Of a stretch of DNA of 59,359 nt, positions 1 to 59,359 are shown piece by piece. The notes beneath the pieces are model-generated. The model had not been told where the DNA came from, searched no databases, and was given only the letters and a program-made list of their open reading frames with translations. The stretch lies in the IMG/VR virus record IMGVR_UViG_3300020171_000031, positions 1 to 59,359 of that record; one strand, 5' to 3'. How positions within the stretch are numbered: the first letter of the stretch is position 1; every line of letters starts with the position of its first letter. Source of the DNA: a virus. Both the position numbers and the translations under genes were made by a program.

Positions 1-109
1 TCTGCCACTGGTAGTTCTTAACGGCACCCGCTGTTTGCTCAAGCGTGACGCGCACCCCAAACCTATTGGGCTGCATCTCGACGCAGATGGCCTTGACGCC
101 ATCCAGCAG
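1..109. repeat. Terminal direct repeat, left copy (circular overlap)
   Basis: Bases 1-109 are identical to 59251-59359. The gene read on the minus strand continues in frame through the repeat, so this is best read as the overlap left when a circular or circularly permuted molecule of 59,250 bp was assembled. A true 109-bp direct terminal repeat of a linear virion genome cannot be excluded. Confidence 0.93.
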
Positions 110-952
110 GCCGCCGTCTATTCCGCTATAAGCTTCATAATCCATGAGCCACCACGCGACGCCTGGCGTCAGGCGCTCGTAGTATCTAATAACCGTAGTA
201 TCGCCACCCACCATGAGGTCCAGGTCTATCTTCACCACGCGAGGCTCGAACTCCCCCGCAGGGCCCGCATTGATGTACACGTTGTCCTCGGTGCCCAGGC
301 CGGTGGCTGTGACCACACCATTGTCCTCGTCCAGTGTCAACTCGGCGCTCACCAGCGCCAGTATGGCGGCGATGCTCACGCCCGACGTGATGGCGGCAGC
401 TATGGAGGGGTGCAGCAGCAGTATCTCGTCCCCGATACCCACGGCAGCCGTGAACGCAGCAGCCAGGAGGTCCCCGGTCGCTGTATCGTAGGTGACGATG
501 GGCTGGGACTCCCCTTGGGGCGCAGCAGCCAGGCCCCCGGCGTCCCGCAACACGTAGGCCGAGTAGGCTGTGGCACCGGGCTCGAACTTGCTGGCCCCCA
601 ACCCGGCGAGGGTGGGGATGGTGAACCCATCGGCGAAGGGGACGGCGGTGACGACCCCATAGTAGGAGAGCCCGGCCGTCCCCTGGTCCGGGCCGCTAGC
701 TAAAGGGATTATGGCATACGTCTCCCCCAGAGCGATTCCGACGGTCCAGTTGGTGCCGACTGTCAGGGTGTTGGCAGTGTTGGTGGTGATGAGCCGCACC
801 TGGCCGTGACAGAGCACAATGTATCGCGCTCCAGCCAGGAGGTTTACGGGCCAGTCGCGCAGGGTTACACCGTCTCCGCATTGGAGTGTGTTGGTCCCTG
901 CTCCCGCTGCAGCCGCAACCCGCCCCTCGTCAAAGACTGCTAAGCTGATCAT
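1..952 (-). CDS. Virion-type structural protein spanning the circle junction
   Basis: Translation from ATG at 952 (MISLAVFDEGRVAAAAGAG) stays open to base 1 and continues on the other side of the junction to a TAG at 59234, giving about 322 residues. The protein is rich in Gly, Ala and Thr with short beta-type stretches and no catalytic motif. It sits between the LamG-like protein gene (59226) and a small zinc-ribbon gene, inside the leftward arm. I do not recognise the family; capsid, spike or tail-fibre component is an inference from composition and context. As printed, the gene lacks its last six codons at this end. Confidence 0.8.
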   Translation of the reverse strand, partial: MISLAVFDEGRVAAAAGAGTNTLQCGDGVTLRDWPVNLLAGARYIVLCHGQVRLITTNTANTLTVGTNWTVGIALGETYAIIPLASGPDQGTAGLSYYGVVTAVPFADGFTIPTLAGLGASKFEPGATAYSAYVLRDAGGLAAAPQGESQPIVTYDTATGDLLAAAFTAAVGIGDEILLLHPSIAAAITSGVSIAAILALVSAELTLDEDNGVVTATGLGTEDNVYINAGPAGEFEPRVVKIDLDLMVGGDTTVIRYYERLTPGVAWWLMDYEAYSGIDGGLLDGVKAICVEMQPNRFGVRVTLEQTAGAVKNYQWQ

Positions 953-965
953 CGTTAGCTCCTAC

Positions 966-1094
966 CTATCCAGCCCTGGGCTGGACAAAGTACACAGTAT
1001 CCTTCCCGCACTTGGGGCAGGTCACGACACGCTGCTCCACCTCTTTCAGGCTCAGGTTCCCACAGTGCTTGCACTTGACCGTCATCACACCCAT
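966..1094 (-). CDS. Small zinc-ribbon protein
   Basis: A 42-residue protein with two CxxC knuckles (CKHC and CPKC, about 15 residues apart), the pattern of a zinc ribbon. Start chosen at ATG 1094, 6-7 nt after GGGAG; ATG 1085 is an alternative. It overlaps the stop of the upstream gene by 10 nt, so it is probably translated by coupling. The role is unknown. Confidence 0.7.
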   Translation of the reverse strand: MGVMTVKCKHCGNLSLKEVEQRVVTCPKCGKDTVYFVQPRAG

Positions 1095-1627
1095 ATGTAA
1101 CTCCCTAATTTCCTGTATCCGATGACCCACACCTTCCCCTCGGCGGCGTTGAGCGGGCTGAGGTTGGTTATGTCGATCCGGAGCACGCTGGCGACGGTGA
1201 GGTCCTCCAGTAGACTACGTGTCCACCCTACCTGAAACACATTCGTGGGCTTCGCGTTGGCTTCGCTGTACCCGATGCAGCTAACGTCGTTGTACGTGCC
1301 TCCCTGGAAGAAGTCGTAGCGCACAGGCTGGTTGAAAGAGACCCAGAACTCCTTGAGGAGGTAGTCCCACCCTGGCAGAATGGCAATCTGCGGGAGCCCC
1401 GTGAAAGCATCTATGGCCTGGGCCGTTGCTCCGGGCGCAATCGGGGGCGCCGTTATCGCAGAGGGTCCGGGAACCAGGCTGAACAGGGTGGTGAGCCACA
1501 GGTACTCCTCGCCCACCTCGCGCTCATACCCATAAATCTGCTTCGCGCGCCATGTCTCGCCAGTGTAATCCGGCTTGCCCTTCCCGACCGCGACAATACC
1601 GGGTATGGGAGTAGCTGTCTGTCCCAT
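1085..1627 (-). CDS. Hypothetical virion-arm protein, 180 aa
   Basis: Begins MGQTATPIPGIVAVG and ends YRKLGSYIWV. Rich in aromatic residues and small turns, with no signal peptide or catalytic signature. One base separates it from the preceding gene (stop at 1629) and the next gene overlaps its stop. The central stretch (FWVSFNQPVRYDFFQGG) suggests a beta-sandwich. Position beside other structural-type genes suggests a minor capsid or spike role (inference). Confidence 0.75.
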   Translation of the reverse strand: MGQTATPIPGIVAVGKGKPDYTGETWRAKQIYGYEREVGEEYLWLTTLFSLVPGPSAITAPPIAPGATAQAIDAFTGLPQIAILPGWDYLLKEFWVSFNQPVRYDFFQGGTYNDVSCIGYSEANAKPTNVFQVGWTRSLLEDLTVASVLRIDITNLSPLNAAEGKVWVIGYRKLGSYIWV

Positions 1628-1628
1628 T

Positions 1629-1967
1629 CTACTCCTCCTCTACTACTTTCACTAGGGCGCTGATGGTGTGCGGGTTGATGGCATCCGTGTTGCGAACCTC
1701 AAACCACAGCTGCTCGCTCGGCGTGATGGGCTCGTTGAACTCGATGGTCTCGGTGACAGCATCGAGGGCCAGGAAAGTGCCGCTGCCATCGGGGCAGAAC
1801 TGCGTCCGCCCTTTCCCCAAGGCCACGAGGACGAGCGAGTTGCAGCCCGGGGGCCAGTGGATTTTCACCATCGTGATGGTGCCCTTGATCTGGCGGTCAT
1901 CCTGTACGCGCACTCCCGTGGCCGCGGCCACGATCGCCCTGAACGGCACTTGGATTATCCTGCCCAT
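1629..1967 (-). CDS. Hypothetical virion-arm protein, 112 aa
   Basis: Starts MGRIIQVPFRAIVAAATGV. Alternating hydrophobic and polar residues and a WPPGCNSLVLVALG segment suggest an all-beta fold. It ends three residues after an acidic VVEEE tail. Similar in size and style to the protein at 3615-3953, but I see no clear homology. Likely a small virion protein (inference). Confidence 0.72.
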   Translation of the reverse strand: MGRIIQVPFRAIVAAATGVRVQDDRQIKGTITMVKIHWPPGCNSLVLVALGKGRTQFCPDGSGTFLALDAVTETIEFNEPITPSEQLWFEVRNTDAINPHTISALVKVVEEE

Positions 1968-1979
1968 ACTAGGCCCTCC

Positions 1980-2288
1980 TCACTTGTCGAGGCTCCGCGA
2001 GAGCAGCACAGACAGCCGCTCGTTCTGCACCGCTATCGAAGTGCTCAAGATGTGGACCGAATCGCTCTGCCGGTCCATCTTGGCGGCCAGCGTGGTAACG
2101 GCCTCCGCCATCTTGCCTGTTGCCTGCGCCATCTCGCCCACCTGATGCGCCATCTCGCCCACCTCGTGTGCGAGGGTCGGATTCTCCCTCGGCGTCATCC
2201 GCTGCTGAATCAACCCCCGCACAGCCGTCCCCAGCACCCCCGCGAGGGCGCCAGCGAGTCCTATCACCGCGGCCAATACAGGGTCCAT
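1980..2288 (-). CDS. Membrane-anchored coiled-coil protein, holin-like size
   Basis: About 102 residues from ATG 2288, which follows AGGAGGATGCCGA. Residues 3-25 form one Ala/Gly/Leu-rich transmembrane helix. Residues 42-75 contain a heptad-like repeat (HEVGEMAHQVGEMAQATGKM). One TM segment followed by a coiled coil resembles small phage membrane proteins (holin, spanin-like or anchoring proteins). The holin-like gene at 26512 is a better holin candidate. Location in the virion arm favours a virion or lysis membrane protein (inference). Confidence 0.72.
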   Translation of the reverse strand: MDPVLAAVIGLAGALAGVLGTAVRGLIQQRMTPRENPTLAHEVGEMAHQVGEMAQATGKMAEAVTTLAAKMDRQSDSVHILSTSIAVQNERLSVLLSRSLDK

Positions 2289-2365
2289 TCGGCATCCTCC
2301 TAAATCAATGAGGGGAAGGAAGGCCGCCGGCCCTCCTTCCCCTCTCCACTGTCCTGCTGACAAGC

Positions 2366-2566
2366 CTATGGTTGCCGGCGCTTGGGCGCTACCTTGGGCT
2401 TGTCTGGAGCTGCGGCCTTCGCCTCTGGCGCCGTGGACGTTGGCTCCGCTCGTCGTCGCGGCTTGTAGTCCGGGTCACAATGCCTCTCGGCGAATGTCAC
2501 CAACTCCGCGCGAGCGATGGGCTTTCGCGGCACGTAGTCTGGGTCATAATGTCTGGCCACTGTCAC
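2366..2566 (-). CDS. Small basic protein with repeated DPDY motif
   Basis: 66 residues from GTG 2566 (GTG 2560 also possible; SD GAGGAGG just upstream). A motif is duplicated: RHYDPDYVPRK near residue 5 and RHCDPDYKPRR near residue 28. The C-terminal half is Ala/Pro/Lys-rich and probably disordered. The gene lies between a membrane protein and a likely major structural protein. Function unknown. Confidence 0.65.
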   Translation of the reverse strand: MTVARHYDPDYVPRKPIARAELVTFAERHCDPDYKPRRRAEPTSTAPEAKAAAPDKPKVAPKRRQP

Positions 2567-2585
2567 CTCCTCGCGTCCTCCTGCG

Positions 2586-3518
2586 CTACGGATCGCACTC
2601 GATGTTGATGTACATCATGCCCTGTGGGCCAGCGGGAACACCCACGGCCGGGAGGGCCAGCGCGCTCTGCGTGATGGGTATGAGGGCACCGGCGTACTGG
2701 AAGGACCGCACGCCTGCGTAGAACGGGCCGACCAGCTGCACGCTGCCGTCCTGGTTGTCCCAGACGAGCTGCCGCTCCTCGATGTTCTGGCCCTCTGTGC
2801 CGCCACCGGAGACGACGAACCCGGGGCCCCAGGTCTGAATCCATTGGAACTGTCCGGCCAGGCCCTCAACCAGCGGTATCCCCAGGATGGTGAGGTACTG
2901 AAGGTTCGGGTTGTTGATCGCCTCGGCGGTGGCCTGGTTCGGCGAGTACACATCGGCGTACTTGCTGCGGAAGAGCGCACACGCGCTGCCTGCCGCTACC
3001 GCCATGGGGAGCGGGTCCTCCAGGACCAGCGTGATGGTGACGCCGCCTCCAGCCGCGACCGGCTGGGTGAGAATCCGGCAGGTCACGCCGTAGGCCAGAC
3101 CGCCACCGATGTTGATGTACCCGCCGTTGAACCGGCCGGCCGGGATGGCTGCGGCGGAGACGTATTGGAGGGTTGTGCCTCCCGCGATACCCGCCACCGC
3201 GCCCGTGACGCTGGTTTCGTCCGACCCGGCCCACACGCCGGAAGCGACGCCGAAGCCCAGGTCCAGCCGGGTGGGGAACGCGGTCATGCCGTAGCTGCCG
3301 TCCTTGACCCGGGCATAGCGGAATACCCGCTCGCCCATGTGCATGCGGGTCCCGATGCTGTATCGCTGGATCGCGGAGGCCTCCGTGGGCCACTGGTCCA
3401 CCCCGGTCAGCTTGGCGCCGGACGTGATGTTGAAGGATGCGCGCCCGGAAGGCATGAGACCCTGGAGTATGTCCCCGACGACCCTCAGACCCTGTATGTA
3501 ACCGAATCTCTTAGCCAT
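2586..3518 (-). CDS. Probable major structural protein, 310 aa
   Basis: Begins MAKRFGYIQGLRVVGDILQG. The sequence is rich in Gly, Ala and Val with repeated beta strands; a segment GERVFRYARVKDGSYG near residue 80 resembles motifs seen in uncultured-phage structural proteins (recall, unverified). There is no signal peptide. It is the largest protein of the 1-6 kb block and is preceded by a 96-base gap with a short hairpin. Capsid or coat function is inferred from size, composition and neighbourhood. Confidence 0.75.
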   Translation of the reverse strand: MAKRFGYIQGLRVVGDILQGLMPSGRASFNITSGAKLTGVDQWPTEASAIQRYSIGTRMHMGERVFRYARVKDGSYGMTAFPTRLDLGFGVASGVWAGSDETSVTGAVAGIAGGTTLQYVSAAAIPAGRFNGGYINIGGGLAYGVTCRILTQPVAAGGGVTITLVLEDPLPMAVAAGSACALFRSKYADVYSPNQATAEAINNPNLQYLTILGIPLVEGLAGQFQWIQTWGPGFVVSGGGTEGQNIEERQLVWDNQDGSVQLVGPFYAGVRSFQYAGALIPITQSALALPAVGVPAGPQGMMYINIECDP

Positions 3519-3614
3519 GTTCCTCTTCCTCTTTCTGGGCCGCTTCTCCCACGGGGGAGCATATCATCCGAGGCGACCCGCCGTATAGTCCAGCTTCAAG
3601 GCGCGGACTGCCTA

Positions 3615-3953
3615 TCACGCGTACTCATCCTCGTACCAGATGTCCACGTCGCAGTTGCCCACGTCGGTCTGCAAGTTCACCTGCGCCCCACCCTGCGCGA
3701 CGTACAGGGCCAGCGCGTTGTCCAGCATAACGTTTGGAGCTTCGAAGCGGTCTCCCGCGAGGACATGGAAGAACGTGTCCACGACCACTCCAGCCAGCGC
3801 CACGCGGAGGCTCAGCGTGTTGGCGGCCGCCGCGCTCTGCGTGGCGATGGCGTAGATGTACCGCTTCATGCCCGCCGGGACTACCGTACCGATGTTGACG
3901 ACGGCCAGGCCAGCCGTTGCCCGTGCTCTTGTGAGTCCTTGACGAGTTGGCAT
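3615..3953 (-). CDS. Hypothetical virion-arm protein, 112 aa
   Basis: Starts MPTRQGLTRARATAGLAVVN. A probable beta-rich protein with VVVDTFFHVLAGDRFEAP in the middle and an acidic end (CDVDIWYEDEYA). The gene directly abuts the stop of the 3954-4655 gene. No known family. Small capsid cement or spike-type protein is a guess from context only. Confidence 0.72.
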   Translation of the reverse strand: MPTRQGLTRARATAGLAVVNIGTVVPAGMKRYIYAIATQSAAAANTLSLRVALAGVVVDTFFHVLAGDRFEAPNVMLDNALALYVAQGGAQVNLQTDVGNCDVDIWYEDEYA

Positions 3954-4655
3954 CTACGCCCTCCCCTCCATCACGTCTCGGCCCCACTTGAGCGCCTCGG
4001 GACCGCCTGCGAGGTCCTTCAACCAGCTGGGGATAGTCTCGGGTTCGGGGTCAATCCCGCCCACTGTGTAGAGACGGCGGCGTCTCTCCCCCAGCAGGAC
4101 CGGCTTGGCCTCTTCCCGCCTCGTGATGATCTGATAGCTGTACCGCATGACCTCGAAGTGCATGTTGATGTTCGTCATGGCGTCAGCCAGCGGGTTGAGC
4201 GCGTTGTACGCCGGATACTTGCCACGCGGGATAAAGAGCTCCGTCTTGCAGGAGAAGGGCCCCTCAAACGGCGACTGTTCTCCCGGCACGTACCCGATGT
4301 TGCCCGTGATGGGGCGCGTGGCGGAGCCCAGTGAGTTGCGGTCTCGCCGCGACTGGTACTGGGTGAAGATGCGCACCTTGGGGTGGTTGACGCCCCAGAA
4401 CACGTGGTTGAGCCACTTGTTGTCCGCCGGCTCCAGCATCCTGACGTTAGCGGCGGTGGGGTCCAGCACTTCGTTCCACGCGACCAGGTTGGCGCCCGTG
4501 GCCAGGGCGGCGACGAGCAGGAACGGCTCGATGTTCGAGTGCTCGCGGCCCGTGATTCTGAAGGTGACCCACCCCTCCTGGAACTGCATACAGAGCAGGT
4601 AGCCCTCTTGCAGCCAGAAGTCCTCGTGGCTCTGCTTTATCAGAGCGGTCTGCAT
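3954..4655 (-). CDS. Hypothetical virion-arm protein, 233 aa
   Basis: Begins MQTALIKQSHEDFWLQEGYL. A soluble alpha/beta protein with many aromatics; the C-terminal third is charged (RREEAKPVLLGERRRRL). It lies downstream of a strong hairpin pair and upstream of two other structural-type genes. No catalytic motif is visible. Virion component inferred from operon position. Confidence 0.75.
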   Translation of the reverse strand: MQTALIKQSHEDFWLQEGYLLCMQFQEGWVTFRITGREHSNIEPFLLVAALATGANLVAWNEVLDPTAANVRMLEPADNKWLNHVFWGVNHPKVRIFTQYQSRRDRNSLGSATRPITGNIGYVPGEQSPFEGPFSCKTELFIPRGKYPAYNALNPLADAMTNINMHFEVMRYSYQIITRREEAKPVLLGERRRRLYTVGGIDPEPETIPSWLKDLAGGPEALKWGRDVMEGRA

Positions 4656-4669
4656 AAACCCTCCTCCCC

Positions 4670-4736
4670 AACCTTCTCTTGCGAGAAGGAAGGTTTTACC
4701 AGGAGGGGCTGGGGCCAGCCCAGCCCCAGCCCCTCC
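4670..4736 (-). terminator. Double hairpin between structural genes (partial terminator)
   Basis: Two stems sit in the 90-base gap. Bases 4702-4715 pair perfectly with 4723-4736 (14 bp, 7-nt loop), and 4670-4694 forms a nested hairpin with a CTTCTC/GAGAAG core. There is no long U tract on the transcript, so this is more likely attenuation or mRNA 3'-end protection for the upstream gene (4746-5456) than full termination. Confidence 0.6.
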
Positions 4737-4745
4737 AACTTGGTT

Positions 4746-5456
4746 CTACACCCAGACCGGAATGAGCTCGTTCAGGACGCGCCCATAGCCTACGACCAGG
4801 CCACCCCACTCCAGCTCGGCGTTGCCGTTCACATCCGCCTTGATGGCGCTGAACAGCTGGACGCGCGGCTCCGCGTAGACCGTCGGGATGGGCAGGATGC
4901 TCACCTGGTTCTCGTTGTCACCCACCCGTAGGGACCGGCACGGCTGCGGGATCAGGACCGTGCGCCCGATGGAAAAGCGGTACTCGCTCTCCAGCGGGGT
5001 GGGGGTGACCAGCGCGGTCAGGTGCGTGATGATGAGGCCGAAGTCCTGCCCCACCTGGTATCCCACGCCCGCCGCGTTGCTGGCGAAGTTGGTCCACGCG
5101 TTGGCCACCAGGGCGAGCTGGAGCCAGTTGGTGCGGTAGGCGCCCGCTATCTGGACGAACTGCGGGCGGATGAGCTGGAAGCCCAGCTCGGTGTCTCCCG
5201 GGTTGAGGCCACGGAACGGCGGGCCGTTCAGCTTCTCCTTGACCGCCCGGATGCCCGCCACGTAGGCGTCGATGCGCTGCATCTGGAGTATGCGCTGAAT
5301 GCTGGTGGGCGGGGCCAGCAGCGTGGGTAGCTGCGCATTGATATACTCCAGCTCCTGCGCGTCCAGCGAGGCCAGGTTGTACGACTGGTTGTACAGCCGC
5401 AGAGGCCCCGGGGTGTTGACTTCCGCCAGTGAGAGATTTCTCCACTGCACGTCCAT
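4746..5456 (-). CDS. Probable major virion protein, 236 aa
   Basis: Start at ATG 5456 (MDVQWRNLSLAEVNTPGPLR), 6 nt after TCAGGAGGACC; an upstream ATG at 5474 lacks an SD. The N-terminal half is helical (LDAQELEYINAQLPTLLAPP) and the C-terminal half beta-rich. It is followed by the hairpin pair at 4670-4736 and lies 3' of a sigma70-like promoter at 5987-6015, both consistent with high expression. A capsid protein is plausible, but no fold can be assigned by eye. Confidence 0.75.
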   Translation of the reverse strand: MDVQWRNLSLAEVNTPGPLRLYNQSYNLASLDAQELEYINAQLPTLLAPPTSIQRILQMQRIDAYVAGIRAVKEKLNGPPFRGLNPGDTELGFQLIRPQFVQIAGAYRTNWLQLALVANAWTNFASNAAGVGYQVGQDFGLIITHLTALVTPTPLESEYRFSIGRTVLIPQPCRSLRVGDNENQVSILPIPTVYAEPRVQLFSAIKADVNGNAELEWGGLVVGYGRVLNELIPVWV

Positions 5457-5511
5457 GTGGTCCTCCTGATTCATTCCGTTTGGGTCAGGTTGGGGTCAGC
5501 TCGGGGAAGGC

Positions 5512-5892
5512 TTACACCTTCAGTTCGTTCACGTTCTGCACGTTCCGGAACGTCTCCGTGTTCTGGAGGCCACCGACTCGGCGGCCCGCCGTTAGGGCTG
5601 GACGCTGTACAGCGCCACCCACCACCCTGGTGGTTATGGCGGCAGGCCACAGCTTCTGGATGGCGAAGTGCCCGATGCTGCCTGCGCTGCTCGACGCGAC
5701 GCCGAGGCCGATGTCGGACAGCAACCCGCGCTGTGAGAGCGCCAGAAAGAGTCCGCCCACGGCGCCGCCGAACGTCACGATGGTCCCGAGGCTCTGGTTG
5801 AACCGGTAGGACGCCGCCTCGGCGAAGCCGGCCACGAACGCCGAGCCCACTATGGTCACCTTGGTCTGCTGGTCCGCGGTCATGAGCGCCAT
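5512..5892 (-). CDS. Membrane protein of the virion arm, 126 aa
   Basis: First gene after the promoter at 5987-6015, with SD TAGGAGGATAGACG. At least two hydrophobic segments (residues 12-30 and 36-56, both Gly/Ala-rich) are predicted to span the membrane; the C-terminus (residues 85-126) is polar. Several such small membrane proteins occur in this arm, a pattern expected for a membrane-containing virion (inference). Confidence 0.75.
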   Translation of the reverse strand: MALMTADQQTKVTIVGSAFVAGFAEAASYRFNQSLGTIVTFGGAVGGLFLALSQRGLLSDIGLGVASSSAGSIGHFAIQKLWPAAITTRVVGGAVQRPALTAGRRVGGLQNTETFRNVQNVNELKV

Positions 5893-5936
5893 CGTCTATC
5901 CTCCTAGCGTTTTGGAGTCTGGAATCACAAAACAAT

Positions 5937-5976
5937 ACCCGGAGAGCCTGTTCTGCGACTCCAGGCTCCCCGGGTA
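5937..5976. other. Stem-loop in the 5' leader of the 5892 gene
   Basis: ACCCGG at 5937 and CCGGGT near 5975 close a stem that continues with AGCCTG/CAGGCT. It lies between the -10 element and the start codon on the minus strand, so it may stabilise the leader or attenuate read-through from upstream. Confidence 0.45.
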
Positions 5977-5986
5977 CGACAAGGAA

Positions 5987-6015
5987 ACTCTAACGGTCGG
6001 TAAGGCACTTGTCAA
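5987..6015 (-). promoter_or_regulatory. Sigma70-like promoter
   Basis: On the minus strand TTGACA (6015-6010), a 17-nt spacer and TAGAGT (5992-5987). It points into the 5892-4746 gene pair and overlaps the end of the transglutaminase-like gene, so it probably boosts the structural genes. Confidence 0.7.
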
Positions 6016-6653
6016 GCCCCTATTCGCGCTCTGGTTTGGAAATTGTCCTCCACCAGGCCCGGGCGCAAGACCTCCAGCTCCACATCGTTGAACCGGAGCC
6101 ACTCCTCATACGGAGGGCCATCGGGCACTATGGACGCCACACTGACGGGCTTCTGTGTCGTCTCCAGCCTCCACCGGCTTCCATCCCCGGCCACCACTTG
6201 GACCCACGCGTGGGCGATGGGCCACCCCTTGCCTCTCCACAGCCCCATCAGGACATACACCTGTTGCGGGCTGAGCCAGTGGCGCAGGATGGAGCAGACG
6301 GTGAACGAGGTGCCCTCACAGTCGTCAACACCCATCGCGAGGCTCTCGGCTGGAAAGTTCCAATAGTCGTTGGTCGCATCCTGTCGCAGCATCGGCACCT
6401 TCTCCCACACCTTGATGCCGCCACCACCACGTCCCGCCAGGGCGGCGGCGAAGTGGTAGTCGTAGGGCTGCGCGGACGGATACGTGATGCGGTCCGTCAC
6501 CGCCTTCCAGGTGGAGTAGAGCATCTCCCACGGGTCCCCTTCCGGGATGGTCGCCGCCACCATCTGCACGGCGGCGCTGTCCGGCTGGATGAACTCGCGG
6601 ATGTCGCGTACCTCGCCAAAGAGGCGACGACGCACCAGGAGCTGATTCGCCAA
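6012..6653 (-). CDS. Transglutaminase-like cysteine peptidase domain protein
   Basis: About 213 residues if started at TTG 6653, which follows GGGAAG; no ATG is well placed. The core has the papain-like transglutaminase triad arrangement: Cys in DDCEGTSFTVC (about residue 120), His in PIAHAWVQVV (about residue 152) and an acidic residue soon after. The family cleaves or crosslinks peptides. In a virion arm, a role in virion maturation or in cleaving host surface or peptidoglycan peptides is possible (inference). The start codon is uncertain. Confidence 0.7.
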   Translation of the reverse strand: MANQLLVRRRLFGEVRDIREFIQPDSAAVQMVAATIPEGDPWEMLYSTWKAVTDRITYPSAQPYDYHFAAALAGRGGGGIKVWEKVPMLRQDATNDYWNFPAESLAMGVDDCEGTSFTVCSILRHWLSPQQVYVLMGLWRGKGWPIAHAWVQVVAGDGSRWRLETTQKPVSVASIVPDGPPYEEWLRFNDVELEVLRPGLVEDNFQTRARIGA

Positions 6654-6661
6654 TCGCTTCC

Positions 6662-7429
6662 CTATACGGTGACGTACGGGAGGGCGAACCCGATGAGGTG
6701 CCCCATGACGGCCAATGCCACCTGCTTGGTGTCCGTCGGCGTCTGGGCGAGGATCTTGAGCTGAGGCGCTATCGCCCACAGCTCCACCCACGCGTCCACC
6801 CAGTAGCCCCCGGGCAGGGCCGGGGTGATGCGCTGGAGCTGTATGACTGCTGACGTTGCGGCTTTGGCCAGCACCACGTCGGCGAAGTCGTCGTAGGGGG
6901 CGCCCTGTCGCACGTCGTTCTCGTCGGATATCTGCGTGTACAGATGCACCCGGAATGTGGTCTGCAGATTGCCGTCGTTCACTACCTGTCCCTGGGTTGC
7001 GATGGTGGCCATGTCGTTTCCTCCTGGTGGTGTTACTACCTCGACTGGGAACTGCGTTATGGTGCCCATGATGTACTGCTGAATCAGCGTCACGTCGGCC
7101 TGCGTGACAACGCCGTCGCCGTCAACATCCGCTCGCAGCAGCACATCCACCGTCATACCCATCTGGTCCAGAACTTGCTGCTCGGTGAAGGGGCCGTACT
7201 GGATGTCACCCGTCTCATCGAACCTTATCCAGTAAATGAAACAGGCGTTCTCTACCCAGTAGCTATAGCCGGTGATTCTGATACCGTAGCCCGCGAAGTA
7301 GACTTGGTCCCACCTACGTTCGCCAACGGCTACTGGCGGATACAGCACGTTGAAGTCGGCGATGCGCTGCGCTAGCAGCACGTCGCCCATGTCAATCCAG
7401 CCGTCGCTATTTACGTCACCATAGTACAT
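6662..7429 (-). CDS. Dockerin protein with an inserted GYF-like domain
   Basis: 255 residues; ATG 7429 follows TAGGAGGCCAGC. Two dockerin calcium-binding repeats are visible: residues 2-26 (YYGDVNSDGWIDMGDVLLAQ) and 97-127 (LLRADVDGDGVVTQADVTLI). Between them, residues 60-92 carry a GYF-type segment (YWIRFDETGDIQYGPFTEQQ). Known dockerins have only a short linker here. The region after residue 140 is a separate soluble domain and is preceded by an internal SD and ATG at 7012, so a shorter product may be made. Dockerins bind cohesins; no cohesin was recognised in this element. Confidence 0.8.
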   Translation of the reverse strand: MYYGDVNSDGWIDMGDVLLAQRIADFNVLYPPVAVGERRWDQVYFAGYGIRITGYSYWVENACFIYWIRFDETGDIQYGPFTEQQVLDQMGMTVDVLLRADVDGDGVVTQADVTLIQQYIMGTITQFPVEVVTPPGGNDMATIATQGQVVNDGNLQTTFRVHLYTQISDENDVRQGAPYDDFADVVLAKAATSAVIQLQRITPALPGGYWVDAWVELWAIAPQLKILAQTPTDTKQVALAVMGHLIGFALPYVTV

Positions 7430-7438
7430 GCTGGCCTC

Positions 7439-7612
7439 CTACGGCACCATTATGGAGATTGCCCACCCCTGGAGGGTGCCCTCGACCTGTTCTGGCGGCT
7501 TCGGCTTCATCGCCTGCACCACGACCACGGTGCCCACGGCAGCGGCCACCCCCGCCAGGAGGACCAAGCCAAGATGTGACTTGTCAGCTTTGTCGCGGGG
7601 CTTATCTGTCAC
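7439..7612 (-). CDS. Small single-pass membrane protein, 57 aa
   Basis: GTG 7612 is preceded by AAGGAGGATGAG. The protein begins VTDKPRDKADKSHLG and then has a single hydrophobic helix (LVLLAGVAAAVGTVVVVQA, about residues 16-34) followed by a short polar tail. Stop TAG at 7439 lies 10 bases before the next gene. It fits the series of small anchored proteins in this arm. Confidence 0.7.
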   Translation of the reverse strand: MTDKPRDKADKSHLGLVLLAGVAAAVGTVVVVQAMKPKPPEQVEGTLQGWAISIMVP

Positions 7613-7623
7613 CTCATCCTCCT

Positions 7624-8223
7624 TCAGAGAAGCGCAATAGATAGTTCAGGCTGCGGCACACCCGCATACGTGGCGAGAATCGCAATCCCCGCCGCGACCT
7701 CCTGCCCCAGGGTAAACGCCGGGTCAAAGGTGTAGGCTCCCAGCGCCTTGATAAGCTCAAAGTTGTCCGGGTCCACCTGGAGCGCCTGTACCACCACCTT
7801 GAAGGGCGCTCCGGCATGCCGGTTCCAGAAGTCGCGGGCCTGTTGCGAAACCCGCGTCCCGGCCAAATGGAGGCTCGTGACGCCCTGCACGCTAGAACCC
7901 GCGGGCACCGGCATCAACTCCGCCCCCGGGTACGCCTGGTGCACCCCACCACTCTCGCTTGCCATGATGTCGCGCACCATCCCGGGCCCGCCCTCGCGTA
8001 TCAGGGGGGTGTAGACCCACCACTCCACGTCGCTGCCCCACGCCTTCTTCTCGATGACCCACACCTTCAGCCCGACGTAGCCCAACTGGCTGCCGCTGTT
8101 CGCGACACCCCAGCGGAGGTTTATGCTCATCTGGAAGGCCGGGAGCGGCACCACCCCTAGATCCCCGACGAGGAAGGCACCGACTCGCGGCGCAGACCGC
8201 GTTCCAAACTGTCTCATCGTCAT
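7624..8223 (-). CDS. Hypothetical virion-arm protein, 199 aa
   Basis: ATG 8223 follows ATAGGAGGGGAG (a second ATG at 8217). The protein (MTMRQFGTRSAPRVGAFLVG) is mostly beta with a SINLRWGVANSGSQLGYVGL stretch that recalls the first strands of the CARDB-like proteins encoded just upstream. No enzyme motif. Probably an extracellular or virion-surface protein (inference). Confidence 0.74.
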   Translation of the reverse strand: MTMRQFGTRSAPRVGAFLVGDLGVVPLPAFQMSINLRWGVANSGSQLGYVGLKVWVIEKKAWGSDVEWWVYTPLIREGGPGMVRDIMASESGGVHQAYPGAELMPVPAGSSVQGVTSLHLAGTRVSQQARDFWNRHAGAPFKVVVQALQVDPDNFELIKALGAYTFDPAFTLGQEVAAGIAILATYAGVPQPELSIALL

Positions 8224-8231
8224 CTCCCCTC

Positions 8232-8612
8232 CTATCCGTCGGACACGACTGTCAGGATGGGTATGCCGACCGTTGCTAGCCCAGTGCCCTCGCCTACTCT
8301 GATAGGCGCCTGCGCCGCCCCCCAATCTTGCACCAGCGCGCCCTCCTTGCCTCGCAGCACGATTCGCCAGTCCACATCGGCATTTGCCCAGTCGCCCGGT
8401 ATGCGATTCCACAGCTCGATGGTCGTTGCCCCGCCAGGTGGACAGGTTGACGGCGTCCAATCTGGCAAGCCCTGCTCTTGCGGCTCCAAAATGGTGTTGC
8501 GGCCCCGGTTCTTCAGGCTGACCTGGAACTCTTTTACCAACGACACAGGACCCGTGTTGCGCCAAGCGAGCGTAGCCACCACGTATTCTCCGGCGTACAC
8601 TTCAAGGGGCAT
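8232..8612 (-). CDS. CARDB-like beta-sandwich protein
   Basis: 126 residues, starting MPLEVYAGEYVVATLAWRN. The pattern of an N-terminal strand, then WRNTGPVSLVKEFQVSLKNR, then two further strands resembles CARDB or other Ig-like adhesion domains. The neighbouring 8602-9198 protein has the same pattern (AWTNMGAKAVAPQFQFALRR), so the two are probably related. It overlaps that gene by 11 nt. Confidence 0.7.
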   Translation of the reverse strand: MPLEVYAGEYVVATLAWRNTGPVSLVKEFQVSLKNRGRNTILEPQEQGLPDWTPSTCPPGGATTIELWNRIPGDWANADVDWRIVLRGKEGALVQDWGAAQAPIRVGEGTGLATVGIPILTVVSDG

Positions 8613-9198
8613 AGCTGCCCTCCGCCCTAATCTCTACCCCGAGGACCTCCACAAAGGCCTCAGCCTCGCTTGCGATGGTCAGCACGTCCTCCCGCAGCCA
8701 CCATGCCCCCTCCAGGCCGATGAGCATGAGCTTGAGGTCTATCGTGGTCGTGTTGGGCCAGGACTTCGGGACGGTGATGGAGGTGGCCGATGTCACCACT
8801 GACACTCCAGGCGCTACGCTGGGCGAGCTGGCCTTCGGCCCCTCCTGCCATGTTGCCGTGGCACCCGTTCGCCGTAGGGCGAATTGGAACTGGGGAGCCA
8901 CGGCCTTAGCGCCCATATTCGTCCAGGCGATATCCGCGATAAGCGGGACGCCACCCAAAATAGGGACGTCGGTCATCCCCTCTTCCCAGATAGGCAGGCC
9001 CTCTGGGGTCCGAACCACAACTTCGTCCAGGCGTATATCCGCAGGGTTAGTGCCCTTTCGCCGCGTGAAATACCATACGGCGCCTGCCGCAACACCCCCC
9101 ACCACAACCAACGGCAGCAGCTGGCCCATGATGCCGCCACCTCCCGTTTGCACAATTATCACACGCTCGGGGGGTTGATTCATGGGCTGCTGCGTCAT
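8602..9198 (-). CDS. Membrane-anchored CARDB-like protein
   Basis: 198 residues from ATG 9198 (MTQQPMNQPPERVIIVQTGG), which overlaps the stop of the 9195-9344 ORF (ATGA). Residues 23-42 (MGQLLPLVVVGGVAAGAVWY) form a transmembrane helix followed by RRKG, so the bulk should face away from that basic flank. The C-terminal domain is a CARDB-like beta sandwich paralogous to the next protein. Likely a membrane-tethered virion or cell-surface protein. Confidence 0.75.
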   Translation of the reverse strand: MTQQPMNQPPERVIIVQTGGGGIMGQLLPLVVVGGVAAGAVWYFTRRKGTNPADIRLDEVVVRTPEGLPIWEEGMTDVPILGGVPLIADIAWTNMGAKAVAPQFQFALRRTGATATWQEGPKASSPSVAPGVSVVTSATSITVPKSWPNTTTIDLKLMLIGLEGAWWLREDVLTIASEAEAFVEVLGVEIRAEGSYAP

Positions 9199-9344
9199 CT
9201 GCTCCTCCCCATCCGGGCACGCGCCGGGAGGCCGCCGGGCAGCAGAACCTGAAGGGCACAACAAGAGGGAAGCCCCCTCAGGGGCTGGATAAAACGCTCC
9301 GCGCGCTCCCCGTTCAGACGCTCCGCCACCGCGCAGGTCAGCAT
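9195..9344 (-). CDS. Short ORF, 49 aa, coupled to the next gene
   Basis: ATG 9344 follows CAGGAGGACGCTC, a strong SD. The product (MLTCAVAERLNGERAERFIQ) has no recognisable domain and an Arg-rich end. Its TGA overlaps the next ATG. It may be a genuine leader peptide or a small protein; the good SD and coupling support translation. Confidence 0.55.
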   Translation of the reverse strand: MLTCAVAERLNGERAERFIQPLRGLPSCCALQVLLPGGLPARARMGRSR

Positions 9345-9550
9345 GAGCGTCCTCCTGGTGAAGTCAGCCTATTCTACCACAGTCGTTGCGGCAAGGCGAC
9401 TGCCTACTTTAGCTGGCAGAGGAATCGCCGCTCGCCTCCTTGTGCTATAATATGTCTATGCAGACCGCCGTGGTCATGGTAACCGTAACCTCGTAAGTTC
9501 CGTGTCGGAAGCCGTCTACTTTAGCTGACGGAGGATGTCACTCTACCACG
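9345..9550. promoter_or_regulatory. Intergenic region with repeated CTACTTTAGCTG element
   Basis: This 206-base gap has no ORF. A direct repeat starting CTACTTTAGCTG occurs at 9404-9425 and 9516-9537 (18 of 22 bases identical). A hairpin (AGTCG TTGC/GCAA CGACT) lies at about 9381-9401, and TATAAT at 9445-9450 is on the plus strand. On the minus strand TAGAAT near 9371 could be a -10 for the 9344 ORF, with a poor -35. Likely an operator/promoter region. Confidence 0.45.
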
Positions 9551-10246
9551 TCAAGCAAAGAATGCCGATGTGCTGGCCAGTTGCAGCACCAGGTCCTCCA
9601 CGTCCACATTGGGCCACAGGTCCCAGCTTCCCATGATGCCGCTATCCGGTAGGTCAGGCGCCAAGAGGACGAGGTGCAGCACCTCGTGGACGAGGGCGCC
9701 GGTCTGCGCATCAGGGGTCACGAAGCCCCATTTGTCCTGCCGCGGAATCTCGGGGAATATGATGTCAATGACCGCGCCGGGGTTCCCCAGTATGGACTCG
9801 ATGGCCACGTCGCCCAGCATCGCAAACCGGTCCTGCGGCATGGAGCCTGCGAAGCCACCACCTCCGCGCGTCAGCACAACCCAAAGCTCGGTGTCCAAAG
9901 GTCGTCGTCCGACGTATTCCACCAGCTGTTGGAGCACGTAGGCGGCAACATCTCCCGTCTCCGCGATGTTGCGCACGTACCCGTAGGAGTCGGGCAGCGT
10001 TAGAAATACCGGCGGGGCTTCGGCGTTCAGGGTACGCCCCGACCCCACCTTGTCCGTAATCCAGTTGACCCCCATCAGCCAGCGAGCAATGAGGAGCTGC
10101 GTCTCATCTGCGGTGAACGGCCTGTCCACCGGTGCCAGCACGTACGCTCTGACAACAGCACTGCTGGCATACGCCCGCTTGGTGAGTACCCTGACCGCGG
10201 CTATTGCCCCGAGACCGGCGAGAGCCCATGCCCAACCCGTTTCCAT
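9551..10246 (-). CDS. Membrane-anchored zinc metallopeptidase-like protein
   Basis: 231 residues. Residues 5-20 (WAWALAGLGAIAAVRV) form an N-terminal signal anchor. Near residue 188 is LVHEVLHLVLLAPD, an HExxH zinc site, followed about 14 residues on by GIMGSW, which looks like a Met-turn, so a metzincin-type peptidase is the best fit. The usual third His is replaced by Asp or lies elsewhere. In a virion arm it could act on capsid proteins or the host surface (inference). Confidence 0.7.
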   Translation of the reverse strand: METGWAWALAGLGAIAAVRVLTKRAYASSAVVRAYVLAPVDRPFTADETQLLIARWLMGVNWITDKVGSGRTLNAEAPPVFLTLPDSYGYVRNIAETGDVAAYVLQQLVEYVGRRPLDTELWVVLTRGGGGFAGSMPQDRFAMLGDVAIESILGNPGAVIDIIFPEIPRQDKWGFVTPDAQTGALVHEVLHLVLLAPDLPDSGIMGSWDLWPNVDVEDLVLQLASTSAFFA

Positions 10247-10332
10247 CAGCCGCTAGGCCTCCGCTTCGAGCTCGTCCACAGCAGGGCGCCGCAGAACAGG
10301 ACCATCATGGCGGCCACGCCGAGCCAGGTCAT
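10246..10332 (-). CDS. Tiny membrane peptide, 28 aa
   Basis: MTWLGVAAMMVLFCGALLWT followed by a short basic tail (SSKRRPSG). One transmembrane helix. Its TGA overlaps the ATG of the metallopeptidase-like gene (TGATG), typical of translational coupling. No obvious SD. It may be a small anchor or lysis-type peptide. Confidence 0.5.
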   Translation of the reverse strand: MTWLGVAAMMVLFCGALLWTSSKRRPSG

Positions 10333-10363
10333 CGGTATTTGGCCCCGCTACTGGCGAGGTGGT

Positions 10364-10819
10364 TTACGTGACCTTGCCGTGGAGAACGTCCAGCATCACC
10401 CGGGTGGCCCGCCGCTTCTCCGGTTCCAACCACGGGCGATTCCGCTCTGCCCGGATAACCAGAACTTGCGCTGGGTGGCGCGTTGCCACGTGGTCCAACA
10501 CCTTCTCCCAGTCCAATGCCGTGACAATCGGCTCCAGGTTGTCTACTCCTAGCTGCAACAGGTCCTTTATGCCGCCCACACGCAGCTCCGGTGGAATACC
10601 CCGCGCCCATGCCTCGATGAGGGATTGGCGGGCGTCTATGAACTTCTGCAACCCGTCCGGCGTGAACTGGCCGATGAGGTCCGCCAGTCCGGGCATGTGG
10701 AAACGCTTGCCCGTGCTCCTGACATCATGGTCCATGCCCAGCGCCACTTTGCGCTGCACCTTCAGCCGTATGAAGACGGGACCCACATCGGAGGCCACGT
10801 TCAGGAAGTGCTTCATCAT
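10364..10819 (-). CDS. Hypothetical protein, 151 aa
   Basis: ATG 10819 overlaps the upstream stop (ATGA), so it is coupled to the 10816-11979 gene. MMKHFLNVASDVGPVFIRLK begins a mixed alpha/beta protein with a basic C-terminal half (RNRPWLEPEKRRATRVMLDV). No known family. Position after a zinc-ribbon coiled-coil protein suggests a virion assembly role, but this is only inference. Confidence 0.7.
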   Translation of the reverse strand: MMKHFLNVASDVGPVFIRLKVQRKVALGMDHDVRSTGKRFHMPGLADLIGQFTPDGLQKFIDARQSLIEAWARGIPPELRVGGIKDLLQLGVDNLEPIVTALDWEKVLDHVATRHPAQVLVIRAERNRPWLEPEKRRATRVMLDVLHGKVT

Positions 10820-11979
10820 GCTAGGGCGCCCTCGGGCGCCGGAGCCTCCGCGGACGCCGCAGCCTCCGTGGGCGCAGGTTGCGCCTCCGGCGCTTGAGGC
10901 GTCAGCGCGACCTGGACGCCACAGTGCGGACAGAACATCTGCGGCTTGAGCTGCGCCCGGAGGACCATGAACTGGCCCTTGCAACCCGCACAGGCCAGAA
11001 CGAGAGTCTCCTGCGCCTCGGCGGCGGCGGCGGGCTCCGGCTTGGCCCCATTGGGAGCAGCCTCTTCTAGCGGCTTGTTGCCCACCGGGACGCCGCTCCC
11101 CTGGGCGTTATAGGTGCGCGCCGTCTCTCTAAACGCCCCGATGAAGTCGCCGAGGTTCTCGGTCACCAGATTCTTCGCCTCCTCCAGCATCCGGAGGCGC
11201 CGCTTCTCATTCTCGTCCGTCAGGGTGATCTTCCGTTGCTCCCGCGCATCCTCCAGGTCCATCTTGCGCCACTCGATGGCGAACGAGGGGGGGACGTTCC
11301 CCAGGTCCTTGATGGCGAGTAAGCCCTGCGCCGGGGTGGCGGCCACCACCTGGTCTCGCGGCACGAAGCCCATCATCAAGGCCATCTTGCCCATCCCGTC
11401 CCGTATAGAATCCATGCTGGTGAAGAAGCTGCCCAGAACGTCGAGCGCGGTCGGAGCGGCAGCCGGCTTCTCCGCGACGGGCTCCGTCCCGTCCCGTATG
11501 CCGAACATCCGCATCTGCAACTTCGTCTTGACCTCCGGCGTGAGTTGCCCGACGCCCATCGCCTCGCCCAGGTCGGGGGCGGGTTTGCTTGCCGTCTCTT
11601 TGGCCTTTGCCTCAATGCGTTCCAACTGCGCGGTGAGGTGGGCTTCCCGCTCCTCATGGAGCGTCTGCTCCGCCTGAGTGGCGGCCTGGCCGGCGGCCGT
11701 AGCGCCCTCGCGCAGCTCCTTCATGATTTCGGAGTAGTTGAGACCCAGCGCCTTGCCCGCCTCTATCATGTCGCTGAATGGGCTGGCCGGCTTCTGCCCG
11801 TTCGTGTCCGTCTTGACCGCATCGCCCATCGCCTTGTTAATCTGGATGGCAGACAAGACTTCGGCCGTCTTGGTCATCCGACCTATGAGCTTGTCATACA
11901 CCGTGTCGGACTCCACTACCGGCGCCTTGCCTTCGGGAGTACGCAGTGGTATTGGGAGAGTCTTGCCTTCAAGCGCCAA
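10816..11979 (-). CDS. Coiled-coil protein with C-terminal zinc ribbon, 387 aa
   Basis: Long helical segments (about residues 75-130, and 245-285, the latter highly charged) flank Ala/Pro-rich linkers. Near residue 330 a zinc ribbon is visible (CAGCKGQFMV ... FCPHCGVQV), followed by an Ala/Pro/Glu-rich disordered tail. Length and coiled coils would suit a scaffold or an assembly adaptor. It is the second gene of the leftward arm and overlaps its upstream neighbour by 11 nt. Confidence 0.75.
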   Translation of the reverse strand: MALEGKTLPIPLRTPEGKAPVVESDTVYDKLIGRMTKTAEVLSAIQINKAMGDAVKTDTNGQKPASPFSDMIEAGKALGLNYSEIMKELREGATAAGQAATQAEQTLHEEREAHLTAQLERIEAKAKETASKPAPDLGEAMGVGQLTPEVKTKLQMRMFGIRDGTEPVAEKPAAAPTALDVLGSFFTSMDSIRDGMGKMALMMGFVPRDQVVAATPAQGLLAIKDLGNVPPSFAIEWRKMDLEDAREQRKITLTDENEKRRLRMLEEAKNLVTENLGDFIGAFRETARTYNAQGSGVPVGNKPLEEAAPNGAKPEPAAAAEAQETLVLACAGCKGQFMVLRAQLKPQMFCPHCGVQVALTPQAPEAQPAPTEAAASAEAPAPEGALA

Positions 11980-12571
11980 CTCGCACCTCCTGTTTCTGTT
12001 GTTTCTGTCCGTCAGGGGAGAGCAGCTGCGGGAATAGCCTCCCCAACTGCAACTCGTCGGCGTGCTCGTAAAAGTAGCGCGTCACTATCTCGAAGATGAA
12101 CTCCCCCACGCTGGGTTGGTACGCCGGAAACTGAGTGCAGGCCAGGTCGTACAGGACGAGTATGCGGGAGTCCAGCTCGACCTCCTGCGTAACGAAGCGA
12201 CCGCGCAGCGACGCCGTCGTCTCGGGCGCGCTAACGCCGGCGGGCCCCTCCACGGGCTTACCAGACGAACTCTTGTTCAGTAACCCCTTGGACGAGGCTG
12301 TAGAGGAGCTCTTTTCGTCGAAGCCCATCTTGGAGGCGATCATACGGTTCGGCGCTACTACCTCGCCCGTGTCCTCCTTGACCAGGCCCCGGAGGTGATG
12401 CGTCTCCTTCTTCTTGCGCCCATGGGCGATGTGTGTGGTCAGGTCGAAAGTATATCTGTCGAAAGCCGCGCCACAATCGCAGTACCAACGATAGCCCGGA
12501 TGGGGATTGGGGCGGGCGGGCGGGCGCTCGGACGCGGTTGGGGCGTCGGGTCTCTCATCGGGGGTTGGCAC
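11969..12571 (-). CDS. C2H2-like zinc-finger protein, first gene of the leftward arm
   Basis: GTG 12571 is chosen because GGAGG lies 5-6 nt upstream; a TTG at 12601 lies upstream without support. About 200 residues. Near residue 30, CDCGAAFDRYTFDLTTHIAH has the C-x-C ... H-x3-H spacing of a finger that may bind nucleic acid. The middle is Ser/Lys-rich. Being first behind the promoter at 12590-12618 it may be a regulator of the arm (inference). Confidence 0.7.
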   Translation of the reverse strand: MPTPDERPDAPTASERPPARPNPHPGYRWYCDCGAAFDRYTFDLTTHIAHGRKKKETHHLRGLVKEDTGEVVAPNRMIASKMGFDEKSSSTASSKGLLNKSSSGKPVEGPAGVSAPETTASLRGRFVTQEVELDSRILVLYDLACTQFPAYQPSVGEFIFEIVTRYFYEHADELQLGRLFPQLLSPDGQKQQKQEVRVGA

Positions 12572-12589
12572 GCAGCACCTCCACGTGTT

Positions 12590-12618
12590 AGGATAAGCCA
12601 ATGGACTCTAACTGTCAA
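12590..12618 (-). promoter_or_regulatory. Promoter of the leftward arm
   Basis: Minus-strand TTGACA (12618-12613), 17-nt spacer, TATCCT (12595-12590), ending about 20 nt before the GTG at 12571. This lies in the 76-base divergent region between the two arms. Confidence 0.75.
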
Positions 12619-12647
12619 TCGCCTAGCGATTTCCCAAGGAGGACAGC

Positions 12648-13334
12648 ATGACCACCAACGGGGCCCTCGGTCCCCTGGCCAACCACGTCGGAGTCCGGCT
12701 GGTCGATTGGGCGCTCTCCTGGCTCAGTAAACCACGGAGCGACCCGCAGCAGAGCGCCGACGCCATCTACGAGCGAGAGATGGCACGCCTGACGCAGCTG
12801 GAGCGCATCGCCGCCAGCCCGCAGGCTGCTCACGTGACCCTCCTGGCGCCGATGTCCGAAGAGGCCACCCTGGACCTTCCGACCACCGCCGAGACCATCG
12901 AGGTCTTGAAGAAGAGGCTGGCCAGTGAACTGTACCAACTCCAGCATGACCTCCTGGACGGCGGACGTATCGCGGGAAAGCCATGCGACTGCCTGGTGAA
13001 GCATACCGAGCTGGGCCTCCTGCCGATGGCGAAGGAGTTGGCCGGCATGACCAACGAACCGGTGGGCCACGACATCATCGCGTGGGCCCACCAGAACCTG
13101 CCCCGCATGACGCCCCAGGTAATCGCCGGGGGCGAGTGGGACGAATGGTACCGGAAAGAGGCGGTGTTGCAGGTAAGGGAGTTCCGCAAGCGCCTTCTCG
13201 GAACCGAGTCGGCCTCGGAGGTTGTGCCCACCGGGGTGTGGAGGAAGGCGAATGACCTCGCCGCACGAATCCAGACCGGCGAGATGACACGCGAACAGGC
13301 GGTGGCGGCCCTGAAGGAAGAGCTTAAAGCATAG
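12648..13334 (+). CDS. Hypothetical protein, first gene of the rightward arm
   Basis: ATG 12648 follows CCAAGGAGGACAGC. 228 residues, largely helical; a CDCLVKHTE segment near residue 115 resembles phage proteins that organise Cys/His around a helical bundle (recall, weak). The C-terminal part (GEMTREQAVAALKEELKA) is a short helical hairpin. Divergent from the leftward arm, so it may be an early protein. Function unknown. Confidence 0.78.
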   Translation: MTTNGALGPLANHVGVRLVDWALSWLSKPRSDPQQSADAIYEREMARLTQLERIAASPQAAHVTLLAPMSEEATLDLPTTAETIEVLKKRLASELYQLQHDLLDGGRIAGKPCDCLVKHTELGLLPMAKELAGMTNEPVGHDIIAWAHQNLPRMTPQVIAGGEWDEWYRKEAVLQVREFRKRLLGTESASEVVPTGVWRKANDLAARIQTGEMTREQAVAALKEELKA

Positions 13335-13344
13335 GAGCTCCTAG
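13333..13344. repeat. Perfect 12-bp palindrome after the 12648 gene
   Basis: TAGGAGCTCCTA covers the stop codon. Too short and without a U tract to be a classic terminator; it could be a protein-binding site. Confidence 0.4.
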
Positions 13345-13434
13345 GAGATCCAGACGCAAATCAGGCCGGGCCCCGGTCACCATCCCGCCTCTCCCAATGA
13401 CGGCACACATCCGTAAAACTCGCCCCTAGAGCTA

Positions 13435-13462
13435 TTGACAAACCCCGTAGGGGCATTATAGA
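13435..13462 (+). promoter_or_regulatory. Promoter with an internal palindromic operator
   Basis: TTGACA at 13435-13440, 16-nt spacer, TATAGA at 13457-13462. The spacer contains CCCCGTAGGGG (13443-13453), a dyad placed where a repressor would block RNA polymerase. It drives the recombination/replication operon beginning at 13496. Confidence 0.75.
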
Positions 13463-13495
13463 CTTTGGCTCGCGGCACATTTTCAGCTAGAGGCG

Positions 13496-14113
13496 ATGGT
13501 GGGGTATAGCTGTGCCCAATGCGGCGAGCCCATCCTGGTGCCGGACCAGCGCGAGGCCCGGTTGGAGTTCATCGCGAGCTGTCCGCTGGACTGCCGCTAC
13601 CGGGAGCTGTGCCAGTACCGCACGCTCCGACGGCTCTGCCCTTCCTGTCGCGTGGCCCCGTATCGCTATGACTGGCTGAAGGAGGAGTTCCAATCCATGC
13701 CTATTCGTAAACAGCCCTCCCGGTGGCGCAAGATGCGCAAAGACGTGCGGCGTGACGTGCTGGACCTCGGGCCCGAGGCCACCTTCGCCAAATGGCAGGT
13801 GCAGGGTATGACGCGCCGAGTGTTCGGCCAGTTGGCGCGCGGGATGCTGAAGACGGTCCCGGCGACCGAGGGACGGGTGGTGTTCTGCCCGCGGTGCCGA
13901 AAGGTCCTGATTTCCACTGGCGTGATGTTCAGCCACTGTCGCCGGCAGTTCATCAGCCAGGACCATCTGCTCTTGACCATCCCCATTGCGGTTCAGCTGG
14001 ACCAAGTGGTGACCCGGTTCTCAAACTTGGTAGAGGAGATGCGAGATGGAAGAAGCCACGACGACGGAGCAGGAGCAGTACGACGACGCGCAGGAGACGT
14101 GCAAGCGGTATAG
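13496..14113 (+). CDS. Cysteine-rich zinc-binding protein
   Basis: 205 residues. Multiple CxxC/CxC-type pairs: CAQCGEP (residue 6), CPLDCRYRELC (28), CPSCR (49) and CPRCRK (about 128) with CRRQ following. Such proteins often precede recombination genes in phages, but I know no exact family. The last 23 codons overlap the start of the RecT-like gene, unusually long; the reading frame there is less coding-like. Confidence 0.7.
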   Translation: MVGYSCAQCGEPILVPDQREARLEFIASCPLDCRYRELCQYRTLRRLCPSCRVAPYRYDWLKEEFQSMPIRKQPSRWRKMRKDVRRDVLDLGPEATFAKWQVQGMTRRVFGQLARGMLKTVPATEGRVVFCPRCRKVLISTGVMFSHCRRQFISQDHLLLTIPIAVQLDQVVTRFSNLVEEMRDGRSHDDGAGAVRRRAGDVQAV

Positions 14114-15176
14114 GTGCGTCTGCGGCGCCGACCTGGTAACGGCCTGGGTAGCCAACCGCTGGACCATCCGATGCCGCCGGACGCTTGCCCACAGGGAGTG
14201 GCAACCCGTCCCGTCGGAGAGGCAGGCGGCCAGGGTAGCCGGGGCGTCCCTGGCCGTATCGGACCAACCCCTCGCCTTGGTCGGGCTGCCCCCGGTGGAG
14301 ACCGCCGTTGCGCTGGTGCAATCAAAGTTCGACAAACTCGACCTGCCATCGGCTCGCCTGTTCGTCCGCCAGTGCTTTGAGACGGGGCTAAACCCCCTGT
14401 ATGGCGAGGCCGTCCCGCTGGTGTTCACTTCCACGAAGACGGGAAAGAAGATGGTCACCTTCTTCCCGACGCGCGACGGGTGGGCCATACTGGCCGCCCG
14501 GGAGGAGCAGGCACGCTACGCAGGTCCGCCTGCTCTGCGCCGCGTGATGAAGACCGAGGAGCGCACAGAGCTGGGCTTTGAGGAGCGGGACTTCGTCGTG
14601 CAGGCGCGAGGGCGGACTGCCGACGGCACCGAGTTCTCATTCACCTCCGCGCTGCTCTGGACAGAGCACGAAGCGGCGCTGAGCGGTAACGAGTTCGAGA
14701 GAAAGCTGCCGAAGGCCAAGGACCCGTGGCGGATGGCTGAGGCGCGAGCCGAACGCCTCTGGTACAAGCACGTCTTCCCATTCGCGGTTGCCAAGGCGCG
14801 GGGCAAGCAGCTTATGAGCGACGCCCTTCAGGTCGAGGTCCAGGAGCTCGATGCGGTCATCGAGGCGGAATACTCCGTGGACGGCGTGAGCGGCGCGAGG
14901 CAACCGAAGGGGAAGCCTAACCCCCCCCAGTCTGAAGCGCCCCCGACCGGCCAAGAGGCCCCGCCCGGCACGAAGGCTACCACTCCCCTTCTCCAGCCCG
15001 CGACGGAAGAGGAGAAGGCGGACCTCACCAAGCGCGCTTTGGCGAAGCTCCAATGGGACCTGGCAAAGTGCATTGACATGGCGGCGGAAAGGAAGATCGT
15101 GTGGGCGAGAATGACGGTCGGGCAGCTAAAGGCGCTCTCCATGTCGTGGGGCCTGGCCGACAGTACCTCCACCTAG
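14046..15176 (+). CDS. recT: RecT/Bet-type single-strand annealing protein
   Basis: 376 residues. Residues 115-160 match the RecT-family pattern: RLFVRQCFETGLNPLYGEAV, then TFFPTRDGWAILAAREEQAR with the aromatic/DG core. The first 45 residues add a zinc-like CVCGADL. The family anneals complementary single strands during phage recombination. The C-terminal 100 residues are Pro-rich linker then helix. SD GAGGAGATGCGAG precedes ATG 14046. It sits ahead of RusA, a common functional pairing. Confidence 0.72.
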   Translation: MEEATTTEQEQYDDAQETCKRYRCVCGADLVTAWVANRWTIRCRRTLAHREWQPVPSERQAARVAGASLAVSDQPLALVGLPPVETAVALVQSKFDKLDLPSARLFVRQCFETGLNPLYGEAVPLVFTSTKTGKKMVTFFPTRDGWAILAAREEQARYAGPPALRRVMKTEERTELGFEERDFVVQARGRTADGTEFSFTSALLWTEHEAALSGNEFERKLPKAKDPWRMAEARAERLWYKHVFPFAVAKARGKQLMSDALQVEVQELDAVIEAEYSVDGVSGARQPKGKPNPPQSEAPPTGQEAPPGTKATTPLLQPATEEEKADLTKRALAKLQWDLAKCIDMAAERKIVWARMTVGQLKALSMSWGLADSTST

Positions 15177-15640
15177 AGCTGCGGCCCAAGGCGAAGGAGC
15201 GGCCCCGCGTCACGCGTTCCGGCAGCCACACCTACACGCCGAAGGCAACGCTAGCGGCCCAGGCCCTCATCCAGGGGGCGTGGCTGGAGTGGCACGGGCG
15301 CCACCTGCGCACCGGCCCTCTCGCCTTGGGCTGCATTTTCCAGTATGGGAAGCCCCCCGCCATCGACATCTGGCTCGACGACTCCAGCTTTAACCTCGGC
15401 CCCCTCTTGGCCGACATGCTGCGGCATCTCACCGCTCTGGGGCTACACGGCTCTGTGGACTTCGTCGAGGGCCTGGCCGATATGGACAACCTGGACAAGT
15501 TGGTCAAGGACGCCCTCCAGGGCGTGGCGTTCGAGAACGACGGCCAGGTCACGGCCGAGATTCTACTGAAAGTGAGGGTGACACCATGGAGCCAGAAGAG
15601 GTCGCCGCGGCGCTCACGCACACCTACATCCTCGCCATAG
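15146..15640 (+). CDS. rusA: RusA-like Holliday-junction resolvase
   Basis: 164 residues from GTG 15146 (start tentative). The motifs fit RusA: an N-terminal LRPKAKERPRVTRSGSHTYT strand, then MDNLDKLVKDALQGVAFEND with catalytic acidic residues. RusA cleaves four-way junctions. Overlaps the RecT-like gene by 31 nt and the next gene by 55 nt; the C-terminal basic tail after LLKVRV may not be essential. Confidence 0.75.
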   Translation: MGPGRQYLHLELRPKAKERPRVTRSGSHTYTPKATLAAQALIQGAWLEWHGRHLRTGPLALGCIFQYGKPPAIDIWLDDSSFNLGPLLADMLRHLTALGLHGSVDFVEGLADMDNLDKLVKDALQGVAFENDGQVTAEILLKVRVTPWSQKRSPRRSRTPTSSP

Positions 15641-15897
15641 CGCATCGCACTGTAGACCCCGCCGACGTGACGTGCGCCAGGGTGCTGGAGGTGTACCGGG
15701 AGTACATGCAGAAGCTCGTCCGCCGCTCATCGGACAATTTCCCTGGTCCAATGCCCAGATGCGTCCTCAAGTGGGCTGATGCCGGCTTCGTGCTAGAGTG
15801 CGACACCCCCGAAGATAGGGATAGGGCTGCGAAGGCGCTTTTGGAGGGCGAGGTGCTGGTCCGGGTCGCCTCTTGGGCCAAGCCCGACATCACGTAA
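15586..15897 (+). CDS. Hypothetical protein, 103 aa
   Basis: ATG 15586 follows GTGAGGGTGACACC. Soluble alpha/beta protein beginning MEPEEVAAALTHTYILAIAH. No family recognised. Lies inside the replication operon just before ACGT-rich repeats, overlapping the end of the RusA gene by 55 nt. Confidence 0.68.
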   Translation: MEPEEVAAALTHTYILAIAHRTVDPADVTCARVLEVYREYMQKLVRRSSDNFPGPMPRCVLKWADAGFVLECDTPEDRDRAAKALLEGEVLVRVASWAKPDIT

Positions 15898-15945
15898 CGG
15901 TGACGTACCCGTGACGTTACCGTTACTGTCACAAACGTGTCACAC
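15893..15945. repeat. ACGT-rich palindromic repeats upstream of the replisome organiser
   Basis: The segment carries CGTAACGG, GTGACGTACCCGTGACGT (15900-15917) and TTACCGTTACTG. The 18 bases at 15900-15917 are the exact reverse complement of 16355-16372 inside the next gene. Candidate binding sites of the initiator encoded downstream. Confidence 0.55.
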
Positions 15946-15957
15946 AGGGAGATGTTG

Positions 15958-16791
15958 ATGGCGTGGATTCAAGTGCATCAGAGCCTGCCAACCCACCGCA
16001 AAACCCTGGCGGCGGCGGCCATTTTAGGGGTGTCGGGCGTGCAGATGGTCGGGCATCTGGTCACTTTCTGGCTCTGGTGTTTGGATAACGCACCTATGGG
16101 CCAGCTAGGCGAAACGCCCAATGCGGTGATTGCCAGCGCGGCCCTCTGGCCCGGGGAGCCAGACGTTTTCGTATCTACTCTTTGCAGCACGCGACTCCTG
16201 GACGGAGCGCCGGGCAACTTGGCAATCCATAACTGGCCGCAATATGGCGGCAAGCTGGTCGAGAGCCGGACCCGGGACGCCGCCCGGCAGCGGGCCTTTC
16301 GCGAGCGCGCACGGCCACCTGTATCTGATGGAGCGTTACCGTTACGTAACGGGTACGTCACGGGTACGTCACGCGCTAGAGTAGAAGAGAGTAGACTTAG
16401 TACTCCTAAGGAGAGTATAGATAAACAACAGTCTGAGGGAGAAGATACTCCGCGCGCGCGGAGTCACGCGCGCATAACGTCGGCAGCGGCATTGTTGGCC
16501 CTCTTCTCACCCACTGAGATGATGAACATAAAGACGCGGTTCAACGGCACCGACTTGGAGTGGGAGGCTGCGAAGTGCGTTGAGTGGCACAGCGCGAAGA
16601 CGAAGGGTGGCCTCCGTAACGGTAAGCTGGGCTTTCGCAATTGGTTGGACCACTGTAAGCAGCGGGAGGTGCGAGATCGAGGAGTCGGAGGAGTCGGAAA
16701 ACCCTATCAGTTCACGAACGCGGGGGACGCGGGGCCTGACGAGTCTCACGAGACTCCTGCCTCGGATGACGCGGGAGGTAGCGCAGTGTAG
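15958..16791 (+). CDS. Replisome organiser / initiator, O-type
   Basis: ATG 15958 has GGGAG 8 nt upstream; 15952 is too close. The N-terminus (MAWIQVHQSLPTHRKTLAAA ... WLWCLDNAPMGQL) matches the winged-helix start of phage replication initiators that carry an HxxLxxH-like opening. The centre is low-complexity at the DNA level and coincides with the candidate origin. The C-terminal segment (about residues 185-240) resembles a helicase-loader interaction domain. It precedes DnaC- and DnaB-like genes, as in lambda-type modules. Confidence 0.72.
   Translation: MAWIQVHQSLPTHRKTLAAAAILGVSGVQMVGHLVTFWLWCLDNAPMGQLGETPNAVIASAALWPGEPDVFVSTLCSTRLLDGAPGNLAIHNWPQYGGKLVESRTRDAARQRAFRERARPPVSDGALPLRNGYVTGTSRARVEESRLSTPKESIDKQQSEGEDTPRARSHARITSAAALLALFSPTEMMNIKTRFNGTDLEWEAAKCVEWHSAKTKGGLRNGKLGFRNWLDHCKQREVRDRGVGGVGKPYQFTNAGDAGPDESHETPASDDAGGSAV
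16335..16463. other. Candidate replication origin inside the initiator gene
   Basis: 16335-16375 holds overlapping TTACCGTTACGTAACGG and repeated GGGTACGTCAC units. This is followed by an A/T-richer stretch (16378-16440, far less GC than its surroundings) and a perfect 16-bp palindrome CTCCGCGCGCGCGGAG at 16448-16463. Iterons, an unwinding region and location within an O-type gene mirror the lambda arrangement (known biology). Function is inferred. Confidence 0.5.
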
Positions 16792-17536
16792 CTGCGGTAG
16801 CTCTTTCGCGCGCTATCGCGGGTTGCCTGTGCTACGGGAGGTCTGCGAGAAGTGCATCGCTGCGCAGATGCGGCAAAGCAGGCTCGACGCTCTTGCGCGA
16901 GTGCGGGAGGGCTTCAGACCGAAGAGCGGGATGCCGTACTTGCTGTGGGGCAAGACGTTCGCCACGTGGAAAGGCAAGTCCGCAGCGGTGACCACCGTGA
17001 GGGCGTGGGTTGACGCGTTTCCCCGGACTGCGCGTGGCTATCCATCGCTCTATCTCTTTGGACAGAACGGCGTCGGTAAGACCCACCTGGCCGCCGCGTG
17101 CTGCAACGCGCTCATTGACCGGTGGGACGGCGATACCAGCTCGGAGCGGCTGAGTCCCGTTCGGTACATCACGGCGCCGGCACTCTTGGCCCGGGTGCGC
17201 GCAACCTACAGGCCGGACTCCGCAGAGACGGAGGACGCCGTATACGAGGATCTCAGCCATGCGCCTCTCCTGGTGGTGGACGACGTGTTCAAGGAGACGG
17301 CGGCGGCTGGCCAGGACGACGCGCTCGTCTCCTCCCACACGCAGAGAGTGTACTTCCGCCTGATTGACGAGCGTTATGGGCAGGTCCTGCCCGTCTTACT
17401 GGTCAGCAACACGCCATTGGCGAAGCTGGAGACCCTCCTGGGCCGGGCGACCGCGTCCCGCATAGCCGAAATGACGCAGCACCGGTTTGTCCAGGTGGCG
17501 GGGCCTGACCACCGGCGGGGGCGTGATGTACACTGA
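16766..17536 (+). CDS. dnaC: DnaC/IstB-like helicase loader ATPase
   Basis: 256 residues if started at ATG 16766, overlapping the initiator gene by 26 nt. An N-terminal zinc module (CSCGSSFARY ... VCEKCIA) precedes the AAA+ core: Walker A LFGQNGVGKTHL and Walker B LLVVDDVFKE, with a later RVYFRLIDERYGQ sensor region. These are features of DnaC-type loaders. The next gene encodes the DnaB-type helicase, its expected partner. Confidence 0.85.
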   Translation: MTREVAQCSCGSSFARYRGLPVLREVCEKCIAAQMRQSRLDALARVREGFRPKSGMPYLLWGKTFATWKGKSAAVTTVRAWVDAFPRTARGYPSLYLFGQNGVGKTHLAAACCNALIDRWDGDTSSERLSPVRYITAPALLARVRATYRPDSAETEDAVYEDLSHAPLLVVDDVFKETAAAGQDDALVSSHTQRVYFRLIDERYGQVLPVLLVSNTPLAKLETLLGRATASRIAEMTQHRFVQVAGPDHRRGRDVH

Positions 17537-18965
17537 CCGTCTACCACCGCACTCTATCGACGCCGAGGAGGCCGTCCTCGGCTCGCTCCTCATAGACAGC
17601 GACGCCATCCTCAAGGTGGCCCCTTTCCTGAAGCCGGACGACTTCTACCGCGACAGGAACCGCTACTGCTACGAGGCGTGCATCTCCCTCGCGAATCGCA
17701 ACGAGGCCCTCAATCAGGTGACTGTGGCCCACGAGCTGGACCTGAAGGGACGACTGGACGAGCTGGGCGGCCCCGCCTACCTGAGCCACCTGGTATCCAT
17801 CATTCCGACCCCTCTCCACGCGGAGCACTATGGCCGGATCGTCGCGAAGTGCGCCGGCCTGCGCCGGCTTATCCAGGCGGCTGGCGAGATAGTCGGTATA
17901 GGCTACGAGGGGGCGCCTACTCTGGACGAGGCGTTCACCAAGGCGGAGGATGTGCTGTTCGCCGTCCGGCCGCCGCGGACCCGGCACGATTTCCGCCCGC
18001 TGCGCCAACTGCTGGATGAGTGGCTGGAAGAGCGCGATACGACCGAGGCGTTCTCGAAATCCGTCCCGCTGGCGACGGGCTATGAATCGCTGGACATGCT
18101 GCTCGGAGGCCTCCACGCTTCAGACCTGTTCATACTGGCTGGCCGTCCCGGCTTCGGCAAGTCCGCGCTGAGCCTGAACATCGGGAGGTACGTGGCGGGG
18201 GCGCAGCGGCCGGTCGCCCTGTTCAGCCTGGAGATGGGGGCGGACCAGTTGACCGTGCGCCTGCTGGCGTCCGAAGCGCGGGTGGACTCGCACAGGCTTC
18301 GGCTGGGCTTGCTGACCGAGAAGGAGGAACGGCGGATATTGGACGCCGTGGGGGCCCTCTCGGAGTTGCCCATCTGGATAGACGACTCCCCGCTCCTCAC
18401 CATCGCGGAGATGCGGAGCAAGGCACGGCGGCTGCACCAGGAGCACCCGCTGGGCCTCATCGTGGTGGACTACCTGCAACTGGTGGACGCGGGCGGCCGC
18501 TCTCACGGAGACCGCGTGGGGGAGATGAGCGAGGTGAGCAAGGCGCTCAAGGCGCTGGCCCGCGAGCTGGAGGTGGTGCTAATCGGCGTGTCCCAGTTGT
18601 CCAGAGCGGTGGAGGGGCGGCCTGGTCACCGCCCCCAGCTCTCCGACCTGCGGGAGAGCGGCTCGATAGAGCAGGATGCCGATGTGGTCGGCATGCTCTT
18701 CATGGAGGACCGCTATTGGACGCAAGAGGAGTGGGACTCGCACTTCCCCGCGAAGCCATACCCGCGAAATATCGCCGAGCTGATAGTGGCCAAGCATCGC
18801 CACGGCCCCACCGGGGCGGTGCACCTGTACTTCAACCGGGAGTACACCACTTTCGAGAACCTGCCGGACCAGGAAACTGCGGGCGGCGAGGCGGTCAACA
18901 GCGCTACCGGTGAGATAGGACAACCACGCTTGCCGATGCCGGACGCCACGGCAGGCAATGAGTGA
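17526..18965 (+). CDS. dnaB: Replicative DNA helicase, DnaB family
   Basis: 479 residues from ATG 17526 (MYTDRLPPHSIDAEEAVLGS), overlapping the loader stop by 11 nt. It has the DnaB N-terminal domain, a linker, and the RecA-like C-terminal domain with Walker A (ILAGRPGFGKSALSL), Walker B-type LIVVDYLQLV and SDLRESGSIEQDAD. Length is normal for the family. It unwinds DNA ahead of the replisome. Confidence 0.96.
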   Translation: MYTDRLPPHSIDAEEAVLGSLLIDSDAILKVAPFLKPDDFYRDRNRYCYEACISLANRNEALNQVTVAHELDLKGRLDELGGPAYLSHLVSIIPTPLHAEHYGRIVAKCAGLRRLIQAAGEIVGIGYEGAPTLDEAFTKAEDVLFAVRPPRTRHDFRPLRQLLDEWLEERDTTEAFSKSVPLATGYESLDMLLGGLHASDLFILAGRPGFGKSALSLNIGRYVAGAQRPVALFSLEMGADQLTVRLLASEARVDSHRLRLGLLTEKEERRILDAVGALSELPIWIDDSPLLTIAEMRSKARRLHQEHPLGLIVVDYLQLVDAGGRSHGDRVGEMSEVSKALKALARELEVVLIGVSQLSRAVEGRPGHRPQLSDLRESGSIEQDADVVGMLFMEDRYWTQEEWDSHFPAKPYPRNIAELIVAKHRHGPTGAVHLYFNREYTTFENLPDQETAGGEAVNSATGEIGQPRLPMPDATAGNE

Positions 18966-19189
18966 TAACCGCGCCGGCCGGGAGAGGCTGCTGGCATTGC
19001 GAGGGCGTCCCGGTCGAGTGGGTTCAAGCGCCGGCCGGAAGGGTGGGGCTCTGCCTGGAGTGCGTGCTGCGCTGGTTCCCCCAGTGGACCGTCCACGAGT
19101 GGGAGATTCGGCACGCGCCGGAGGCGGACCACCTGGGAGTTCGTTTGGCAAGGCATGCGCGTCCAAATGGCGCAAGGAAGGTAGTATGA
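18962..19189 (+). CDS. Small zinc-binding protein, 75 aa
   Basis: GTG 18962 overlaps the DnaB stop by 4 nt and the stop overlaps the next ATG by 4 nt. Two knuckles, CWHC (residue 10) and CLEC (31), then a region with WEIRHAPEADHLG. One of several tiny zinc proteins along the early arm; role unknown. Confidence 0.68.
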   Translation: MITAPAGRGCWHCEGVPVEWVQAPAGRVGLCLECVLRWFPQWTVHEWEIRHAPEADHLGVRLARHARPNGARKVV

Positions 19190-20292
19190 GAGTAGCTATC
19201 GTCAATTCCAGCCGCGTTTACAACCTGGCCGTGGAGAAGATAGCGCAGTACCATCGGCTGTGTGGAGACGAGGTCGCGGTCTCGCGGGGCATCGTAGGGA
19301 AGACGGGCGAGCCGCGGCAGCGCAAACACGGCCATCGCCACCCGGGTAGCTATGACCTGTTCGGCCTGGACGCCGAGCGGGCCTACTTCTCCGCCATCTT
19401 TACCTGGGACCTGCCCTCCCTGGTGGAGCAGGCCAGTCTGGCGAACGAAAGGGGAGTGGAGGTGGAGGTGGGAGGCCCCGCCGTCACGATTATGCGCGAG
19501 TGGGTGATGGACCGCCTCCCGTGGGCCAAGCTGCGCATCGGCCTGGACGACCGCTTTGAGTCGGTCCCGGGGCCGTACAAGTTGACCTTCACGAGTAGGG
19601 GCTGTCCGCACACGTGCCCCTGGTGCGTCGTGCCCGAGTTGGAGGGGCAGCCTAACTTGCCGCCGTGGTTCGTGCCGGCGCCCATTGTGGGAGACAACAA
19701 CATTCTCGCCACTCCTTGGGAACACCAGGTCCGGGCGGTCGAGACACTTTCCCAAGGGGCGACCATCGCGGGCGTTTCCTACCCGCCACCTAGGCGCGTG
19801 GATATCAACAGCGGCTTCGACGCGCGGTTCTTTGCGGCCCGTCCCAACGAGGTGTATCAGCTCTACTCGCAGCTACCCCTGCTGTTCTGGCGCTTGGCGT
19901 TCGACTCCATGCCGGTGGAGCGGGAAGTGGAGGAGAGCATCCGGTTTCTCCGCGCTGCCTCGCCCCAGATTACCCACCGGCAGGTCATCGTGTACGTCCT
20001 GTACGGGTTCAACGATATGCCCGAAGAGGCGCTGTACCGGGCGCAGAAGGTGATTGAGTGGGGCGCTAGCCCGTACCTGATGCGATTTTTGCCCCTTAAC
20101 AGGCCCGACCGGACGTTCGTGAACGTGGCGCGGGGGTGGACCGCGGAGCTGCTGCTGCGGTTCCAACTCTATTTTAATTCTCCGCATGTGTGGCGGAGCA
20201 CCAGGTGGGAGGAGTTCAGCGTAGCAAAGCACGCAGAGATGAAAAGGGAGGTGCAATCCTTTGCCTCCACTCCGCTCATGGAATCTGATTAG
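19186..20292 (+). CDS. Radical SAM enzyme
   Basis: 368 residues from ATG 19186, downstream of CGCAAGGAAGG. The iron-sulfur motif CPHTCPWC (CxxxCxxC, about residue 138) is preceded by KLTFTSRG. The N-terminal 100 residues (MRVAIVNSSRVYNLAVEKIA) resemble a B12-binding-like Rossmann region, though the DxHxxG signature is not evident. A later IRFLRAASP strand/helix repeat fits the TIM-like barrel. The substrate is unknown; DNA base or nucleotide modification is possible because of the replication neighbourhood (inference). Confidence 0.85.
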   Translation: MRVAIVNSSRVYNLAVEKIAQYHRLCGDEVAVSRGIVGKTGEPRQRKHGHRHPGSYDLFGLDAERAYFSAIFTWDLPSLVEQASLANERGVEVEVGGPAVTIMREWVMDRLPWAKLRIGLDDRFESVPGPYKLTFTSRGCPHTCPWCVVPELEGQPNLPPWFVPAPIVGDNNILATPWEHQVRAVETLSQGATIAGVSYPPPRRVDINSGFDARFFAARPNEVYQLYSQLPLLFWRLAFDSMPVEREVEESIRFLRAASPQITHRQVIVYVLYGFNDMPEEALYRAQKVIEWGASPYLMRFLPLNRPDRTFVNVARGWTAELLLRFQLYFNSPHVWRSTRWEEFSVAKHAEMKREVQSFASTPLMESD

Positions 20293-20578
20293 ATGGCGCG
20301 AGATAGCGCGGGTTCAGTGGAGCGCGGTGCGAGCCGACGCGGAGGCGCAACTCGCCTCCCTGCCTGAGATGGACTGGCGCCACCATGCGCAACAGGTGCG
20401 GCTGGACTACGCCCTGGCCCTGCTGGCCGAGCTGGCGCCGTGTCCACATGGTTGGAAGAACGTGGCGGATATAGGTGACGTAGTGCTCCAGGAGTGTCTT
20501 TTCTGCGGCGAAGCCCGCGCGGTCAACCCGCAGACGGGAGAGGTGGCAGCCGTCGAGAGGGAAGGAGGTGTTGCATAG
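20261..20578 (+). CDS. Small protein with zinc-type CxxC, 105 aa
   Basis: TTG 20261 lies 8 nt after GGGAGG. Its C-terminal half has PCPHGWKNVADIG ... CLFCGEARAVN, one CxxC plus a nearby Cys/His. Overlaps the radical SAM stop by 32 nt. No known family. Confidence 0.6.
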   Translation: MPPLRSWNLIRWREIARVQWSAVRADAEAQLASLPEMDWRHHAQQVRLDYALALLAELAPCPHGWKNVADIGDVVLQECLFCGEARAVNPQTGEVAAVEREGGVA

Positions 20579-21261
20579 CTAAGTACGCGGAGGGTACAGA
20601 AGTCCCCATTGGGCGCTCGCGCGACGAGATAGAACGCACCCTGACCCGTTTCGGCGCGACCGCGCAGGCGTGGATGCGGGACGACGAGAAGGGGGTGGTG
20701 ACGGTGGCGTTCAAGCGAGGCGGCCGTACCTACCGCTTCACCATCCCACCCCCCCCGCCTCTGTCCGAGTTCATGGAGACTCCAACCAAGCGCTGGACCC
20801 GCACAGAGGCACAGGCCGCGGCAGCCCGGGATGCGGAGGTGCGCCGCCGATTCAGGAGCCTGGCCAACTACGTCAAGGCGGTGCTGGACGCAGTCGAGAC
20901 CGGCATCATCAAGGCCGACGAGGCGCTGTTGCCGTACCTCCTCCTGCCCGAGGGGGACACGGTGTACCAGAGGGCGAGCCGCCAGCTCGAGAAAGGCGTA
21001 GAGGTGAGCCTGGCGCGGGCCCTCATGGCAGGGGAGAGGTGGATACCCGAGTTCCCGAACGAGGTCAACTCCAACCCCGTGGTGGCCATCGACCTGCACA
21101 TGCGGGACGGCGTAGTTCTCCGGTTCCTGATGCCCGACGTCCAGCAGTCGCGGGTGATGGTGGCCATCGGCAAGCTCCTGGCCGACCTGGACGTGCCCCT
21201 GGACATCGACCTGCCCACCCTCCCACCCTCTCTCCGTCCCGTGTCGCCGGACGTATCGTGA
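20575..21261 (+). CDS. Phage-type hypothetical protein with apparent ATA start
   Basis: About 228 residues. The family-like beginning AKYAEGTEVPIGRSRDEIER recalls conserved phage proteins that start with MAKYA. Here the codon in that position is ATA (20575), 4 nt after a strong AAGGAGGTG, with no ATG or GTG in frame nearby, so a non-canonical start is likely. The remainder is alpha/beta with a PPPPPLSEF linker near residue 60. Overlaps its neighbours by 4 nt on each side. Function unknown. Confidence 0.72.
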   Translation: MAKYAEGTEVPIGRSRDEIERTLTRFGATAQAWMRDDEKGVVTVAFKRGGRTYRFTIPPPPPLSEFMETPTKRWTRTEAQAAAARDAEVRRRFRSLANYVKAVLDAVETGIIKADEALLPYLLLPEGDTVYQRASRQLEKGVEVSLARALMAGERWIPEFPNEVNSNPVVAIDLHMRDGVVLRFLMPDVQQSRVMVAIGKLLADLDVPLDIDLPTLPPSLRPVSPDVS

Positions 21262-21704
21262 CGCAGGTTAGAACCGAGGCTGATAGGGCGCGCGAGTACG
21301 CCGGCTTCAGCCCTGGGGTATGGGTCCGGCAGCCCGAGGCCATCAGGCAGGAGTGCATCCGGCGCTACCGGGCGCACCAGGCGGAGGTGGCCCGGAGGGC
21401 CGCGTTGACGCCAGACCAGAGGGCGCGGGAGGACGCGGGCGCCATGGAGCGAGTGGAGGTGTTGTATGGCAACGGAGCGAAAGGGAGGTGCATGGTGAGC
21501 ATCAAGCAGGGTGATACGGTGCGACTCAACAAGGGCACCCTACCCATCCAGCTATCTGATATCTTCGGGGAGCAGACCTTCACGCTCGTCGGCACGGTTC
21601 GGACGGTGGTGGACAACATAGTGGCCGTGGAGTGGCCGCGCCCCTTCGACCAGGCGACGTACCTGGAGGCCGAACACCTGACGCTGGCAGAGAAGTGCCG
21701 GTAA
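21258..21704 (+). CDS. Hypothetical protein with an internal start
   Basis: 149 codons from GTG 21258, overlapping the upstream stop by 4 nt. The N-terminal part is helical and Arg-rich; the C-terminal part (MVSIKQGDTVRLNKGTLPIQ) resembles an SH3-like/KOW barrel. An in-frame ATG at 21492 has AGGGAGGTGC in front, so a separate C-terminal product of about 70 residues is likely. Confidence 0.65.
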   Translation: MTQVRTEADRAREYAGFSPGVWVRQPEAIRQECIRRYRAHQAEVARRAALTPDQRAREDAGAMERVEVLYGNGAKGRCMVSIKQGDTVRLNKGTLPIQLSDIFGEQTFTLVGTVRTVVDNIVAVEWPRPFDQATYLEAEHLTLAEKCR

Positions 21705-22066
21705 TCTGTCAGGGACCCGACTGGAAGCCGCGTCGCTCTAGCAAGGAGCCGGGGACGTGTGGGGCGTGCGGCAAGCCGCTAGAGGGGCGCAACCTGTGGT
21801 TCTGCCCGTCTGCGCCCGGGACCTACTACGACGTGGGGAAGAGTTGCAGGGCCAACTACGCTGCCAACCACTTCTGGAGCGAATCAACCGCGCGAGGGGG
21901 ATTCATGCCAAGCATTGACGCGTCCGGCTGGCCGAGCTTCAAGGTGAAATTCGTCTGTAGGATTAAGGGCTGCAAAAATAAGAAGCGTAACGGACGTTGC
22001 GGCCTCTCCGCTCATCACATAGTCGATGGTCGGTGTCAGGAGTTCGCGGAGAAGGCCAAGCACTGA
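21695..22066 (+). CDS. HNH-like zinc protein, 123 aa
   Basis: GTG 21695 is the best-placed start. CGACGKPLEG and a later Cys plus NHFW match the zinc-binding half of phage HNH-type proteins. A second Cys/His cluster (CRIKGCKNKKRNGRCGL ... HHIVDGRCQ) follows. No clear catalytic HNH triad is visible, so an endonuclease is only one option. Confidence 0.62.
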   Translation: MPVICQGPDWKPRRSSKEPGTCGACGKPLEGRNLWFCPSAPGTYYDVGKSCRANYAANHFWSESTARGGFMPSIDASGWPSFKVKFVCRIKGCKNKKRNGRCGLSAHHIVDGRCQEFAEKAKH

Positions 22067-22068
22067 CC

Positions 22069-22096
22069 TTGCGTTATCTTGACCTTTAAGTATAAT
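22069..22096 (+). promoter_or_regulatory. Promoter upstream of the integrase operon
   Basis: TTGCGT (22069-22074), 16-nt spacer, TATAAT (22091-22096), followed by an A/T-rich stretch and CCAGGAGGG. The perfect -10 stands out in GC-rich DNA. Confidence 0.65.
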
Positions 22097-22114
22097 TAAA
22101 GCCAGGAGGGACTG

Positions 22115-22321
22115 ATGGCTCTTGATATACGGGCTGAACACATAGAGCGCCTAGCGAAAGCAGAGGCCGCCTATCAGTTAGCGCATAGCGCGTGGCGGGC
22201 GGCGGACTGGGACCTGGGGGAGACAGGGGAGACATTCGAGGCGATGAATAAGGCGTGCGAGGCCCGCGATGACGCTCAATTGAACTTGGACAAGCTAGAG
22301 AATCCAGAGTTATTTGCATGA
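22115..22321 (+). CDS. Small coiled-coil protein ahead of the integrase
   Basis: 68 residues, ATG 22115 preceded by CCAGGAGGGACTG. Almost entirely helical (MALDIRAEHIERLAKAEAAY), with its stop overlapping the integrase start by 4 nt. It could be a small regulator or excisionase-like factor, but the sequence lacks an evident winged helix. Confidence 0.7.
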   Translation: MALDIRAEHIERLAKAEAAYQLAHSAWRAADWDLGETGETFEAMNKACEARDDAQLNLDKLENPELFA

Positions 22322-23232
22322 AGCCCGACCTGGCCCGGTTTACCCAGTGGATGCGCTTCCCACCCGACGTGGACATGCTCGGGAGGACGGTTCGTGCCAA
22401 GGGCGAGGGGACGATCAAGCAGTACCTCTACACCGCCGGGCGCTATGCGGAGTTTCTCGCAGGCCGAGACATGAGCACGGAAACGACCCGCGAGTGGATA
22501 GACGGGCTTACTGGAAATAGCGCCAGGAGCAAGGCGCACCACATCGAGGCGCTGAAGGCCCTCTTCTTCGCCCATGACATGCGGCTCGGTCTGGGCAAGC
22601 CCAAGTTTACCGAGAGCCTGCCGCGGGTGCTGAGTGAGGACGAGCTGACGCGGCTCATCGCGGATGCCAGGGAGCGGACCCGCAGCACGGACATAGGCGC
22701 CTACGGGCTGGAGCGAGCCGCCTGGCGCTACGTCCTCGTGATGGTCTTCTTCGGCTCTGGGGTGCGGAAGGACGAGGGGCGCAAACTCCGGGTGGAGGAT
22801 GTGGTCCGAGATGGCAACGAGGGGACGATTCACGTGCGTGAGGGCAAGGGTGGCGATGACAGGTACATCGCGGTCGAGGGGGAAGTGGTTGATGCGGTAG
22901 ATGACTGGCTGGCGATCCGCCGCATCAAGTCCCCCTGGATATTCGCCGGCCGCGATGCCTCCAAGCCCGCGAGCCGTCATCCCATCGAGGTGGGCCTCAC
23001 CCAGGCGTGCCGGTACGTGGGTATCCGGGACTTCCACGTCCACATGGCGCGCCACTCGTATGCGACCGCCCTGGCGAGGGGCGACGCCGACGCCGAGGCC
23101 ATCCGGGTCCAGCTAGGCCACAAGTCCGTGACCACGACGCAGAAGTACCTGCACCTAACGCTGTCGGAGCGTCGGGGGCACCTCCCGTCGGTAGTGGGGA
23201 CCACGCGCCCGAAGCAGCTTAAGGAGAAGTAA
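22318..23232 (+). CDS. int: Tyrosine recombinase (integrase)
   Basis: 304 residues. N-terminal SAM-like core-binding domain (about 20-95), then the catalytic domain with the conserved Arg in GSGVRKDEGRKLR, Lys in REGKGGDDRYIA, His-x-x-Arg in HVHMARHSYAT, His in LGHKSVTTTQKY, and the nucleophile Tyr in that last motif. All key residues are present. It should catalyse integration and excision at an att site; no certain attP was found. Confidence 0.93.
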   Translation: MKPDLARFTQWMRFPPDVDMLGRTVRAKGEGTIKQYLYTAGRYAEFLAGRDMSTETTREWIDGLTGNSARSKAHHIEALKALFFAHDMRLGLGKPKFTESLPRVLSEDELTRLIADARERTRSTDIGAYGLERAAWRYVLVMVFFGSGVRKDEGRKLRVEDVVRDGNEGTIHVREGKGGDDRYIAVEGEVVDAVDDWLAIRRIKSPWIFAGRDASKPASRHPIEVGLTQACRYVGIRDFHVHMARHSYATALARGDADAEAIRVQLGHKSVTTTQKYLHLTLSERRGHLPSVVGTTRPKQLKEK

Positions 23233-23386
23233 ATGACCCACTTGGTGACCGTCTATTATCGCAACCGCTGTGGCGCTTGTGACGCTCTGTGCCACCTTGG
23301 GGAGCTTCAAGGGGCTTGGGGATGAGGACCTGATTACCGATGCCGCAGAGCGCAAAGCCCTCGGTTTGCCCAGGAAGGCGGACTAG
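23233..23386 (+). pseudogene. Small CxxC protein split by a G-run frame change
   Basis: ATG 23233 starts MTHLVTVYYRNRCGACDALC and stops at 23325. The next frame continues with EDLITDAAERKALGLPRKAD to TAG 23386, abutting the next gene. Removing one G from either G4 run at 23311-23314 or 23318-23321 joins them. The CGAC motif recalls glutaredoxin-type redox proteins, but the fold is too short to be sure. It is either a sequencing slip or a frame-broken gene. Confidence 0.5.
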
Positions 23387-23704
23387 ATGGAAAAGCTGCC
23401 GAGCGAACAACAGGCCCTTCGGGACGCTGGGTTCAGGCCAGTCGTGCGGGATGGAGTGCGGGGCTTGGAGCACGAGAAGCAGGCCGTGTTCATTCCTGCG
23501 CGCCAACCGGAAGCCCACGAGCAAGCTACTCTCGTCTGCACTCGCACCAGCTCACCGGCCTACGTTGCGGGCATGCAGGTGGTGGGGGTATGTGGGCGCT
23601 GCGGGGAGAGCGTCAAGGCGGCCCCGTCGGGCCAGGCGCAGTTGGCCCAGACCCCGTTGCTGCTGCTATGCCTGGAATGCTGGCTGAACGAGGTGAAAGT
23701 ATGA
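23387..23704 (+). CDS. Small zinc-type protein, 105 aa
   Basis: Starts MEKLPSEQQALRDAGFRPVV after GGAAGGCGGACTAG. C-terminal CGRCGES and CLECWLN form a possible zinc site. Its stop overlaps the next ATG. Function unknown. Confidence 0.68.
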   Translation: MEKLPSEQQALRDAGFRPVVRDGVRGLEHEKQAVFIPARQPEAHEQATLVCTRTSSPAYVAGMQVVGVCGRCGESVKAAPSGQAQLAQTPLLLLCLECWLNEVKV

Positions 23705-24114
23705 GCGGCGTCTTCGTGTCCGATGGCCACGGCCTCCTGACGGTGCGTTGCACCTCGCAGGCTCCTATTGGGGAGGAGAAGGACCAGAACGGCATCTGCG
23801 AGACGTGCCCATGGCACCATGACGAGAGGCGCGCGCGGATGCCTCTCTACTGTGACATGCCCGGCAATCAACCGATCCCTGAGAGGAGAGATGTGGAGGA
23901 GCCAACAGAACCTACCTGCCCAGCCGCCAAAGAGTATACTTTGACCATCGCACCGGCCTTTGAGAAGTGGATACAGCACTTGGCAGGGTGCTGGGCATGC
24001 AAGCAGTGGATGATGTCTAACCTCCCCGCATTTCGCGCGAGCCTGGACGTTCCCGCAGAGGTCATCGAACGCGCGCTGGATGAGCTTGCCGATTCCGAAG
24101 GCCAGAGCCCGTAG
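23701..24114 (+). CDS. Cysteine-rich hypothetical protein, 137 aa
   Basis: ATG 23701 overlaps the upstream stop. CETCPWHHDERR (about residue 33) and CWACKQWMM (about 97) could hold metal; the rest is alpha-helical with a basic stretch. Also seen: CTSQ and CDMPG. No family known to me. Confidence 0.68.
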   Translation: MSGVFVSDGHGLLTVRCTSQAPIGEEKDQNGICETCPWHHDERRARMPLYCDMPGNQPIPERRDVEEPTEPTCPAAKEYTLTIAPAFEKWIQHLAGCWACKQWMMSNLPAFRASLDVPAEVIERALDELADSEGQSP

Positions 24115-24117
24115 GCG

Positions 24118-25572
24118 ATGCCAGTTCGCGTCAACGCCAAGGGCCCGGCAGAGTTCGTCCGCGACCACCTGGGCGCGGGGACGGACTACGTGGGGTCATG
24201 CTTCAAGGCGTACAAGCTCTACCTGCGCCAGCATGGCTACCGCCGTAACATGCCGGGCCGTGAGAGCTTCTCCCGCCTCTTCTGGCAACTGCGGCTGCTG
24301 GGCGCCATCCAACTCGTCCGCGAAGAGCCCATCGGGACCAGCCCCTCCGCGCTGGCGTGGGCTGGCGGCGGCCTCCTGGGCGTGGATGGGCTGAACAAGC
24401 CCTCGCCCCGCCGCTTCTATCGAGTGGCCAACGCACAGCACGCGGCGTGGCGCTCGCCGGAGAAGGCCTATCGGGAGGCCCGTGGCCTGGGCCTCATCAT
24501 CAGGCGGAAGGAGCCGAAGCCCCCGAAGCCTCCAAAGAGAGAGAGGGTAATCAAGCCGTTGGAGGAGGGACTGCGAGAGCTGCGGGAGAAGCGCGATGCG
24601 GAGCGCAAGGCGGCTGCACCAGCTCCTATCGCGCCAGAGGAACCAGTACCCCCCCCGAAAGTGGTAGCACCCCCCAAGCGGAGGGGTAGGCCCCCCAAGG
24701 CCAAGCCCATCGAGGTCAAGGCTGAGGAACAGGTGCCGAAGGCGAAGCGCGGGAGGCCTGCTCTCCGTCCCGTTACGACTTACGCACCCGGTAGCCCCGA
24801 GGCCCTCAAGATGGAGGAGCAGCGCAAGGCGGCAGCCGCGGCCAAGGCTGTGCCGGCTGCACCTGGCAGGATGACGTTTGAGCCGATGAGTCCCCTTGCC
24901 GCCCAGCCTGGCCCCAAGAGCGTCTCGGTACTCATTAGCCATCTGACCGGGCTGCGCACCCTCCCGCCCAACACCCCGGGACTGGCAGACGAGGTGGCAA
25001 AGGTCGCCCTGGGAATGAGGGCCTGGGTGGACCGCCTGGACACCATATCGGAGTACCTGAAGAAAGAGGCTGACCCCGAGAAAGCTGACCAGCTGCCCAA
25101 GCTCCAGTACATGAGCGACATCTCCCTGAAAGCCGCGGACGCGCTCGAAGGACGCGACCTGGCTGCGGCGATTTACGCGCTGGACGAGATGTACCCGACG
25201 CCGGACATCCTGGAGCGGCAGGCGAACGAGTTCCTGCCGGAGATTCTCCTGTTCATGGCCACGCCCGACAGCGTGGTCCGAGACGTCCGCCGGCGCGGGG
25301 CCGAAGAAGAACCGCTTCGCCAGGTGGGTCGCGGCGAGGTGCTGCGTAAGCTGGAGGACCTTGAGGAGCGTCTGCGCTTGCACTATGACCGCGTGCTGGA
25401 CGCGATAGGCATGCGCAGCAATGCGCCCAACCTGCGCCGCCTGGAGAAGTTGGCGAAGGCGCTGGAAGACACGGAGGCGGCCCTGCCGGAGGTCGTGAAC
25501 GCGCTTCAGGCGGGCGACCCCGAGCGGTATCGCCGGGCCCTCCAGGCCCTAAGCCAATGTTGCAGGTGGTGA
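24118..25572 (+). CDS. AT-hook DNA-binding protein, 484 aa
   Basis: Residues 1-115 look like a winged-helix/replication-type domain. A Pro/Lys/Ala-rich linker then carries two AT-hooks, KRRGRPPKAKP (about 182) and KRGRPALR (about 202). The C-terminal 220 residues are helical with a leucine-rich stretch. AT-hooks bind minor-groove A/T tracts, so the protein may act in chromatin-like packaging, transcription or origin control (inference). No catalytic motif visible. Confidence 0.75.
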   Translation: MPVRVNAKGPAEFVRDHLGAGTDYVGSCFKAYKLYLRQHGYRRNMPGRESFSRLFWQLRLLGAIQLVREEPIGTSPSALAWAGGGLLGVDGLNKPSPRRFYRVANAQHAAWRSPEKAYREARGLGLIIRRKEPKPPKPPKRERVIKPLEEGLRELREKRDAERKAAAPAPIAPEEPVPPPKVVAPPKRRGRPPKAKPIEVKAEEQVPKAKRGRPALRPVTTYAPGSPEALKMEEQRKAAAAAKAVPAAPGRMTFEPMSPLAAQPGPKSVSVLISHLTGLRTLPPNTPGLADEVAKVALGMRAWVDRLDTISEYLKKEADPEKADQLPKLQYMSDISLKAADALEGRDLAAAIYALDEMYPTPDILERQANEFLPEILLFMATPDSVVRDVRRRGAEEEPLRQVGRGEVLRKLEDLEERLRLHYDRVLDAIGMRSNAPNLRRLEKLAKALEDTEAALPEVVNALQAGDPERYRRALQALSQCCRW

Positions 25573-25580
25573 GGAGTGAA

Positions 25581-25817
25581 ATGATAGAGTTAAGCGTGGA
25601 AGCTGTGGACCGATCATTCAAGCGGCTGGAGGCCCGCAACAAGCGGCTGGAGGCCTGCAACGCCTCCCTGCTGGCCGCGCTGGAGGAGGCTGTCTATCGC
25701 ATGTCGTTTGACTCTGATGCGCTCGGTAGGACGAGCACACGCGAATTGACTCAGGCCCGCGCCGCGATAGCCAAGGCCAAGGGCCAGGTGGTGGCGAGGA
25801 GAGCAGAAGATGGCTAG
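25581..25817 (+). CDS. Small coiled-coil protein, 78 aa
   Basis: ATG 25581 follows GGTGAGGAGTGAA. Contains RLEARNKRLEACNASLLAAL, a dimeric coiled-coil pattern. Overlaps the end of nothing upstream and the next gene by 8 nt. Unknown. Confidence 0.65.
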   Translation: MIELSVEAVDRSFKRLEARNKRLEACNASLLAALEEAVYRMSFDSDALGRTSTRELTQARAAIAKAKGQVVARRAEDG

Positions 25818-25971
25818 GAAGCGCAAGACCCTGGAGGAGGCGGCCCAAGAGCGCCTGGAGGCCGAGAGGGAGCTGGCCGAGCGGAATGAGCGGTGGGACC
25901 GGTTGATGGAGGACCAGCGGCGCGCAAAGGCGTTGAGAGACGGCCCTGCCCCCGACGCTAATCGCAACTAG
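25810..25971 (+). CDS. Small highly charged helical protein, 53 aa
   Basis: ATG 25810 is preceded by AGGAGAGCAGAAG. MARKRKTLEEAAQERLEAER and following residues form a single long charged helix. Function unknown. Confidence 0.6.
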   Translation: MARKRKTLEEAAQERLEAERELAERNERWDRLMEDQRRAKALRDGPAPDANRN

Positions 25972-25977
25972 CGCATC

Positions 25978-25986
25978 TGGTATAAT
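25978..25986 (+). promoter_or_regulatory. Extended -10 promoter
   Basis: TGGTATAAT at 25978-25986 is a TGn-TATAAT extended -10 with no matching -35. Would drive the 26003 gene. Confidence 0.5.
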
Positions 25987-26002
25987 GGCCCCAGGAGGCG
26001 CC

Positions 26003-26194
26003 GTGACGAAGCACATCGAAGTAGGCGGAACAACTTTCGTAGGTGGGGACCTTACGAGTCAAGAGAAAGCCCTCGTGCTTGGGCAAGTGGACAGCATCTT
26101 TGAAAGGGCATCGCCAGACCTAAAGGTAGCTATTGAAGCGAGCAAGCAGTCCATCCTTGACGCGGTTGCCGTAGTGAAACACCTCCATGCCTAG
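26003..26194 (+). CDS. Small hypothetical protein, 63 aa
   Basis: GTG 26003 lies 5 nt after CCAGGAGG. VTKHIEVGGTTFVGGDLTSQ begins a mostly helical protein. No known family. Overlaps the next gene by 8 nt. Confidence 0.62.
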   Translation: MTKHIEVGGTTFVGGDLTSQEKALVLGQVDSIFERASPDLKVAIEASKQSILDAVAVVKHLHA

Positions 26195-26486
26195 CATCAC
26201 GTGTCTGGCCCCACTCGTTCGGGACATCCTCCTGGAAGCCCTCGAGGAGAATGACGCGCCCTCCCGCGTGCTGACGAAGCTGCGCACCGTCCCCGATTGC
26301 CCTAGTGAGGAGCTGGTGGGCTTTGGCCGGGCCAAAGGGGTGAAAGGCGTCGCCAGGAAGCCGAACGCGCGGGCCCAGTGGATAGGGGCGTGCATCAAAA
26401 CGGAGTACGCGCGGCAGAAGCAGCCGGTGCCCCAGCTGATGCGCGAGTGCTCCGCCCGGTGGCGGCAGCAGAAAGCACCCTCATGA
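26187..26486 (+). CDS. Small basic hypothetical protein, 99 aa
   Basis: ATG 26187 overlaps the upstream stop. MPSITCLAPLVRDILLEALE with a basic end (CSARWRQQKAPS). The region FGRAKGVKGVARKPNARAQW suggests nucleic-acid contact. It precedes the holin-like gene. Unknown. Confidence 0.6.
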   Translation: MPSITCLAPLVRDILLEALEENDAPSRVLTKLRTVPDCPSEELVGFGRAKGVKGVARKPNARAQWIGACIKTEYARQKQPVPQLMRECSARWRQQKAPS

Positions 26487-26511
26487 AGGAAACTAGAGTG
26501 AGAGGAGTTCC

Positions 26512-26904
26512 ATGGACATCTCGATAGCTGTCAACAATCTAATCCAGAGCTACCCGTTCGTGGCCCTGACCGTTCTCCTCTTGGCCAACGTGGTCCTGGG
26601 TGCCCTGAACGCCCTCCGACCCGATCCGGACGGCGTGCGTAGGTTCACAGCCCTGGAGCTCACGGACATCTGCAAGAAGGTGGTGCCATTCATCGGCACC
26701 TACTTCGCCCTGGGCACCGGTGGGGAGGTATTGCAGAATGGCTATGGCGAGCTGTTGAAGGCCGTGGGAGCTGTTCTACCTGGTATCGCCTTCGCTCTAG
26801 GCACCCTGAAGAACGCTCTGGGTCTGGTAAACATCCAGGTTCCGTCTTGGCTTGTGTGGCTCTACCCACAGAAAGTCGCAGTGCGCGGCCCGAATATGGG
26901 GTAG
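26512..26904 (+). CDS. Holin-like membrane protein
   Basis: 130 residues, ATG 26512 after GAGAGGAGTTCC. Three hydrophobic segments (about 16-36, 58-76, 84-104), few charged residues between them, and total size fit phage holins of the phi29 type. No endolysin gene is adjacent. Permeabilisation of the host membrane is the likely role, by homology of form rather than a certain family match. Confidence 0.65.
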   Translation: MDISIAVNNLIQSYPFVALTVLLLANVVLGALNALRPDPDGVRRFTALELTDICKKVVPFIGTYFALGTGGEVLQNGYGELLKAVGAVLPGIAFALGTLKNALGLVNIQVPSWLVWLYPQKVAVRGPNMG

Positions 26905-26919
26905 GTAGCCGCACCCCTC

Positions 26920-26948
26920 TTGACAAGCCCCTGGCCTGCGAGTATGCT
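26920..26948 (+). promoter_or_regulatory. Consensus promoter for a short transcript
   Basis: TTGACA (26920-26925), 17-nt spacer, TATGCT (26943-26948). It sits directly before the terminator at 26992-27030, so its transcript should be about 75-80 nt. Confidence 0.75.
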
Positions 26949-26954
26949 TGACCT

Positions 26955-27030
26955 TGCCTGGTTAGTCTGCCTTGCCAGGCCACATCTCCTTGTACCGCTC
27001 CTCTTGCCACGGGGGGGCGGTACTGTTTTT
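26955..27030 (+). ncRNA. Candidate small regulatory RNA
   Basis: Between a strong promoter and an intrinsic terminator lies a 75-nt transcript with no ORF. It has a CCTGG/CCAGG stem-loop (26956-26980), then GCCACATCTCCTT at 26979-26991, which is the exact reverse complement of the ribosome-binding sites AAGGAGATGTGGC before the genes at 29437 and 30884; 11 of these bases also match before 31138. Trans-acting translational control is proposed. Confidence 0.55.
26992..27030 (+). terminator. Intrinsic terminator of the small RNA
   Basis: GTACCGC (26992-26998) pairs with GCGGTAC (27017-27023), followed by TGTTTTT. The inner loop adds extra G-C pairing. Confidence 0.75.
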
Positions 27031-27066
27031 AGTCACCAGCGACAGGCTTTATGAACAGTTAAAGGC

Positions 27067-27096
27067 TTGACAAAGCCCTCTCATCTAATGTAGAGT
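27067..27096 (+). promoter_or_regulatory. Promoter before the tRNA
   Basis: TTGACA (27067-27072), 18-nt spacer, TAGAGT (27091-27096), or TGTAGA at 16-nt spacing. It lies about 40 nt before the tRNA-type sequence. Confidence 0.6.
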
Positions 27097-27134
27097 GGGG
27101 CTGAGGCCAGACGTGGGGCTGAGGCCTGACGCGA

Positions 27135-27202
27135 TGCGGGGGCATGGTGCACTGGGGTCTCATAAGCCTCTGGGCTTGGTTCGATTCCAGGCCCCGCTAC
27201 CA
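27135..27202 (+). tRNA. tRNA with CAT anticodon (Met type), shortened D arm
   Basis: Acceptor TGCGGGG/CCCCGCT (six pairs) with A73 and an encoded CCA (27200-27202). Anticodon stem GGGGT/GCCTC with loop CTCATAA and T33, anticodon CAT. T arm CTTGG-TTCGATT-CCAGG is perfect. The D arm is only about 9 nt (GCA-TGG-TGC), far shorter than normal. Either a divergent phage tRNA or the intact 3' half of a host tRNA retained as an attachment site. Confidence 0.65.
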
Positions 27203-27258
27203 AGTGAGCTGCCGAACAGTCGCCGTCCAAGACGGCGTTCGGAGAAGGAGATGGAGAT

Positions 27259-27354
27259 ATGCGTAGGGCACTCTCATGGGTCTGGGAAGCGCTGGTACGT
27301 GGCGAACAGTTGAAAGGGCTTTCCTGGGGGCCTTGGTTCCTGGTGCAGCCATGA
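27259..27354 (+). CDS. Small ORF coupled to the next gene, 31 aa
   Basis: ATG 27259 is preceded by GAGAAGGAGATGGAGAT. MRRALSWVWEALVRGEQLKG is followed by LSWGPWFLVQP. Its TGA overlaps the next ATG. Possible leader peptide. Confidence 0.45.
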   Translation: MRRALSWVWEALVRGEQLKGLSWGPWFLVQP

Positions 27355-27692
27355 CGGACCCGAAGGATGCAGCCTGTCCCCGCTGTGGAGCGGAAGCAGG
27401 TCAACCCTGTAAGACCAAGACGGGGGCGGTGGTCAACTCGCGAGGGAACGTGCATCCGGCGCGGCTCCCTTTGCCGAGCACCATTCTCACCCTCCTGAAC
27501 ACCAAGCTGGTGGACGTGTTGGAGTTCCGGCCGGCCGCCCGGGCTGGCCGGAAGGACATCCCGTGGTTGCTCCGTCGGGCCGCAGACGTGCTGGAGAGCG
27601 ACGACCGGCCCATCGAGGGGATAGAGCTCACCCTGGAGGCGGCGCCGGACGGCACCTGGGTGCTCGTGGCCCAGGTGGTGCATCCGCAGTAG
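27351..27692 (+). CDS. Zinc-finger protein, 113 aa
   Basis: ATG 27351. Its N-terminus, CPRCGAEAGQPCKTKTG, is the CxxCgA...PC zinc motif seen in small actinobacterial and phage proteins; the residue after it is helical with a RPIEGIELTLEAAPDGTWVL beta sheet. Followed directly by G-rich repeats. Function unknown. Confidence 0.72.
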   Translation: MTDPKDAACPRCGAEAGQPCKTKTGAVVNSRGNVHPARLPLPSTILTLLNTKLVDVLEFRPAARAGRKDIPWLLRRAADVLESDDRPIEGIELTLEAAPDGTWVLVAQVVHPQ

Positions 27693-28020
27693 AGGGCGAA
27701 GGGGGAGGAAGGGCCAGGTCGGGGCAGGCTGGCGAACGGCTGGGAACGGAGAGGCTGGCGGTAGGAAAGGGGACGTGCGGCTTGGGGAGGTAGGCGGACG
27801 GAAAGGCGCGGCTCGGCTCTGGTAGGCGATAGGGTGGGGGCTAGAACAGGACAGGCTGGCGGAAGGTCAGGGAAGGGCGGAACCGGGTCGGCTAGGCTGG
27901 CGGTAGGAATGGGCCGGAATGGGGAGGCTGGCGGGAGGGCAGAACCGGACTGGGTTGGCCAGGCTGGCGGTAGGTTTGGGGAGGGCGGGCCAGGAGGCGA
28001 ACGGGCGAAGACAGGCACGG
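27693..28020. repeat. G-rich degenerate repeat array, locus 1
   Basis: A 328-base noncoding purine-rich stretch on the plus strand. AGGCTGGCGGTAGG-type units recur about six times (near 27727, 27750, 27850, 27893, 27924, 27959) with irregular spacing of 20-100 nt. The same unit recurs at 42342-42620. No gene was found inside. Confidence 0.6.
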
Positions 28021-28051
28021 ATGTGGTAAACTATCGGTGAAAGGAGGAGCC

Positions 28052-28477
28052 ATGCTGCTACGGTTACTCATGTTCCTGGTGTCCTTCCTGGTCCTGGTGG
28101 TGGCCCTGGTGGTCCAGCTGGTGGGGAGCATCGTCGCCACCTTCCTGACCGCCTCGCGGCCGGCTGTCCGCATTCTCACGATGCCCCTGCGGGTGCTCAA
28201 ACATCCACCCGCGATGTCCCTGGTGGCCTTCAGTTGGTTGATGAGAAGCGCCGCCCTGGTCCTGGTTACAACCACCAGGGCCACTTCCGGCGCATGCACA
28301 CGACTGGTTAACATCCTCGTTGGACGACCTGCTGCGAGCGCCAACCATATTGACGTGAAGGGTCTAGCCCGGCATCACCTGGCGCTGCGGGAGACCGGCC
28401 TACGTGGACGACAGCTGCGCGTTCTGCTCACACGGCTGTGGGACTTGCCCAGCGTGGGCGTGACCTCCGCGGGCTAA
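28052..28477 (+). CDS. Membrane protein with basic tail, 141 aa
   Basis: ATG 28052 follows GAAAGGAGGAGCC. Residues 4-30 form one or two hydrophobic helices (LLMFLVSFLVLVVALVVQLV). The rest is Arg/Leu/Ala-rich and ends near a tRNA-like element on the other strand. Family unknown. Confidence 0.65.
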   Translation: MLLRLLMFLVSFLVLVVALVVQLVGSIVATFLTASRPAVRILTMPLRVLKHPPAMSLVAFSWLMRSAALVLVTTTRATSGACTRLVNILVGRPAASANHIDVKGLARHHLALRETGLRGRQLRVLLTRLWDLPSVGVTSAG

Positions 28478-28479
28478 TC

Positions 28480-28546
28480 AGCCGCCTAAACCGGCTTACG
28501 CCCCTGACTTCCAAGGCCAGGGCGTCTGCCGTTCCGCCACAGCGTG
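28480..28546 (-). tRNA. Degenerate tRNA-like element (Leu/Ser-type D arm)
   Basis: On the minus strand TGGCGGAACGGCAGACGC is a canonical class II D arm, followed by an anticodon arm CTGGC-CTTGGAA-GTCAG (anticodon TGG if read literally) and a variable arm GGC-GTAA-GCC. No acceptable T arm or paired acceptor follows, so it is probably a broken tRNA or an att-site relic. Confidence 0.3.
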
Positions 28547-28837
28547 CATTCATCACAGGCTGGATAACCAGTACCGAGCAATGCACGGGACAGAGGGCGA
28601 CCCACCAGGGCCGCCCTCTTGTGTTGCCTCTAGGGAAACGTAGCTGCGCGGAGGAGGGCTCGCCACTGGAGACCACGCCGCACCCGCCGGTGGTGCGCAT
28701 CGCCTGATCACACCGCCACCACTCGCCAGATACAGGCCAGATATAACAGCCGCCCGAAGCGCCAGCCCCACGTAGCCCTATCTACTAGCATATAAATCAA
28801 CGTTGAGTATGCGAGTGACCTAACTCTAGTTAAAGCC
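28547..28837. other. Noncoding stretch without clear feature
   Basis: Apart from scattered short dyads I see nothing here. The region becomes A/T-richer near 28790-28810, just before the promoter. Confidence 0.4.
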
Positions 28838-28866
28838 TTGACATAGAGCCTGGACTAGGGTATATT
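28838..28866 (+). promoter_or_regulatory. Near-consensus sigma70 promoter of the repeat array operon
   Basis: TTGACA (28838-28843), 17-nt spacer, TATATT (28861-28866). The expected start near 28873 leaves a leader of about 180 nt before ATG 29054. Confidence 0.8.
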
Positions 28867-28872
28867 GTATCT

Positions 28873-29053
28873 GCGCAAGGCAAATCTAAGCGCCAGGTGA
28901 ATCGAATCCGAAACCGACCACAACCGAATAGGCAACGGTCTACCCTGAGGTACTGGCCGCAAGGCCAAAAGACTCACCGTAGGCCAGAAAGCCAAATGGC
29001 TTCACTCTCTCTAGGCGTGGCATAAGCAAGCCATAGCCTACAGGGGGTGAAAC
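28873..29053 (+). ncRNA. Structured 5' leader of the repeat-array operon
   Basis: About 180 nt without an ORF but dense in stems: TGGCC-GCAA-GGCCA with a GNRA loop (28954-28967) inside ACGGT/ACCGT (28935-28980); AAGCC-AAAT-GGCTT (28990-29003); and TAGGC...GCCTA enclosing TGGC/GCCA (29012-29040) just upstream of GGGGTG. The second stem overlaps the left arm of array unit A, so alternative folds compete. Candidate riboregulator. Confidence 0.5.
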
Positions 29054-29367
29054 ATGACAGAGTTTGCCGGGGTTAGAGTCCAGGGCACAAAGGGCTTAGG
29101 ACTAGCGCCGTTTTCCGGAATATTCGCCGACGAAGCAGCGGGCCCGACGAAGAGCTTGGTGCAAGCACGGTCCGAGCTCCAGTACATCGTGGCAGAGTTG
29201 CAGGGCATCCTGGACGGCGAGTTCGATGGCACAGACGCCGAGTGGGCGAAGTACGACGCTGAGGGCGGCGACGATGCCGTCTTGCAGGTGCTCGTACATC
29301 GCCTGGACGCCATCACCTGTCGTATTTAGGTGCGGGGCTTCCGCCCCGCCTAGAGAGAGTGAAGCCA
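28997..29367. repeat. Array unit A: ORF enclosed by a 21-bp inverted repeat
   Basis: 28997-29017 is the exact reverse complement of 29347-29367. The single ORF 29054-29329 lies between. After its stop a 7-bp hairpin with TTCC loop (29332-29349) overlaps the right arm by 3 nt, so the two structures exclude each other in part. Confidence 0.85.
29054..29329 (+). CDS. Hypothetical protein of array unit A, 91 aa
   Basis: ATG 29054 follows CAGGGGGTGAAAC. MTEFAGVRVQGTKGLGLAPF then a helical, acidic C-terminal half (QARSELQYIVAELQGILDGE). No known family. It is the first ORF after the strong promoter at 28838 and the structured leader. Confidence 0.75.
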   Translation: MTEFAGVRVQGTKGLGLAPFSGIFADEAAGPTKSLVQARSELQYIVAELQGILDGEFDGTDAEWAKYDAEGGDDAVLQVLVHRLDAITCRI

Positions 29368-29369
29368 AA

Positions 29370-30119
29370 GGTTCCCGCTACTGGGCGGCGCCCTCTCCCT
29401 CTTCAAGAATCTGAACGGAAGAGAAGGAGATGTGGCATGGCAGAGACAATCCAGGCGACCCCAGTAGTGACAACCCCCGTAGACCCCCTGGCCGACGAGG
29501 AGGCCAAGTTGCTGGCCAAGCTGGCCGCACTCCGGGCGGAGCGCGTGGTCAACACGGCCAGGGACATCTTGACGGCGGGCCTCAAGGCCAAGCTCCCGGA
29601 CGTGGTCAAGGCCGTCACGGACGAGGCCAAGTTCGACCTCCACAAGGCGGGAGTGGGCGTGTGGCTGTACTACGCCAAGGAGACGGGCAGCCCGATGATA
29701 TGCCTGCTCTCCGTCGGCGACGACGGCCTCCACCCCAAGGCCATGAAAGTCCACAAGGCGACCAACGGCAACGGGACGCCCAAGGCGGCCTCCAACGGCA
29801 ACGGCAACGGCAACGGCAACGGGAAGCCCGCCGGCGTCGAGTACGACGCCTTCCTGTACGACGGGCGGGGCCCGTTTCCCGTCGGGGCGGACTACAAGAC
29901 GGCGTACGACGCCGTCTTCGACGCCCTGGCCGTCCCGAAGGCGGAGCGCCCCAACCACAACAGGCCGGAGAGGTGGGCGGGCAAGTGGCAGGCCCGCGTC
30001 CTCATCGTGGAGCGCGGGAAGCGCCCCACAGACCAGCAGTTCGCGGAGGCCAAGGCGAAGGTGGCCTCCATCAAGTCCTAGAACCCAGGCGGGAGGGGCG
30101 CCGCCCAGTAGCGGGAACC
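29370..30119. repeat. Array unit B: ORF enclosed by a 24-bp inverted repeat
   Basis: 29370-29393 is the exact reverse complement of 30096-30119. With one bulged base it extends by five more pairs (29395-29399 with 30091-30095). Only the ORF 29437-30081 lies inside. Its left arm starts 2 nt after unit A ends. Confidence 0.88.
29437..30081 (+). CDS. Array unit B protein with Gly/Asn linker and C-terminal repeat domain
   Basis: 214 residues; SD AAGGAGATGTGGC is complementary to the candidate small RNA. N-terminal domain (about 12-108) is helical then beta. Residues 110-130 are NGNGNGNGNGNGK-type linker. The C-terminal domain (about 135-210) contains AYDAVFDALAVPKAERPNHN and WQARVLIVERG, a pattern also found at the ends of the proteins at 44282 and 45446. 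No known family; a shared small binding domain is inferred. Confidence 0.78.
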   Translation: MAETIQATPVVTTPVDPLADEEAKLLAKLAALRAERVVNTARDILTAGLKAKLPDVVKAVTDEAKFDLHKAGVGVWLYYAKETGSPMICLLSVGDDGLHPKAMKVHKATNGNGTPKAASNGNGNGNGNGKPAGVEYDAFLYDGRGPFPVGADYKTAYDAVFDALAVPKAERPNHNRPERWAGKWQARVLIVERGKRPTDQQFAEAKAKVASIKS

Positions 30120-30121
30120 GA

Positions 30122-30457
30122 CTCACTTCCTCCAGGCGCAGCAGAAGCGCAGGAGGAGGAGACATGAACCAGTGCATCCGGGGGAAGGTGGTGCCGTTCT
30201 GGAAGCAGCCCATCATCTACAAGGTGGTGGACTGGGCTGCCGACCACTACTACGGCTGGTTCCGGGATGTGGACCGTGCGGAGGCACGGGCCCGGGAAGT
30301 CCACGGCCTGGTGGTGTCCCAGACTGTTGGTGCCGGGACGCGCTTCCTGGCGAGCATCCGCCAAGCGGGTGAGTTCGCCAAGGCAGCGGCCAAGATGGAT
30401 GCCAACGGTGGGAGGTTGGAGTAGGTCGGGGCTTCTGCCCCGCCTGGAGGAAGTGAG
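30122..30457. repeat. Array unit C: ORF enclosed by a 17-bp plus 8-bp inverted repeat
   Basis: 30122-30138 matches the reverse complement of 30441-30457. After a 2x2 internal loop, 30141-30148 (GCAGAAGC) matches 30431-30438 (GCTTCTGC). The inner arm also forms its own TTCT-loop hairpin (30427-30442), so the two folds compete. Encloses ORF 30164-30424. Confidence 0.86.
30164..30424 (+). CDS. Hypothetical protein of array unit C, 86 aa
   Basis: ATG 30164 follows AGGAGGAGGAGAC. MNQCIRGKVVPFWKQPIIYK, then a WFRDVDRAEARAREVHGLVV helix. Basic at the start and acidic/helical at the end. No known family. Bracketed exactly by unit C repeats. Confidence 0.72.
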   Translation: MNQCIRGKVVPFWKQPIIYKVVDWAADHYYGWFRDVDRAEARAREVHGLVVSQTVGAGTRFLASIRQAGEFAKAAAKMDANGGRLE

Positions 30458-30458
30458 G

Positions 30459-30741
30459 CTCGTCTCACCCGACGGCGGGATAACGCCGAGGAGGTGTGAC
30501 GTGACCATCGAAGAGACGATGGCCAAGATGGACGCCGCGGGCGCGGAGGCCGGGAAGGAGCTGGCCGAGACGTTCGAGCCGGCGGAGATCCGCAAGGTGG
30601 GGGCCTGGCTGGACCGCCACTGGCGGAAGGCGGGGTACAAGCGGCTCGTCGGAGAGCTGCTGGTCCAGGGCGGGTTCCAGTGGAACCCGCGGCCTCCGAA
30701 GGGCTAGGTACGGGGGTTCTCCCCCCGTCGGGTGAGACGAG
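30459..30741. repeat. Array unit D: ORF enclosed by a 17-bp inverted repeat
   Basis: 30459-30475 is the exact reverse complement of 30725-30741. Starts 1 nt after unit C. Contains a CGGCG...CGCCG hairpin near 30474-30488 just before the SD and a TTCT-type hairpin at 30710-30728 after the stop. Encloses ORF 30501-30707. Confidence 0.85.
30501..30707 (+). CDS. Hypothetical protein of array unit D, 68 aa
   Basis: GTG 30501 follows CGAGGAGGTGTGAC. VTIEETMAKMDAAGAEAGKE then a basic helical region (LDRHWRKAGYKRLVGELLVQ). Size and shape suggest a helical DNA- or protein-binding module. Family unknown. Confidence 0.7.
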   Translation: MTIEETMAKMDAAGAEAGKELAETFEPAEIRKVGAWLDRHWRKAGYKRLVGELLVQGGFQWNPRPPKG

Positions 30742-30743
30742 AG

Positions 30744-30867
30744 TTCGCTCCCTCCGGGTGCGGCAGAAGCCGTAGCCCGATGTGCCTCCCGGGCTGGACG
30801 AGATGGTGCCAGGTACTCGGGGCGGCGCGGCGAATGGCCGGCTTCTGCCGCACCCGGAGTGAGCGAA
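30744..30867. repeat. Array unit E: 28-bp inverted repeat without a normal ORF
   Basis: 30744-30771 pairs with 30840-30867 at 27 of 28 positions. Only 68 nt are enclosed, with an inner AGCCCG/CGGGCT hairpin. It starts 2 nt after unit D. The right arm contains GGCTTCTGCC with a TTCT loop like units C and D. It may be a unit that has lost its gene. Confidence 0.82.
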
Positions 30868-30883
30868 GAAAGGAGATGTGGCA

Positions 30884-31061
30884 ATGGCGAGGTTCTGGCA
30901 GGCGCCAGAGCCGCCGGACGTGGCCGCCCAACGTGCGAAGCTGGGGCAGGCGTTGGGGCTGCACAGTACGGTATGCGGATGCTCACCCTGGGGTCACGGT
31001 ATACGCATGGCGCGACATCCGCCACGGGTTGTTCTTCGGGATGAAGACGATAGTGGAGTAG
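30884..31061 (+). pseudogene. Hypothetical gene with a G-run frame break
   Basis: ATG 30884 with SD AAGGAGATGTGGC starts MARFWQAPEPPDVAAQRAKL. About 25 codons later the sensible frame becomes YADAHPGVTVYAWRDIRHGL, ending at TAG 31061. Removing one G of the run 30955-30958 joins them into a protein of about 59 residues. It is not enclosed by an array repeat. Function unknown. Confidence 0.5.
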
Positions 31062-31115
31062 GCGCGGTTGCGCCTCCCCCAGGAGGGCCGAGACGGCTCC
31101 GCCATCTTGGGGGAG
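31061..31115 (+). terminator. Tandem hairpins after the array region
   Basis: GGCGC-GGTT-GCGCC (31061-31074) overlaps the stop codon. CTCCCCCA near 31074 pairs with TGGGGGAG ending at 31115 (about 12-15 pairs with one mismatch). No U run, so likely mRNA end-processing or a weak terminator. Confidence 0.5.
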
Positions 31116-31137
31116 ATGCAAACGAAAGGAGATGTGC

Positions 31138-32178
31138 ATGACAGCAGGCAAACCCTGTCCCGTGGCAGGCTGCGGGTACGCGGCGCTGTCGCAGGGCGAC
31201 CTGGACGGGCACACCGCCTACGCTCACCGTGAGCGGAAGCCGACCCCCTCCGGCAACCCTGTGGCCGCGCCTCCAGCTCCGCAGCGGGCCGACAAGCCGG
31301 AGTGGCATCCGGCGCTGTACGTCCCGCAACGCGACCCGCACTTTTGGGTTGCGGACGAAACCACCCGCTTGTTCTTCGTCCTGCAAATGCGGACGGAGGC
31401 GGGCCATCAGGAGAACGTGCTTCTCCGTGGCCCCAAGGGGACGGGCAAGACGACGCTGCCGCGGATATACGCGGCGGCGTGCAAGCGCCCGTTCTTCTCC
31501 ATGGACTGCGGAGCCGTCTCGGAGCTCTCCGACTGGTGGGGTGACAAGGAGCTGGAGGGCGGGCGCACCTTCACTGTGAGAGCAGCCCTGGTGGACGCCC
31601 TGGAGACAGAGAACTGTGTCGTCCTGCTGGACGAGGCCAACAGGACGCATCCCGAGAACCTGAACGCCCTATTCGGCCTCCTGGACCACAGGCGAGCCGC
31701 GTGGGTCCCGCTGCTCCGGCGGGAGGTACGCGTGGCGCGGGGCGTGACGTTCTTCACGACGCTCAACGAGGGGACGGAGTACGCGGGCACCAACCCCGTG
31801 GACTCGGCCCTGCGGGACAGGTTCTCCTACACCATCGTGACCACCTGGCCGCCGGAGCTTGAGGAGGCGGCCATCCTGGTGGGCCGAACGGGGGTGGACC
31901 AGGATATGGCGGCGAAGTTGGTACGGTTCGCCAACACCGTCCGCCGCACCCCCGCCATCCACTACGCCCTGTCCACCAGGGCCCTCTTGGCCACGTGCCA
32001 GTGTCTCCAGGAGGGCATGGCGTTGCAGGAGGCGGCGCTGTTCACTGTCGTCAACGCGGCGCCCGAGGATGTGGACCGAAAACTCCTTCTGCAAGCGCTT
32101 CAGATGCACGTCGGGAAGATTGACGAGGCGTGGGTAGTCTCCGTGACGGGCGAAGCCGTCCAGGGGGCGACGCCATGA
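31138..32178 (+). CDS. MoxR-type AAA+ ATPase with N-terminal C2H2 finger
   Basis: 346 residues; ATG 31138 is preferred to 31132, which lies in the SD. Residues 6-28 form a C2H2 finger (CPVAGCGYAAL ... HTAYAH). The AAA+ core has Walker A RGPKGTGKTTLP, Walker B CVVLLDEANR and sensor TTLNEGTEYAGT. MoxR-type ATPases remodel proteins together with VWA partners, and the next gene (overlap 4 nt) is such a partner. The small-RNA complement covers its SD. Confidence 0.9.
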   Translation: MTAGKPCPVAGCGYAALSQGDLDGHTAYAHRERKPTPSGNPVAAPPAPQRADKPEWHPALYVPQRDPHFWVADETTRLFFVLQMRTEAGHQENVLLRGPKGTGKTTLPRIYAAACKRPFFSMDCGAVSELSDWWGDKELEGGRTFTVRAALVDALETENCVVLLDEANRTHPENLNALFGLLDHRRAAWVPLLRREVRVARGVTFFTTLNEGTEYAGTNPVDSALRDRFSYTIVTTWPPELEEAAILVGRTGVDQDMAAKLVRFANTVRRTPAIHYALSTRALLATCQCLQEGMALQEAALFTVVNAAPEDVDRKLLLQALQMHVGKIDEAWVVSVTGEAVQGATP

Positions 32179-34487
32179 CGCAGCGAAACCTCTCGGACTT
32201 CTGGCGCTTTGACAAGTCGGACGACCTGGTGATGGAGATGGTGAGCGTTCTCCAGGGGGCCGACAACCTCATCGGGCTGATGTCGGGCGACATGCAGCGG
32301 GAGAAGCTCATGGAGAAGCGGATGCGCGTCCGCTGGTGCCCAGGGGATGTGAGCGCGGTCTCTCCGGAGCGGGAGGTCGTGTTCCTCAACTACCGCCACC
32401 TGCGGGGCGTGCCGACGCCCTTCCCGGGCGAGGCGGTGGACAAGGTGATAGGCGACGCGGCCCATGAGGGGGGCCACGTCCTGTGGACGGGCAACACGCC
32501 CGACTGGGCGGCGGAGTTGCACCGCCGCTACATGATGCGGGGGAAGAACGGAGGCCGTGGAAAGTTCGCCATCTGGTACGGGCGCAACCGTCAGGGGATG
32601 GTGGCGTGGTTCAAGGACTGCGCCAACATCCTGGAGGACGCCTACGTGGACAAGAAGGTGAGCAACCGATGGCCCGTCCTGGGCGCCTATATCCAGCAGG
32701 CGAAGGCGAATAACCCCGCGGACCTTCGGGTAGATTGGGATGCCATCGCGGCGAAACCGAAGCCGTCCATGCTGGAGATGCGGAATCTCTGGTGTCACCT
32801 GGCGCTGTACGGCGGCGATGTCCCGGCGCAACTCTCCAGGAGTGTGCGGGATGGGCTCGACTTCCTGCTCGACTCCACGCTGCGCGTTCTCAAGCTGGAA
32901 AGTGTCGGGCTTCGCCTGGACGTGGCGTTCGAGTGCCTAGTGTACATGGTCAAGGCGTACACGGAGGACGAGCGGGCGCTTCCGAAGAAGCCGCCCGCGC
33001 CCCAGGCTCCAGCAGCTGAGTTGGCCGAAGGCGAGGGGGAGGGAGGGCAAGGCGACCCCACTCCTGGTGAGACGGGCCTGCCCGACCTGGAGAAGAAGCC
33101 CAAGGCCACCCCAAAGGGTGAGAAGGAGGACGAGGGTGAAAAGCAAGACGGCGAGGACGCCGATGGAGATTCGGACGCTGACGCAGCGGACGGTGCAGGC
33201 GATAAGGAGGCTGGACAGGCTCCTGCCACCGATGCCGAGCCCGACGAAGAGGACGAGAACGCCGACCCGGAAGCCGGCCAGGATGGCGAGGGCAAAGGCG
33301 GAGACGCAGACGGCGCTGGCGAAAATGGAGAGGATAGTGCGGAGGCTGGCAGCGGCTCCGCCGACGCCGACGGAGAGGGCAAGGCTGGAAAGAAAGACAC
33401 GGGCGGCGAAGCGGGAGAAGGCGGCGGCAAGGGCGGCGAGGAGGGTGACGGGGAAGATGGGGGTGAGGAAGCCGACGTCACGCCGTCCTTAAAGCTGGCG
33501 CCCAAGCAGCCCGACGAGGACAAGGACGAGTACACTCCGGGCGGCACCAACGCGGCCAGCGATACGCTGGAGCACCAGCGGGATATGCAGTCCCAGGTCA
33601 TCACGGTGGACGACCCGCACCTCCTGGAACTGGTGGAGAAGGCGATGGCCGAGCAGCTGGAACTGCTCACCAAGGAGGTCGCCGACATCCTGGCGCAGAA
33701 GCCGGAGGAGGTGGCTACCAGAGCGCGCCGCGCCTCCTATGACGCCCAGGCTCTGGCGGAGATTCGCCTGCGCATCGGACAGCAGGCGGCGAATCTCCGC
33801 AGGGTGTTCGAGCAGGAGATGCGGGCTAACTCGCGCTTCCTGCGCGGGCAGCTCAGAGGGCGGCTGGACACCCGCCGCCTGGCCAGGGTGGGAGCGGGCG
33901 ACTACAACGTGCGGATGCGGCGTGAGGTTATCGGGAAGCCCGACCTGGCCCTGGGCCTCCTGATGGATGTGAGTGGGTCCATGATGGGCTACATGCCCGT
34001 AGTGTGGGAGACGGCGGGCCTGTTCGCGGAGGCGCTGGTGGGGCGGCCTGGGATTAACTTCCTGGGTTGCACCTACACCACCGAGTATTCCAATGGGCAA
34101 AACGGGACTTGCCTGACGCGCATCGCCGACAGGGGTCTGGGGCGGCTGTGCGTCGGGGATGTGGTGCAGGGTGGTGGCACTCCCTCCGGGCAGGCTATCG
34201 CCGCCATGCGGGTGCTGGTGGGGCGGATGCCCGAGCGGGAGAAGGTGATAATCCACTTCACGGATGGCCAGCCCGACCGGGAGGAGCCAGTCCGGCGGGC
34301 GGTGGAGGCGTGTCGCCAGGCGGGCATTGGGGTGGTGTGCATCACGGTGCTGGATGGGGGCTGGCGCGGCGCCACCTGGCAGCAGCAGCACCTGGACTTG
34401 CAGTACGGGCGCGGAAACTGGGGACTAATCGGCAAGGTGGAGGACCTGCCCAAGGCGGTGGCGGCCCTCCTCAAGAGTCTAGCGTAG
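32175..34487 (+). CDS. VWA-domain CobT-like partner of the MoxR ATPase
   Basis: 770 residues from ATG 32175 (MTQRNLSDFWRFDKSDDLVM). N-terminal helical/zincin-like part with AAHEGGHVLWTG, an HExxH site near residue 98. Residues 280-440 are Asp/Glu/Gly-rich and disordered. A coiled region (about 465-560) then leads to a VWA domain with the MIDAS motif LMDVSGSMMGY (about 595) and a later Thr/Asp pair (GTPSGQ, FTDGQ). Family: CobT/CbbO-like cofactors. Possible combined peptidase-remodelling function is inferred. Confidence 0.88.
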   Translation: MTQRNLSDFWRFDKSDDLVMEMVSVLQGADNLIGLMSGDMQREKLMEKRMRVRWCPGDVSAVSPEREVVFLNYRHLRGVPTPFPGEAVDKVIGDAAHEGGHVLWTGNTPDWAAELHRRYMMRGKNGGRGKFAIWYGRNRQGMVAWFKDCANILEDAYVDKKVSNRWPVLGAYIQQAKANNPADLRVDWDAIAAKPKPSMLEMRNLWCHLALYGGDVPAQLSRSVRDGLDFLLDSTLRVLKLESVGLRLDVAFECLVYMVKAYTEDERALPKKPPAPQAPAAELAEGEGEGGQGDPTPGETGLPDLEKKPKATPKGEKEDEGEKQDGEDADGDSDADAADGAGDKEAGQAPATDAEPDEEDENADPEAGQDGEGKGGDADGAGENGEDSAEAGSGSADADGEGKAGKKDTGGEAGEGGGKGGEEGDGEDGGEEADVTPSLKLAPKQPDEDKDEYTPGGTNAASDTLEHQRDMQSQVITVDDPHLLELVEKAMAEQLELLTKEVADILAQKPEEVATRARRASYDAQALAEIRLRIGQQAANLRRVFEQEMRANSRFLRGQLRGRLDTRRLARVGAGDYNVRMRREVIGKPDLALGLLMDVSGSMMGYMPVVWETAGLFAEALVGRPGINFLGCTYTTEYSNGQNGTCLTRIADRGLGRLCVGDVVQGGGTPSGQAIAAMRVLVGRMPEREKVIIHFTDGQPDREEPVRRAVEACRQAGIGVVCITVLDGGWRGATWQQQHLDLQYGRGNWGLIGKVEDLPKAVAALLKSLA

Positions 34488-34497
34488 GAGGTGTGCG

Positions 34498-34665
34498 ATG
34501 GAACAGCAAGCGGAGGACCGTGAAAAGGAGGAGGCTTTCGAGAGGGCTTTACGGCTCCTGCTTGAGGACCCGCAGTCACTCGGGATGACACTGGGGGAGT
34601 GGACAGCGGAGATGGCGAAGGACGAGACGCCGAAGGAAGGCAGGAGACAGCGAAAGGAGGTGTGA
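34498..34665 (+). CDS. Small acidic helical protein, 55 aa
   Basis: ATG 34498 follows GTAGGAGGTGTGCG. MEQQAEDREKEEAFERALRL is a charged helix. Followed by another SD and gene. Unknown. Confidence 0.65.
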   Translation: MEQQAEDREKEEAFERALRLLLEDPQSLGMTLGEWTAEMAKDETPKEGRRQRKEV

Positions 34666-34666
34666 G

Positions 34667-34939
34667 ATGGTACGGCAGGAAACGGTAGAGAGGGAAGCGG
34701 AGCAGCGGGGCCTGATGGCTCCCGCCGAGGCGGTCGAGACGCTCTCGACGTGGCGGCAGTCCGTGGGGCGGTGGGACCTGCCCAAGGCGGTGGAGGAGGC
34801 GGTGGAAGTGCTGACCGCCTTCAACGTCCACCAGTGCGGCGAGACGTGCCCGTGCTGGCGGGAGGGCTTCGAGGCGGGCAAAGAGCACGCGCGGGACACG
34901 GTGGGCGACTGGTACGAGCCAAGGCCGTTCGGAAGATAG
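34667..34939 (+). CDS. Hypothetical protein with a Cys cluster, 90 aa
   Basis: ATG 34667 after AAAGGAGGTGTGAG. Helical N-terminal half. Near residue 57, HQCGETCPCW gives three Cys and one His close together, a possible metal site. Precedes the Ku gene by 24 nt. Function unknown. Confidence 0.68.
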   Translation: MVRQETVEREAEQRGLMAPAEAVETLSTWRQSVGRWDLPKAVEEAVEVLTAFNVHQCGETCPCWREGFEAGKEHARDTVGDWYEPRPFGR

Positions 34940-34963
34940 AACCGACGAAAGAAGGAGAGTGAC

Positions 34964-35761
34964 ATGAGCAGACCATTGTGGAAAGGCACGGTCAGTTTTG
35001 GCCTTGTCAACATCCCCGTGGCGCTCTATGGAGCGACGGACGAGCTGAAGGTCAGCTTCCGCACGCTCCACAAGGGGTGCGCTGCGCCCATCGCGCAGCA
35101 GCACACCTGCACCGCCTGTAAGCAGGTGGTGGAGAGGGCGGATGAGGTCAAGGGGTATGAGGTCGAGGAAGGCCGCTTCGTCGTCATGGAAGAGGCGGAC
35201 TTCGCGGGCCTCCCCGTAGCGTCCCAGACGAGCATCAAGGTGGTGGGCTTCGTGGACTCATTCCAGGTGGACCCGCGCCAGCTCGATGAGCCGTACTTCA
35301 TGGGCATCGGGCAGACCAAGCGGGGGAAGGTGAACGTCGTGGACCAGGGAGCGGCCAAGGGGTTTGCCCTCCTGCACGCCGCGATGCAGAAGCTGGACAA
35401 GCTGGCGGTGGCCAAGGTGACGATGCGCCAGCGGGAGAAGCTGGTGGTGTTCCGTCCCTATGGCGACGTGATGCTTCTCCAGACGTTGCGATGGCCCGAC
35501 GAGCTTCGGTCGGCGGAGGCGCCTGCTCTGCCGGAGGTCTCGGACAAGGAGTTGGCGCTGGCCGAGTCGCTGGTGAACGCCATCGGCGGGTGTGACCTGA
35601 CTAAGTTCAGCGACGAGTACCGGGAGGCGCTGGAGAAGGTCATCCAGGCAAAGGCGGCGGGCCAGCCCGTCGTGAGCGCGGTGCCGACGGAGGCCGAGGC
35701 CACGGTGGACGTGATGGGCGGCCTGGAGGCCAGCCTGGCGGCGCTGCGAGGAGCGGTATGA
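34964..35761 (+). CDS. ku: Ku DNA end-binding protein
   Basis: 265 residues, near the usual bacterial Ku length. MSRPLWKGTVSFGLVNIPVA is the typical opening; CTACKQVVERADEVKGYEVE and the later EPYFMG and KLVVFRPYGDVMLLQTLRWP strands match the beta-barrel core. The C-terminus (VDVMGGLEASLAALRGAV) resembles the family's end-binding tail. Ku holds DNA ends for non-homologous end joining. The ligase gene follows 500 bases on. Confidence 0.92.
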   Translation: MSRPLWKGTVSFGLVNIPVALYGATDELKVSFRTLHKGCAAPIAQQHTCTACKQVVERADEVKGYEVEEGRFVVMEEADFAGLPVASQTSIKVVGFVDSFQVDPRQLDEPYFMGIGQTKRGKVNVVDQGAAKGFALLHAAMQKLDKLAVAKVTMRQREKLVVFRPYGDVMLLQTLRWPDELRSAEAPALPEVSDKELALAESLVNAIGGCDLTKFSDEYREALEKVIQAKAAGQPVVSAVPTEAEATVDVMGGLEASLAALRGAV

Positions 35762-36048
35762 AAACAATCTGGAAGTACGCATTGTTGGTCGCGGACCGCC
35801 AAGAGCTTCAGATGCCCACTGGCGCTAACTTCCTGGCTGTCCAGGTTCAACGGGAGGAGATATGCCTGTGGGCCCTCGTTGACACTGACAACCCATTGGT
35901 AGGGCGCCGCATTCACACTTATGGGACAGGGCAGGGGCTGGGTGAGCTTGGCACCTACATCGGCACCTATCAGCTACGGGGTGGGGGGCTGGTGTTCCAT
36001 GTCTTTGAGGAACGACGCAGCGGTCTTGGCGGAGATCCGGCTGCATGA
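35758..36048 (+). CDS. Hypothetical protein, 96 aa
   Basis: ATG 35758 overlaps the Ku stop by 4 nt. MKTIWKYALLVADRQELQMP, then a beta-rich core (FLAVQVQREEICLWALVDTD, then FHVFEERR). This resembles small conserved phage proteins of unknown function (recall). Overlaps the next gene by 4 nt. Confidence 0.72.
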   Translation: MKTIWKYALLVADRQELQMPTGANFLAVQVQREEICLWALVDTDNPLVGRRIHTYGTGQGLGELGTYIGTYQLRGGGLVFHVFEERRSGLGGDPAA

Positions 36049-36263
36049 GCGAGGAGCGGCGCATCGGGATGAGAAAGGTGGGCCCGTGGGTCTATTGTGG
36101 CCACGGGCCGGAGGGTCTCTTGTGGGCGGCGCCCTCGGACATCGGGAACCTCGTCATCCTCCGATGGGTAAAACTGGGCTGGTGGCCGCTCATCCGGGTT
36201 CACGAGACTTGGGTGGAGCGGGACAGGCTCCTGAATGCCATTGAGAAGGGGGTGCTCAAGTGA
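36045..36263 (+). CDS. Small hypothetical protein, 72 aa
   Basis: ATG 36045. MSEERRIGMRKVGPWVYCGH followed by a WVKLGWWPLIRVHETWVERD segment. Overlaps both neighbours by 4 nt, so it belongs to the Ku-ligase operon. No family known. Confidence 0.65.
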   Translation: MSEERRIGMRKVGPWVYCGHGPEGLLWAAPSDIGNLVILRWVKLGWWPLIRVHETWVERDRLLNAIEKGVLK

Positions 36264-37207
36264 AGCTGGAACCGATGCTGGCAGAGCCTGGGGTCAAGCC
36301 CCGTGTGGACCCGTCGCTCCTGCACGAGGTCAAGTACGACGGCGTGCGCACGCTCTTCGTCGTGGAGGACGGGCACGTCACCTTCTGGTCCAGGGGAGGG
36401 CACGACATCACCGCAGCGTTCCCCGAGCTGGCGGAGGTGCCGTCCCACCTCAAGATGCAGAACGGCGTTGGGGATGGGGAGATAGTAGTGGGCAACGGGA
36501 CGATGGCCGACTTCAACGCCATCTCGCGTCGCGTCCACGTGCAGGACCCCTTGAAGATTCGACTGCGCTCGCGGGAGACGCCGACTAACCTCCGGGTGTT
36601 CGACCTGCCCGTGTATGAGCGGGATGACCTCACGGTGAATGGCGTGCGGCTGTCGCTAATGCAGCGCCGCGAGTTGCTTGCGGCAACCATCCGGGGTGGT
36701 CTGCCGAATGGCGTGGTGTGCATGGGCGACGCTGGGGAGTTCGGCGACGGCGCGGCGTTCTTCCGCTCCTGCCTGGAGCAGGGCTACGAGGGCATGATGG
36801 TGAAGAGCAAGGCGGGCCTCTACTACCCCGGGAAGCGACACCCTGACTGGGGCAAGAGCAAGCTGGAGCAGACAGCCGACTTCCAGGTGGTGGGCTACAC
36901 CTGGGGTGAGGGATGGAGGGGAGAGCGCCAACTCTTCGGTGCGCTGGTGCTGTCCACAGGCACACCAGGCAATCTCCAGTATTGCGGCGAGGTGGGTGGC
37001 GGCTTTACCAATGAGGAGCTGGAGACCATCGGGGCCCACCTGCGCACGATTGCCGTCTCGCAATGCCCGATGGTCAAGCTGGAAAAGGTAGAGGGGCTGT
37101 GCTCGTGGGTCGCGCCAGGGCTGGTGGTCGAGGTTAAGTTCATGGACTGGACGAGTGACCGGAAGCTCCGCTTTCCAAGATTCAAGGCAGTCCGGAGGAT
37201 GCGATGA
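36260..37207 (+). CDS. ATP-dependent DNA ligase
   Basis: 315 residues. Motif I EVKYDGVR has the adenylated Lys at residue 25. Motif III-like region near 105-115, EGMMVKSKAG (motif IV) and WGKSKLEQ (motif V) follow. An OB-fold C-terminal domain ends the protein. This is the size of LigD-type stand-alone ligases. Together with Ku, it can seal joined ends; polymerase and nuclease domains of LigD are absent. Confidence 0.92.
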   Translation: MKLEPMLAEPGVKPRVDPSLLHEVKYDGVRTLFVVEDGHVTFWSRGGHDITAAFPELAEVPSHLKMQNGVGDGEIVVGNGTMADFNAISRRVHVQDPLKIRLRSRETPTNLRVFDLPVYERDDLTVNGVRLSLMQRRELLAATIRGGLPNGVVCMGDAGEFGDGAAFFRSCLEQGYEGMMVKSKAGLYYPGKRHPDWGKSKLEQTADFQVVGYTWGEGWRGERQLFGALVLSTGTPGNLQYCGEVGGGFTNEELETIGAHLRTIAVSQCPMVKLEKVEGLCSWVAPGLVVEVKFMDWTSDRKLRFPRFKAVRRMR

Positions 37208-37380
37208 GGAGCTATATGTCGGGGTCCCAGGCGATTAAAGAGGGACTCATCACGGAGGCACAGTGGCAGGAGGCCATAGCCCATCCCTGGACGTGGGTTG
37301 TGCTGGAGAACGGCACCCGCGTGCGGGAGAGGCCCTGGCAGGGGCTGGAGATAGAGACCCCGGAGGTGCAGCGTGGCTAA
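37204..37380 (+). CDS. Small hypothetical protein, 58 aa
   Basis: ATG 37204 overlaps the ligase stop by 4 nt. MRSYMSGSQAIKEGLITEAQ with a following helix-strand pattern; ends TPEVQRG. Unknown. Stop overlaps the next GTG. Confidence 0.6.
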   Translation: MRSYMSGSQAIKEGLITEAQWQEAIAHPWTWVVLENGTRVRERPWQGLEIETPEVQRG

Positions 37381-37726
37381 AATCTACACCACGGTGGGCA
37401 CGGCGCTCTCCGAGTCCCGGGCGGGCGTCGTGTACAGCATCAAGCGGGACGAGCGCGGAGACCTGTCATGCGATTGCCGGAGCTGGATAAATAACCAGCG
37501 CAAGACGGAGGAGGGGAAGCGGACCTGCAAGCACATCGAGCGGTTCCTCGCTTCCCAGGTGGCCCGCCCGGCCGCCCAAATTGGCGCCGCCATACTTGGC
37601 GGGCGCTCCGCGGCCCAGGTGTGGCGAGACGCAGAGGTTGTCGCACCCGCCCGTGAGGAGAAGCCCTCCGGCGGCACGTTCGACCTGGAAGCGGCGCTGG
37701 CAAAGCTGCGCCAAGAGAGGGGGTAG
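37373..37726 (+). CDS. SWIM-type zinc-finger protein
   Basis: 117 residues from GTG 37373. CDCRSWINNQRKTEEGKRTC followed by KHI fits the SWIM C-x-C-x(n)-C-x-H zinc motif (about residues 33-54). SWIM domains bind DNA or proteins, for example in recombination factors. Acting with Ku and ligase is a plausible inference. The C-terminal part is helical. Confidence 0.72.
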   Translation: MAKIYTTVGTALSESRAGVVYSIKRDERGDLSCDCRSWINNQRKTEEGKRTCKHIERFLASQVARPAAQIGAAILGGRSAAQVWRDAEVVAPAREEKPSGGTFDLEAALAKLRQERG

Positions 37727-37729
37727 AGC

Positions 37730-37990
37730 ATGGAGAAGGTCGTGGTTAAGGGGCAGGGGCTGGTGCCCCTGGTGAAGCGCCTGCGGGTCAAGGCCGTCCC
37801 CTATACGGTGGGGGTTGAGGAGTACGACACGTCCGGACTCCATGACACCTACGACGTGGTGGCCCTGGGGATGTACCGCTGGCAAGACGGCAGCTCCGTG
37901 GCCGTGGCGTGGCTGGCGATACCCGGCGAGCCTATGCGAATGGTCGCCCTGGATAGGCTCATCGTGGTGGAGATGGAAAGTGGCCTTTAG
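37730..37990 (+). CDS. Hypothetical protein, 86 aa
   Basis: ATG 37730. MEKVVVKGQGLVPLVKRLRV begins a mainly beta protein (YDVVALGMYRWQDGSSVAVA). Overlaps the next gene start. No known family. Confidence 0.66.
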   Translation: MEKVVVKGQGLVPLVKRLRVKAVPYTVGVEEYDTSGLHDTYDVVALGMYRWQDGSSVAVAWLAIPGEPMRMVALDRLIVVEMESGL

Positions 37991-38423
37991 ACGCCCTCCG
38001 CAGGACAGTCCAGAGGCGATGGCCGCGACGGTCATGGACCCGCTGGTCCTGCCGTCGCCCCAGTGGGCCGACACGCTCCCCGACTGGATGCCGGCGGCAG
38101 TGGTGGAGGCGCGGGCGCGCTCGCTGGAGAAGCCCACGTTCTCCGTGGGCGGTGTGTGGGAGCCAGACCTGGCCACGGAAGAGGAGGTGATGGCGTACCT
38201 CTACTGTCTCTCGCTGGAGATGCCCTTGAGAAGTGAGTGGACTCGCGTGTATCTCTACGTGGCGGGGCGCGTGATAGGACGCCAGTACCAGGAGGCGAAA
38301 CTGCCGGACGACATTCGGGTGGACTCGCTGGGGCCTGACGAAGCGAGGCTGCTCGATGACCTCCGGCGCAAGATTTGGCACACCCGCGAGAAGCGGAGAC
38401 CGAAGAAGGGTAGGAACATATGA
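37980..38423 (+). CDS. Hypothetical protein, 147 aa
   Basis: GTG 37980 overlaps the upstream stop by 11 nt. Pro/Ala-rich start, then a helical region (ATEEEVMAYLYCLSLEMPLR) and a basic end (REKRRPKKGRNI). Function unknown. Confidence 0.66.
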   Translation: MAFRRPPQDSPEAMAATVMDPLVLPSPQWADTLPDWMPAAVVEARARSLEKPTFSVGGVWEPDLATEEEVMAYLYCLSLEMPLRSEWTRVYLYVAGRVIGRQYQEAKLPDDIRVDSLGPDEARLLDDLRRKIWHTREKRRPKKGRNI

Positions 38424-38695
38424 ACTATGATATGAACTATGAGCAACTGCCGGAGCACATCCGGCACGGCTTCCAGGCGTACATCGAGGAGCACCGCGAG
38501 CCCGGAGACTTCGTAATGGCCTGCCTGGAGAACAATCTATGCGAAGCCTGCGGGCGCGCCGATGAGACCAACAGGGAGCGCATGTTTGACATCGTGAGTT
38601 TCCTATACAACGAGGCGCCTGCTGAGTGTTGGGGTTCGTCCGCAAAGGTTGAAGCCTGGCTGGCGGAAAGAGTGCGCGATGAAACTCCAAGCTAA
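38420..38695 (+). CDS. Small zinc-type protein, 91 aa
   Basis: ATG 38420 overlaps the upstream stop. MNYDMNYEQLPEHIRHGFQA then MACLENNLCEACGRADETN with a CEAC metal-like knuckle. Unknown. Confidence 0.65.
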   Translation: MNYDMNYEQLPEHIRHGFQAYIEEHREPGDFVMACLENNLCEACGRADETNRERMFDIVSFLYNEAPAECWGSSAKVEAWLAERVRDETPS

Positions 38696-38981
38696 GTTCA
38701 CGTCCCGGCGGGCGGCTGCCGCCACGGTGCGGAAGCTCCTGGCTGACCTGAACGGCGAGGTGGACGTGGCGGTATATGCGGACAGTGTCCGCGTCGTGTA
38801 CCAGGACGTACAGGTAGGCTGGCGAGAGTATGCCTGGGCCATCTGCCTTGAGGAGGCGAAGGTGTATCCCGGCAAGGTGGTGCGGGTGGAGGGTGTGGTA
38901 TCGCCCGACTGGGTGGAGGTCTATCGCGGCCGGGAGGGCGCGAAGCGGTTCCGCGGCTACTCCTTCCGCAGAGGAGGTTGA
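38679..38981 (+). CDS. Hypothetical protein, 100 aa
   Basis: ATG 38679 (MKLQAKFTSRRAAAATVRKL). Basic, alpha/beta. Overlaps the upstream gene by 17 nt and is followed by GAGGAGGTTGAAG, the SD of the next gene. Function unknown. Confidence 0.65.
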   Translation: MKLQAKFTSRRAAAATVRKLLADLNGEVDVAVYADSVRVVYQDVQVGWREYAWAICLEEAKVYPGKVVRVEGVVSPDWVEVYRGREGAKRFRGYSFRRGG

Positions 38982-38983
38982 AG

Positions 38984-39268
38984 ATGGCTGAATTGAAGCC
39001 GACCGTCATGGCGCTTCAGTGTCCAGTCTGCGAGCACAAGTGGCCTGTGACAATTGAGTTGCCCATGGTGGTGGACGCCTTCGTCATGCACTTGAGGGGC
39101 GCCTGCATCTGCCCCCAGTGTGGTAACGCCTCCAGAAGCTACTCGAAGTCTATCAAGCTGCTCACCGGAAAGCTATTCCACCAAGCCTTGGTGGAATTCA
39201 GGGCAGCAGGGCGAGTACCCCAGGATGCCAATGGTGGGGGAATGTCCGAGGGGGAAGACACATGCTGA
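38984..39268 (+). CDS. Zinc-ribbon protein, 94 aa
   Basis: ATG 38984 with SD GAGGAGG. Two pairs, CPVCEHK (residue 15) and CICPQCGNAS (44-46), suggest a zinc ribbon. Ends GMSEGEDTC. Overlaps the next tiny ORF by 7 nt. Confidence 0.68.
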   Translation: MAELKPTVMALQCPVCEHKWPVTIELPMVVDAFVMHLRGACICPQCGNASRSYSKSIKLLTGKLFHQALVEFRAAGRVPQDANGGGMSEGEDTC

Positions 39269-39327
39269 CCTGCGAGTCGTGCGGGGGTAAGACGGCGATG
39301 TCGGAAGTGCCGAAGGATTTGGGATAG
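39262..39327 (+). CDS. Very short CxxC ORF, 21 aa, possibly truncated
   Basis: ATG 39262. MLTCESCGGKTAMSEVPKDL then a stop. The single CESC knuckle looks like the first half of a zinc ribbon that has been cut short. No clear SD. Low confidence. Confidence 0.35.
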   Translation: MLTCESCGGKTAMSEVPKDLG

Positions 39328-39425
39328 GCAGCGGAGATCAGTTTCTGAAGGAGGTGAGGCTGGACATTAGCTTGCGGGTCCCCATGCAATGGATGAAGAA
39401 TGCCTGAAAGAAGGAGATGGGAGAG

Positions 39426-39845
39426 ATGTCAGACACCAAACGGTTGTTCGTAATCAGCGGCAAGGAGTACCCGGACCCCGATGCGGCACTGACCGTCGAG
39501 GACGTGAAGAGCCATTACGCCGCCTTCTTCCCGGAGCTCGCGACGGCGACGGCCAAGGAGGAGGTGCGGCCCGACGGCGTCACGGTCGTGACGTTTGCGA
39601 GACAGGTAGGCACCAAGGGCGCGCTGGCGCCAGTGGTGCCGGCCACGTATCTGCCAGGCCGGCACGTATCTGCGGACCTCTCGGACTACAACCCCGGCGA
39701 CGAAGGCACGCGGAGGTGCTTGAAGTGCCTGGCCACGCAGGACTTCCGGGTCGGGCCCTATGGAGGCTTGCACCTCGGCCTTTGGAAGAGGGAGGGCAAG
39801 CCCGCTCCCAGGTGCCCGAAGGCGGCGAAGGGCGGCAGGTCCTGA
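39426..39845 (+). CDS. Ubiquitin-like protein, PRTRC protein C type, with extra zinc domain
   Basis: 139 residues. Residues 6-65 (RLFVISGKEYPDPDAALTVE ... PELATATAKEEV ... FARQVGTKG) match the PRTRC protein C Ubl family. In that family the protein normally ends near the GTKG. Here about 75 residues follow with CLKCLA and a later Cys (CPKAAKG). This unusual tail might be removed by the JAMM peptidase encoded downstream, exposing a glycine (inference). SD AAGGAG precedes ATG 39426. Confidence 0.72.
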   Translation: MSDTKRLFVISGKEYPDPDAALTVEDVKSHYAAFFPELATATAKEEVRPDGVTVVTFARQVGTKGALAPVVPATYLPGRHVSADLSDYNPGDEGTRRCLKCLATQDFRVGPYGGLHLGLWKREGKPAPRCPKAAKGGRS

Positions 39846-39873
39846 TGCCGATGTTCGTCCAGTGGGGCACTTG

Positions 39874-40086
39874 ATGGAGATGCGTGGTCTTGTAGAGCGG
39901 CTCGCCACCGTGCCGGAGGTGCGGCTGCGTATCATCCTGCTGGCCCATGCAGTCTGGCATGATGGCGAGCTGGACGAGAAGGCGCTGGACAAGATGCAAG
40001 CCGACTTCAACCTGGCCGTCGCGGAGCTGGAGGAGTACACACGCGGCACCGCGGTCACGGTCGCCCATCTGCGAGACCTCCTGTGA
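39874..40086 (+). CDS. Small helical protein in the Ubl operon, 70 aa
   Basis: ATG 39874 (MEMRGLVERLATVPEVRLRI). All-helical, with KALDKMQADFNLAVAELEEY. No strong SD; stop overlaps the next GTG. It may be an accessory of the Ubl module (inference). Function unknown. Confidence 0.62.
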   Translation: MEMRGLVERLATVPEVRLRIILLAHAVWHDGELDEKALDKMQADFNLAVAELEEYTRGTAVTVAHLRDLL

Positions 40087-40874
40087 GGCTGGCGGAACTG
40101 GCCGGCAAGCTGCGGATGGGGCCGCAGTCGCTACACGGTCTGCGTCGCGCACTGGAGAATGCGGAGGTCGTGTCGGACTTCCGCCGGCTGGTGCACGACT
40201 TCACGCCCCAGGCGGAGGCCCGCATACTGGCGGGAGACGAGCAGGAGCAGGTGCAGGCGTTCCTGCGGGAGTTTGGCCGGCAGACGGGCATCCCACTGAA
40301 CGACGACATCGAGGAGATTGAGCAGCTGCTCTTCTGTATGCCCATCATAGTGCGCGGCTGGTCCTGGGATGACTACATGGAGTGGTCCCACCACGACGTG
40401 CCGGACCAGGTGCTGCTCGCGCTGGTCCAGAGCCCCTTTATGGACGAGGACAATGCCGCGCTGGTAGAGAACCTGGCCCGGCTGGTGCGGGGTGAGGCGT
40501 ATGAGGCGTGGCGTCTGGCAACCCCAACCGGGTGGGAGCCGGCGGAGTTGCATGAGCGGCTGGATGGCACCAGGTGGGAAGGGGTGGCGCGCTTCGCCGA
40601 TTGGCTCTGGAGGGAGACGCAGACGGTCTATCTGGACATGAACTACGAGGAGATGAATAACGACCTGGAGTGGAGTCAGGCGAACGTGCGGTGGCTGCGG
40701 GAGCAGGCCGTGACGGCGGGCCAGATAGAGGACCGGATTGCCGAGGTGTACCACCTCATCGAGCAGAACCCGACGGAGGCGGTGCTGGATATGGTGCGGC
40801 TGATGGGTCCGCGACCCGGTCCGCAACTGCCGCTACCGTTGCTGGAGGTGTTCCGTGACGAACAAGAGAGCTAA
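40083..40874 (+). CDS. Hypothetical protein in the Ubl operon, 263 aa
   Basis: GTG 40083 overlaps its upstream neighbour by 4 nt. Mainly helical, with an acidic centre (NDDIEEIEQLLFCMPIIVRG). It lies between the Ubl and E2-like genes, where PRTRC clusters have their own large unknown proteins; I cannot align it to them by eye. A substrate adaptor role is speculative. Confidence 0.7.
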   Translation: MRLAELAGKLRMGPQSLHGLRRALENAEVVSDFRRLVHDFTPQAEARILAGDEQEQVQAFLREFGRQTGIPLNDDIEEIEQLLFCMPIIVRGWSWDDYMEWSHHDVPDQVLLALVQSPFMDEDNAALVENLARLVRGEAYEAWRLATPTGWEPAELHERLDGTRWEGVARFADWLWRETQTVYLDMNYEEMNNDLEWSQANVRWLREQAVTAGQIEDRIAEVYHLIEQNPTEAVLDMVRLMGPRPGPQLPLPLLEVFRDEQES

Positions 40875-41718
40875 AGGCGTCTGCCCCACTTGTGGACGTG
40901 ATGTGGCTTTGCGGTTGGATGGCACTCTGATGGTGCACCAGCGGTTCTTGGGGACCTCCCTGCCTGATGAGCGAGGTTTCGCGACGCAGACATCACCTGA
41001 TTGCAATGGAGTAGGTCAGTTACCGGTAACGGACCCACCCGCAAAGGCTGGGTTTCACTGGGCGCTGCCACGGGGGCTGGACGTGGAGCCGGATGTGCTC
41101 CAGCTGCGGTTGGACTTCTACCTTGACACCATCCTGCTGACCGACATGCGCGGAGGGGTCAGCACCGTGAAGCCGGTCAGCGCCCGCGACATCGTGCAGG
41201 CGCTGACGCGGGACGTGGCGGTCCAGACGGGCGTGTTGCCGCCCGACGCTCTCTGGTGGCGCAACGGGCCCACCGGAGCCACGGTGGCCTTCTGGCAGCC
41301 GCCCCAGGTGCGCATCCTGGCGTTGCTAGAGCACGCGGGACAGGAGCCGCTGCGGTGCGAGGTGCCGCTGCCCGGCATGGTGTTCGCCTGCCAGCCGGCC
41401 CGTGCCCCGTGGGTCTGGGCCGCAAAGCACCGCCCGACAGGGCCAGAGGCCCTGCTGTACCACGCCCCCCTGTTCAACGTGTTCCGCGATGGCCGTACCT
41501 GCCCAGGCACACAGAGGTATTCGCCAGCGGTGGAGCAAATCCCGTTTGAGTTCTGGGTATCGTTTTTCACGGGTGAGGCGGACCACACGGAGCGGAGCCG
41601 GGCATACCCCAAGAGTCTGAAGGCGCTCTGGCAGAGCCTGGAGGGGGCGAAGCGTTACCCGCCGGATGACCTGGTGCAGTGGGGGGCTGTAAAATCGGCA
41701 ATGGAGGTGGCGCGATGA
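40855..41718 (+). CDS. E2-like protein, PRTRC protein B type
   Basis: 287 residues from GTG 40855. Residues 10-50 carry a zinc-type CPTCGRDVAL. The remainder matches PRTRC protein B: GFHWALPRGL, then ALLYHAPLFNVFRDGRTCPG with the presumed catalytic Cys at 216. This family is predicted to act as an E2 ubiquitin-conjugating enzyme. The extra N-terminal finger is atypical. Overlaps its upstream neighbour by 20 nt and the JAMM gene by 4 nt. Confidence 0.78.
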   Translation: MTNKRAKGVCPTCGRDVALRLDGTLMVHQRFLGTSLPDERGFATQTSPDCNGVGQLPVTDPPAKAGFHWALPRGLDVEPDVLQLRLDFYLDTILLTDMRGGVSTVKPVSARDIVQALTRDVAVQTGVLPPDALWWRNGPTGATVAFWQPPQVRILALLEHAGQEPLRCEVPLPGMVFACQPARAPWVWAAKHRPTGPEALLYHAPLFNVFRDGRTCPGTQRYSPAVEQIPFEFWVSFFTGEADHTERSRAYPKSLKALWQSLEGAKRYPPDDLVQWGAVKSAMEVAR

Positions 41719-42341
41719 TGGAGGCAAGACCGGACTTCCACTATGAGACGCACGAGGAGTTTTGGAAACGTACTCATCCAGACCCAAAGGTTCGGCGCCC
41801 GGTCGCCTACATGGTGGAGGGCCGGCGCACGGCGCCCGGGCTTGGCTACAGCTACGTGTTGGCTGGCAACGGCCTGTGGATTGAGGCGACGGGCCCCCAC
41901 CTGGCCGTTCGGTTGGAGGTGGCCGAGGCGGAGGTCAGAGGTCTATCGAGCCTAACCCAAGAGGTACGGCTCCTTCACGGGCCAATTCCGAAGGCGCTAC
42001 ACGACCTCCTGGTAGACGTGCTTCTGGCTAATCCGCGAGAGGAGCACTACGTCGCCATCCTGTGGCGCGACGGGCGCTACCAGCTCACCGTCCCAGACCA
42101 GCTTGCGCAGGTCGCCTCCATGACGTACCAGAGGCCAGACCCAGCGGAGCTGGTGTTGGAGGCGCACTCACACCCTCCCGGTGTGGTGGCGCGGTTCTCG
42201 CTGGTGGATGACCGCGATGAGCAGGGGTTGGGCCTGTACGGGGTGTTGGGCATGGATGAGGCAGGCTGGACACTCGCGCTCCGCGCGGGGGTGTACGGCT
42301 ACTACGGTGACGTGGACGTGGCGGAGATCTTCGACGGGTAG
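41715..42341 (+). CDS. JAMM/JAB isopeptidase-like protein, PRTRC protein A type
   Basis: 208 residues from ATG 41715. The JAMM zinc motif is visible: LVLEAHSHPPGVVARFSLVD followed by DRDEQGLGLYGVLGM. The spacing HSH to Ser is 8 instead of 7 residues. This matches PRTRC protein A, with FS..DDRDEQG in place. JAMM peptidases cut isopeptide bonds or process Ubl C-termini. Next to E1, E2 and Ubl genes, this completes the set. Confidence 0.8.
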   Translation: MMEARPDFHYETHEEFWKRTHPDPKVRRPVAYMVEGRRTAPGLGYSYVLAGNGLWIEATGPHLAVRLEVAEAEVRGLSSLTQEVRLLHGPIPKALHDLLVDVLLANPREEHYVAILWRDGRYQLTVPDQLAQVASMTYQRPDPAELVLEAHSHPPGVVARFSLVDDRDEQGLGLYGVLGMDEAGWTLALRAGVYGYYGDVDVAEIFDG

Positions 42342-42620
42342 GCGAAGGGGTGGTTTGGGCCGGGTACGCTGGCGGATGGCTCGGTACGGGCAGGGAAGGC
42401 TAGGAGGGCGAAGGGTAAGAGCTGGAGAGGGGCGGATAGGCTGGCGAAGCGACAGGGGTGGAGCGGCCATGAAGGCGGAGGGTTCGGGATGGGTGGGCTG
42501 CGGGCGGCAAGGGCGGCGATAGGCCAAGAAAGGCGCGGTAGGGCGCGGCGAGGACGGGCTGGCGTAAGGAGAGGGGAAGGGTGGGACGGTTGGCGAAGGG
42601 TGGGGAGGAACCGACAGAAT
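42342..42620. repeat. G-rich degenerate repeat array, locus 2
   Basis: Between the JAMM and RAMP-like genes there is about 280 noncoding bases, purine-rich on the plus strand. GCTGGCG-type units occur near 42367, 42447, 42557 and 42586, the same unit as at 27693-28020. No gene is evident inside. Confidence 0.58.
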
Positions 42621-42641
42621 AAACAGAAGAAGGAGAAAGAA

Positions 42642-43388
42642 GTGGCAGACGCGAAGGAAGTCAAGGACCTCAAGTTCACGAGGTATCCGGTGACCCTCAC
42701 GATGCACGGGCCCCTGCACGCCACGACGGCGAGCAACCCGGAGAGCATCGCGTACCAGCTACGGAATCAGCCCAGCGAACCCGACCTGGCGGCGCGGCTG
42801 GCGGCAGGGGAGCCGCTCAAGCCGATGGATGCGCTCCAGAAGCAGGTCGAGCAGGAGGCGGGCGCTGCCGAACCACCCCCGGAGCCGATGGCGGTGTTCC
42901 GCCGCGACGACCTGAAGCGGCCGTTTATCCACGACAACTTCATTCGGGGCCACCTGCGGGACGCAGGTGAGGCCCTGTCACGGGCCCTGGGCGTGTGGGG
43001 GCTCCAGCAGCTCATCACCCGGACGGTGTTCGTCCGGCCCGAGCGCATCTACCTCCCGGTGGGCTGCACGGTAGAGGTGGAGACGTGGCCGGCGCACTCC
43101 GACGTGTACCGCATGGGGAGAATCTCCAGCATCCGGCGCGCCGAGTTTGCGCTGGGCGTCACGCTCGAGTTCCGCCTCTACGTGGTGAACGACCCCCGGT
43201 GGGCAGGCGCGAACGGCCGGAAGATTCTGACGTCCGTTCTCCAGTACGGCGCCATCCACGGCATTGGAGGTGGCCGTGGTCGCGGCATGGGGCGCTACAC
43301 GTTCATGCTCGGGGAGGCCATGGAGGTGGAACCCGCCCAGGTGTGGAGCGATATGCAGATTGGCGAGGGTCCATGCCATACCGCATAG
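42642..43388 (+). CDS. RAMP-like (Cas5/Cas6/Cas7-type fold) orphan protein
   Basis: 248 residues from GTG 42642 after AAGAAGGAGAAAGAA. Two features recall CRISPR RAMP proteins: FIHDNFIRGHLRDAGEALSR (central) and a C-terminal glycine-rich loop YGAIHGIGGGRGRGMGRYTF. No CRISPR array or Cas1/Cas3 is present. It lies within the Ubl operon, between JAMM and E1. An RNA-binding or structural RAMP relative is proposed, but no catalytic His is visible. Confidence 0.6.
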   Translation: MADAKEVKDLKFTRYPVTLTMHGPLHATTASNPESIAYQLRNQPSEPDLAARLAAGEPLKPMDALQKQVEQEAGAAEPPPEPMAVFRRDDLKRPFIHDNFIRGHLRDAGEALSRALGVWGLQQLITRTVFVRPERIYLPVGCTVEVETWPAHSDVYRMGRISSIRRAEFALGVTLEFRLYVVNDPRWAGANGRKILTSVLQYGAIHGIGGGRGRGMGRYTFMLGEAMEVEPAQVWSDMQIGEGPCHTA

Positions 43389-44164
43389 TCCCGCCTCTTA
43401 CGGCACGTAAACCCCTACTCCTCATCGCGGGCTGTGGCGGCACTGGGAATTGGGTGGCGGAGGGCATCGCCAGGTGGCTGCCCGCTGACTGGCGCCTCGT
43501 CCTGGTGGACCCCGACGTGGTGGAGGAGCACAACCTGCGGCGCCAAGGGTTCCTAAAGAAGGAGGTGGGGAGTTACAAAGCCGAGGTGCTGGCCAGGCGG
43601 CTGGCGGACGGGACCGGCCGGGCGGTGGGATTCGCCGTCGTGCCCATCCGCACCGTGGTGCAGCAGGACCATGAGTTACGCCTCGTTGTGGGTTGCGTGG
43701 ACAACGCGGCGGCCAGGCGGGAGGTCCACGAGGGTCTCCCGCTCGGGGCCTGGTGGCTGGACGCTGGCAACGGCCGCAACTCGGGCCAGGTCCTGCTGGG
43801 GAACGTCCGCGATGCCAGGTCGCTGGAAGGAGGGTTCGCACCCACCGGGACCTGTGACAGGGTGCCCCTGCCCACTCTCCAGATGCCCGAACTGCTGGTG
43901 CCATCTCAGGAGGAGCTGGAACCACTGCCGCCGGACTGCGCGGAGGCGGTGCGAGACGAGCGGCAGAGCCCCGTGGTGAACCAGGCGGTCGCAGGGCTGG
44001 CGCTCAATATGGTATGGCGGTTCCTGCGGGGCGAGTTGGACTGGATGGCGGCGTATCTGGACCTTGATATGGGGACGCTGCGCCACGTCCCGTGTGAACC
44101 CGCCACGGTGGCCAGGCTGTGCGGCGTCAAGACGCGGACCCTACTAGCTAGGGGCGTCCGGTGA
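43373..44164 (+). CDS. E1/ThiF-like Ubl-activating enzyme
   Basis: 263 residues from ATG 43373. Rossmann motif LLIAGCGGTGNWVAEGIARW near residue 16, then VDPDVVEEHNLRRQGFLKKE (E1 adenylation signature with Asp and Arg), and VGCVDNAAARREVHEG. The later DERQSPVVNQAVAGLALNMV is typical of PRTRC-associated ThiF. It should adenylate the Ubl C-terminus. A catalytic Cys for thioester transfer may be one of several later Cys. Confidence 0.87.
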   Translation: MPYRIVPPLTARKPLLLIAGCGGTGNWVAEGIARWLPADWRLVLVDPDVVEEHNLRRQGFLKKEVGSYKAEVLARRLADGTGRAVGFAVVPIRTVVQQDHELRLVVGCVDNAAARREVHEGLPLGAWWLDAGNGRNSGQVLLGNVRDARSLEGGFAPTGTCDRVPLPTLQMPELLVPSQEELEPLPPDCAEAVRDERQSPVVNQAVAGLALNMVWRFLRGELDWMAAYLDLDMGTLRHVPCEPATVARLCGVKTRTLLARGVR

Positions 44165-44370
44165 AGCCGGAGAACAAGCATAAGCGGCGACGTGGCGGAG
44201 CGCCCACCACGCACTTTACAGGCAAGAGGCGCGGGAAACCCATTCGGCGTAAGAGTCACTTGAAAGATAGGAGAGAACGGCATGACGGAACAACAGGACC
44301 TCAAGGGAATCAGGGCGGCGTTACTATTCACTCCGGACGGCGCTCTGGTGAGCGTCGGCAAGACCGATAA
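44161..44370 (+). CDS. Small highly basic protein, 69 aa
   Basis: GTG 44161 overlaps the E1 stop by 4 nt. MKPENKHKRRRGGAPTTHFT is Lys/Arg-rich and disordered. It overlaps the next gene by 89 nt, so only part may be real. May bind nucleic acid. Confidence 0.45.
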   Translation: MKPENKHKRRRGGAPTTHFTGKRRGKPIRRKSHLKDRRERHDGTTGPQGNQGGVTIHSGRRSGERRQDR

Positions 44371-45133
44371 CAGCGTAGACCCCGTGACGCAGAAGTTGGT
44401 GGGCAGCCCTGCGGACGTGCTTTTGGGCACGCTGCGCCTCATCTACGAAGCGCAGACCAAGTGGGTTAGCGAGCCACGCGCCCCTGCGTACAAGGCGCCG
44501 AGGGCGCGACCCGCTGAAAAGGCCACGCCACGGGCCTCCAGCGCCTCACCCAGCGCCTCACCCAGCCCCGCTGGCGCCCCGCTAGCCCCGGTGAGCGCAG
44601 AGGGCCAGCGGCACCCCCGCAGCGCGATAGAGGCCGAGGGGATGCCGCTCAAGGCGGAGCCGGCCCCAGAGATGGTGATGGAAGGGCCATCTCCCCTGGA
44701 CAGGGGCAACACCGAGTCCCCGCTCGGCGCCGACGAGGCGCCAGTGGGCAGCGGACCCGTGCCCGCAGCCTCCCCGGAGCTGTCGCCAGCAGCATCACTC
44801 CTGGCGGGCCTCACACTGGAAGAGATACGGGCCATCACGGAGGCCGAGGAGCCGGAGCCAGAGGGGGTGGTGGTGACCGACATCGTCACAACGAACGTGG
44901 AGCAAGAGACGGTGGTTGACACCCCAGCTCTCACCTTGGCACCGCTGTTTGTGCTCAAGCCGAAAGGCTTCCGTGTCAAGGGGGGCGACGGGACGGAGAG
45001 CGCCACCATCTACGCCGACGTGCAGAGCGCGCTGGACGCGGCGGGAGTGCCCAAGGAGGGCAGGCCCACACACAATCGCTACGACCGGCTGGCGAGCAAA
45101 TACCAGGCCATGCTGGTGCCCGTCTATCCGTAG
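44282..45133 (+). CDS. Protein with long Pro/Ala linker and C-terminal repeat domain
   Basis: 283 residues. N-terminal helical/beta domain (about 1-62), then an Ala/Pro/Ser/Glu linker, then a C-terminal domain ending in IYADVQSALDAAGVPKEGRP-type sequence plus THNRYDRLASKYQAMLVPV. That last domain is shared with the proteins at 29437 and 45446. No family known. Probably a modular binder. Confidence 0.75.
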   Translation: MTEQQDLKGIRAALLFTPDGALVSVGKTDNSVDPVTQKLVGSPADVLLGTLRLIYEAQTKWVSEPRAPAYKAPRARPAEKATPRASSASPSASPSPAGAPLAPVSAEGQRHPRSAIEAEGMPLKAEPAPEMVMEGPSPLDRGNTESPLGADEAPVGSGPVPAASPELSPAASLLAGLTLEEIRAITEAEEPEPEGVVVTDIVTTNVEQETVVDTPALTLAPLFVLKPKGFRVKGGDGTESATIYADVQSALDAAGVPKEGRPTHNRYDRLASKYQAMLVPVYP

Positions 45134-45162
45134 CGTAGTATACTGGCGAGGAGGTGACGCGA

Positions 45163-45492
45163 GTGAAATTGCCCGAAGTGACCCTGGTGCCTGACGGACT
45201 GCACATCCGGCTCGAGGAGGAAGACCTCCGGCTGGCGCGGCGTTTCCTGCCCTTTGTACGGCGACAGCTTGCCACCCAGTTAAAGGTGTCCATCCGCTTG
45301 GCGATGGTGCTTGCAACCAAGGGCCCCGAGGTGCTCAACGCATCAGCCGAGGAAATGCTCCTGATGCTGGGTGGGGAGGAGTTTTTCAAGGAGATGGTGA
45401 AGGCCACACCCGAGGAGTTCGACAGCACGTTCCGCAAGGAGGGCCATGACGACACGAACGAAGGAAACGTGGGACCCACAGGCGATAGCTGA
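45163..45492 (+). CDS. Hypothetical protein, 109 aa
   Basis: GTG 45163 is chosen because GAGGAGG lies about 10 nt upstream; GTG 45154 lies within the SD. Mainly alpha-helical (LEEEDLRLARRFLPFVRRQL). Overlaps the next gene by 47 nt. Unknown. Confidence 0.65.
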   Translation: MKLPEVTLVPDGLHIRLEEEDLRLARRFLPFVRRQLATQLKVSIRLAMVLATKGPEVLNASAEEMLLMLGGEEFFKEMVKATPEEFDSTFRKEGHDDTNEGNVGPTGDS

Positions 45493-46117
45493 CGCGTTCG
45501 CCGAGGCGTTCGGCCTGGCGACCAAGGCACGGCAGGCGCTGGCGGACGCGCCCACCCAGGGGGCGCCCCAGTACGTGACGCAGATGCAGGAGAAGCTGAC
45601 ATTCCAGATGCGGGAGGCGCTGACCGACATCGAGCGCATGGGGCGCGAGCTGGAGGCGAGGGCGCGCGGGGAGGTTGCGCCCAACGAGGACTGGTACCTT
45701 CAGCGCACCTCGGACACATCCGCGTTGTATCACATCGTGACGCGGGAGACCGGGACTGCACGGTGTGGCGCGGAGGTGTCGGGCCCGTCGGTGCCGGCCG
45801 GGCTGGCCAGCAGCTTCACGGTGTGTCCAAAGTGTCAAGCGGGGAAGAGAATGAAGAAGGCGAAAGCGGTCGAAGCGGTCCCAACGGCCAGCGCCGCGCA
45901 ACCAGAGGACACCTCCTTGCCCCTTGGCTACGGGCCGTTCAGGCTCCGGAAGTGGATGGAGGTTAATGGCGTCCGCCACGTGAAGGGCGAGACCACCTAC
46001 GGCACATTGGGCGAGTGTTTCGACGCGCTCCACGTGGACCCGGACAAGCGGCCTCACCACGGCAGGTGGCGCCGCCTGGGCAAGAAGCTGCGGGACCAGA
46101 TAGTGCCTGCGAAGTAA
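45446..46117 (+). CDS. Zinc-type protein with C-terminal repeat domain
   Basis: 223 residues; ATG 45446 after GCAAGGAGGGCC. A helical N-terminal half, then CGAEVSGPSV ... CPKCQAGKRM (zinc-type pair, about residue 105-132). The end (TYGTLGECFDALHVDPDKRP, then HHGRWRRLGKKLRDQIVPAK) is the third copy of the domain also found at 29437 and 44282. Confidence 0.75.
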   Translation: MTTRTKETWDPQAIADAFAEAFGLATKARQALADAPTQGAPQYVTQMQEKLTFQMREALTDIERMGRELEARARGEVAPNEDWYLQRTSDTSALYHIVTRETGTARCGAEVSGPSVPAGLASSFTVCPKCQAGKRMKKAKAVEAVPTASAAQPEDTSLPLGYGPFRLRKWMEVNGVRHVKGETTYGTLGECFDALHVDPDKRPHHGRWRRLGKKLRDQIVPAK

Positions 46118-46127
46118 GGAGGCGCCA

Positions 46128-46460
46128 ATGGATAAGAGCCTGAGAGTTGCCTTCATGGAGGCCATGGTCGGCCTTGACACCACGCTTCGGAAAGACACGG
46201 GCAAGGGCCTGGCGGAGCACGCGGCGGAGGCCTTTGCGGCTTGGCAGGACTCTCGGACGAAGAAGCCAACCCAGCTGGAGCTGGACTTCGCGCTGCTGAA
46301 CCTGCGACAGGATGCGCCCGAGGAGCTGGTCCGAATGGCCTACCACCTCCTGGCGAAGCAGCTCCACCCGGACGCCAACCGGGAGACCTCGGATGCCGCG
46401 GCCTTCGCCAAGGTGCAGGAGGCCTACCAGCGTATCAGGAAAGCAAGGGGGTGGGCGTAA
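46128..46460 (+). CDS. J-domain protein (DnaJ-like cochaperone)
   Basis: 110 residues. C-terminal J domain with VRMAYHLLAKQLHPDANRET, containing the HPD motif, and AKVQEAYQRIRKARG. J domains stimulate DnaK/Hsp70 ATPase, so this phage protein may recruit the host chaperone. The N-terminal 55 residues are helical. Stop overlaps the next gene by 1 nt. Confidence 0.85.
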   Translation: MDKSLRVAFMEAMVGLDTTLRKDTGKGLAEHAAEAFAAWQDSRTKKPTQLELDFALLNLRQDAPEELVRMAYHLLAKQLHPDANRETSDAAAFAKVQEAYQRIRKARGWA

Positions 46461-47023
46461 TGGGACTACGAGGTCTTCTTACCATCGCCTCGATACTGCA
46501 TACTGCCAGTTGGATCTCCGAATATTGCCAGCGCGAGGAAACGTATCGGGCTGCACAGGAGACGGCCGACCTGCTCAGCAAGCCCCTCCTGGTGGTCGGC
46601 AGCCCCCTGGGGTCAAACCCGCTGCGCCGTTTCCTCGGCTGCGAAACCCACGGATGGGGCGATGCGTGTCTCGACCTTGACCCACGCTCTCTGGAGGGGG
46701 CACCGGAGGGCGTCCTGACGGTCGCGGCCGATGTGCGCGATATCCCCTTCGATGACAGAACCTTCGGAGCCGTGATAGCTTCGCATGTATTGGAACATCT
46801 GGACACGCGAGAGGATGCGGAGCTCGCACTTGCCGAGCTGGACCGCGTGGCGGATGTGGTGTATGTCGCGGGGCCCAACAAGTGGAATATCCGGTCGTGG
46901 CTGGTGCCAGACCATTCTCTGTGGGTATGGCAAGAGCCGGACGGCGAGGTCATCATCGAGGAGCGGCCCGACTGGCAGAGGTGGGTGAATGCCAACGGCA
47001 GAATCCGATTGGGACCGGGCTAA
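46460..47023 (+). CDS. SAM-dependent methyltransferase, class I type
   Basis: 187 residues from ATG 46460. The SAM-binding fold shows LLVVGSPLGSNPLRRF (motif I-like), a CLDLDPRS acidic turn, VLTVAADVRDIPFDDRTFGA (motif II/III) and VIASHVLEHLD (motif IV, type 11 methyltransferases). The short N-terminal helix could be a membrane anchor or simply hydrophobic. Substrate unknown. Confidence 0.78.
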   Translation: MGLRGLLTIASILHTASWISEYCQREETYRAAQETADLLSKPLLVVGSPLGSNPLRRFLGCETHGWGDACLDLDPRSLEGAPEGVLTVAADVRDIPFDDRTFGAVIASHVLEHLDTREDAELALAELDRVADVVYVAGPNKWNIRSWLVPDHSLWVWQEPDGEVIIEERPDWQRWVNANGRIRLGPG

Positions 47024-47216
47024 GGGTGTAGAGTGCCCGCGATGCGGAGGGGAGGCGCACCGGCTCCTGCCCATCCTGGTGAAAGGCGTGACGCAGAGCG
47101 TCTGCCGGGCGTGCGCAGCGCGACTGGATGCGGAGCAGGCCCAAGTGCTGGAGGACCGGGCGGCGATTCGGGAACTCAAGGACAGCCTGGGCCTGGGTCC
47201 CCGAAGGAAAAGGTAG
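46989..47216 (+). CDS. Small zinc-type protein, 75 aa
   Basis: MPTAESDWDRAKGVECPRCG starts with CPRCGGEAH and has a later CRACAARL. It overlaps the methyltransferase end by 35 nt and the next gene by a few nt. A zinc ribbon of unknown function. Confidence 0.62.
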   Translation: MPTAESDWDRAKGVECPRCGGEAHRLLPILVKGVTQSVCRACAARLDAEQAQVLEDRAAIRELKDSLGLGPRRKR

Positions 47217-47492
47217 CGGGGTCCACCTGGGACCGCATTAGGTCACGGGACAATGGGTGCAACATAGCGCCCCGCTGTCTCCAGTGCCCGCTGTCTCCAG
47301 TGCCCGCTGGCACGATGCAAACACGACGACCCACACTCGAAAGAGCGACAGCAGCGTAATCTACGGGATAGCGAGGTGCTGTTGGCACGCGGCCAGGGGC
47401 TGACGGTGCCGCAGATTGCCCGGCGGTTTGCCTTGAGCCAGCGGACGGTGGCCAGGATACTCGCAAGGGAGCTAAATGCAGCGCGGAGATAG
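47213..47492 (+). pseudogene. HTH regulator disrupted by a 16-bp tandem duplication
   Basis: If one copy of the duplication at 47271-47302 is removed, the frame reads WDRIRSRDNGCNIAPRCLQC, then PLARCKHDDPHSKERQQRN and LLARGQGLTVPQIARRFALS with a helix-turn-helix, ending near TAG 47492. The C..CPL..C..D.P motif is typical of phage HTH regulators. The duplication shifts the frame by one base. No ATG is seen; the start is unclear. Confidence 0.6.
47271..47310. repeat. 16-bp tandem duplication plus partial third copy
   Basis: CCCGCTGTCTCCAGTG occurs at 47271-47286 and 47287-47302, then CCCGCTG again. It lies within the HTH gene and changes its frame. Confidence 0.85.
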
Positions 47493-47676
47493 GTGCGCTA
47501 GGTGTGGCCAGGCTCCACTGGTGCTGGACCAGGACGCGCTTGGAAGTCGCCTAGTTTGTCCAATCTGTGCCGCCGAGACGTTGCTAGAGGTCAAAGAGCG
47601 CGCCGCCGGTTCTAGTGGGTCAGGGTCAGCTACGCTTCCCTTTCGGCTCAGGCTAGACGAGCGGCCCCAGGAATAG
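47476..47676 (+). CDS. Zinc-type protein, 66 aa
   Basis: ATG 47476 overlaps the HTH stop. CARCGQAPLV and CPICAAETLL form a zinc-ribbon pair. Last gene of the rightward arm, ending 1 nt before the terminator hairpin. Confidence 0.68.
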   Translation: MQRGDRCARCGQAPLVLDQDALGSRLVCPICAAETLLEVKERAAGSSGSGSATLPFRLRLDERPQE

Positions 47677-47701
47677 AACCGCCCGGGTTCGCCGGGCGGT
47701 T
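47677..47701. terminator. Convergent terminator hairpin
   Basis: AACCGCCCGG (47677-47686) pairs perfectly with CCGGGCGGTT (47692-47701), 5-nt loop. Symmetrical, so it can end both arms, which converge here; only weak U runs follow. Confidence 0.75.
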
Positions 47702-47729
47702 GTCGTCTGTTCGGGGAGCGCGGAGTCGT

Positions 47730-47945
47730 CTACCCGTAGCGGGTGGACCGGATGTGGGCGCCGGCGCTGCGGCAGCAGTCCACAAACTTCCGCATCTTGG
47801 CGACGTTGCCGCGGCCGCCGGGCGTCCCCTTCATGCAGGCCCCCACCTTGCGGTTGAACTCCGACGGGCGGTGGCCCTGCATACCGAACAGGGCGCGGAT
47901 GCTCACCTTGTACCCCTTCCTGATTCCGTTAATGGATACTGGCAC
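47730..47945 (-). CDS. Small basic protein, 71 aa, end of leftward arm
   Basis: GTG 47945 after GAGGAGGACGTAG. MPVSINGIRKGYKVSIRALF then FVDCCRSAGAHIRSTRYG. The N-terminal part could be an SH3-type barrel. Unknown. Confidence 0.6.
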   Translation of the reverse strand: MPVSINGIRKGYKVSIRALFGMQGHRPSEFNRKVGACMKGTPGGRGNVAKMRKFVDCCRSAGAHIRSTRYG

Positions 47946-48167
47946 CTACGTCCTCCTCTTTTTGACTTCGCTTGCTACCAACTGGAGCGCCAGGTGGTTC
48001 GGGCGTGTCCCCGCCGCCATCAAGCGGTCCAGGTTTAGCCTCATGGCATCAGTGGGCGCCTCTGCGCCCAGCGCCCCGGCGAGGGCCGTCAGGGCGGCTT
48101 CCCTGTCCCCCTTTCCGTAGGAGATGAGGGCCTCCTGCAACTTCTCTAGCGCTACTACGTCCCGCAT
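47946..48167 (-). CDS. Small helical protein, 73 aa
   Basis: ATG 48167. MRDVVALEKLQEALISYGKG forms helices with a possible TPR-like hairpin (DREAALTALAGALGAEAPTD). Abuts the next gene directly. Function unknown. Confidence 0.6.
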   Translation of the reverse strand: MRDVVALEKLQEALISYGKGDREAALTALAGALGAEAPTDAMRLNLDRLMAAGTRPNHLALQLVASEVKKRRT

Positions 48168-48179
48168 CCCTCAACACAA

Positions 48180-48208
48180 AAGGCCACGAGGACTCGCCTC
48201 GTGGCCTT
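48180..48208. terminator. Terminator hairpin in the leftward arm
   Basis: AAGGCCACGAGG (48180-48191) pairs perfectly with CCTCGTGGCCTT (48197-48208), 12-bp stem, 5-nt loop. It separates the 48251-48759 gene from the 48167 gene. Confidence 0.75.
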
Positions 48209-48250
48209 ATCGACAGCTTTGCCGCTCTTGTCTGGCCTACAGCGTCTAAT

Positions 48251-48759
48251 CTACCCCTCCTGGTGCGAGTTGTCAAGAGAGAAGGAGAAGGTCTTCCACT
48301 CATGGCAGTAATGGCACTTCACGCTGACGCTGCCGACGCCTGCTTGGAAATCTATGTAGACGAGGAGGAAGTGGCGGCAGCTGGGGCAGTACCAGGGATC
48401 CCCTCGGACGGAGTCGGGGACGCCAGCTGGTCTAGGTCGAGCAGGTCCATCAGGTTCTGCGCGTCCTCCCGCGCCTTCGCCATCTCGGCCGTGCAGTCCG
48501 CCTGGGGGGTCAGCTGGCACAGGGCCGCGCTGCTCACGGAGTCCAGCAGGTACGTCGCCTCGTCGTGGCACACTTCGCATGTGGTCTCCTGCAAATCTTT
48601 TCGGAACGCCTCCGCCTTCTTCAGCGCCGCCTCCGTGTCGCCCTCCTCCAGCGCCTTCAGCACGGCGCCAGTAGCACGCCTGTACCGGTCGAACACGGGC
48701 CGCATCTCCGCGATAACGGCGGGGTCCAGTCCGTCTTGCTGTTCAATGGGTTGGTCCAA
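48251..48759 (-). pseudogene. Helical zinc-ribbon protein split at a G-run
   Basis: ATG 48759 starts MDQPIEQQDGLDPAVIAEMR and stops at 48352. The other frame encodes WYCPSCRHFLLVYIDFQAGV with a later CHYCHEW and ends at 48251, but has no start codon. Adding one G to the run at 48400-48403 gives PSEGDPWYCPSCR and joins both. Programmed slippage or a base-calling slip. Includes a CEVCH site about residue 58. Confidence 0.55.
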
Positions 48760-48788
48760 TGGTCACACCTCTCTGTCTCAACCCCATC

Positions 48789-49466
48789 CTAAACCACGCT
48801 ATCCAGCAGCGCAAATGGGACACTCCCCGTAGTGCCAGCCGCGTATGCAGCCGCCGCGACTGCCGGCAAGGTGGCCGGGAAAACACCCGTGCTCACCGCG
48901 AACTGTGCTCTGACTAGAAGTCCCAGATTCCTGGCTCCCAATGGCGCTACATCTGCCCCCCAGAACGTTGTTCCGAGAGGGGCGCCCAAGGAGTTGAACC
49001 CGGCTGTCGTTCCTGTGGATACCACGGTCACGCAAAACCAGTATTTCACTCCTCCAGTCAGCGTGATGGGCAGGCCCGCCGAGATGTTCAGCCACGTGTT
49101 GACGGCGCTTGTGACCGTACCCGAATCCCAGACTTTCGCGGAACCCACCCCAACGCGGTAAATGGCGAACTTGTACAGGTTGGCTGTCGCGCCTATGCCA
49201 AACAGCCTGATTCTCTGTACGGTGATGTCAACGGGCGGCGTGAACTGCACACATCGGGCCAAGCTGACGGTAATTGCCGTAGGGGTAGGCCCGGCTACCG
49301 CACCCTGTACCCACGCTTGCATCTGCTTAATGGGGTCGGAGTCCCCCATCATGCCGTGCAGAACGCCATACCATGCTGGGGGGGATGACCCAGCATGGCC
49401 GTGGAGGGTGGTCTGGGCCCCTCCCACCAGTGGGGCCGCAGCTACCTTCTCAGTCGCCACTGCCAC
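48789..49466 (-). CDS. Virion-surface-type protein, 225 aa
   Basis: ATG 49466. Beta-rich, Gly/Ala/Thr-rich (ARCVQFTPPVDITVQRIRLF, then LPITLTGGVKYWFCVTVVST). A jelly-roll or Ig-like lectin fold is possible. Its C-terminus is Ala-rich. Likely fibre or spike component by context. No family known. Confidence 0.7.
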   Translation of the reverse strand: MAVATEKVAAAPLVGGAQTTLHGHAGSSPPAWYGVLHGMMGDSDPIKQMQAWVQGAVAGPTPTAITVSLARCVQFTPPVDITVQRIRLFGIGATANLYKFAIYRVGVGSAKVWDSGTVTSAVNTWLNISAGLPITLTGGVKYWFCVTVVSTGTTAGFNSLGAPLGTTFWGADVAPLGARNLGLLVRAQFAVSTGVFPATLPAVAAAAYAAGTTGSVPFALLDSVV

Positions 49467-49468
49467 GC

Positions 49469-49786
49469 TTACACCGGCACGTCGTCATAATCCACGCTCA
49501 GCTTACCCGCAGCGTCCCGCTGGATGGCGACAACCTTGAACTCGGTTGCCACTGGGCTCGTCTTGATGTAGCCGCGAGCCGTGTCGACCATCTCGTCCAG
49601 GTTGTCCTTGGCCGCGCCATTGCCAAGCTCCGCGTTGGTGACCTCACCGGACTCGATGGGTCTGGCGGCAGCCGCCACAGAACTCGCTCTGGTAATCTGC
49701 GCCGCAGCTGCGTTCACTTTCCCGACTATCTGGTCGTCGGTGTAGGACTGCGCGGCGGGGTCTAATTGCATGCTCTGTATTGCCAT
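49469..49786 (-). CDS. Small virion-arm protein with C-terminal YDD motif, 105 aa
   Basis: ATG 49786 with AGGAGGAAC. Helical, then a terminal strand pair KVVAIQRDAAGKLSVDYDDV. The last 20 residues resemble those of the next protein (DPATGKLVVEYDDTPA), so both may use the same oligomerisation tip. Confidence 0.68.
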   Translation of the reverse strand: MAIQSMQLDPAAQSYTDDQIVGKVNAAAAQITRASSVAAAARPIESGEVTNAELGNGAAKDNLDEMVDTARGYIKTSPVATEFKVVAIQRDAAGKLSVDYDDVPV

Positions 49787-49798
49787 GTTCCTCCTCCT

Positions 49799-49999
49799 CT
49801 ACGCTGGGGTATCGTCGTATTCCACTACCAGCTTGCCCGTGGCGGGGTCAACATACAGATTCGTCACCCTGCACATTCCACTTGGCGGAGAAGAGGTGAA
49901 GGCGGCACTCCACACCGGGTCAGCGCCTGCTCCTTGTGCGGTCAGGACCTGCCCCTTCGTCCCCGCTACTGTTGGCAGGTGTCCATGGTCTTGTGGCAT
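49799..49999 (-). CDS. Small fibre-type protein with C-terminal YDD motif, 66 aa
   Basis: MPQDHGHLPTVAGTKGQVLT, then WSAAFTSSPPSGMCRVTNLY, ends VEYDDTPA. The TVAGTKGQVLTAQGAGADPVW pattern is common in phage tail fibres and chaperone-associated repeats. Supports a fibre role for this block. Confidence 0.66.
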   Translation of the reverse strand: MPQDHGHLPTVAGTKGQVLTAQGAGADPVWSAAFTSSPPSGMCRVTNLYVDPATGKLVVEYDDTPA

Positions 50000-50021
50000 G
50001 TCACATCCTCACACCCTCCGA

Positions 50022-51190
50022 CTAGCCGTAGATGCGGCCGCCTGGTCGTGACATGCCGGCAGGGCCGCCTGACTGTTGCGGTTGACCGCCAAAGCTCGGA
50101 GCGTCCGGCAATCCGGAGCGCCGTTGCACCAACTCCTCGACCTCCTGCTCGTCAAACGGGCCTGGGGTCTGGACGCTCTCCGGATACTGCACCCAGTAGT
50201 ACCACCCGTCATCGTACTGCACTTTCACGATGACGACGCCCTTGCCCACGAGTTGCCCCTTTGTCCATCGCTGCACCTCGCGGATGAGGCCGGACCGCTT
50301 CAGGCTTGTCAGGAGCTCGGCCGAGATCCTTTCCCCCGGCCAGGAGGTGCGCGACACCATCTGCACGATGGTTTCTCCAGGCGTGTTGGGGCTCCCGCGG
50401 ATGAGCGTCAGGGCAGCTTTTCCGGACTCGGTGAGCAATATCTTCTCCGGCGGGATACCGTGCAAGGCCCACCGGGCCTTGAGCGCGCGCCGTTGGTCCA
50501 GCGGCATCCAACGGGCTTGCTCCTTCGTCACGCGAACCCCCCGGATGGGCACCGGAGCCACACCCGCCCCCACCGGCACCCCCTCCGTCCAGGGCAGTGG
50601 TATCTCGTGTATCCCCCGCTCCACCATGCCACGCACGATGGCCTTGAGTCGGTCCAACTCAAGGTCCACGTCACGACGAGTCAAGCCGGTGTATTTCTTC
50701 ACCAGCTTCCTGCCATTGTGGTCCTGGAGGGTGAGGTAGCCGCTGGAGAATGGCCCCTGCCCCGGCCGGCCGCCCCGCATGTTCACGTGGATGCTGAATT
50801 GCCAGACGTGATGCCACATGTCCAGGGTCGTGACGGCCCTGCCGGCGAAGTGCGGTACGGGCTCTCCGGCCAGCCTGCGCTCCTCCCCGAAGAACTGGTT
50901 GAACTGGTGCGCTACAGCTGGTGCTGGCATGTCAGCCTCCTGCGGGATACAGCTTGTGGCCTGCCCCTCAAGGTTCGCCAGGTCATGGGTCTCGTTTCCG
51001 AACTGTCTGGATTCCGCTGCTTCGTGGAATTGGTCCAGATAGCCCTTAACGTTCTCCACAACGTCCGCCAACCTGACGCGCCCCACTCCTCATCAGAGGA
51101 GTCCAGCATCCCCTTGGAGGCCTTCCGCTCAACTTCCTGTAGAAGTTGAAGCGCCCCTGCCCAGTCTTTTGCGGCTCTCTCACAATTCAT
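50022..51190 (-). pseudogene. Virion-arm protein with GYF-like end, split at a G-run
   Basis: ATG 51190 (SD AGGAGGAGAATAGCC) starts MNCERAAKDWAGALQLLQEV. Near residue 36 the coding frame changes to GRVRLADVVENVKGYLDQFH, open to 50022. One extra G at the G4 run (plus-strand CCCC 51081-51084) would make DEEWGRVRLADVV. The C-terminal part has a GYF-like segment YYWVQYPESVQTPGPFDEQE. About 389 residues if joined. Function unknown. Confidence 0.6.
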
Positions 51191-51192
51191 GG

Positions 51193-52260
51193 CTATTCTC
51201 CTCCTAGCGTCGCCTTCTCGCCGGGCGCCAAGCGGCTCCAGCCGTCTCCCATTGGCCTGTCATACAGCTCCAGCTGCTTGAGCGCGCTCATGCGCCACCA
51301 GATGGGATGGCCGCCGCTGTTGCTTACCCTCACAGGGCCATGAATGGGGATGACCTCCGTAGCGCCCTTGGCTACTGCAACGCCCACGGCTACTGTGGAG
51401 GGGCCGACGCCCTGCGCCATATGCGTGACCGTGATATGCGTCAGCTTCCCATAATTGACGATGGTGAGGCTTGGGGAGAGCTTAGGTGCTCCGAAGCGGC
51501 GGGTAAACTCCGCCTCACTGAGGGGCGGCCCCTGGTACTCGACGTAGTTGGCCGGGACGCGCAGCGTCTCGCCGGTGTGCTTGCCCTCCAACACCAGCAC
51601 CTCATAGCCTGGATGGCCAGCGCCGGTGATGTAGCCGCCGACGGCTGGTGTCACGTCATAATATGACACGACCCGCGCCTTCACCCAGCCCTGCGAACCG
51701 GACCGCATCCTGACGATACTGCCGTTTGCTATCACACTCGCCTCCTTCGGCTGCACCCTGGCCAGAAGTGCCGGCGCGGCCCTGGGCGCCGGGCGAATGT
51801 ACTCCCGGACCGTCTTGAGGCCACGCTGCGCCTCCAGCTTCCTGGAACGTTCGCCATCCTCAAAGCCGTCTGTGGCCAGCCGCCTGTAGTCTTCCGCATG
51901 GACGAACACCAGAACCCGCGACCAGTAGCCACCCCACTGGCCATCGTAGGTGACCACCCACACGCGGGTGCCCTTGGCTACTTCCACCGTGCGCTCGTAG
52001 GGGCTCCGCACGACGTTCATAGTGGTGTCATAGGAATAGGCCGGACCTTTGCTGAGCTGCCTCCCATCCCAGGAGAACGAGTGGGTGAACGCGAAGTCAC
52101 CTTGCGCGCTTGGGTTGAACGTGTCTGGGCACTGGACCACCTCGACCGCCTGGGCAAACTTGATGGGCAGACGTCCACCAGCCTCCGCCAGGACCTGCGG
52201 GGCCTCCGGCAGAATCCGCTGGAGCTTCGCCATCGGAAGCTTCGGTGTCCAGCGCGCCAT
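51193..52260 (-). CDS. Virion-arm protein, 355 aa
   Basis: MARWTPKLPMAKLQRILPEA. Middle part has repeated beta segments, the C-terminal 100 residues (TIVNYGKLTHITVTHMAQGV) resemble an Ig- or CARDB-like sandwich. Pro/Arg linkers separate domains. Tail or fibre-type protein by context. No enzyme motif found. Confidence 0.7.
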   Translation of the reverse strand: MARWTPKLPMAKLQRILPEAPQVLAEAGGRLPIKFAQAVEVVQCPDTFNPSAQGDFAFTHSFSWDGRQLSKGPAYSYDTTMNVVRSPYERTVEVAKGTRVWVVTYDGQWGGYWSRVLVFVHAEDYRRLATDGFEDGERSRKLEAQRGLKTVREYIRPAPRAAPALLARVQPKEASVIANGSIVRMRSGSQGWVKARVVSYYDVTPAVGGYITGAGHPGYEVLVLEGKHTGETLRVPANYVEYQGPPLSEAEFTRRFGAPKLSPSLTIVNYGKLTHITVTHMAQGVGPSTVAVGVAVAKGATEVIPIHGPVRVSNSGGHPIWWRMSALKQLELYDRPMGDGWSRLAPGEKATLGGE

Positions 52261-52767
52261 CTACTTCTCCTGCTGGCCCCGCAGCGGGCGGTTCGGGTCA
52301 CAGGCGCAGGTGAGCAGATGGTCGAATGCCGCGTCAACCAACTCGTCCACGAGGGCGTCCTGTACACCGTGTCGGGCGGTGACCAGGTCAACGAGCGCCA
52401 CGTCCCGCGCCTCGTCCCTCTGCACACGCGCCATCCCCTCGCTGTAGCGCGCCGTCGCCTGATCATACCTCTGCCGAACCTCATCATGCAGCATGGCTCG
52501 GGTCTCGTCGAGCGATTTATCGGAGATATGCCCGCCCATCTCGCCATAAAAAACACTGATATAGTCTGCTGCCGCAAGCAGACTTCTAACTTCCCCGATG
52601 CACTCCGCCCGCTGGGGTGCCTCCCGCTCAGGCGGCGGCGCCTCGCGAAAGTACCGGCCGTCGGTGGTGGAGACATACAGGCGGCCATCCGGACCGCGCA
52701 ACGTCTCGTCCCCATCGTCATGCCGCTTCACCAGGGTGAAGCCGAGCATCTCCAGCGAGCTGTCCAT
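52261..52767 (-). CDS. Hypothetical virion-arm protein, 168 aa
   Basis: MDSSLEMLGFTLVKRHDDGD then GPDGRLYVSTTDGRYFREAP, and a helical charged C-terminal half. Stop abuts the next gene. Possibly a chaperone or assembly protein, but unassigned. Confidence 0.68.
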   Translation of the reverse strand: MDSSLEMLGFTLVKRHDDGDETLRGPDGRLYVSTTDGRYFREAPPPEREAPQRAECIGEVRSLLAAADYISVFYGEMGGHISDKSLDETRAMLHDEVRQRYDQATARYSEGMARVQRDEARDVALVDLVTARHGVQDALVDELVDAAFDHLLTCACDPNRPLRGQQEK

Positions 52768-52771
52768 ACGC

Positions 52772-53080
52772 TTACCCCTTTCTCGTGACCACGACGATGC
52801 CGACCGCTGCGGCCCCCACTCCGAGGAGCGGCCCCCACCGGCGCCAGAACGAGGGGGCGGGCAGGATCAACTCCACCGGGAACTGCGTGATGGCACCCAG
52901 GACGTACTGCTCAATAAGCTGCACGTCAGCCATGGTGACCAGGCCGTCGCCATCCACGTCGGCCCGCTTGCGCTGGTCAGCCGTCGGGACAGAAAGCCCC
53001 AGGGCGAACCTCTCGGCGAGGATCGCGTCCCCCATGTCCACCACACCATCAGCGTTCGGGTCTCCATAGTAAACAGCCAT
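52772..53080 (-). CDS. Membrane-anchored dockerin protein, 102 aa
   Basis: Two dockerin calcium repeats: YYGDPNADGVVDMGDAILAE and RADVDGDGLVTMADVQLIEQ. The C-terminal 25 residues (GPLLGVGAAAVGIVVVTRKG) form a membrane anchor. It matches the dockerin parts of the 6662-7429 protein but lacks the GYF insert. It may bind cohesins on partner or host proteins (inference). Confidence 0.82.
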   Translation of the reverse strand: MAVYYGDPNADGVVDMGDAILAERFALGLSVPTADQRKRADVDGDGLVTMADVQLIEQYVLGAITQFPVELILPAPSFWRRWGPLLGVGAAAVGIVVVTRKG

Positions 53081-53089
53081 GGTGTCCTC

Positions 53090-53884
53090 CTAATACTCCA
53101 ACTGGCGCCCGCCCTCGCGGACACCCCGCACGTTCCACGCCACCGCCCGGGGCGTGTAGCCGAACACCTTCTCCCGCCGGACCGATGTGGCCAGCATGGC
53201 ATCCCTGTCCAGCACTATCGCGTCCGGCCCGTACATCTCCAGCACCCTCCGGCCCAGGTCCAAGTCCTCCCGCCCCCCCACTGTCGGGTCTATGCTTTCA
53301 TCATAACCCCCCACAGCCAGGAAAGCAGCCCGCCACAGCGCCACGCCGCGGCCCGTCGTGTGGCTCCGCGGCTTTATCAGCTGCCACGGGTTCCACAGCA
53401 TGGCGTTCGCAAATGAGTCGTACACCGTCTCGGCACCATGCGCCATCACGGCCGTGGGGTGCTGCTCCAGCAGCAGGACCATGCGCTCCGCATACTCCGG
53501 TGACAGAATGCAGTCGGCGTCGCAGAAGATGAGGGCCTCTCCGGTGGCTGCCTCCGCGCCGGCGTTGCGCGCCGGTGAGATGCCGAGCTTCGGGAAGTCC
53601 ACCATCAGGGCGCCGTACTGCTGCGCTAGCTCTCGCGTTCTCTCCTTCGCCTCCGGCGGCGAGCTGTCCAGTATGACCACCTCGATGGGCGTGTAGCTCT
53701 GGCGCTCAATGCTCTGGAGAAGCCGCTCCAGGTACGCGTCCTCCTCCAGGGTGGGGATGATGATGCTCACCAGGGGGCCGGTGCTCATGTGATCTGCGCT
53801 CTTCTCCTGGGCGCGCCCTATCGCCACGGCCGCGCTGGCCGCGTTGACCGCCAGGCCCACGAGGAGCAGTCCCAGGAACATCAT
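53090..53884 (-). CDS. GT2-family glycosyltransferase, membrane-anchored
   Basis: 264 residues; ATG 53884. Residues 2-20 are a transmembrane helix. Core: VSIIIPTLEEDAYLERLLQS (nucleotide-binding start), LIFCDADCILSPEYAERMVL (DxD-type metal site) and GGREDLDLGRRVLEM (C-terminal ED motif). GT2 enzymes transfer sugars from nucleotide donors. It may decorate host surface or virion proteins. Confidence 0.88.
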   Translation of the reverse strand: MMFLGLLLVGLAVNAASAAVAIGRAQEKSADHMSTGPLVSIIIPTLEEDAYLERLLQSIERQSYTPIEVVILDSSPPEAKERTRELAQQYGALMVDFPKLGISPARNAGAEAATGEALIFCDADCILSPEYAERMVLLLEQHPTAVMAHGAETVYDSFANAMLWNPWQLIKPRSHTTGRGVALWRAAFLAVGGYDESIDPTVGGREDLDLGRRVLEMYGPDAIVLDRDAMLATSVRREKVFGYTPRAVAWNVRGVREGGRQLEY

Positions 53885-53890
53885 GCGCTC

Positions 53891-54127
53891 CTACAGCTGT
53901 GCCAGGACTTCCGCCTTGGTGAAGGGACCGTACTCGGTCCCGGGCACCTCATCGAACATGATGTAGTACGCCCACTGGCCGCCGCTGTACCCCACCCGCG
54001 ACACCGTGACGCGGGAGCCGAGCCGCTGGCCCTCCTGCCAGGCGGGACCCTTCTGCTTCTCCATCCACCAGGCGGCACCGAATCCCGCGGCCAGCAGGCC
54101 GAGGCCCCAGGTGAGTGCGTTGTTCAT
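53891..54127 (-). CDS. Membrane-anchored GYF-like protein, 78 aa
   Basis: ATG 54127 after GGAGGAGCAC. Residues 4-20 (ALTWGLGLLAAGFGAAWW) form an anchor. The C-terminal domain has WAYYIMFDEVPGTEYGPFTK plus AEVLAQL, the GYF-type pattern seen in the proteins at 6662 and 50022. GYF domains bind Pro-rich peptides. Confidence 0.75.
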   Translation of the reverse strand: MNNALTWGLGLLAAGFGAAWWMEKQKGPAWQEGQRLGSRVTVSRVGYSGGQWAYYIMFDEVPGTEYGPFTKAEVLAQL

Positions 54128-54138
54128 GTGCTCCTCCC

Positions 54139-54651
54139 TCACGTGATGTCCGGCTTGTTGGCCGTCAGGACTGGGCCGTTCAGCTCAAATATCCACGACA
54201 GCAGCTTCCTCGCGTACAGGACGCCGCAGACAGCGACTGCTGCTACTATCCCAATCAGAGCGCCGTAGTCTATCCAGATGCCGAGCCCGTCGAACCAGGC
54301 GTAGATGAAGTATCCCACTGTGAGCATCCCGAATATGGCGCAGGTGTCGAGCTCCCACTTGGAGTATTTGGACTGCCAGGCCGATGCAGCCCACAAGATG
54401 CCGAATAGGAGTGCTTGGGCCAAACCACCTGAGATGCGCGTCCAGAAGCCCGCCCACTCGGACATCTCGAAGCCGTAGTACATGCCGCCCGTCCAGTCAA
54501 ATATCACGTAGCCTTGCGTACCTGAAAGCACGTTGCCCACAAGCTGGTGGGCGGCCTCATGGAACGGGACTGCCAAGATGGCCAGTACGACCAGCATGAC
54601 CAGCATGGGGATGACCTTGGCCAGGAACCGCGCACCTGATGGTTTATTCAT
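54139..54651 (-). CDS. Site-2-protease-like membrane protein (HExxH)
   Basis: ATG 54651 after GGGGAGCAAGC. Four to five hydrophobic helices. VPFHEAAHQLVGNVLS contains an HExxH zinc site within or near a membrane helix, as in site-2 proteases (M50). A second conserved Asp motif is seen near WFDGLGIWIDYG. It may process membrane-bound virion proteins. Alternatively a non-catalytic membrane protein. Confidence 0.65.
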   Translation of the reverse strand: MNKPSGARFLAKVIPMLVMLVVLAILAVPFHEAAHQLVGNVLSGTQGYVIFDWTGGMYYGFEMSEWAGFWTRISGGLAQALLFGILWAASAWQSKYSKWELDTCAIFGMLTVGYFIYAWFDGLGIWIDYGALIGIVAAVAVCGVLYARKLLSWIFELNGPVLTANKPDIT

Positions 54652-54845
54652 GCTTGCTCCCCAAAGATGCGTCCCCAAGCCTCACCAAGGCCCTGGAACT
54701 GGTGCTTCCCCACACTAGCAATAGCTTCATTTATCTCTCCATCATCGGCTCGGCCATCGCAGCGCAGATAGCGGCGATTCTTGGCTTTCTCTCGGTGCAG
54801 CTCGGCACCGTCCAGGTCGCTCGAAATCACGTTAATCTGGCCCAC
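54648..54845 (-). CDS. Small protein, 65 aa
   Basis: GTG 54845 lies 3 bases after the upstream gene stops. MGQINVISSDLDGAELHREK is soluble and mixed alpha/beta. Overlaps the start of the M50-like gene by 4 nt. Unknown. Confidence 0.55.
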   Translation of the reverse strand: MGQINVISSDLDGAELHREKAKNRRYLRCDGRADDGEINEAIASVGKHQFQGLGEAWGRIFGEQA

Positions 54846-54847
54846 GG

Positions 54848-56779
54848 CTACACCCCTGTTGCCTGGATATAATAGCTGCCCACAATAGCACCCGCTGCAC
54901 CGCCTGTTGCTACCATCACCAGCACGTCGTTGGTGCCATTCTTGGCATCCATGTAAATCGGCTTGCCCAGACCCGCGCCAGCGTCCGCAACGTTCATTGA
55001 GTCGTAGACCACAGGAGCAGTATTCAAGTTGACCGCGGCGCCCGCGAACATCGTGGCTCCTATCGTGACGGCCCTCACATCATCTATCAAGATTGTGCAG
55101 ACAGCGGGGTTGGCATGGTACTGCAAGCCGATGCTGACAATGGCATCCCGGGTGGCTCCGGCGTTGACAAAGGGGACCACCACGAGAGTCCATTGACCAG
55201 CTATCAGGGCGGGCACAGCAAGGGTTTCGGCGGGAGCAACACAGTTAGCGTTTTCGCTTATCAGCATCCGAAGGTCTGCCGCTACCGTAGCAACGCTGGA
55301 TTTTATCTTGAACAACAGGTGGGTATAGCCAGATAGGTCTTGAGCCGCCCGCGCCTCAGTGGCAAGGATTTCGTCAGCTACCACGCCCGCAGCAACCGCT
55401 AGTTGGGCGCTACCCGTGCCTCTTTCAAAGTCCGTGGTGTTGAGTGTACTGGTCACTTCTGGCAGCACCGACTCGTTCCAGGCATCTTCACAGTCCTCGA
55501 CCACTACGCTAGTGGTCAAACCCATCGGCCCTGTGGCGGCAGCACCACCTGCTGTAGTGATTCTAACGGTGGCGCTGACAAGAGCCGCCTGATGCTCTGG
55601 GTTCTGCCACGCTATCACGGCACCGTTCTGTACGACCTGGGCCAAGGCGCCACCATCGGTGCGTGCTTCTGCCTGTGCAAGGTAGCCAGAGTTATCTCTA
55701 ACTGTAGTGTGTTTTCCAGCCAGAGGAGAGTATATTCCAGCAGTGCCATTGCCGCTGACATCATTCCAAGCAATCCGATTGTAGTCACTTATGCCGTCTT
55801 CAAGCATTCCGTATTGCTGAGTCTTTGGAGTTTGGGTATCGTGAAATCTGCCGCCCAGAACAACATTTCTCAAAGACCCGAGAAGTCTGAGGCCCGCTCC
55901 GAATTGCCAGACTCCACCAGTAGACCTTCCATTGTTGAAAACACGTAATCCTGAGAAGACGCTGTCAGTGTGTTCGGATAGCAAAAGTCCATTATGGTTG
56001 TTGTGGTCTGCCACACAAGCAACTAGACTTACATTGCTACCACCATATATAAAGAATCCACATTTTGTATTCCAATCCGCTCGGCATCCCTTCAAGATAA
56101 GGTCGCCAGGCTGTCTCACCCAGATACCTGCTTCTCCCGCACAATTACTAGCTACAACATTGTCAAGCCAACTATCAACTATCCCCCATAGATAAGCACC
56201 TTCAGCACCAACTGTTCTCGCATAGATGTCCTGCAGCCACCATCCTGCGCCTCTGCCCCCAGAATATTCACCATAAATCGCTTCCCCTACAATACCATTT
56301 AGGGAAAGTTGTCGAATCGTTAGCCAATCCGTTCCGACGGCTTGAATCGCTCTCCCGAGAGCGTAAGTGCCGTGACCGCCACGAATCTTGAAATTATGCA
56401 AAACTACCCCGTCTGTATTATCCAAGTTCAGAATGGGCGTGAAGTTCGCTACCTGCACCAAGACAGTGCCTCCCGCAGTATCAGGAGGTTCGCTTGACCG
56501 TCCTTTATCTACCCCTTCCACAGTGAGATAGTTTGCGCCAACAATGGTGGCAGCAAGGTTGAATTCCCCTACCGATAATTGAAGCTTACCACCTGCAGGC
56601 AGTGCAGCAATCGCCGCCTGTATCTCCACGTTGTCGGTGGTGCCGTCAGCAACTCCCAGTAGGGGGCCATAGCGAGCACGGAGAATCCGTCCCTGTCGTA
56701 TAGCAGCAGCGGGGGCGCCCACTGACAGCACATGTGCTGTCCCCGGCAGAAGTCCTGTCCGTCTCCAGAAGTCGCCCAT
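54848..56779 (-). CDS. Right-handed beta-helix spike or depolymerase-like protein
   Basis: 643 residues. Many repeated short strands (IRQLSLNGIVGEAIYGEYSG, then ASNCAGEAGIWVRQ and NVSLVACVADHNNHNGLLLS) form the pectate-lyase-like parallel beta-helix. The C-terminal 200 residues are beta sandwich. DNA of 55.6-56.6 kb is clearly more A/T-rich than flanking genes, suggesting a recent acquisition. Host-polysaccharide binding is likely. Confidence 0.8.
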   Translation of the reverse strand: MGDFWRRTGLLPGTAHVLSVGAPAAAIRQGRILRARYGPLLGVADGTTDNVEIQAAIAALPAGGKLQLSVGEFNLAATIVGANYLTVEGVDKGRSSEPPDTAGGTVLVQVANFTPILNLDNTDGVVLHNFKIRGGHGTYALGRAIQAVGTDWLTIRQLSLNGIVGEAIYGEYSGGRGAGWWLQDIYARTVGAEGAYLWGIVDSWLDNVVASNCAGEAGIWVRQPGDLILKGCRADWNTKCGFFIYGGSNVSLVACVADHNNHNGLLLSEHTDSVFSGLRVFNNGRSTGGVWQFGAGLRLLGSLRNVVLGGRFHDTQTPKTQQYGMLEDGISDYNRIAWNDVSGNGTAGIYSPLAGKHTTVRDNSGYLAQAEARTDGGALAQVVQNGAVIAWQNPEHQAALVSATVRITTAGGAAATGPMGLTTSVVVEDCEDAWNESVLPEVTSTLNTTDFERGTGSAQLAVAAGVVADEILATEARAAQDLSGYTHLLFKIKSSVATVAADLRMLISENANCVAPAETLAVPALIAGQWTLVVVPFVNAGATRDAIVSIGLQYHANPAVCTILIDDVRAVTIGATMFAGAAVNLNTAPVVYDSMNVADAGAGLGKPIYMDAKNGTNDVLVMVATGGAAGAIVGSYYIQATGV

Positions 56780-56781
56780 CG

Positions 56782-57411
56782 CTATGCCTTCCTGTAACTG
56801 AGCCTGATAAAGCTGTTGGCGCGCACCTGAGCCTCGGAAGTGCTCACGCCTCCACCATCGTCAGTCCAGTGTACCAACCTGAGCGCGAGCTGGTTAGCAC
56901 CTGCAACAATGGTGCCTACCCAACGCCCAACTCCCTCCCTGTTTCGAGCAGTCATAACGGCCAGTGCATTGTTGAAATTGTCGGTCACGTCAACCCAAGT
57001 GGCTCCACCATCACGGCTTATCTGAACCTTGGAGCTAGACTGTGTACCAGCGCCCGCGCCCACCAGGAATCGCGTCTGCCACTCAAGCTCGACGTAGATA
57101 GAAATGACGGTGATGGTGCCCTGCTGCTCGAAGTCAACATCCTCAGTCCAGGCCACTCCGGGTGCGCCTTCTGCATTGGCTGCCGTGCTGTGCGCTGCTG
57201 CTGGGTAGAAGGCGGGGCTGGAGCCGTCGTCAACAATCTCGGTTGTGGCAGCATCCTCGGCTACGGGGTAGATGACCACATCGTGGACAAGGTCCAGGCT
57301 GGTCAGCAGCCCCTTGAGGTACGCCAGCGCGGAGGCCACAACTCCAACTGCCGTTACAGCAGCATCATCCCTGGTGCCAAGTGCGTCCTGCCCTGATTTC
57401 TGGGTGGTCAT
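56782..57411 (-). CDS. Virion-type protein, 209 aa
   Basis: MTTQKSGQDALGTRDDAAVT, then a region FVGAGAGTQSSSKVQISRDG with a VTDNFNNAL stretch. Beta-sandwich-like, with an Ala-rich opening helix (AVGVVASALAYLKGLLTSLD). Located between two surface-type proteins. Family unknown. Confidence 0.7.
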   Translation of the reverse strand: MTTQKSGQDALGTRDDAAVTAVGVVASALAYLKGLLTSLDLVHDVVIYPVAEDAATTEIVDDGSSPAFYPAAAHSTAANAEGAPGVAWTEDVDFEQQGTITVISIYVELEWQTRFLVGAGAGTQSSSKVQISRDGGATWVDVTDNFNNALAVMTARNREGVGRWVGTIVAGANQLALRLVHWTDDGGGVSTSEAQVRANSFIRLSYRKA

Positions 57412-57421
57412 ATCATTTCCC

Positions 57422-58531
57422 CTACACCAAGAACTTTGAGGCCACGCCAGTGCCGCGCCAGTGGACTATCACGTCGCAGATGCGGGCCACGCCGGCAGCA
57501 CCGCCGTTTATGGTGAGCTGGATTTTGGCGGTAGTGCCCCCGTCCAGCATACAGGCCCCGACCCAGGTAAGCTGCTCCTCGTTGGTCAAGTTGGCTACCG
57601 CGCCCTGGGCCGCCGAAACAAACACCTGCGGCGTGGCGTCGTCTGTCTGGATGCTGATGCTGGTCAGAGCACCACCGATTGCGCCACCGGACATCCTGAT
57701 TATCAGCTTCTCTACCGTGGCATCCTGGTAGGCTTTCCACAGGTCATAGCTTCCGGCTATCTGGTTCAGGTCTATCGTGGTGCGGTAGACGTGTACCTGC
57801 GAAGTGTAATCGCGTATTAGTAGAGCGGGGGGAACAGCAAGACTTAGATTCTCTACACGCACATCGCCATAGAGGTTAAATTCACCACTGGTGACGTCGC
57901 CCTGTATCTCTAGCCTGAGTGCTTGCCCGTAAATGTATAGTGTCTCACCACCAGCCATGTTCATGATAGTGAGGTCGCCACTGACATCTGTCCAATAATG
58001 GTTGACGCCAATACCGTTGGTAAAATCCGCGAAGGTGAGAGGCCCTTGAGCAAACCGCACATTGGTGAACCACGTTCTAGCATAAATGGTGAGCGTGCCC
58101 CATAGAGTGCTGTCTTGGATAACGGTATCCCCTCGCAAGGTTGTGTTGCCCAGAGAACAGCCCTGTATTGCGATGATACCAAATGCCACGCCCTGAAGCC
58201 TGACGTTCTCGAACTGGCTATCGTTGAAGTTGAAGCCCCCGAAGTTGAACCCGGAGGCCATGTTGGCGTCCGTTTTACCCCAGCCAATAATCCGGTAGCC
58301 TTGCATGTCTGCTGGGGCTACGAAGTTGTCTGCTGGGTTGACCAACAGAATCGTGCGTATGCCCCTAGCTACACAGATGGCTATAGCGTCTGTTAGGTTG
58401 GACACGGGACGGCCTGGTGTCCCGATGGGATACACGGTCCCCGCAACGCCGTTTACGGAGTCAACGTACACGCCGTCGTTGAGGAGCCGGAGCTGTCGTA
58501 TTCTGTTGAGTTCGTCTATGCCTTTAGCCAT
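57422..58531 (-). CDS. Beta-helix-like virion protein, 369 aa
   Basis: MAKGIDELNRIRQLRLLNDG, followed by VDSVNGVAGTVYPIGTPGRP, a pattern found in phage head fibres (recall, weak), and many IQG/LTIM/LRGDTV strand repeats that suggest a parallel beta-helix. C-terminal 100 residues form a beta sandwich. Fibre or capsid-spike role is inferred. Confidence 0.72.
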   Translation of the reverse strand: MAKGIDELNRIRQLRLLNDGVYVDSVNGVAGTVYPIGTPGRPVSNLTDAIAICVARGIRTILLVNPADNFVAPADMQGYRIIGWGKTDANMASGFNFGGFNFNDSQFENVRLQGVAFGIIAIQGCSLGNTTLRGDTVIQDSTLWGTLTIYARTWFTNVRFAQGPLTFADFTNGIGVNHYWTDVSGDLTIMNMAGGETLYIYGQALRLEIQGDVTSGEFNLYGDVRVENLSLAVPPALLIRDYTSQVHVYRTTIDLNQIAGSYDLWKAYQDATVEKLIIRMSGGAIGGALTSISIQTDDATPQVFVSAAQGAVANLTNEEQLTWVGACMLDGGTTAKIQLTINGGAAGVARICDVIVHWRGTGVASKFLV

Positions 58532-58539
58532 ACTACTCC

Positions 58540-59226
58540 TTAGACTCCAAACCTGCTGCGCTCAACGGCGAAGATTTGCGCCATCTCAACAGCACTCAGG
58601 GCACGGGGCCAGATGCGCGGAATTGCCAGGTTTCCTGTGAAGAAGTTGGCGATGGCTTCCTGACAGCCAACCAAGAGCAATCTGCCGCCTGCGACGCTCA
58701 CGGGGTCAGCCAGCCCACCGTTTAGCAGCGTGGGTATTGTTGCTCCGTTGCGGTAGAACTGCCCTACTATGCCAACCCGCGTGACGCCGATGAGCTGCCA
58801 GACGGAGGGCAGGAGGCCGTCAACAGCAGCTATCTCGTCATGTGAGCCTGCCTGATTGGTTCGTAGTGCTATGTTGGTGCCGAACAGGAACCACTGCCAA
58901 CCGTCAACGTCCACTCGGCCCTGGTCGAGGAGTAGCTGTGCTCCGCCTGCTCCGTTATTCCACACCCAGGCCAGCATCGTCCAGTCCTCAAAGGTGAAGT
59001 TGAGGTCTATGCTATCGGCGGCTGGGCACTGGAGATACTGGCCAGCGCCGTTGAACTGTAGGTAGGGCTGCCCGCTGCCCATCGCCAGCCAAGTGGGAGG
59101 CCCCGTCAGCGCCATCCTGTGCGGCGCTTTGCTCGTGTCGTAGGTGACAACGCCTGTATACTCGGTGAAAGGCAGGCGGAGAAGGCACTCCGAGTTGTAG
59201 CCTATCTTGTCGGTGCTAATCGTCAT
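58540..59226 (-). CDS. LamG/concanavalin-like receptor-binding protein
   Basis: 228 residues from ATG 59226, after GGAGGAATAGGTGCGCA. LQFNGAGQYLQCPAADSIDL, TFEDWTMLAWVWNNG and WQWFLFGTNIALRTNQAGSH are the strands of a laminin-G-like lectin domain. Ends with PRIWPRALSAVEMAQIFAVE, the usual final helix of such modules. Likely binds a host glycan. Confidence 0.8.
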   Translation of the reverse strand: MTISTDKIGYNSECLLRLPFTEYTGVVTYDTSKAPHRMALTGPPTWLAMGSGQPYLQFNGAGQYLQCPAADSIDLNFTFEDWTMLAWVWNNGAGGAQLLLDQGRVDVDGWQWFLFGTNIALRTNQAGSHDEIAAVDGLLPSVWQLIGVTRVGIVGQFYRNGATIPTLLNGGLADPVSVAGGRLLLVGCQEAIANFFTGNLAIPRIWPRALSAVEMAQIFAVERSRFGV

Positions 59227-59233
59227 TGCGCAC

Positions 59234-59359
59234 CTATTCCTCCGCCAATCTCTGCCACTGGTAGTTCTTAACGGCACCCGCTGTTTGCTCAAGCGTGACG
59301 CGCACCCCAAACCTATTGGGCTGCATCTCGACGCAGATGGCCTTGACGCCATCCAGCAG
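59234..59359 (-). CDS. C-terminal part of the junction-spanning structural gene
   Basis: The same protein whose start is at 952. Here its last 42 codons lie from 59359 to the TAG at 59234, covering the terminal repeat and six extra codons (ending RLAEE). Confidence 0.8.
   Translation of the reverse strand: MLDGVKAICVEMQPNRFGVRVTLEQTAGAVKNYQWQRLAEE
59251..59359. repeat. Terminal direct repeat, right copy
   Basis: Identical to bases 1-109. See the left copy for interpretation. Confidence 0.93.

Follow-up and report, generated by a model that had tools for sequence, protein, structure and literature searches.

A predicted phage-encoded antisense RNA complementary to a start motif shared by neighbouring genes

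Results

The window, that is, the whole stretch of DNA analysed here, is the 59,359-base virus record IMGVR_UViG_3300020171_000031. Family and homology searches identified genes for a DnaB-type helicase, an integrase, Ku, an ATP-dependent ligase, a MoxR/CbbQ-type ATPase and a VWA protein. The locus under study lies on the plus strand. It opens with a sigma-70-type promoter (26920-26948; TTGACA-17-TATGCT, 10 of 12 consensus matches), followed by a 5' hairpin predicted by RNA folding (26956-26980), an 11-nt unpaired linker CACAUCUCCUU that is complementary to AAGGAGAUGUG and is the predicted seed (26981-26991), and an intrinsic terminator (26992-27029) with a 13-bp GC-rich stem (26992-27023) and the U run TGTTTTT. 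We infer from the sequence that the RNA 5' end is near 26955/26956, just after the promoter; the predicted transcript is ~75 nt long and has the order 5' hairpin, 11-nt linker, strong terminator. No ORF of at least 40 aa starts within the RNA on its strand, and the sole ORF of that size running over it on the same strand is a 44-codon TTG frame whose first codon lies at the -35 hexamer and precedes the predicted start of the RNA. The small RNA has its own promoter and terminator without an ORF, as judged from the sequence and for ORFs of at least 40 aa, and this agrees with what the sequence-only reading had claimed for the locus.

The small RNA folds with -36.3 kcal/mol (z = -3.96), and none of 200 shuffled sequences was equally stable. 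The minimum free energy structure has a frequency of 0.50 and the centroid is identical to it. In the predicted fold the linker bases are 92-100% unpaired, and both flanking helices start exactly at the linker ends.

Promoter-like sites with at least 9 of 12 matches numbered 3 in 25800-31800 compared with 0.8 ± 0.9 in shuffles, and 8 in 12500-32400 compared with 2.2 ± 1.4; they were not in excess in 39400-59359 (3 versus 3.2). The whole window holds seven sites with at least 10 of 12 matches, all with a perfect TTGACA and six of them intergenic by our own gene calls. Terminator-like sites as a class did not exceed shuffles in 12500-32400 (8 versus 10.1 ± 3.3), and the same was found for 25800-31800 and 39400-59359. 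The terminator of the small RNA has the longest stem among the 8 sites in 12500-32400, and also among the 15 sites listed for 12500-32400 and 39400-59359 together. An upstream transcription unit may end at this terminator (26992-27029) too.

A search of 12 sequences (~237 kb) for promoters with a terminator no more than ~130 nt behind them yielded three units including the small RNA; the other two, one in the window and one in the distant viral contig L013, have no match longer than 8 nt to SD-bearing start regions. The second unit of the window is on the minus strand (48173-48276), with a promoter at 48276-48248 and a 12-bp terminator hairpin at 48208-48180, within ~40 nt. It precedes a leftward operon, has no trans match to a start region over more than 8 nt and shows a 12-nt cis overlap with the start region of the next gene (47946-48167); a leader, an attenuator or another small RNA are candidates for its nature. 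The L013 unit, located around 2629 on the minus strand, is ~60 nt long and contains two CACCCC stretches. Next to the small RNA locus, at 27067-27199, a TTGACA-type promoter (27067-27096) is followed by a tRNA-like sequence in which a CAT anticodon loop can be seen by eye; this sequence scored 19.1 bits with the Rfam tRNA model, below the gathering score of 29, and ARAGORN reported no tRNA. No Rfam family reached its gathering score in the window, and the weaker matches do not overlap 26955-27029.

Further along the plus strand, at 28997-30867, five long inverted repeats stand in series 1-2 nt apart, with arms of 24-31 nt that are 90-100% complementary. Four of the repeats each enclose one gene (29054-29329, 29437-30081, 30164-30424 and 30501-30707), and the fifth (30744-30772/30839-30867) has 66 nt inside and no gene. 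The arms of stems 1, 3 and 5, and less clearly those of stem 4, appear related by eye, each matching its own partner. Folding of 28880-31140 formed 24/31, 24/24, 25/27, 17/29 and 28/29 of the pairs of the five stems. The candidate targets of the small RNA are three genes of this region. The gene at 29437-30081, inside the second array stem, encodes 214 aa, for which neither PHROG nor Pfam gave a match at E 0.001. The gene at 30884-31061, whose start motif lies just past the fifth stem, has ~59 codons; the gene finder did not call it, and we entered it manually. Its coding potential switches frame near 30970, with the first 29 codons in one frame and the last 29 in another, for which mutation, assembly error or a programmed shift are candidate explanations. 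The gene at 31138-32178 encodes a MoxR/CbbQ-type AAA ATPase of 346 aa and is followed by a VWA-domain gene.

The stretch GCCACATCTCCTT of the small RNA (26979-26991) is the exact complement of AAGGAGATGTGGC, an SD-containing 13-nt motif present in identical form on the plus strand before 29437 (29424-29436) and before 30884 (30870-30882), and AAGGAGATGTG before the ATPase gene (31126-31136, plus strand) provides an 11-nt match. These exact matches are those that had been proposed earlier, 13 nt before two genes and 11 nt before 31138. AAGGAGATGTG is common to the three starts and is the exact complement of the 11-nt linker. For 29437 the complementarity is longer, with 18 of 19 nt matching across the start codon (26973-26991 with 29424-29442).

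We compared these matches with a set of 101 start regions, made up of 100 genes called by a codon-usage and SD model plus 30884. AAGGAG is present in 12 of the 101, AAGGAGATG in 4, AAGGAGATGTG in 3 and the 13-mer in 2, and an exact match reaching 5-7 nt past AAGGAG occurs only in the starts of 29437, 30884 and 31138. Equal complementarity to most SDs, which would have deprived the RNA of specificity, was looked for in this set and not found. Randomisation was carried out with CTCCTT fixed and the 7 preceding bases random, in 20,000 trials; the real start regions were kept, so that their mutual likeness is allowed for. A 13-nt match to at least one gene arose in 0.04% of trials and to at least two genes in 0.01%, while at least three genes with at least 11 nt were obtained in 0.06% and at least four with at least 9 nt in 1.0%. 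With up to two mismatches the motif has 7 sites in the window, including that of the RNA itself, compared with 1.6 ± 1.3 in shuffles, where 7 was reached in 1 of 100, and the exact 13-mer was absent from the plus strand in 100 dinucleotide shuffles of the window. Among the best 12 of the 60 CTCCTT sites on both strands, the small RNA site is the only one that is not just the opposite strand of a start region. Another 11-nt match, that of gene 35758, involves the paired terminator stem and not the linker. The small RNA carries a seed, accessible in the predicted fold, that is complementary to the target starts beyond chance, and the original observation is confirmed.

The 13-mer was also considered as the ribosome-binding site of a minus-strand gene and rejected, as inspection by eye found no ATG, GTG or TTG 4-12 nt after it on that strand.

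The specificity of the predicted pairing was ranked in two ways over the 101 starts. When a 15-nt piece of the RNA was set against local windows of mRNA, with the cost of opening the mRNA included, 30884 (-21.0 kcal/mol), 29437 (-16.6) and 31138 (-16.4) took ranks 1, 2 and 3 (mean -4.4, sd 4.8), followed by 42642 in fourth place (-15.5) and then 2366-2560 (-14.6); the genes named by the sequence-only reading are the first three in this interaction prediction. Plain duplex energy with a 20-nt piece again placed the first two of these genes in the lead (-29.2 and -27.8 kcal/mol), and 31138 was only 17th (-19.2). The neighbouring gene 30501 is fifth by plain duplex (-23.3 kcal/mol) and 13th with accessibility (-8.5). 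In the folded operon the SDs of the three targets are partly paired, with a mean unpaired probability of 0.35-0.47. A weak further candidate is AAGGAGATG (9 nt) before gene 39426 (39411-39419, plus strand), at accessibility rank 7 of 101. On this sequence evidence 29437 and 30884 are firm predicted targets and 31138 is a probable one, the third being less firm because 42642 nearly ties with it by accessibility and because of its rank by plain duplex. The proposal that one RNA targets three genes thus stands firmly for two of them, and for the third it is only likely; as an interpretation it is partly supported, being the best reading and well backed by the sequence for two genes. Sparing of the neighbouring genes is likely but not certain, because 30501 ranks so high by plain duplex.

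A repeated motif at ribosome-binding sites is known from Cluster K mycobacteriophages, whose 13-bp Start-Associated Sequence (SAS), GGGATAGGAGCCC, is described in 11-19 copies and as conserved beyond the part that pairs with 16S rRNA (PMC3203893, 2011); its role was still called unknown in 2024 (PMC11373665). The window may resemble these phages, as they are described there, in that an SD-containing motif of 13 nt recurs ahead of more than one gene (PMC3203893). It differs in that the motif is AAGGAGATGTGGC and not the SAS consensus, the position being analogous and the sequence different, and in that two exact copies and one of 11 nt in 101 starts are far below the 11-19 copies of SAS (PMC3203893).

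We analysed 19 Cluster K phages, namely Adephagia, Anaya, TM4 and 16 picked for diversity out of 177 records with a related gap, 60 of which were listed. PMC11373665 places the apparent start of Adephagia late transcription in the gap between genes 92 and 93. An inverted SAS lies in this gap (30683-30695 of L020, gap 30448-30879), and another in the matching gap of Anaya (31871-31883 of L021). In both phages a strong hairpin on the rightward strand has the ten nucleotides CCTCCTATCC as its apical loop, and the inverted SAS, with at most one mismatch, occurs once per right arm; shuffles contained one in 1 of 100 and 0 of 100 cases. An anti-SAS with at most two mismatches stands in a hairpin loop within a mostly unannotated gap in 7 of the 19 phages; the records of Angelica and Validus, two of these seven, have an annotated hypothetical gene that runs over the hairpin. 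Ekdilam, Amgine, Unicorn and Shandong1 carry, at the corresponding position, a variant rich in pyrimidines, and 8 of the 19, TM4 among them, have no anti-SAS. TM4 has no inverted SAS at up to two mismatches, though SAS copies are present. Across the seven phages CCTCCTATCCC is invariant and the stem is variable; 95.4% of cells are paired, and in two pairs both sides have changed. The covariation is weak, since shuffles reach it in 178 of 500 cases on pairs and in 34 of 500 on score.

The idea of an anti-motif was tried as well on the Cluster EF phage AnnaSerena, whose motif is given as GGGAAAGGACCCC (PMC7302621), and failed there: in 50.0 of its 56.7 kb there are 10 motif copies on one strand and none on the opposite strand at up to two mismatches. 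The SAS parallel is suggestive and not general, because an anti-SAS is found in 7 of 19 Cluster K phages and none in AnnaSerena. The portion of the literature searched, which had the ZoeJ study outside its scope, yielded no mention of an RNA against SAS.

Discussion

We consider it probable, from the arrangement of the sequence, that the window encodes a trans-acting antisense RNA of the phage that blocks translation initiation of three neighbouring genes. Transcription would begin just after the promoter at 26920 and end at the terminator, whose stem ends at 27023, and the 11-nt seed would be held single-stranded between two stable hairpins. The seed, whose complementarity was located base by base, could then pair with AAGGAGAUGUG(GC), which holds the SD of 29437, of 30884 and probably of 31138. 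Such pairing would keep the 30S subunit off and repress the three genes jointly, the predicted effect being a common repression of the 214-aa protein, the ~59-codon gene and the ATPase of the MoxR/VWA pair. The shared start motif of 11-13 nt would act as an address for those operon genes that belong to the small RNA, and neighbours with AGGAGG-type sites (30164 and 30501) would be mostly spared or less affected. The outcome would be discoordinate control within one operon. If this is true, a single 75-nt RNA together with a short start-codon address co-ordinates several genes of one phage operon at the level of translation.

Antisense RNAs of similar size are known from phages. A 2025 review describes c4 of phages P1 and P7 as a 77-nt RNA acting in trans near the ribosome-binding site of ant mRNA, lists sar of P22 (68/69 nt) against ant as interfering with translation initiation, and lists OOP RNA of lambda (77 nt) as acting in cis against cII (PMC12197685). 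By these descriptions the predicted RNA resembles c4 as a phage-encoded trans RNA of ~75 nt that is antisense to a ribosome-binding region and has a structure displaying the pairing bases, whereas c4 has one target, ant, and the single 11-nt linker of the window RNA is predicted to serve three genes through their shared start motif (PMC12197685). It resembles sar and OOP, as described in the same review, in being a short phage RNA, here predicted from sequence, that would regulate phage genes through pairing (PMC12197685); unlike them, its gene is 2.4-4.1 kb from the targets and the complementarity covers only 11-19 nt. The Rhizobiales sRNAs SmelA075 and SmelA099 are reported to expose anti-SD loops, CCUCCUCCC (PMC3927594). 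The window RNA would share with them, in that account, an unpaired stretch that is rich in pyrimidines and directed at Shine-Dalgarno sequences (PMC3927594). Their loops are generic, whereas the seed in the window goes 5-7 nt past AAGGAG and therefore selects particular genes. The difference from these RNAs is that several genes are predicted to be served through a start motif which they have in common and which exceeds the SD in length.

Other readings of the locus have to be weighed against this one. The foremost of them, which we think unlikely, is that the terminator merely serves the upstream unit, whose last gene is 26512-26904, the promoter being a chance occurrence and the complementarity an SD-like accident. 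The stem does start 88 nt past the last base of that gene, and terminator-like sites are not enriched over shuffles. However, the complementarity reaches far past the SD core and the seed is exactly the unpaired part, and promoter sites, mostly intergenic, are enriched in 25800-31800 and 12500-32400 (not in 39400-59359). We give somewhat less credence to the 13-bp sequence being a DNA element, an operator or protein-binding site in a stoperator-like set of three copies with one inverted. Three exact copies in one region, one of them reversed, would suit such an element, but a DNA site needs neither the SD spacing from start codons that the direct copies show nor the placement of the inverted copy as an unpaired linker between hairpins. 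We regard it as the most telling point that the linker of the modelled fold ends where the shared 11-mer ends: nothing would make a chance repeat or a DNA operator stop at the point where the helices begin.

That the RNA broadly mimics the anti-SD tail of 16S rRNA and competes for many SDs, or acts as a sponge, is in our view very improbable. CUCCUU does lie within the linker and plain duplex energies fall below -19 kcal/mol for other starts too, yet the three named genes head the 101 starts when mRNA opening is included (mean -4.4 kcal/mol), and only they have an exact match 5-7 nt beyond AAGGAG. Last in order, we find little likelihood in a regulated leader, in which the promoter would serve the downstream tRNA-like sequence and protein genes behind a conditional terminator, or attenuator. 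Further genes indeed follow on the same strand, but the next unit has a promoter-like site of its own at 27067-27096, and a single fold dominates the RNA (MFE frequency 0.50, centroid identical).

The window and the Cluster K phages together suggest a recurring RNA circuit of motif and anti-motif in phages. It is a tentative and rather doubtful extension of the antisense reading that phages have repeatedly evolved a two-part switch, in which a start motif marks genes and the unpaired anti-motif of a non-coding RNA silences the set, with the window and the K1 mycobacteriophages as independent instances. In K1 phages the inverted SAS would stand in a hairpin loop within the gap where late transcription of Adephagia is reported to start, such that late transcription would silence the SAS-marked genes. 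If true, SAS gain a concrete and testable role as seed-matched targets of a phage RNA.

Relatives and other features of the window

Protein scans of viral contigs with six queries from the window found no relative of the locus, and neither did a plasmid search; phage DNA and protein searches gave no match for the locus or for the 214-aa target, and genome contigs none for the integrase. A 16-nt pattern of the RNA in 11 viral contigs was rejected as chance, since folds inspected by eye showed the hairpin-linker-terminator arrangement in none of the 11. DnaB has relatives at five distant viral loci, with 31-36% identity. These five loci showed no RNA of the small-RNA kind; one of them is L013, whose promoter-terminator unit has start-region matches of at most 8 nt. 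Relatives of Ku were found at 18 genome loci; identity is 32-39%, apart from one short fragment with 48%, and the loci, which by name belong mostly to Actinomycetota, do not fix the host.

The Ku and ATP-dependent DNA ligase genes of the window lie near each other (34964-37207), possibly as a phage-borne end-joining pair. Gene 42642-43388 has a marginal match to the RAMP superfamily, with 22.5 bits at a cut-off of 22.1. A 35-nt inverted repeat at 15892-15926 and 16335-16369 is 83% complementary, rich in GTAACG/CGTTAC and iteron-like by eye.

Follow-up and report, generated by a model that had tools for sequence, protein, structure and literature searches.

What might a phage do with a row of small genes that are each closed by their own long inverted repeat? 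This question is raised by an array of five abutting units, A to E, at positions 28997-30867 of one phage genome. The window that we analyzed is the whole stretch of DNA of 59,359 nucleotides, positions 1-59,359 of record IMGVR_UViG_3300020171_000031 in IMG/VR. A previous sequence-only reading had noticed the array and suggested that its repeats might isolate the translation of each gene, serve the protection or processing of the mRNA, or mark cassettes that move or expand.

Layout of the array

All five arm pairs that had been described are present (Table 1), and the spacing of 1-2 nt reported between successive units holds with spacers of 2, 2, 1, and 2 nt. The perfect cores of the private arms comprise 21 bp in unit A, 24 bp in unit B, and 17 bp each in units C and D. 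When extended, the arms of unit D match at 21/22 positions, and in unit B an inner GGGAG (30091-30095) adds 5 pairs past a bulge. Including imperfect inner extensions, the arms span 31, 24, 27, 29, and 29 positions in units A to E, respectively.

One SD-led ORF each had been assigned to units A to D, and the positive coding-plus-SD scores of the gene finder agree with this assignment. No ORF was placed wholly inside unit E, where a weak ORF call (30834-31061) begins and extends beyond the unit. ORFs A, C, and D have no match in Pfam, PHROG, or annotated phages, while ORF B has none in Pfam or annotated phages and a best PHROG match with E 0.018; the four are also mutually unrelated (no blastp match among them at E <= 1). 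Membrane-span-like stretches are absent from ORFs A-D by 19-residue Kyte-Doolittle analysis, with maximum means of 0.69, 0.83, 0.83, and -0.09, respectively. With AlphaFold2 run without an alignment, the model of ORF B was poor (mean pLDDT 42), and the outcome was a single long helix for ORF C (pLDDT 73, pTM 0.34).

A scan of 26900-35000 lists three promoter-like sites, the final one being the sigma-70-like promoter of Table 1 about 130 nt upstream of unit A; none is listed between the units and none on the minus strand. No intrinsic terminator is listed on the plus strand inside 28997-30867, no tRNAs are listed, and Rfam gave 0 matches at the gathering threshold across the window.

Table 1. 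Coordinates of the promoter-like site, arms, ORFs, SD sites, and predicted hairpins of the array
Feature	Start	End	Strand	Remarks
Sigma-70-like promoter, TTGACA-17 nt-TATATT	28838	28866	+	11/12 consensus positions; consensus match only
Unit A left arm, perfect core	28997	29017	+	imperfect extension to 29027
Unit A leader hairpin, left arm on SD region	29001	29051	+	-29.4 kcal/mol, z -5.6, 0/1000 shuffles as good
Unit A SD, GGGGGT	29043	29048	+	
ORF A	29054	29329	+	91 aa
Unit A 3' hairpin, TTCC loop, overlaps right arm	29332	29349	+	-14.9 kcal/mol, 0/200 shuffles as good
Unit A right arm	29347	29367	+	inverted-repeat match
Unit B left arm	29370	29393	+	inverted-repeat match
Unit B leader hairpin over SD	29390	29436	+	z -0.93, 184/1000 shuffles as good; within shuffle range
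Unit B SD, AGGAGA	29425	29430	+	
ORF B	29437	30081	+	214 aa; two parts, (NG)n linker between
Unit B right arm	30096	30119	+	inverted-repeat match
Unit C left arm	30122	30138	+	contains CTTCCTCC, an anti-SD
Unit C leader hairpin over SD	30123	30162	+	-21.5 kcal/mol, z -4.5, 0/1000 shuffles as good
Unit C SD, GGAGGA	30152	30157	+	
ORF C	30164	30424	+	86 aa
Unit C 3' hairpin, TTCT loop, overlaps right arm	30427	30442	+	-12.9 kcal/mol, 0/200 shuffles as good
Unit C right arm	30441	30457	+	similar to SD region of unit C
Unit D left arm	30459	30475	+	extended arm reaches 30480
Unit D leader hairpin over SD	30462	30500	+	-20.8 kcal/mol, z -3.2, 5/1000 shuffles as good
Unit D SD, GGAGGT	30490	30495	+	
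ORF D	30501	30707	+	68 aa, GTG start
Unit D 3' hairpin, TTCT loop, overlaps right arm	30710	30728	+	-12.8 kcal/mol, 7/200 shuffles as good
Unit D right arm	30725	30741	+	inverted-repeat match
Unit E left arm	30744	30772	+	28/29 pairs
Unit E right arm	30839	30867	+	28/29 pairs

Arm pairing against chance

The pairing of the arms lies far above what shuffled sequence provides, which supports the sequence-only reading. Among 1000 dinucleotide shuffles of 28870-31120, 2 contained one such repeat and none contained at least two, compared to five in the real sequence, and blockwise shuffles of the whole window (n = 100) had a mean of 0.21 repeats and a maximum of 2. Abutting repeats were found in 0/86 other phage loci. 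In the minimum-energy structure computed for the entire region, most left-arm bases pair with their own right arm (A 24/31, B 24/30, C 25/27, D 19/29, and E 28/29), in line with the row of long stems that had been proposed. The best partner of each left arm is its own right arm in 5/5 units, and cross-pairing between units exists as well, e.g., for the left arm of E with the right arm of C (-25.4 versus -29.6 for E with its own). We also ranked duplex energies of whole-gene flanks, by which D, C, B, and A come out in the top five of 102 own-gene pairs; this coarse measure was dropped because a gene outside the array (35758-36048) ranked third, and the exact arms and opening energies were used instead.

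Short hairpins with TTCT or TTCC loops overlap the right arms of A, C, D, and E as had been noted, with that of unit E at -7.4 kcal/mol and matched by 24/200 shuffles; they are clearly beyond shuffles only in A and C. The sequence TAGGTNCGGGG, which occurs at both the A and the D stop codon, was considered as a shared element and rejected, given 6 occurrences (<=1 mismatch) in the window versus 5.1 expected.

A predicted switch upon completion of the cistron

The left arm in units A, C, and D has two mutually exclusive partners, its own SD region and its own right arm. The right arm and the SD region form a pair of near-copies in each of these units (GAGAGTGAA and GGGGGTGAA in A, GGAGGAAG and GGAGGAGG in C, GGTGAGACG and GGTGTGACG in D), and the differences between the two in A and C are changes from A to G opposite T, with pairing kept only in RNA. 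Competition between two folds had been proposed for the right arms and their short hairpins; it exists in kind, but the competition that the calculations single out as decisive concerns the left arm rather than the right. Part of this dual pairing may be incidental because a purine-rich SD naturally pairs with a pyrimidine-rich arm. Pairing of the left arm with the RBS is unit-specific in A, B, and D but not in C, where the left arm pairs more strongly with the RBS of D and with that of A than with its own.

When folds of the growing transcript are computed, the left arm is predicted to leave the SD for the right arm at 32 nt past the stop codon in A, at 27 to 31 nt in C, and at 28 nt in D. 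Between transcripts without and with the right arm, the calculated energy needed to open the start region falls from 17.6 to 4.7 kcal/mol in A, from 9.5 to 1.6 kcal/mol in C, and from 10.2 to 3.9 kcal/mol in D. The drops in opening cost (A 12.9, C 7.9, and D 4.9) rank 1, 2, and 3 of 97 window genes, with 2.5 as the next best value and a median of 0.0 (n = 97). The direction of the change in A, C, and D is unaltered at 25, 37, and 50 C, and with a shuffled 3' flank the start region opens as easily in 0/200 (A), 0/200 (C), and 4/200 (D) cases. A sealed leader alone is not unusual in this phage, as the leader opening costs of A, C, and D rank 4, 29, and 35 among 97 genes with a median of 7.4 kcal/mol, and the SD hexamer access of D ranks 34 of 102; the outlier is the drop. 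In the full-length form, the unpaired fraction of the SD hexamer is 0.24 in A, 0.27 in B, 0.77 in C, and 0.49 in D, so that the hexamer is still mostly paired in A and B and about half paired in D.

No switch is predicted for unit B, where the cost is 7.8 kcal/mol without and 7.5 kcal/mol with the right arm (rank 35 among 97 genes). This unit has the longest perfect arm of the ORF-bearing units, and its lack of a predicted switch counts against the reading that we favor below.

Proposed function

We favor a reading of the array as an RNA-level device in which one stem per cistron would license translation once the cistron is complete and might double as a site for RNase III, and we give it about even odds (a probability of roughly 0.5). 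The 5' and 3' untranslated ends of each cistron would pair into a stem of 17-28 bp, and the message would therefore be a chain of closed loops with one gene per loop. While A, C, or D is being transcribed, its left arm would fold onto the Shine-Dalgarno (SD) region of the same unit and seal the start. The seal would hold until the transcript extends about 30 nt beyond the stop codon, where the right arm, as a mimic of the SD region, becomes available and takes over the left arm, so that the start site is released. ORFs A, C, and D would then be translated only once their own 3' end exists. The suggestion that translation is isolated for each ORF can thereby be made more precise: what is predicted is an SD that opens upon completion of the cistron in these three units, but not in B. 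Since B and the ORF-less unit E have such a stem but no predicted switch, a second function of the stem is probable, most likely as an element between cistrons that serves RNase III-type processing or stability.

The arms, the leader hairpins, their mutual exclusion, and the predicted gain in start-site access are computed features of a single genome. From these we infer that the array would be part of a single piece of RNA, that the exchange of partners would take place in the cell, and that licensing would be its purpose. More specifically, the array might license translation serially, with a private 3' SD mimic unlocking the SD of each cistron after its completion and the bacterial coupling of transcription to translation turned off gene by gene, a proposal that we consider tentative and would rather bet against. 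Translation would in this case begin from finished, looped-out cistrons within one phage transcript. If true, the array would offer a natural case that departs from co-transcriptional translation, would show that licensing by completed cistrons can be built in series, and could provide a compact and fairly orthogonal part for synthetic operons.

Alternative explanations

The same stems could instead be processing stalks of individual cistrons that RNase III cuts to free monocistronic mRNAs with structured ends, with the leader hairpins as a secondary feature. Such stalks would account for long stems in all five units including B and E, which the SD switch leaves unexplained, and would fit the lack of listed promoters between the units; stem lengths of 17-28 bp are also compatible with a double-strand nuclease. 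However, stalks predict neither leader hairpins in A, C, and D that are far stronger than in shuffled sequence nor the likeness of the right arms to the SD regions, and RNase III needs only local hairpins, as in T7. We regard this explanation as rather unlikely; a precedent in its favor is icaR, where RNase III cleaves a duplex of 5' and 3' UTRs (PMC3868564). Very unlikely, in our view, is that the stems block translation as in hok, aapA, and icaR, i.e., that the closed loop is silent and processing activates it. Pairing of 5' and 3' ends does silence these three mRNAs (PMC6733600, PMC3868564), and the SD in the closed form is still largely paired in A and partly in D, but in all three switching units arm pairing is predicted to lower the cost of opening the start, and the right arm partners the anti-SD, not the SD.

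Alternatively, a DNA process may have made the arms, and each unit would be or descend from a mobile or exchangeable cassette with terminal inverted repeats. Such repeats are present, and their 140 stem positions comprise 131 Watson-Crick pairs, 9 mismatches, and 0 G.U pairs, which is unexpected if only RNA pairing was selected and keeps a DNA-level origin alive. The arms had been described as differing between units, and each is indeed private, but the 17 outer nt of A (minus its four outermost), C, and E are related. The ends of these units look paralogous because they align without gaps and differ by transitions alone (A-C 4/4, A-E 5/5, and C-E 5/5), and the differences are compensated on the right arm in 4/4, 4/5, and 5/5 cases, respectively, as compared between units of one array in one genome; we count this pattern in favor of the RNA-level reading. 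The similar ends enclose unrelated ORFs, identical 8 nt precede units A and B as if an upstream unit had been lost, and E resembles a unit minus its ORF. The idea of moving or expanding cassettes thus has weak and indirect signs in its favor, but target-site duplications are absent, with flanks shared by units A to E of 2, 0, 0, 0, and 1 nt. A single transposase could not recognize all arms by sequence because the B and D arms are unlike those of the other units, no transposase was found among the scanned part of the ORFs, and the integrase (22318-23232) is 6 kb away from the array. No further copies were found in the window, in 40 phage records, or in the phage and plasmid collections. A cassette origin also leaves the leader hairpins unexplained, and we consider it unlikely.

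Search for relatives

Viral contigs yielded no relative with the MoxR-like protein, ORF B, the VWA protein, or the integrase as queries and no match to a 22-nt pattern of the 3' ends of A and C, and genome contigs yielded none with the VWA protein or ORF B. The array DNA has no match in annotated phages or in the plasmid collection; within the window it matches itself, its own arms, and, with a 25-nt stretch of ORF D, positions 25857-25881. Gordonia phages have distant matches to the VWA protein (25-29% identity across one quarter of the protein), among them GMA3, in which the examined stretch is free of abutting repeats. DnaB has only distant relatives (31-45% identity in 85 contigs), and the VWA protein and array DNA were unmatched in 40 whole records of these contigs, an empty result that carries little weight without a positive control.

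Comparison with known systems

Stems that bracket or separate one functional RNA in a polycistronic transcript are familiar from the pre-rRNA stalks around 16S and 23S rRNA and from the RNase III sites that separate the RNAs of T7, but the array brackets protein genes with SD-sealing leaders. The mobile regulatory cassettes of T4-type phages (PeSL) are intergenic units of promoter plus stem-loop; like the array, they combine stem-loops with small ORFs in a variable part of a phage genome, whereas the arms of the array bracket each ORF. In phiC31, two ORFs have complementary flanks of 18 bp that are both the same self-palindrome, presumably conserved inverted repeats that act as operators, unlike the array where each arm pair has its own sequence. 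The SAS/ESAS elements of Cluster K mycobacteriophages include imperfect inverted repeats of 17 bp just 5' of some gene starts (PMC3203893). ESAS repeats have a common consensus, spacers of 4-13 bp, and an upstream position only, while each arm pair of the array is private and flanks its gene on either side. The window also shows no enrichment of the 13-bp SAS motif (25 matches with <=3 mismatches versus 29.5 expected).

Pairing of 5' and 3' UTRs to start translation is described for Barley yellow dwarf virus and dengue virus (PMC3868564). The array shares with them a 5'-3' pairing that is predicted to favor translation, but those are whole viral RNAs in eukaryotic cells without an SD, and the array has a private stem per cistron in a bacterial-type transcript. 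The same source describes how pairing of the 3' UTR with the 5' UTR controls translation of icaR in Staphylococcus aureus, with the 3' UTR binding the SD region and blocking translation and the duplex as a substrate of RNase III (PMC3868564). Both systems pair the two ends of one message; in the array, the 3' arm mimics the SD and would capture the anti-SD, in a row of genes rather than a single one.

Co-transcriptional sealing is described for the type I toxin mRNAs aapA/IsoA of Helicobacter pylori and hok, where an upstream anti-SD hairpin first hides the SD and a more stable 5'-3' pairing follows when the 3' end is made (PMC6733600). In these mRNAs, the SD remains hidden in the final pairing as well, and activation requires 3' processing (PMC6733600). 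The array shares a predicted long-distance 5'-3' stem in the full units A-D and a predicted anti-SD hairpin that hides the SD in the nascent RNA of A, C, and D, with B no better than shuffled. It differs by having four ORFs in a tandem phage array that by hydropathy are without the character of short hydrophobic toxic peptides, and by a full-length form that is predicted to ease opening of the start in A, C, and D and leaves B unchanged. As regards an antisense RNA antitoxin, the promoter scan of 26900-35000 lists no minus-strand site from which one might start. Control of bacterial messages by end-to-end pairing is known from a few single genes, and the bacterial cases compared here keep translation shut. 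If our favored reading is true, a 3' arm that acts as SD decoy and opens the start would reverse the sign of this control.

The five arm pairs are real and rare

The array is real and highly non-random, and the evidence for its stems is strong. All five arm pairs lie exactly where the sequence-only reading had placed them, and the row of long stems that it proposed for the transcript is recovered in full in the minimum-energy fold of 28880-31120. Pairing of this kind also exceeds what shuffled sequence offers, as 1000 dinucleotide shuffles of 28870-31120 gave two sequences with one such repeat and none with two, compared with five in the real one. The best partner of each outer left arm is its own right arm (5/5; -29.6 to -58.4 kcal/mol for own and -7.7 to -25.4 kcal/mol for other partners). 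Comparable inverted repeats occur elsewhere (44, spread over 30 of the 86 other phage loci compared, 1.36 Mb in total), but none of these 44 abut. Among ORFs led by a Shine-Dalgarno (SD) sequence, those whose flanks are complementary over 12 nt or more number 4 of 129 in the window, exactly the four of units A to D. They number 2/1454 (12 and 13 nt) across 85 other viral loci and 2/207 in five named phage records, both being the same 18-nt palindrome of phiC31. With a 13-nt threshold and one start per ORF, the count recovered A, C, and D, missed B, and found one other locus, against a null of 7 in 3028 mismatched-flank pairs. No second example of the array turned up among the sequences searched.

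Positions of the array and of features discussed with it
Feature	Positions	Remark
Iteron-like repeats	15892-16373	TACGTCACGGG units at 16343-16373, inverted copies ~410 nt upstream
Replication initiator gene	15958-16791	upstream of dnaB
G-rich stretch	27690-28040	one weak predicted gene only
Promoter-like site	28838-28866	upstream of array, 11/12 consensus matches
AAGCCAAA before unit A	28989-28996	8 nt
Array, units A to E	28997-30867	E has no ORF wholly inside
ORF of unit A	29054-29329	SD-led
Same 8 nt before unit B	29362-29369	last part of A's right arm with the spacer
ORF of unit B	29437-30081	SD-led
ORF of unit C	30164-30424	SD-led
ORF of unit D	30501-30707	SD-led
ORF after unit E	30884-31061	seems split by frameshift
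ORF-less hairpin	31062-31118	before MoxR-like gene
MoxR-like ATPase, CoxE-type VWA protein, Ku, ATP-dependent ligase	31138-37207	one run

A predicted switch that opens the Shine-Dalgarno region

When the leaders (left arm to start codon) were folded alone, the left arm paired with the SD region of its own cistron. These hairpins stood out from shuffled sequence in A (-29.4 kcal/mol, z -5.6, matched by 0/1000 shuffles), C (-21.5, z -4.5, 0/1000), and D (-20.8, z -3.2, 5/1000), but not in B (-23.6, z -0.9, 184/1000). In these isolated leaders, the probability that the SD hexamer is unpaired was 0.00 for A and C, 0.34 for D, and 0.21 for B; among 102 window genes given 57-nt leaders (median 0.42), A and C had the least accessible SDs, with B at rank 15 and D at rank 34. 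The right arms of A, C, and D nearly duplicate the SD region of the same unit, and right arm and SD region compete for the left arm.

The order of events was computed by folding transcripts that end at progressively later 3' positions. The left arms of A, C, and D are predicted to stay with the leader throughout the ORF and then to shift to the right arm once the 3' end lies 32, 27-31, and 28 nt beyond the stop codon, respectively. The opening cost, i.e., the predicted energy needed to free the stretch from SD to start, falls from 17.6 to 4.7 kcal/mol in A, from 9.5 to 1.6 in C, and from 10.2 to 3.9 in D. The 24-nt arm of unit B has shifted by 38 nt past the stop, yet its SD hairpin persists and the cost stays nearly flat (7.8 to 7.5 kcal/mol). 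With the 3' flank shuffled, 0/200 (A), 0/200 (C), and 4/200 (D) sequences did as well as the real one. Among 97 of the 103 predicted window genes (leaving aside five genes of more than 1150 nt and one at the window edge; uniform 57-nt leader), the drops of A (12.9 kcal/mol), C (7.9), and D (4.9) rank 1, 2, and 3, followed by a fourth of 2.5 and a median of 0.0, with B at rank 35. As a calculation, the case for an SD switch in three of the four ORF units is strong.

A sealed leader by itself is not rare in this phage, since the leader opening costs of A, C, and D rank 4, 29, and 35 of 97. This counter-evidence, like the cross-pairing of C and E, touches the leader alone and not the drop by which A, C, and D top the ranking. 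In the full-length form, the SD of A and D is still partly paired (unpaired 0.24 and 0.49), so that the ribosome itself may have to assist in opening it.

Traces of evolution

Units A, C, and E can be aligned ungapped over 17 outer nucleotides of their left arms, with differences that are all transitions (A-C 4, A-E 5, C-E 5) and are matched in the right arms at 4/4, 4/5, and 5/5 positions. D differs from these three at 9-13 positions, all compensated (transitions 6/9, 6/9, and 10/13). Two-sided, transition-only change would be the path that a stem takes via G.U pairs. Yet no G.U pair is present today at the 140 stem positions, an absence that points to recent repair, to copying of one arm from another, or to a constraint at the DNA level. 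ORFs A to D share no similarity by blastp at E <= 1, so similar unit ends surround different genes. The octamer AAGCCAAA preceding both A and B may, before A, be the remnant of a lost upstream unit.

Genome setting

The window, an IMG/VR virus record of 59,359 bases with 63.7% G+C, encodes a DnaB helicase, replication initiator, RecT-like protein, integrase, ligase, Ku, MoxR-like ATPase, and CoxE-type VWA protein. No close relative of the phage was found, the top DnaB matches being only ~45% identical. No promoter-like site is listed between the one upstream of the array and position 35000. The MoxR-VWA pair follows a short way downstream of the array, beside a phage-borne Ku-ligase pair. Between them and unit E, the ORF after E has a plausible N-terminus in one frame (MARFWQAPEPP...) and a plausible C-terminus in another (...VYAWRDIRHGLFFGMKTIVE); mutation, assembly error, or a programmed shift may lie behind this apparent split. 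The strong hairpin behind it (-37.5 kcal/mol; 1/200 shuffles as good) is much like unit E. Farther upstream, the iteron-like repeats within and just before the initiator gene look like a lambda-O-type origin situated inside that gene, and the G-rich stretch carries, on one strand, many diverged GGCTGGCGG(T/A)AGG copies, with a GC skew of 0.25 at 27-28 kb.

Possible purpose and comparison with described systems

The biological purpose of the array is inferred, and the reading as a whole draws on one genome and on secondary-structure prediction. B and E carry stems but no switch, so the stem as such probably serves all units alike, and RNase III processing or stability is the natural candidate for this shared role; in A, C, and D, the SD switch would be added to it. 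Judged by title or beginning of abstract, the literature covered described neither tandem genes each in a private stem nor a 3' arm by which an SD is freed; since most subscription journals lay outside this scope, the absence of precedent is weak evidence of novelty.

Related principles are described in several reports. Cluster K phages carry 17-bp inverted repeats that are short-range and lie at starts (PMC3203893). In the aapA3 mRNA, SD-sealing hairpins form during transcription and are then replaced by a 5'-3' long-distance interaction under which the SD stays concealed until the 3' end is trimmed (PMC6733600). In icaR, pairing of the 3' UTR with the region of the SD blocks translation and creates a substrate for RNase III; the authors of that study suggest that ribosomes are kept away by a 5' fold until the 3' UTR displaces it, and name plant and animal RNA viruses with translation-promoting 5'-3' pairing (PMC3868564). 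Beside these systems, the array is best read as control of bacterial mRNA through pairing of its 5' and 3' ends, in a putative new form.

Follow-up and report, generated by a model that had tools for sequence, protein, structure and literature searches.

Does a stretch of DNA classed as viral carry a complete ubiquitin-like (Ubl) conjugation system, and what would a virus do with it? The question was raised by IMG/VR record IMGVR_UViG_3300020171_000031, positions 1-59,359 (hereafter the window), which is classed as viral in IMG/VR. The original prediction described a Ubl, an E2-like protein, a JAMM peptidase and an E1/ThiF protein as a complete conjugation set of PRTRC type. All four were recovered at the places indicated, as intact ORFs on the + strand with matches to the expected families. 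The region is organized as follows.

39417-39845, + strand: Ubl precursor (PRTRC C / Prok_Ub), 142 aa; TIGR03738 1.5e-11, PF14454 3.2e-13
39874-40086, + strand: 70-aa ORF, probable counterpart of the relatives' small helical protein or of a Ubl tail; weak match, E 0.0045
40083-40874, + strand: F-position protein, F', 263 aa; found by a profile of plasmid relatives and by its place between C and B
40855-41718, + strand: E2-like protein (PRTRC B / Prok-E2_D), 287 aa; TIGR03737 2.1e-16, PF14460 6.9e-20
41715-42341, + strand: JAMM/JAB peptidase (PRTRC A), 208 aa; TIGR03735 8e-10
42342-42641, + strand: G-rich, purine-skewed spacer of 300 bases upstream of the RAMP-like gene
42642-43388, + strand: RAMP-like protein, 248 aa; PF03787 2.8e-4
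43373-44164, + strand: ThiF/E1-like adenylyltransferase, 263 aa; TIGR03736 1.3e-37

The F' ORF, the 70-aa ORF and the RAMP-like gene come in addition to the four genes noted earlier. The Ubl ORF contains an in-frame ATG at 39426, the start proposed originally. From the ORF coordinates, consecutive genes overlap by 4 to 20 bases from the 70-aa ORF through the JAMM gene, and the RAMP-like gene overlaps that of E1 by 16 bases, as one transcript would show. All frames of the module are open, with a coding-type GC bias.

Searches with the PRTRC A, B, C and ThiF profiles, which had been suggested as a check, matched the expected families, and at the sequence level the four matches are far beyond chance. 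The Ubl and the E2-like protein also scored above Pfam gathering thresholds (PF14454 and PF14460). However, none of the four window proteins reached its NCBIfam PRTRC cut-off; the Ubl scored 44.3 bits with TIGR03738 (cut-off 45.95) and E1 129.4 bits with TIGR03736 (cut-off 144.75). These scores therefore indicate divergent members of the PRTRC families, and they are a point against the explanation favored below.

The expected active-site residues were all kept which, together with the family matches, bears out the description of the set as complete. In E1, the GCGGTG loop (residues 20-25), D46, N54, R57, K69, D110 and Cys189 were invariant in ten sequences, and the GxGGxG loop and Cys189 motif were present in all 93 E1s scanned. 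Among structures, the E1 profile was nearest to those of ThiF and ubiquitin E1 enzymes, with weak matches to Cap2, BubCD and BilD. The active-site motif of the E2-like protein, PLFNVFRDGRTCPG, contains Cys216; N208, G213, Cys216 and G218 were invariant among 12 sequences, and the invariance of Cys216 extended to 47 relatives. We take the PLFNVFRDGRTC stretch of this protein to resemble the HPN...G-x-x-C active site of eukaryotic E2 enzymes. When its structure model (pLDDT 80) was compared by Foldseek, matches to proteins of uncultured Caudovirales were obtained among viral models, and no solved structure was retrieved from the PDB at E <= 0.001. Thus, the assignment of an E2 fold rests on Pfam, on the motif and on a published prediction. 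The protein also has an additional N-terminal stretch with CPTCG. In the JAMM peptidase, residues E110, H151, H153, S162 and D165 of the motif (E110...HSH-x8-S-x2-D) are kept. His153 and Ser162 are separated by eight residues in the window and by seven in all 85 others of the 86 JAMM proteins compared. Because the spacing is one residue longer, JAMM activity is predicted in the window with uncertainty.

The beta-grasp domain of the window Ubl ends with VGTKG at G68 and is followed by a 74-aa tail bearing cysteine residues (RCLKC ... RCPK). The Ubls of relatives either end with the conserved KG or a few residues beyond it, or they continue as a tail, and that of the nearest relative (locus L021) terminates exactly at VGTKG. 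From the relatives that stop there, we infer that the mature window Ubl would end at KG. Given this tail and its lack in L021, cleavage by the JAMM peptidase is likely to be the first step. Tail-less Ubls were found in all three scorable modules devoid of a JAMM gene, and tailed Ubls in 65 of the 79 with one (Fisher p 0.008, uncorrected for kinship among loci). With few cases and related loci, this distribution fits a JAMM acting as the Ubl-processing protease.

The original prediction regarded the module as streamlined, without ParB or proteins D, E and F. An F-position gene is in fact present between C and B, and its ORF (40083-40874) overlaps both neighboring genes. F' had no Pfam or NCBIfam match; it was found at 6.4e-4 by a profile built from seven plasmid F-position proteins with the window left out, and at 3.9e-13 after one iteration adding viral relatives (both E-values with database size fixed at 100,000). 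By these profile matches, F' is a member of the F-position family of a cyanobacterial, Chloroflexota and phage branch. Homology to the canonical PRTRC F was also considered and was rejected at the sensitivity used (profile comparison probability 0.1%), and no TIGR03742 match was found in the window. The lack of F is thus true of the canonical F only. The 70-aa ORF at 39874-40086, the probable counterpart of the small helical protein or of a Ubl tail, scored best of all window ORFs with an iterated profile, yet its E-value was only 0.0045. As to the other partners, none was found: no ParB family was among the matches listed for the window ORFs, where phmmer with four ParBs gave 0.72 at best, and for the other 69 ORFs the 25 NCBIfam families listed, out of 56, included neither PRTRC D nor PRTRC E, a search in which weak matches could be missed.

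Relatives of the module were sought on plasmids and viruses. A tblastn search with E1 returned 386 plasmid records, the nearest being from Chlorohelix (Chloroflexota) and cyanobacteria; these nearest loci hold the same gene set, mostly annotated as hypothetical proteins. Used as a single query against viral contigs, the window E1 retrieved nothing, and relatives were reached only by alignment: an E1-alignment search of IMG/VR gave at least 153 viral contigs with an E1 relative. The view that such modules are known mainly from plasmids therefore holds for annotated records and papers but not for viral contigs, and the module is not special to the window. For locus comparison, 80 of these contigs were fetched; with the window, two phage records and a set of plasmid loci, they make up 93 loci. 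The C-F-B-A-E1 order was complete in 61 of them by per-component profiles, and most of the remainder miss one part at the threshold used, their order being mostly intact. Of the 80 fetched viral contigs, the majority have this gene order. Several fetched loci run into a contig end, so genes absent there are no proof of loss. The module genes usually overlap or nearly do so.

Among 24 module-bearing IMG/VR records, 14 had a gene for the large terminase subunit or the portal on the same contig. They include the record of L021 (IMGVR_UViG_3300014502_000014), with terminase at 4.1e-172 and portal at 1.3e-117. The cultured Burkholderia phage BgVeeders33, whose genome is deposited, has C, F, B, A and E1. 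Relatives of the module are thus present in true tailed phages. The literature searched, largely without subscription journals, yielded no paper on phage-borne PRTRC modules.

The E1 tree was built by a quick method, with SH-aLRT support only and midpoint rooting, and the composition of the window is unusual. It showed two groups, separated by a split with 100% SH-aLRT support. Group 1 comprised BgVeeders33 and related viral contigs along with the canonical PRTRC plasmids; in group 2, the window and many viral contigs fell together with the plasmids of cyanobacteria and Chloroflexota. The window E1 had a long end branch and was sister to that of L021 (SH-aLRT 97; 47% E1 identity). By this tree, it is placed outside the canonical PRTRC branch.

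The order in canonical PRTRC plasmids runs from ParB through E, C, F, B and A to ThiF. The window shares with that system (TIGR03735-TIGR03738; plasmids such as pMOL28) the order of its Ubl, E2-like, JAMM and E1 genes and the placement of an F-position gene between C and B. Unlike it, the window has no ParB, no D or E among the matches listed, an F-position protein unrelated by sequence, scores below cut-off, a separate E1 branch and a tailed Ubl. Operon type 6d consists of a Ubl, a helical protein, an E2-like protein, a JAB and an E1 (Iyer et al. 2006, PMC1779556). The window shares with it a Ubl with a conserved C-terminal Gly, an E2-like protein with a conserved Cys, the JAB and the E1, and corresponding to the largely helical protein of 6d it has a putative helical/F-position counterpart in the same operon. 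However, type 6d was described from bacterial genomes, whereas the window is a virus-classed contig whose Ubl has a tail and whose module contains a probably inserted RAMP-like gene. The modules of cyanobacterial and Chloroflexota plasmids (L008, L010, L014, L015, L016, L019) have the same E1 group, F' family and order, but are only 16-38% identical, lie on a host plasmid and have no RAMP between A and E1. L021 has the C-F'-B-A-E1 order and the sister E1, and differs by a ParB directly before C, a tail-less Ubl, the lack of a RAMP and the presence of terminase and portal. Finally, CBASS Cap2/Cap3, Bil and Bub also contain E1, E2-like and JAB parts, but with other domain fusions and partners, whereas Ubl, E2 and JAMM are separate in the window, as in the 6d kind.

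The window itself encodes DnaB, a DnaC-like loader, RecT, RusA, an integrase and one virion structural family. Family and profile scans of its ORFs gave no match to a terminase large subunit or portal, and it is therefore only likely to be a virus; the earlier wording, a virus-like element, is supported by the IMG/VR listing and not by these two genes. (Clustering of flanking ORFs returned mostly antisense frames of module genes and served only to choose terminase and portal candidates.) The module lies on the + strand, alongside replication genes, a position that lends no support to the suggestion that it may modify virion proteins. Whether the module is conserved next to the AAA/VWA pair found at 31132-34487 was also considered, and no such linkage is claimed: the neighbors in the window, apart from a few widespread ones, do not recur near other modules. 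An AAA-VWA-AAA set is also found upstream of the module in Pseudanabaena.

Altogether, we consider it probable that the locus is a mobile PRTRC-like Ubl-conjugation cassette belonging to a branch of cyanobacterial and Chloroflexota plasmids and phages. The JAMM peptidase would cut the Ubl precursor after G68 (VGTKG/A) and may also strip the tag from targets. E1 would adenylate G68 of the Ubl, then hold the Ubl as a thioester on Cys189, from which Cys216 of the E2-like protein would take it for attachment to a lysine of the target. Partners or target adaptors would be supplied by F' and the small helical protein. The sequence gives the parts and their residues; each reaction step and its direction we infer from the families to which the proteins belong, and the site of cleavage and what F' and the helical protein do are likewise proposed. 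No Ubl conjugates are reported for any PRTRC module in the literature searched.

The RAMP-like gene counts against this explanation, as it splits the A-E1 pair. Its product scored 21.9 bits with PF03787 (cut-off 22.1) and 23.1 bits in a second scan, and it has a C-terminal glycine-rich loop, GIGGGRGRGMGRYTF, of a type typical of RAMPs. Its structure model (pLDDT 41) was set aside, and its profile matched none of the solved structures searched. The idea that the gene signals a CRISPR system found no support, no other CRISPR family being among the listed matches for the window ORFs. The 16-base overlap of its stop with the E1 start makes cotranslation possible, so that the protein could work as part of the module, perhaps choosing its targets in an RNA-guided or RNA-bound manner. 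We regard this as very improbable. G001, an 85.8-kb element whose end regions are related to the window, carries the RAMP-like gene at 78-86% identity, with a longer G-rich purine-skewed spacer in the equivalent place, and gave no tblastn match to E1 or the other module genes. With a terminal repeat of 109 bp, the window contig and G001 may be separate circles or pieces of a single one. A RAMP was not found in 22 other module-bearing records; the exception was W02, whose RAMPs lie about 68 kb or more from its module. Since G001 has the gene without the module, it is probably an insertion and not a core component. A distant relative adjoins RecT and exonuclease genes on a phage-like contig of a Desulfofervidaceae MAG, and relatives of that protein occur in phage records; the RAMP-like gene is therefore most likely a separate gene of phage origin lodged in the module.

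The same insertion, together with the unique JAMM spacing and the long end branch of E1, could point to a decayed, inactive passenger that is intact by chance. This is improbable in our view, as the reading frames are uninterrupted and show the GC bias of coding sequence, the catalytic residues are all kept, and gaps of 0.3-1.5 kb between A and E1 are found in other loci too. It is also rather unlikely that the module belongs to a sulfur-carrier or small-molecule pathway, in which the ThiF-like E1 and the Ubl would deliver sulfur with the E2-like cysteine as a relay. The best non-PRTRC matches of E1 are indeed ThiF enzymes, and the Ubl terminus is a single G and not GG. However, a JAMM and an E2-like protein with a PN-x4-G-x2-C motif accompany E1 throughout the loci, the module shows no gene for a cysteine desulfurase, a rhodanese or a biosynthetic enzyme, and Iyer et al. 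argue likewise against such a role for operon type 6d (PMC1779556). A larger share of our doubt goes to a replicon maintenance or partition cassette, a role that the name PRTRC itself hints at, in which the element's own ParB or replication proteins would receive the tag. A ParB-like gene stands directly upstream of the Ubl in L021, and such genes occur near the module in about 20 further viral loci and just before the Ubl in many phage loci and in canonical PRTRC plasmids; the window module is near replication genes. Nevertheless, the window has no ParB-like gene and none is annotated in the cyanobacterial plasmid loci examined, and we hold this reading as possible but not the likelier one.

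For the conjugation cassette that we favor, the placement of the module among replication genes makes an early intracellular function, directed against the host or a competing element, the most likely use of Ubl tagging. A defensive role against phages is described for related conjugation systems (CBASS, PMC10097602), and operons of this sort were proposed by Iyer et al. to be addiction-like or protective (PMC1779556). The parts are of a known kind, and the branch, F', the Ubl tail and the wide occurrence in phage contigs together define a variant that appears to be undescribed. A bolder proposal, which we put forward tentatively, is that phages widely deploy undescribed 6d/PRTRC-like Ubl conjugation with a maturing JAMM, for takeover, counter-defence or competition between elements, the window being a member in which a RAMP-like protein was recruited to E1.

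PRTRC-like modules, catalogued since 2006, still lack a known function, and the intact, order-conserved phage modules offer a tractable setting. With the module in a cultured phage, a gene can be removed, a phenotype scored and conjugates searched for during infection. Moreover, the split between tailed and tail-less Ubls, which tracks the presence of the JAMM gene, makes a direct biochemical test available. The finding would also bear on how ubiquitin-like systems pass between plasmids and viruses.

An exact direct terminal repeat of 109 bp was found at the ends of the window (1-109 = 59251-59359), and both ends of the related element G001 (IMGVR_UViG_3300020171_000018) carry the same 109 bp, without any difference. 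These common ends suggest either that the genomes are circular and have the repeat in common, or that it marks a junction made in the assembly.

Features of the window and of L002, a locus in a related element.
18958-20292: Radical SAM family protein, directly after DnaB
31132-34487: CbbQ/MoxR-type AAA ATPase, then VWA protein
34964-35761: Ku (3.1e-39)
36260-37207: ATP-dependent DNA ligase, adjoining the Ku gene
42342-42641: degenerate G-rich, strand-skewed spacer of ~300 bases, upstream of the RAMP-like gene
54848-56779, - strand: NosD-like/right-handed beta-helix protein
L002 7110-8100: degenerate G-rich, strand-skewed spacer of ~1000 bases, upstream of the RAMP-like gene

Being adjacent, the Ku and ligase genes are a possible end-joining pair. 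AAA ATPase and VWA pairs of the type found here have been described in jumbo phages (PMC7824862). The beta-helix protein is possibly of the tail-spike type. The family scan detected Dockerin_1 in two ORFs of the window, which are not named in its output; by sequence appearance, the ORFs at 6662-7429 and 52772-53080 (- strand) resemble dockerin type I repeats.

Distant RAMP-like relatives were observed in the phage-like contigs L102 (3048-3695) and L109, with RecT and exonuclease genes nearby. These relatives possibly represent a phage protein family.
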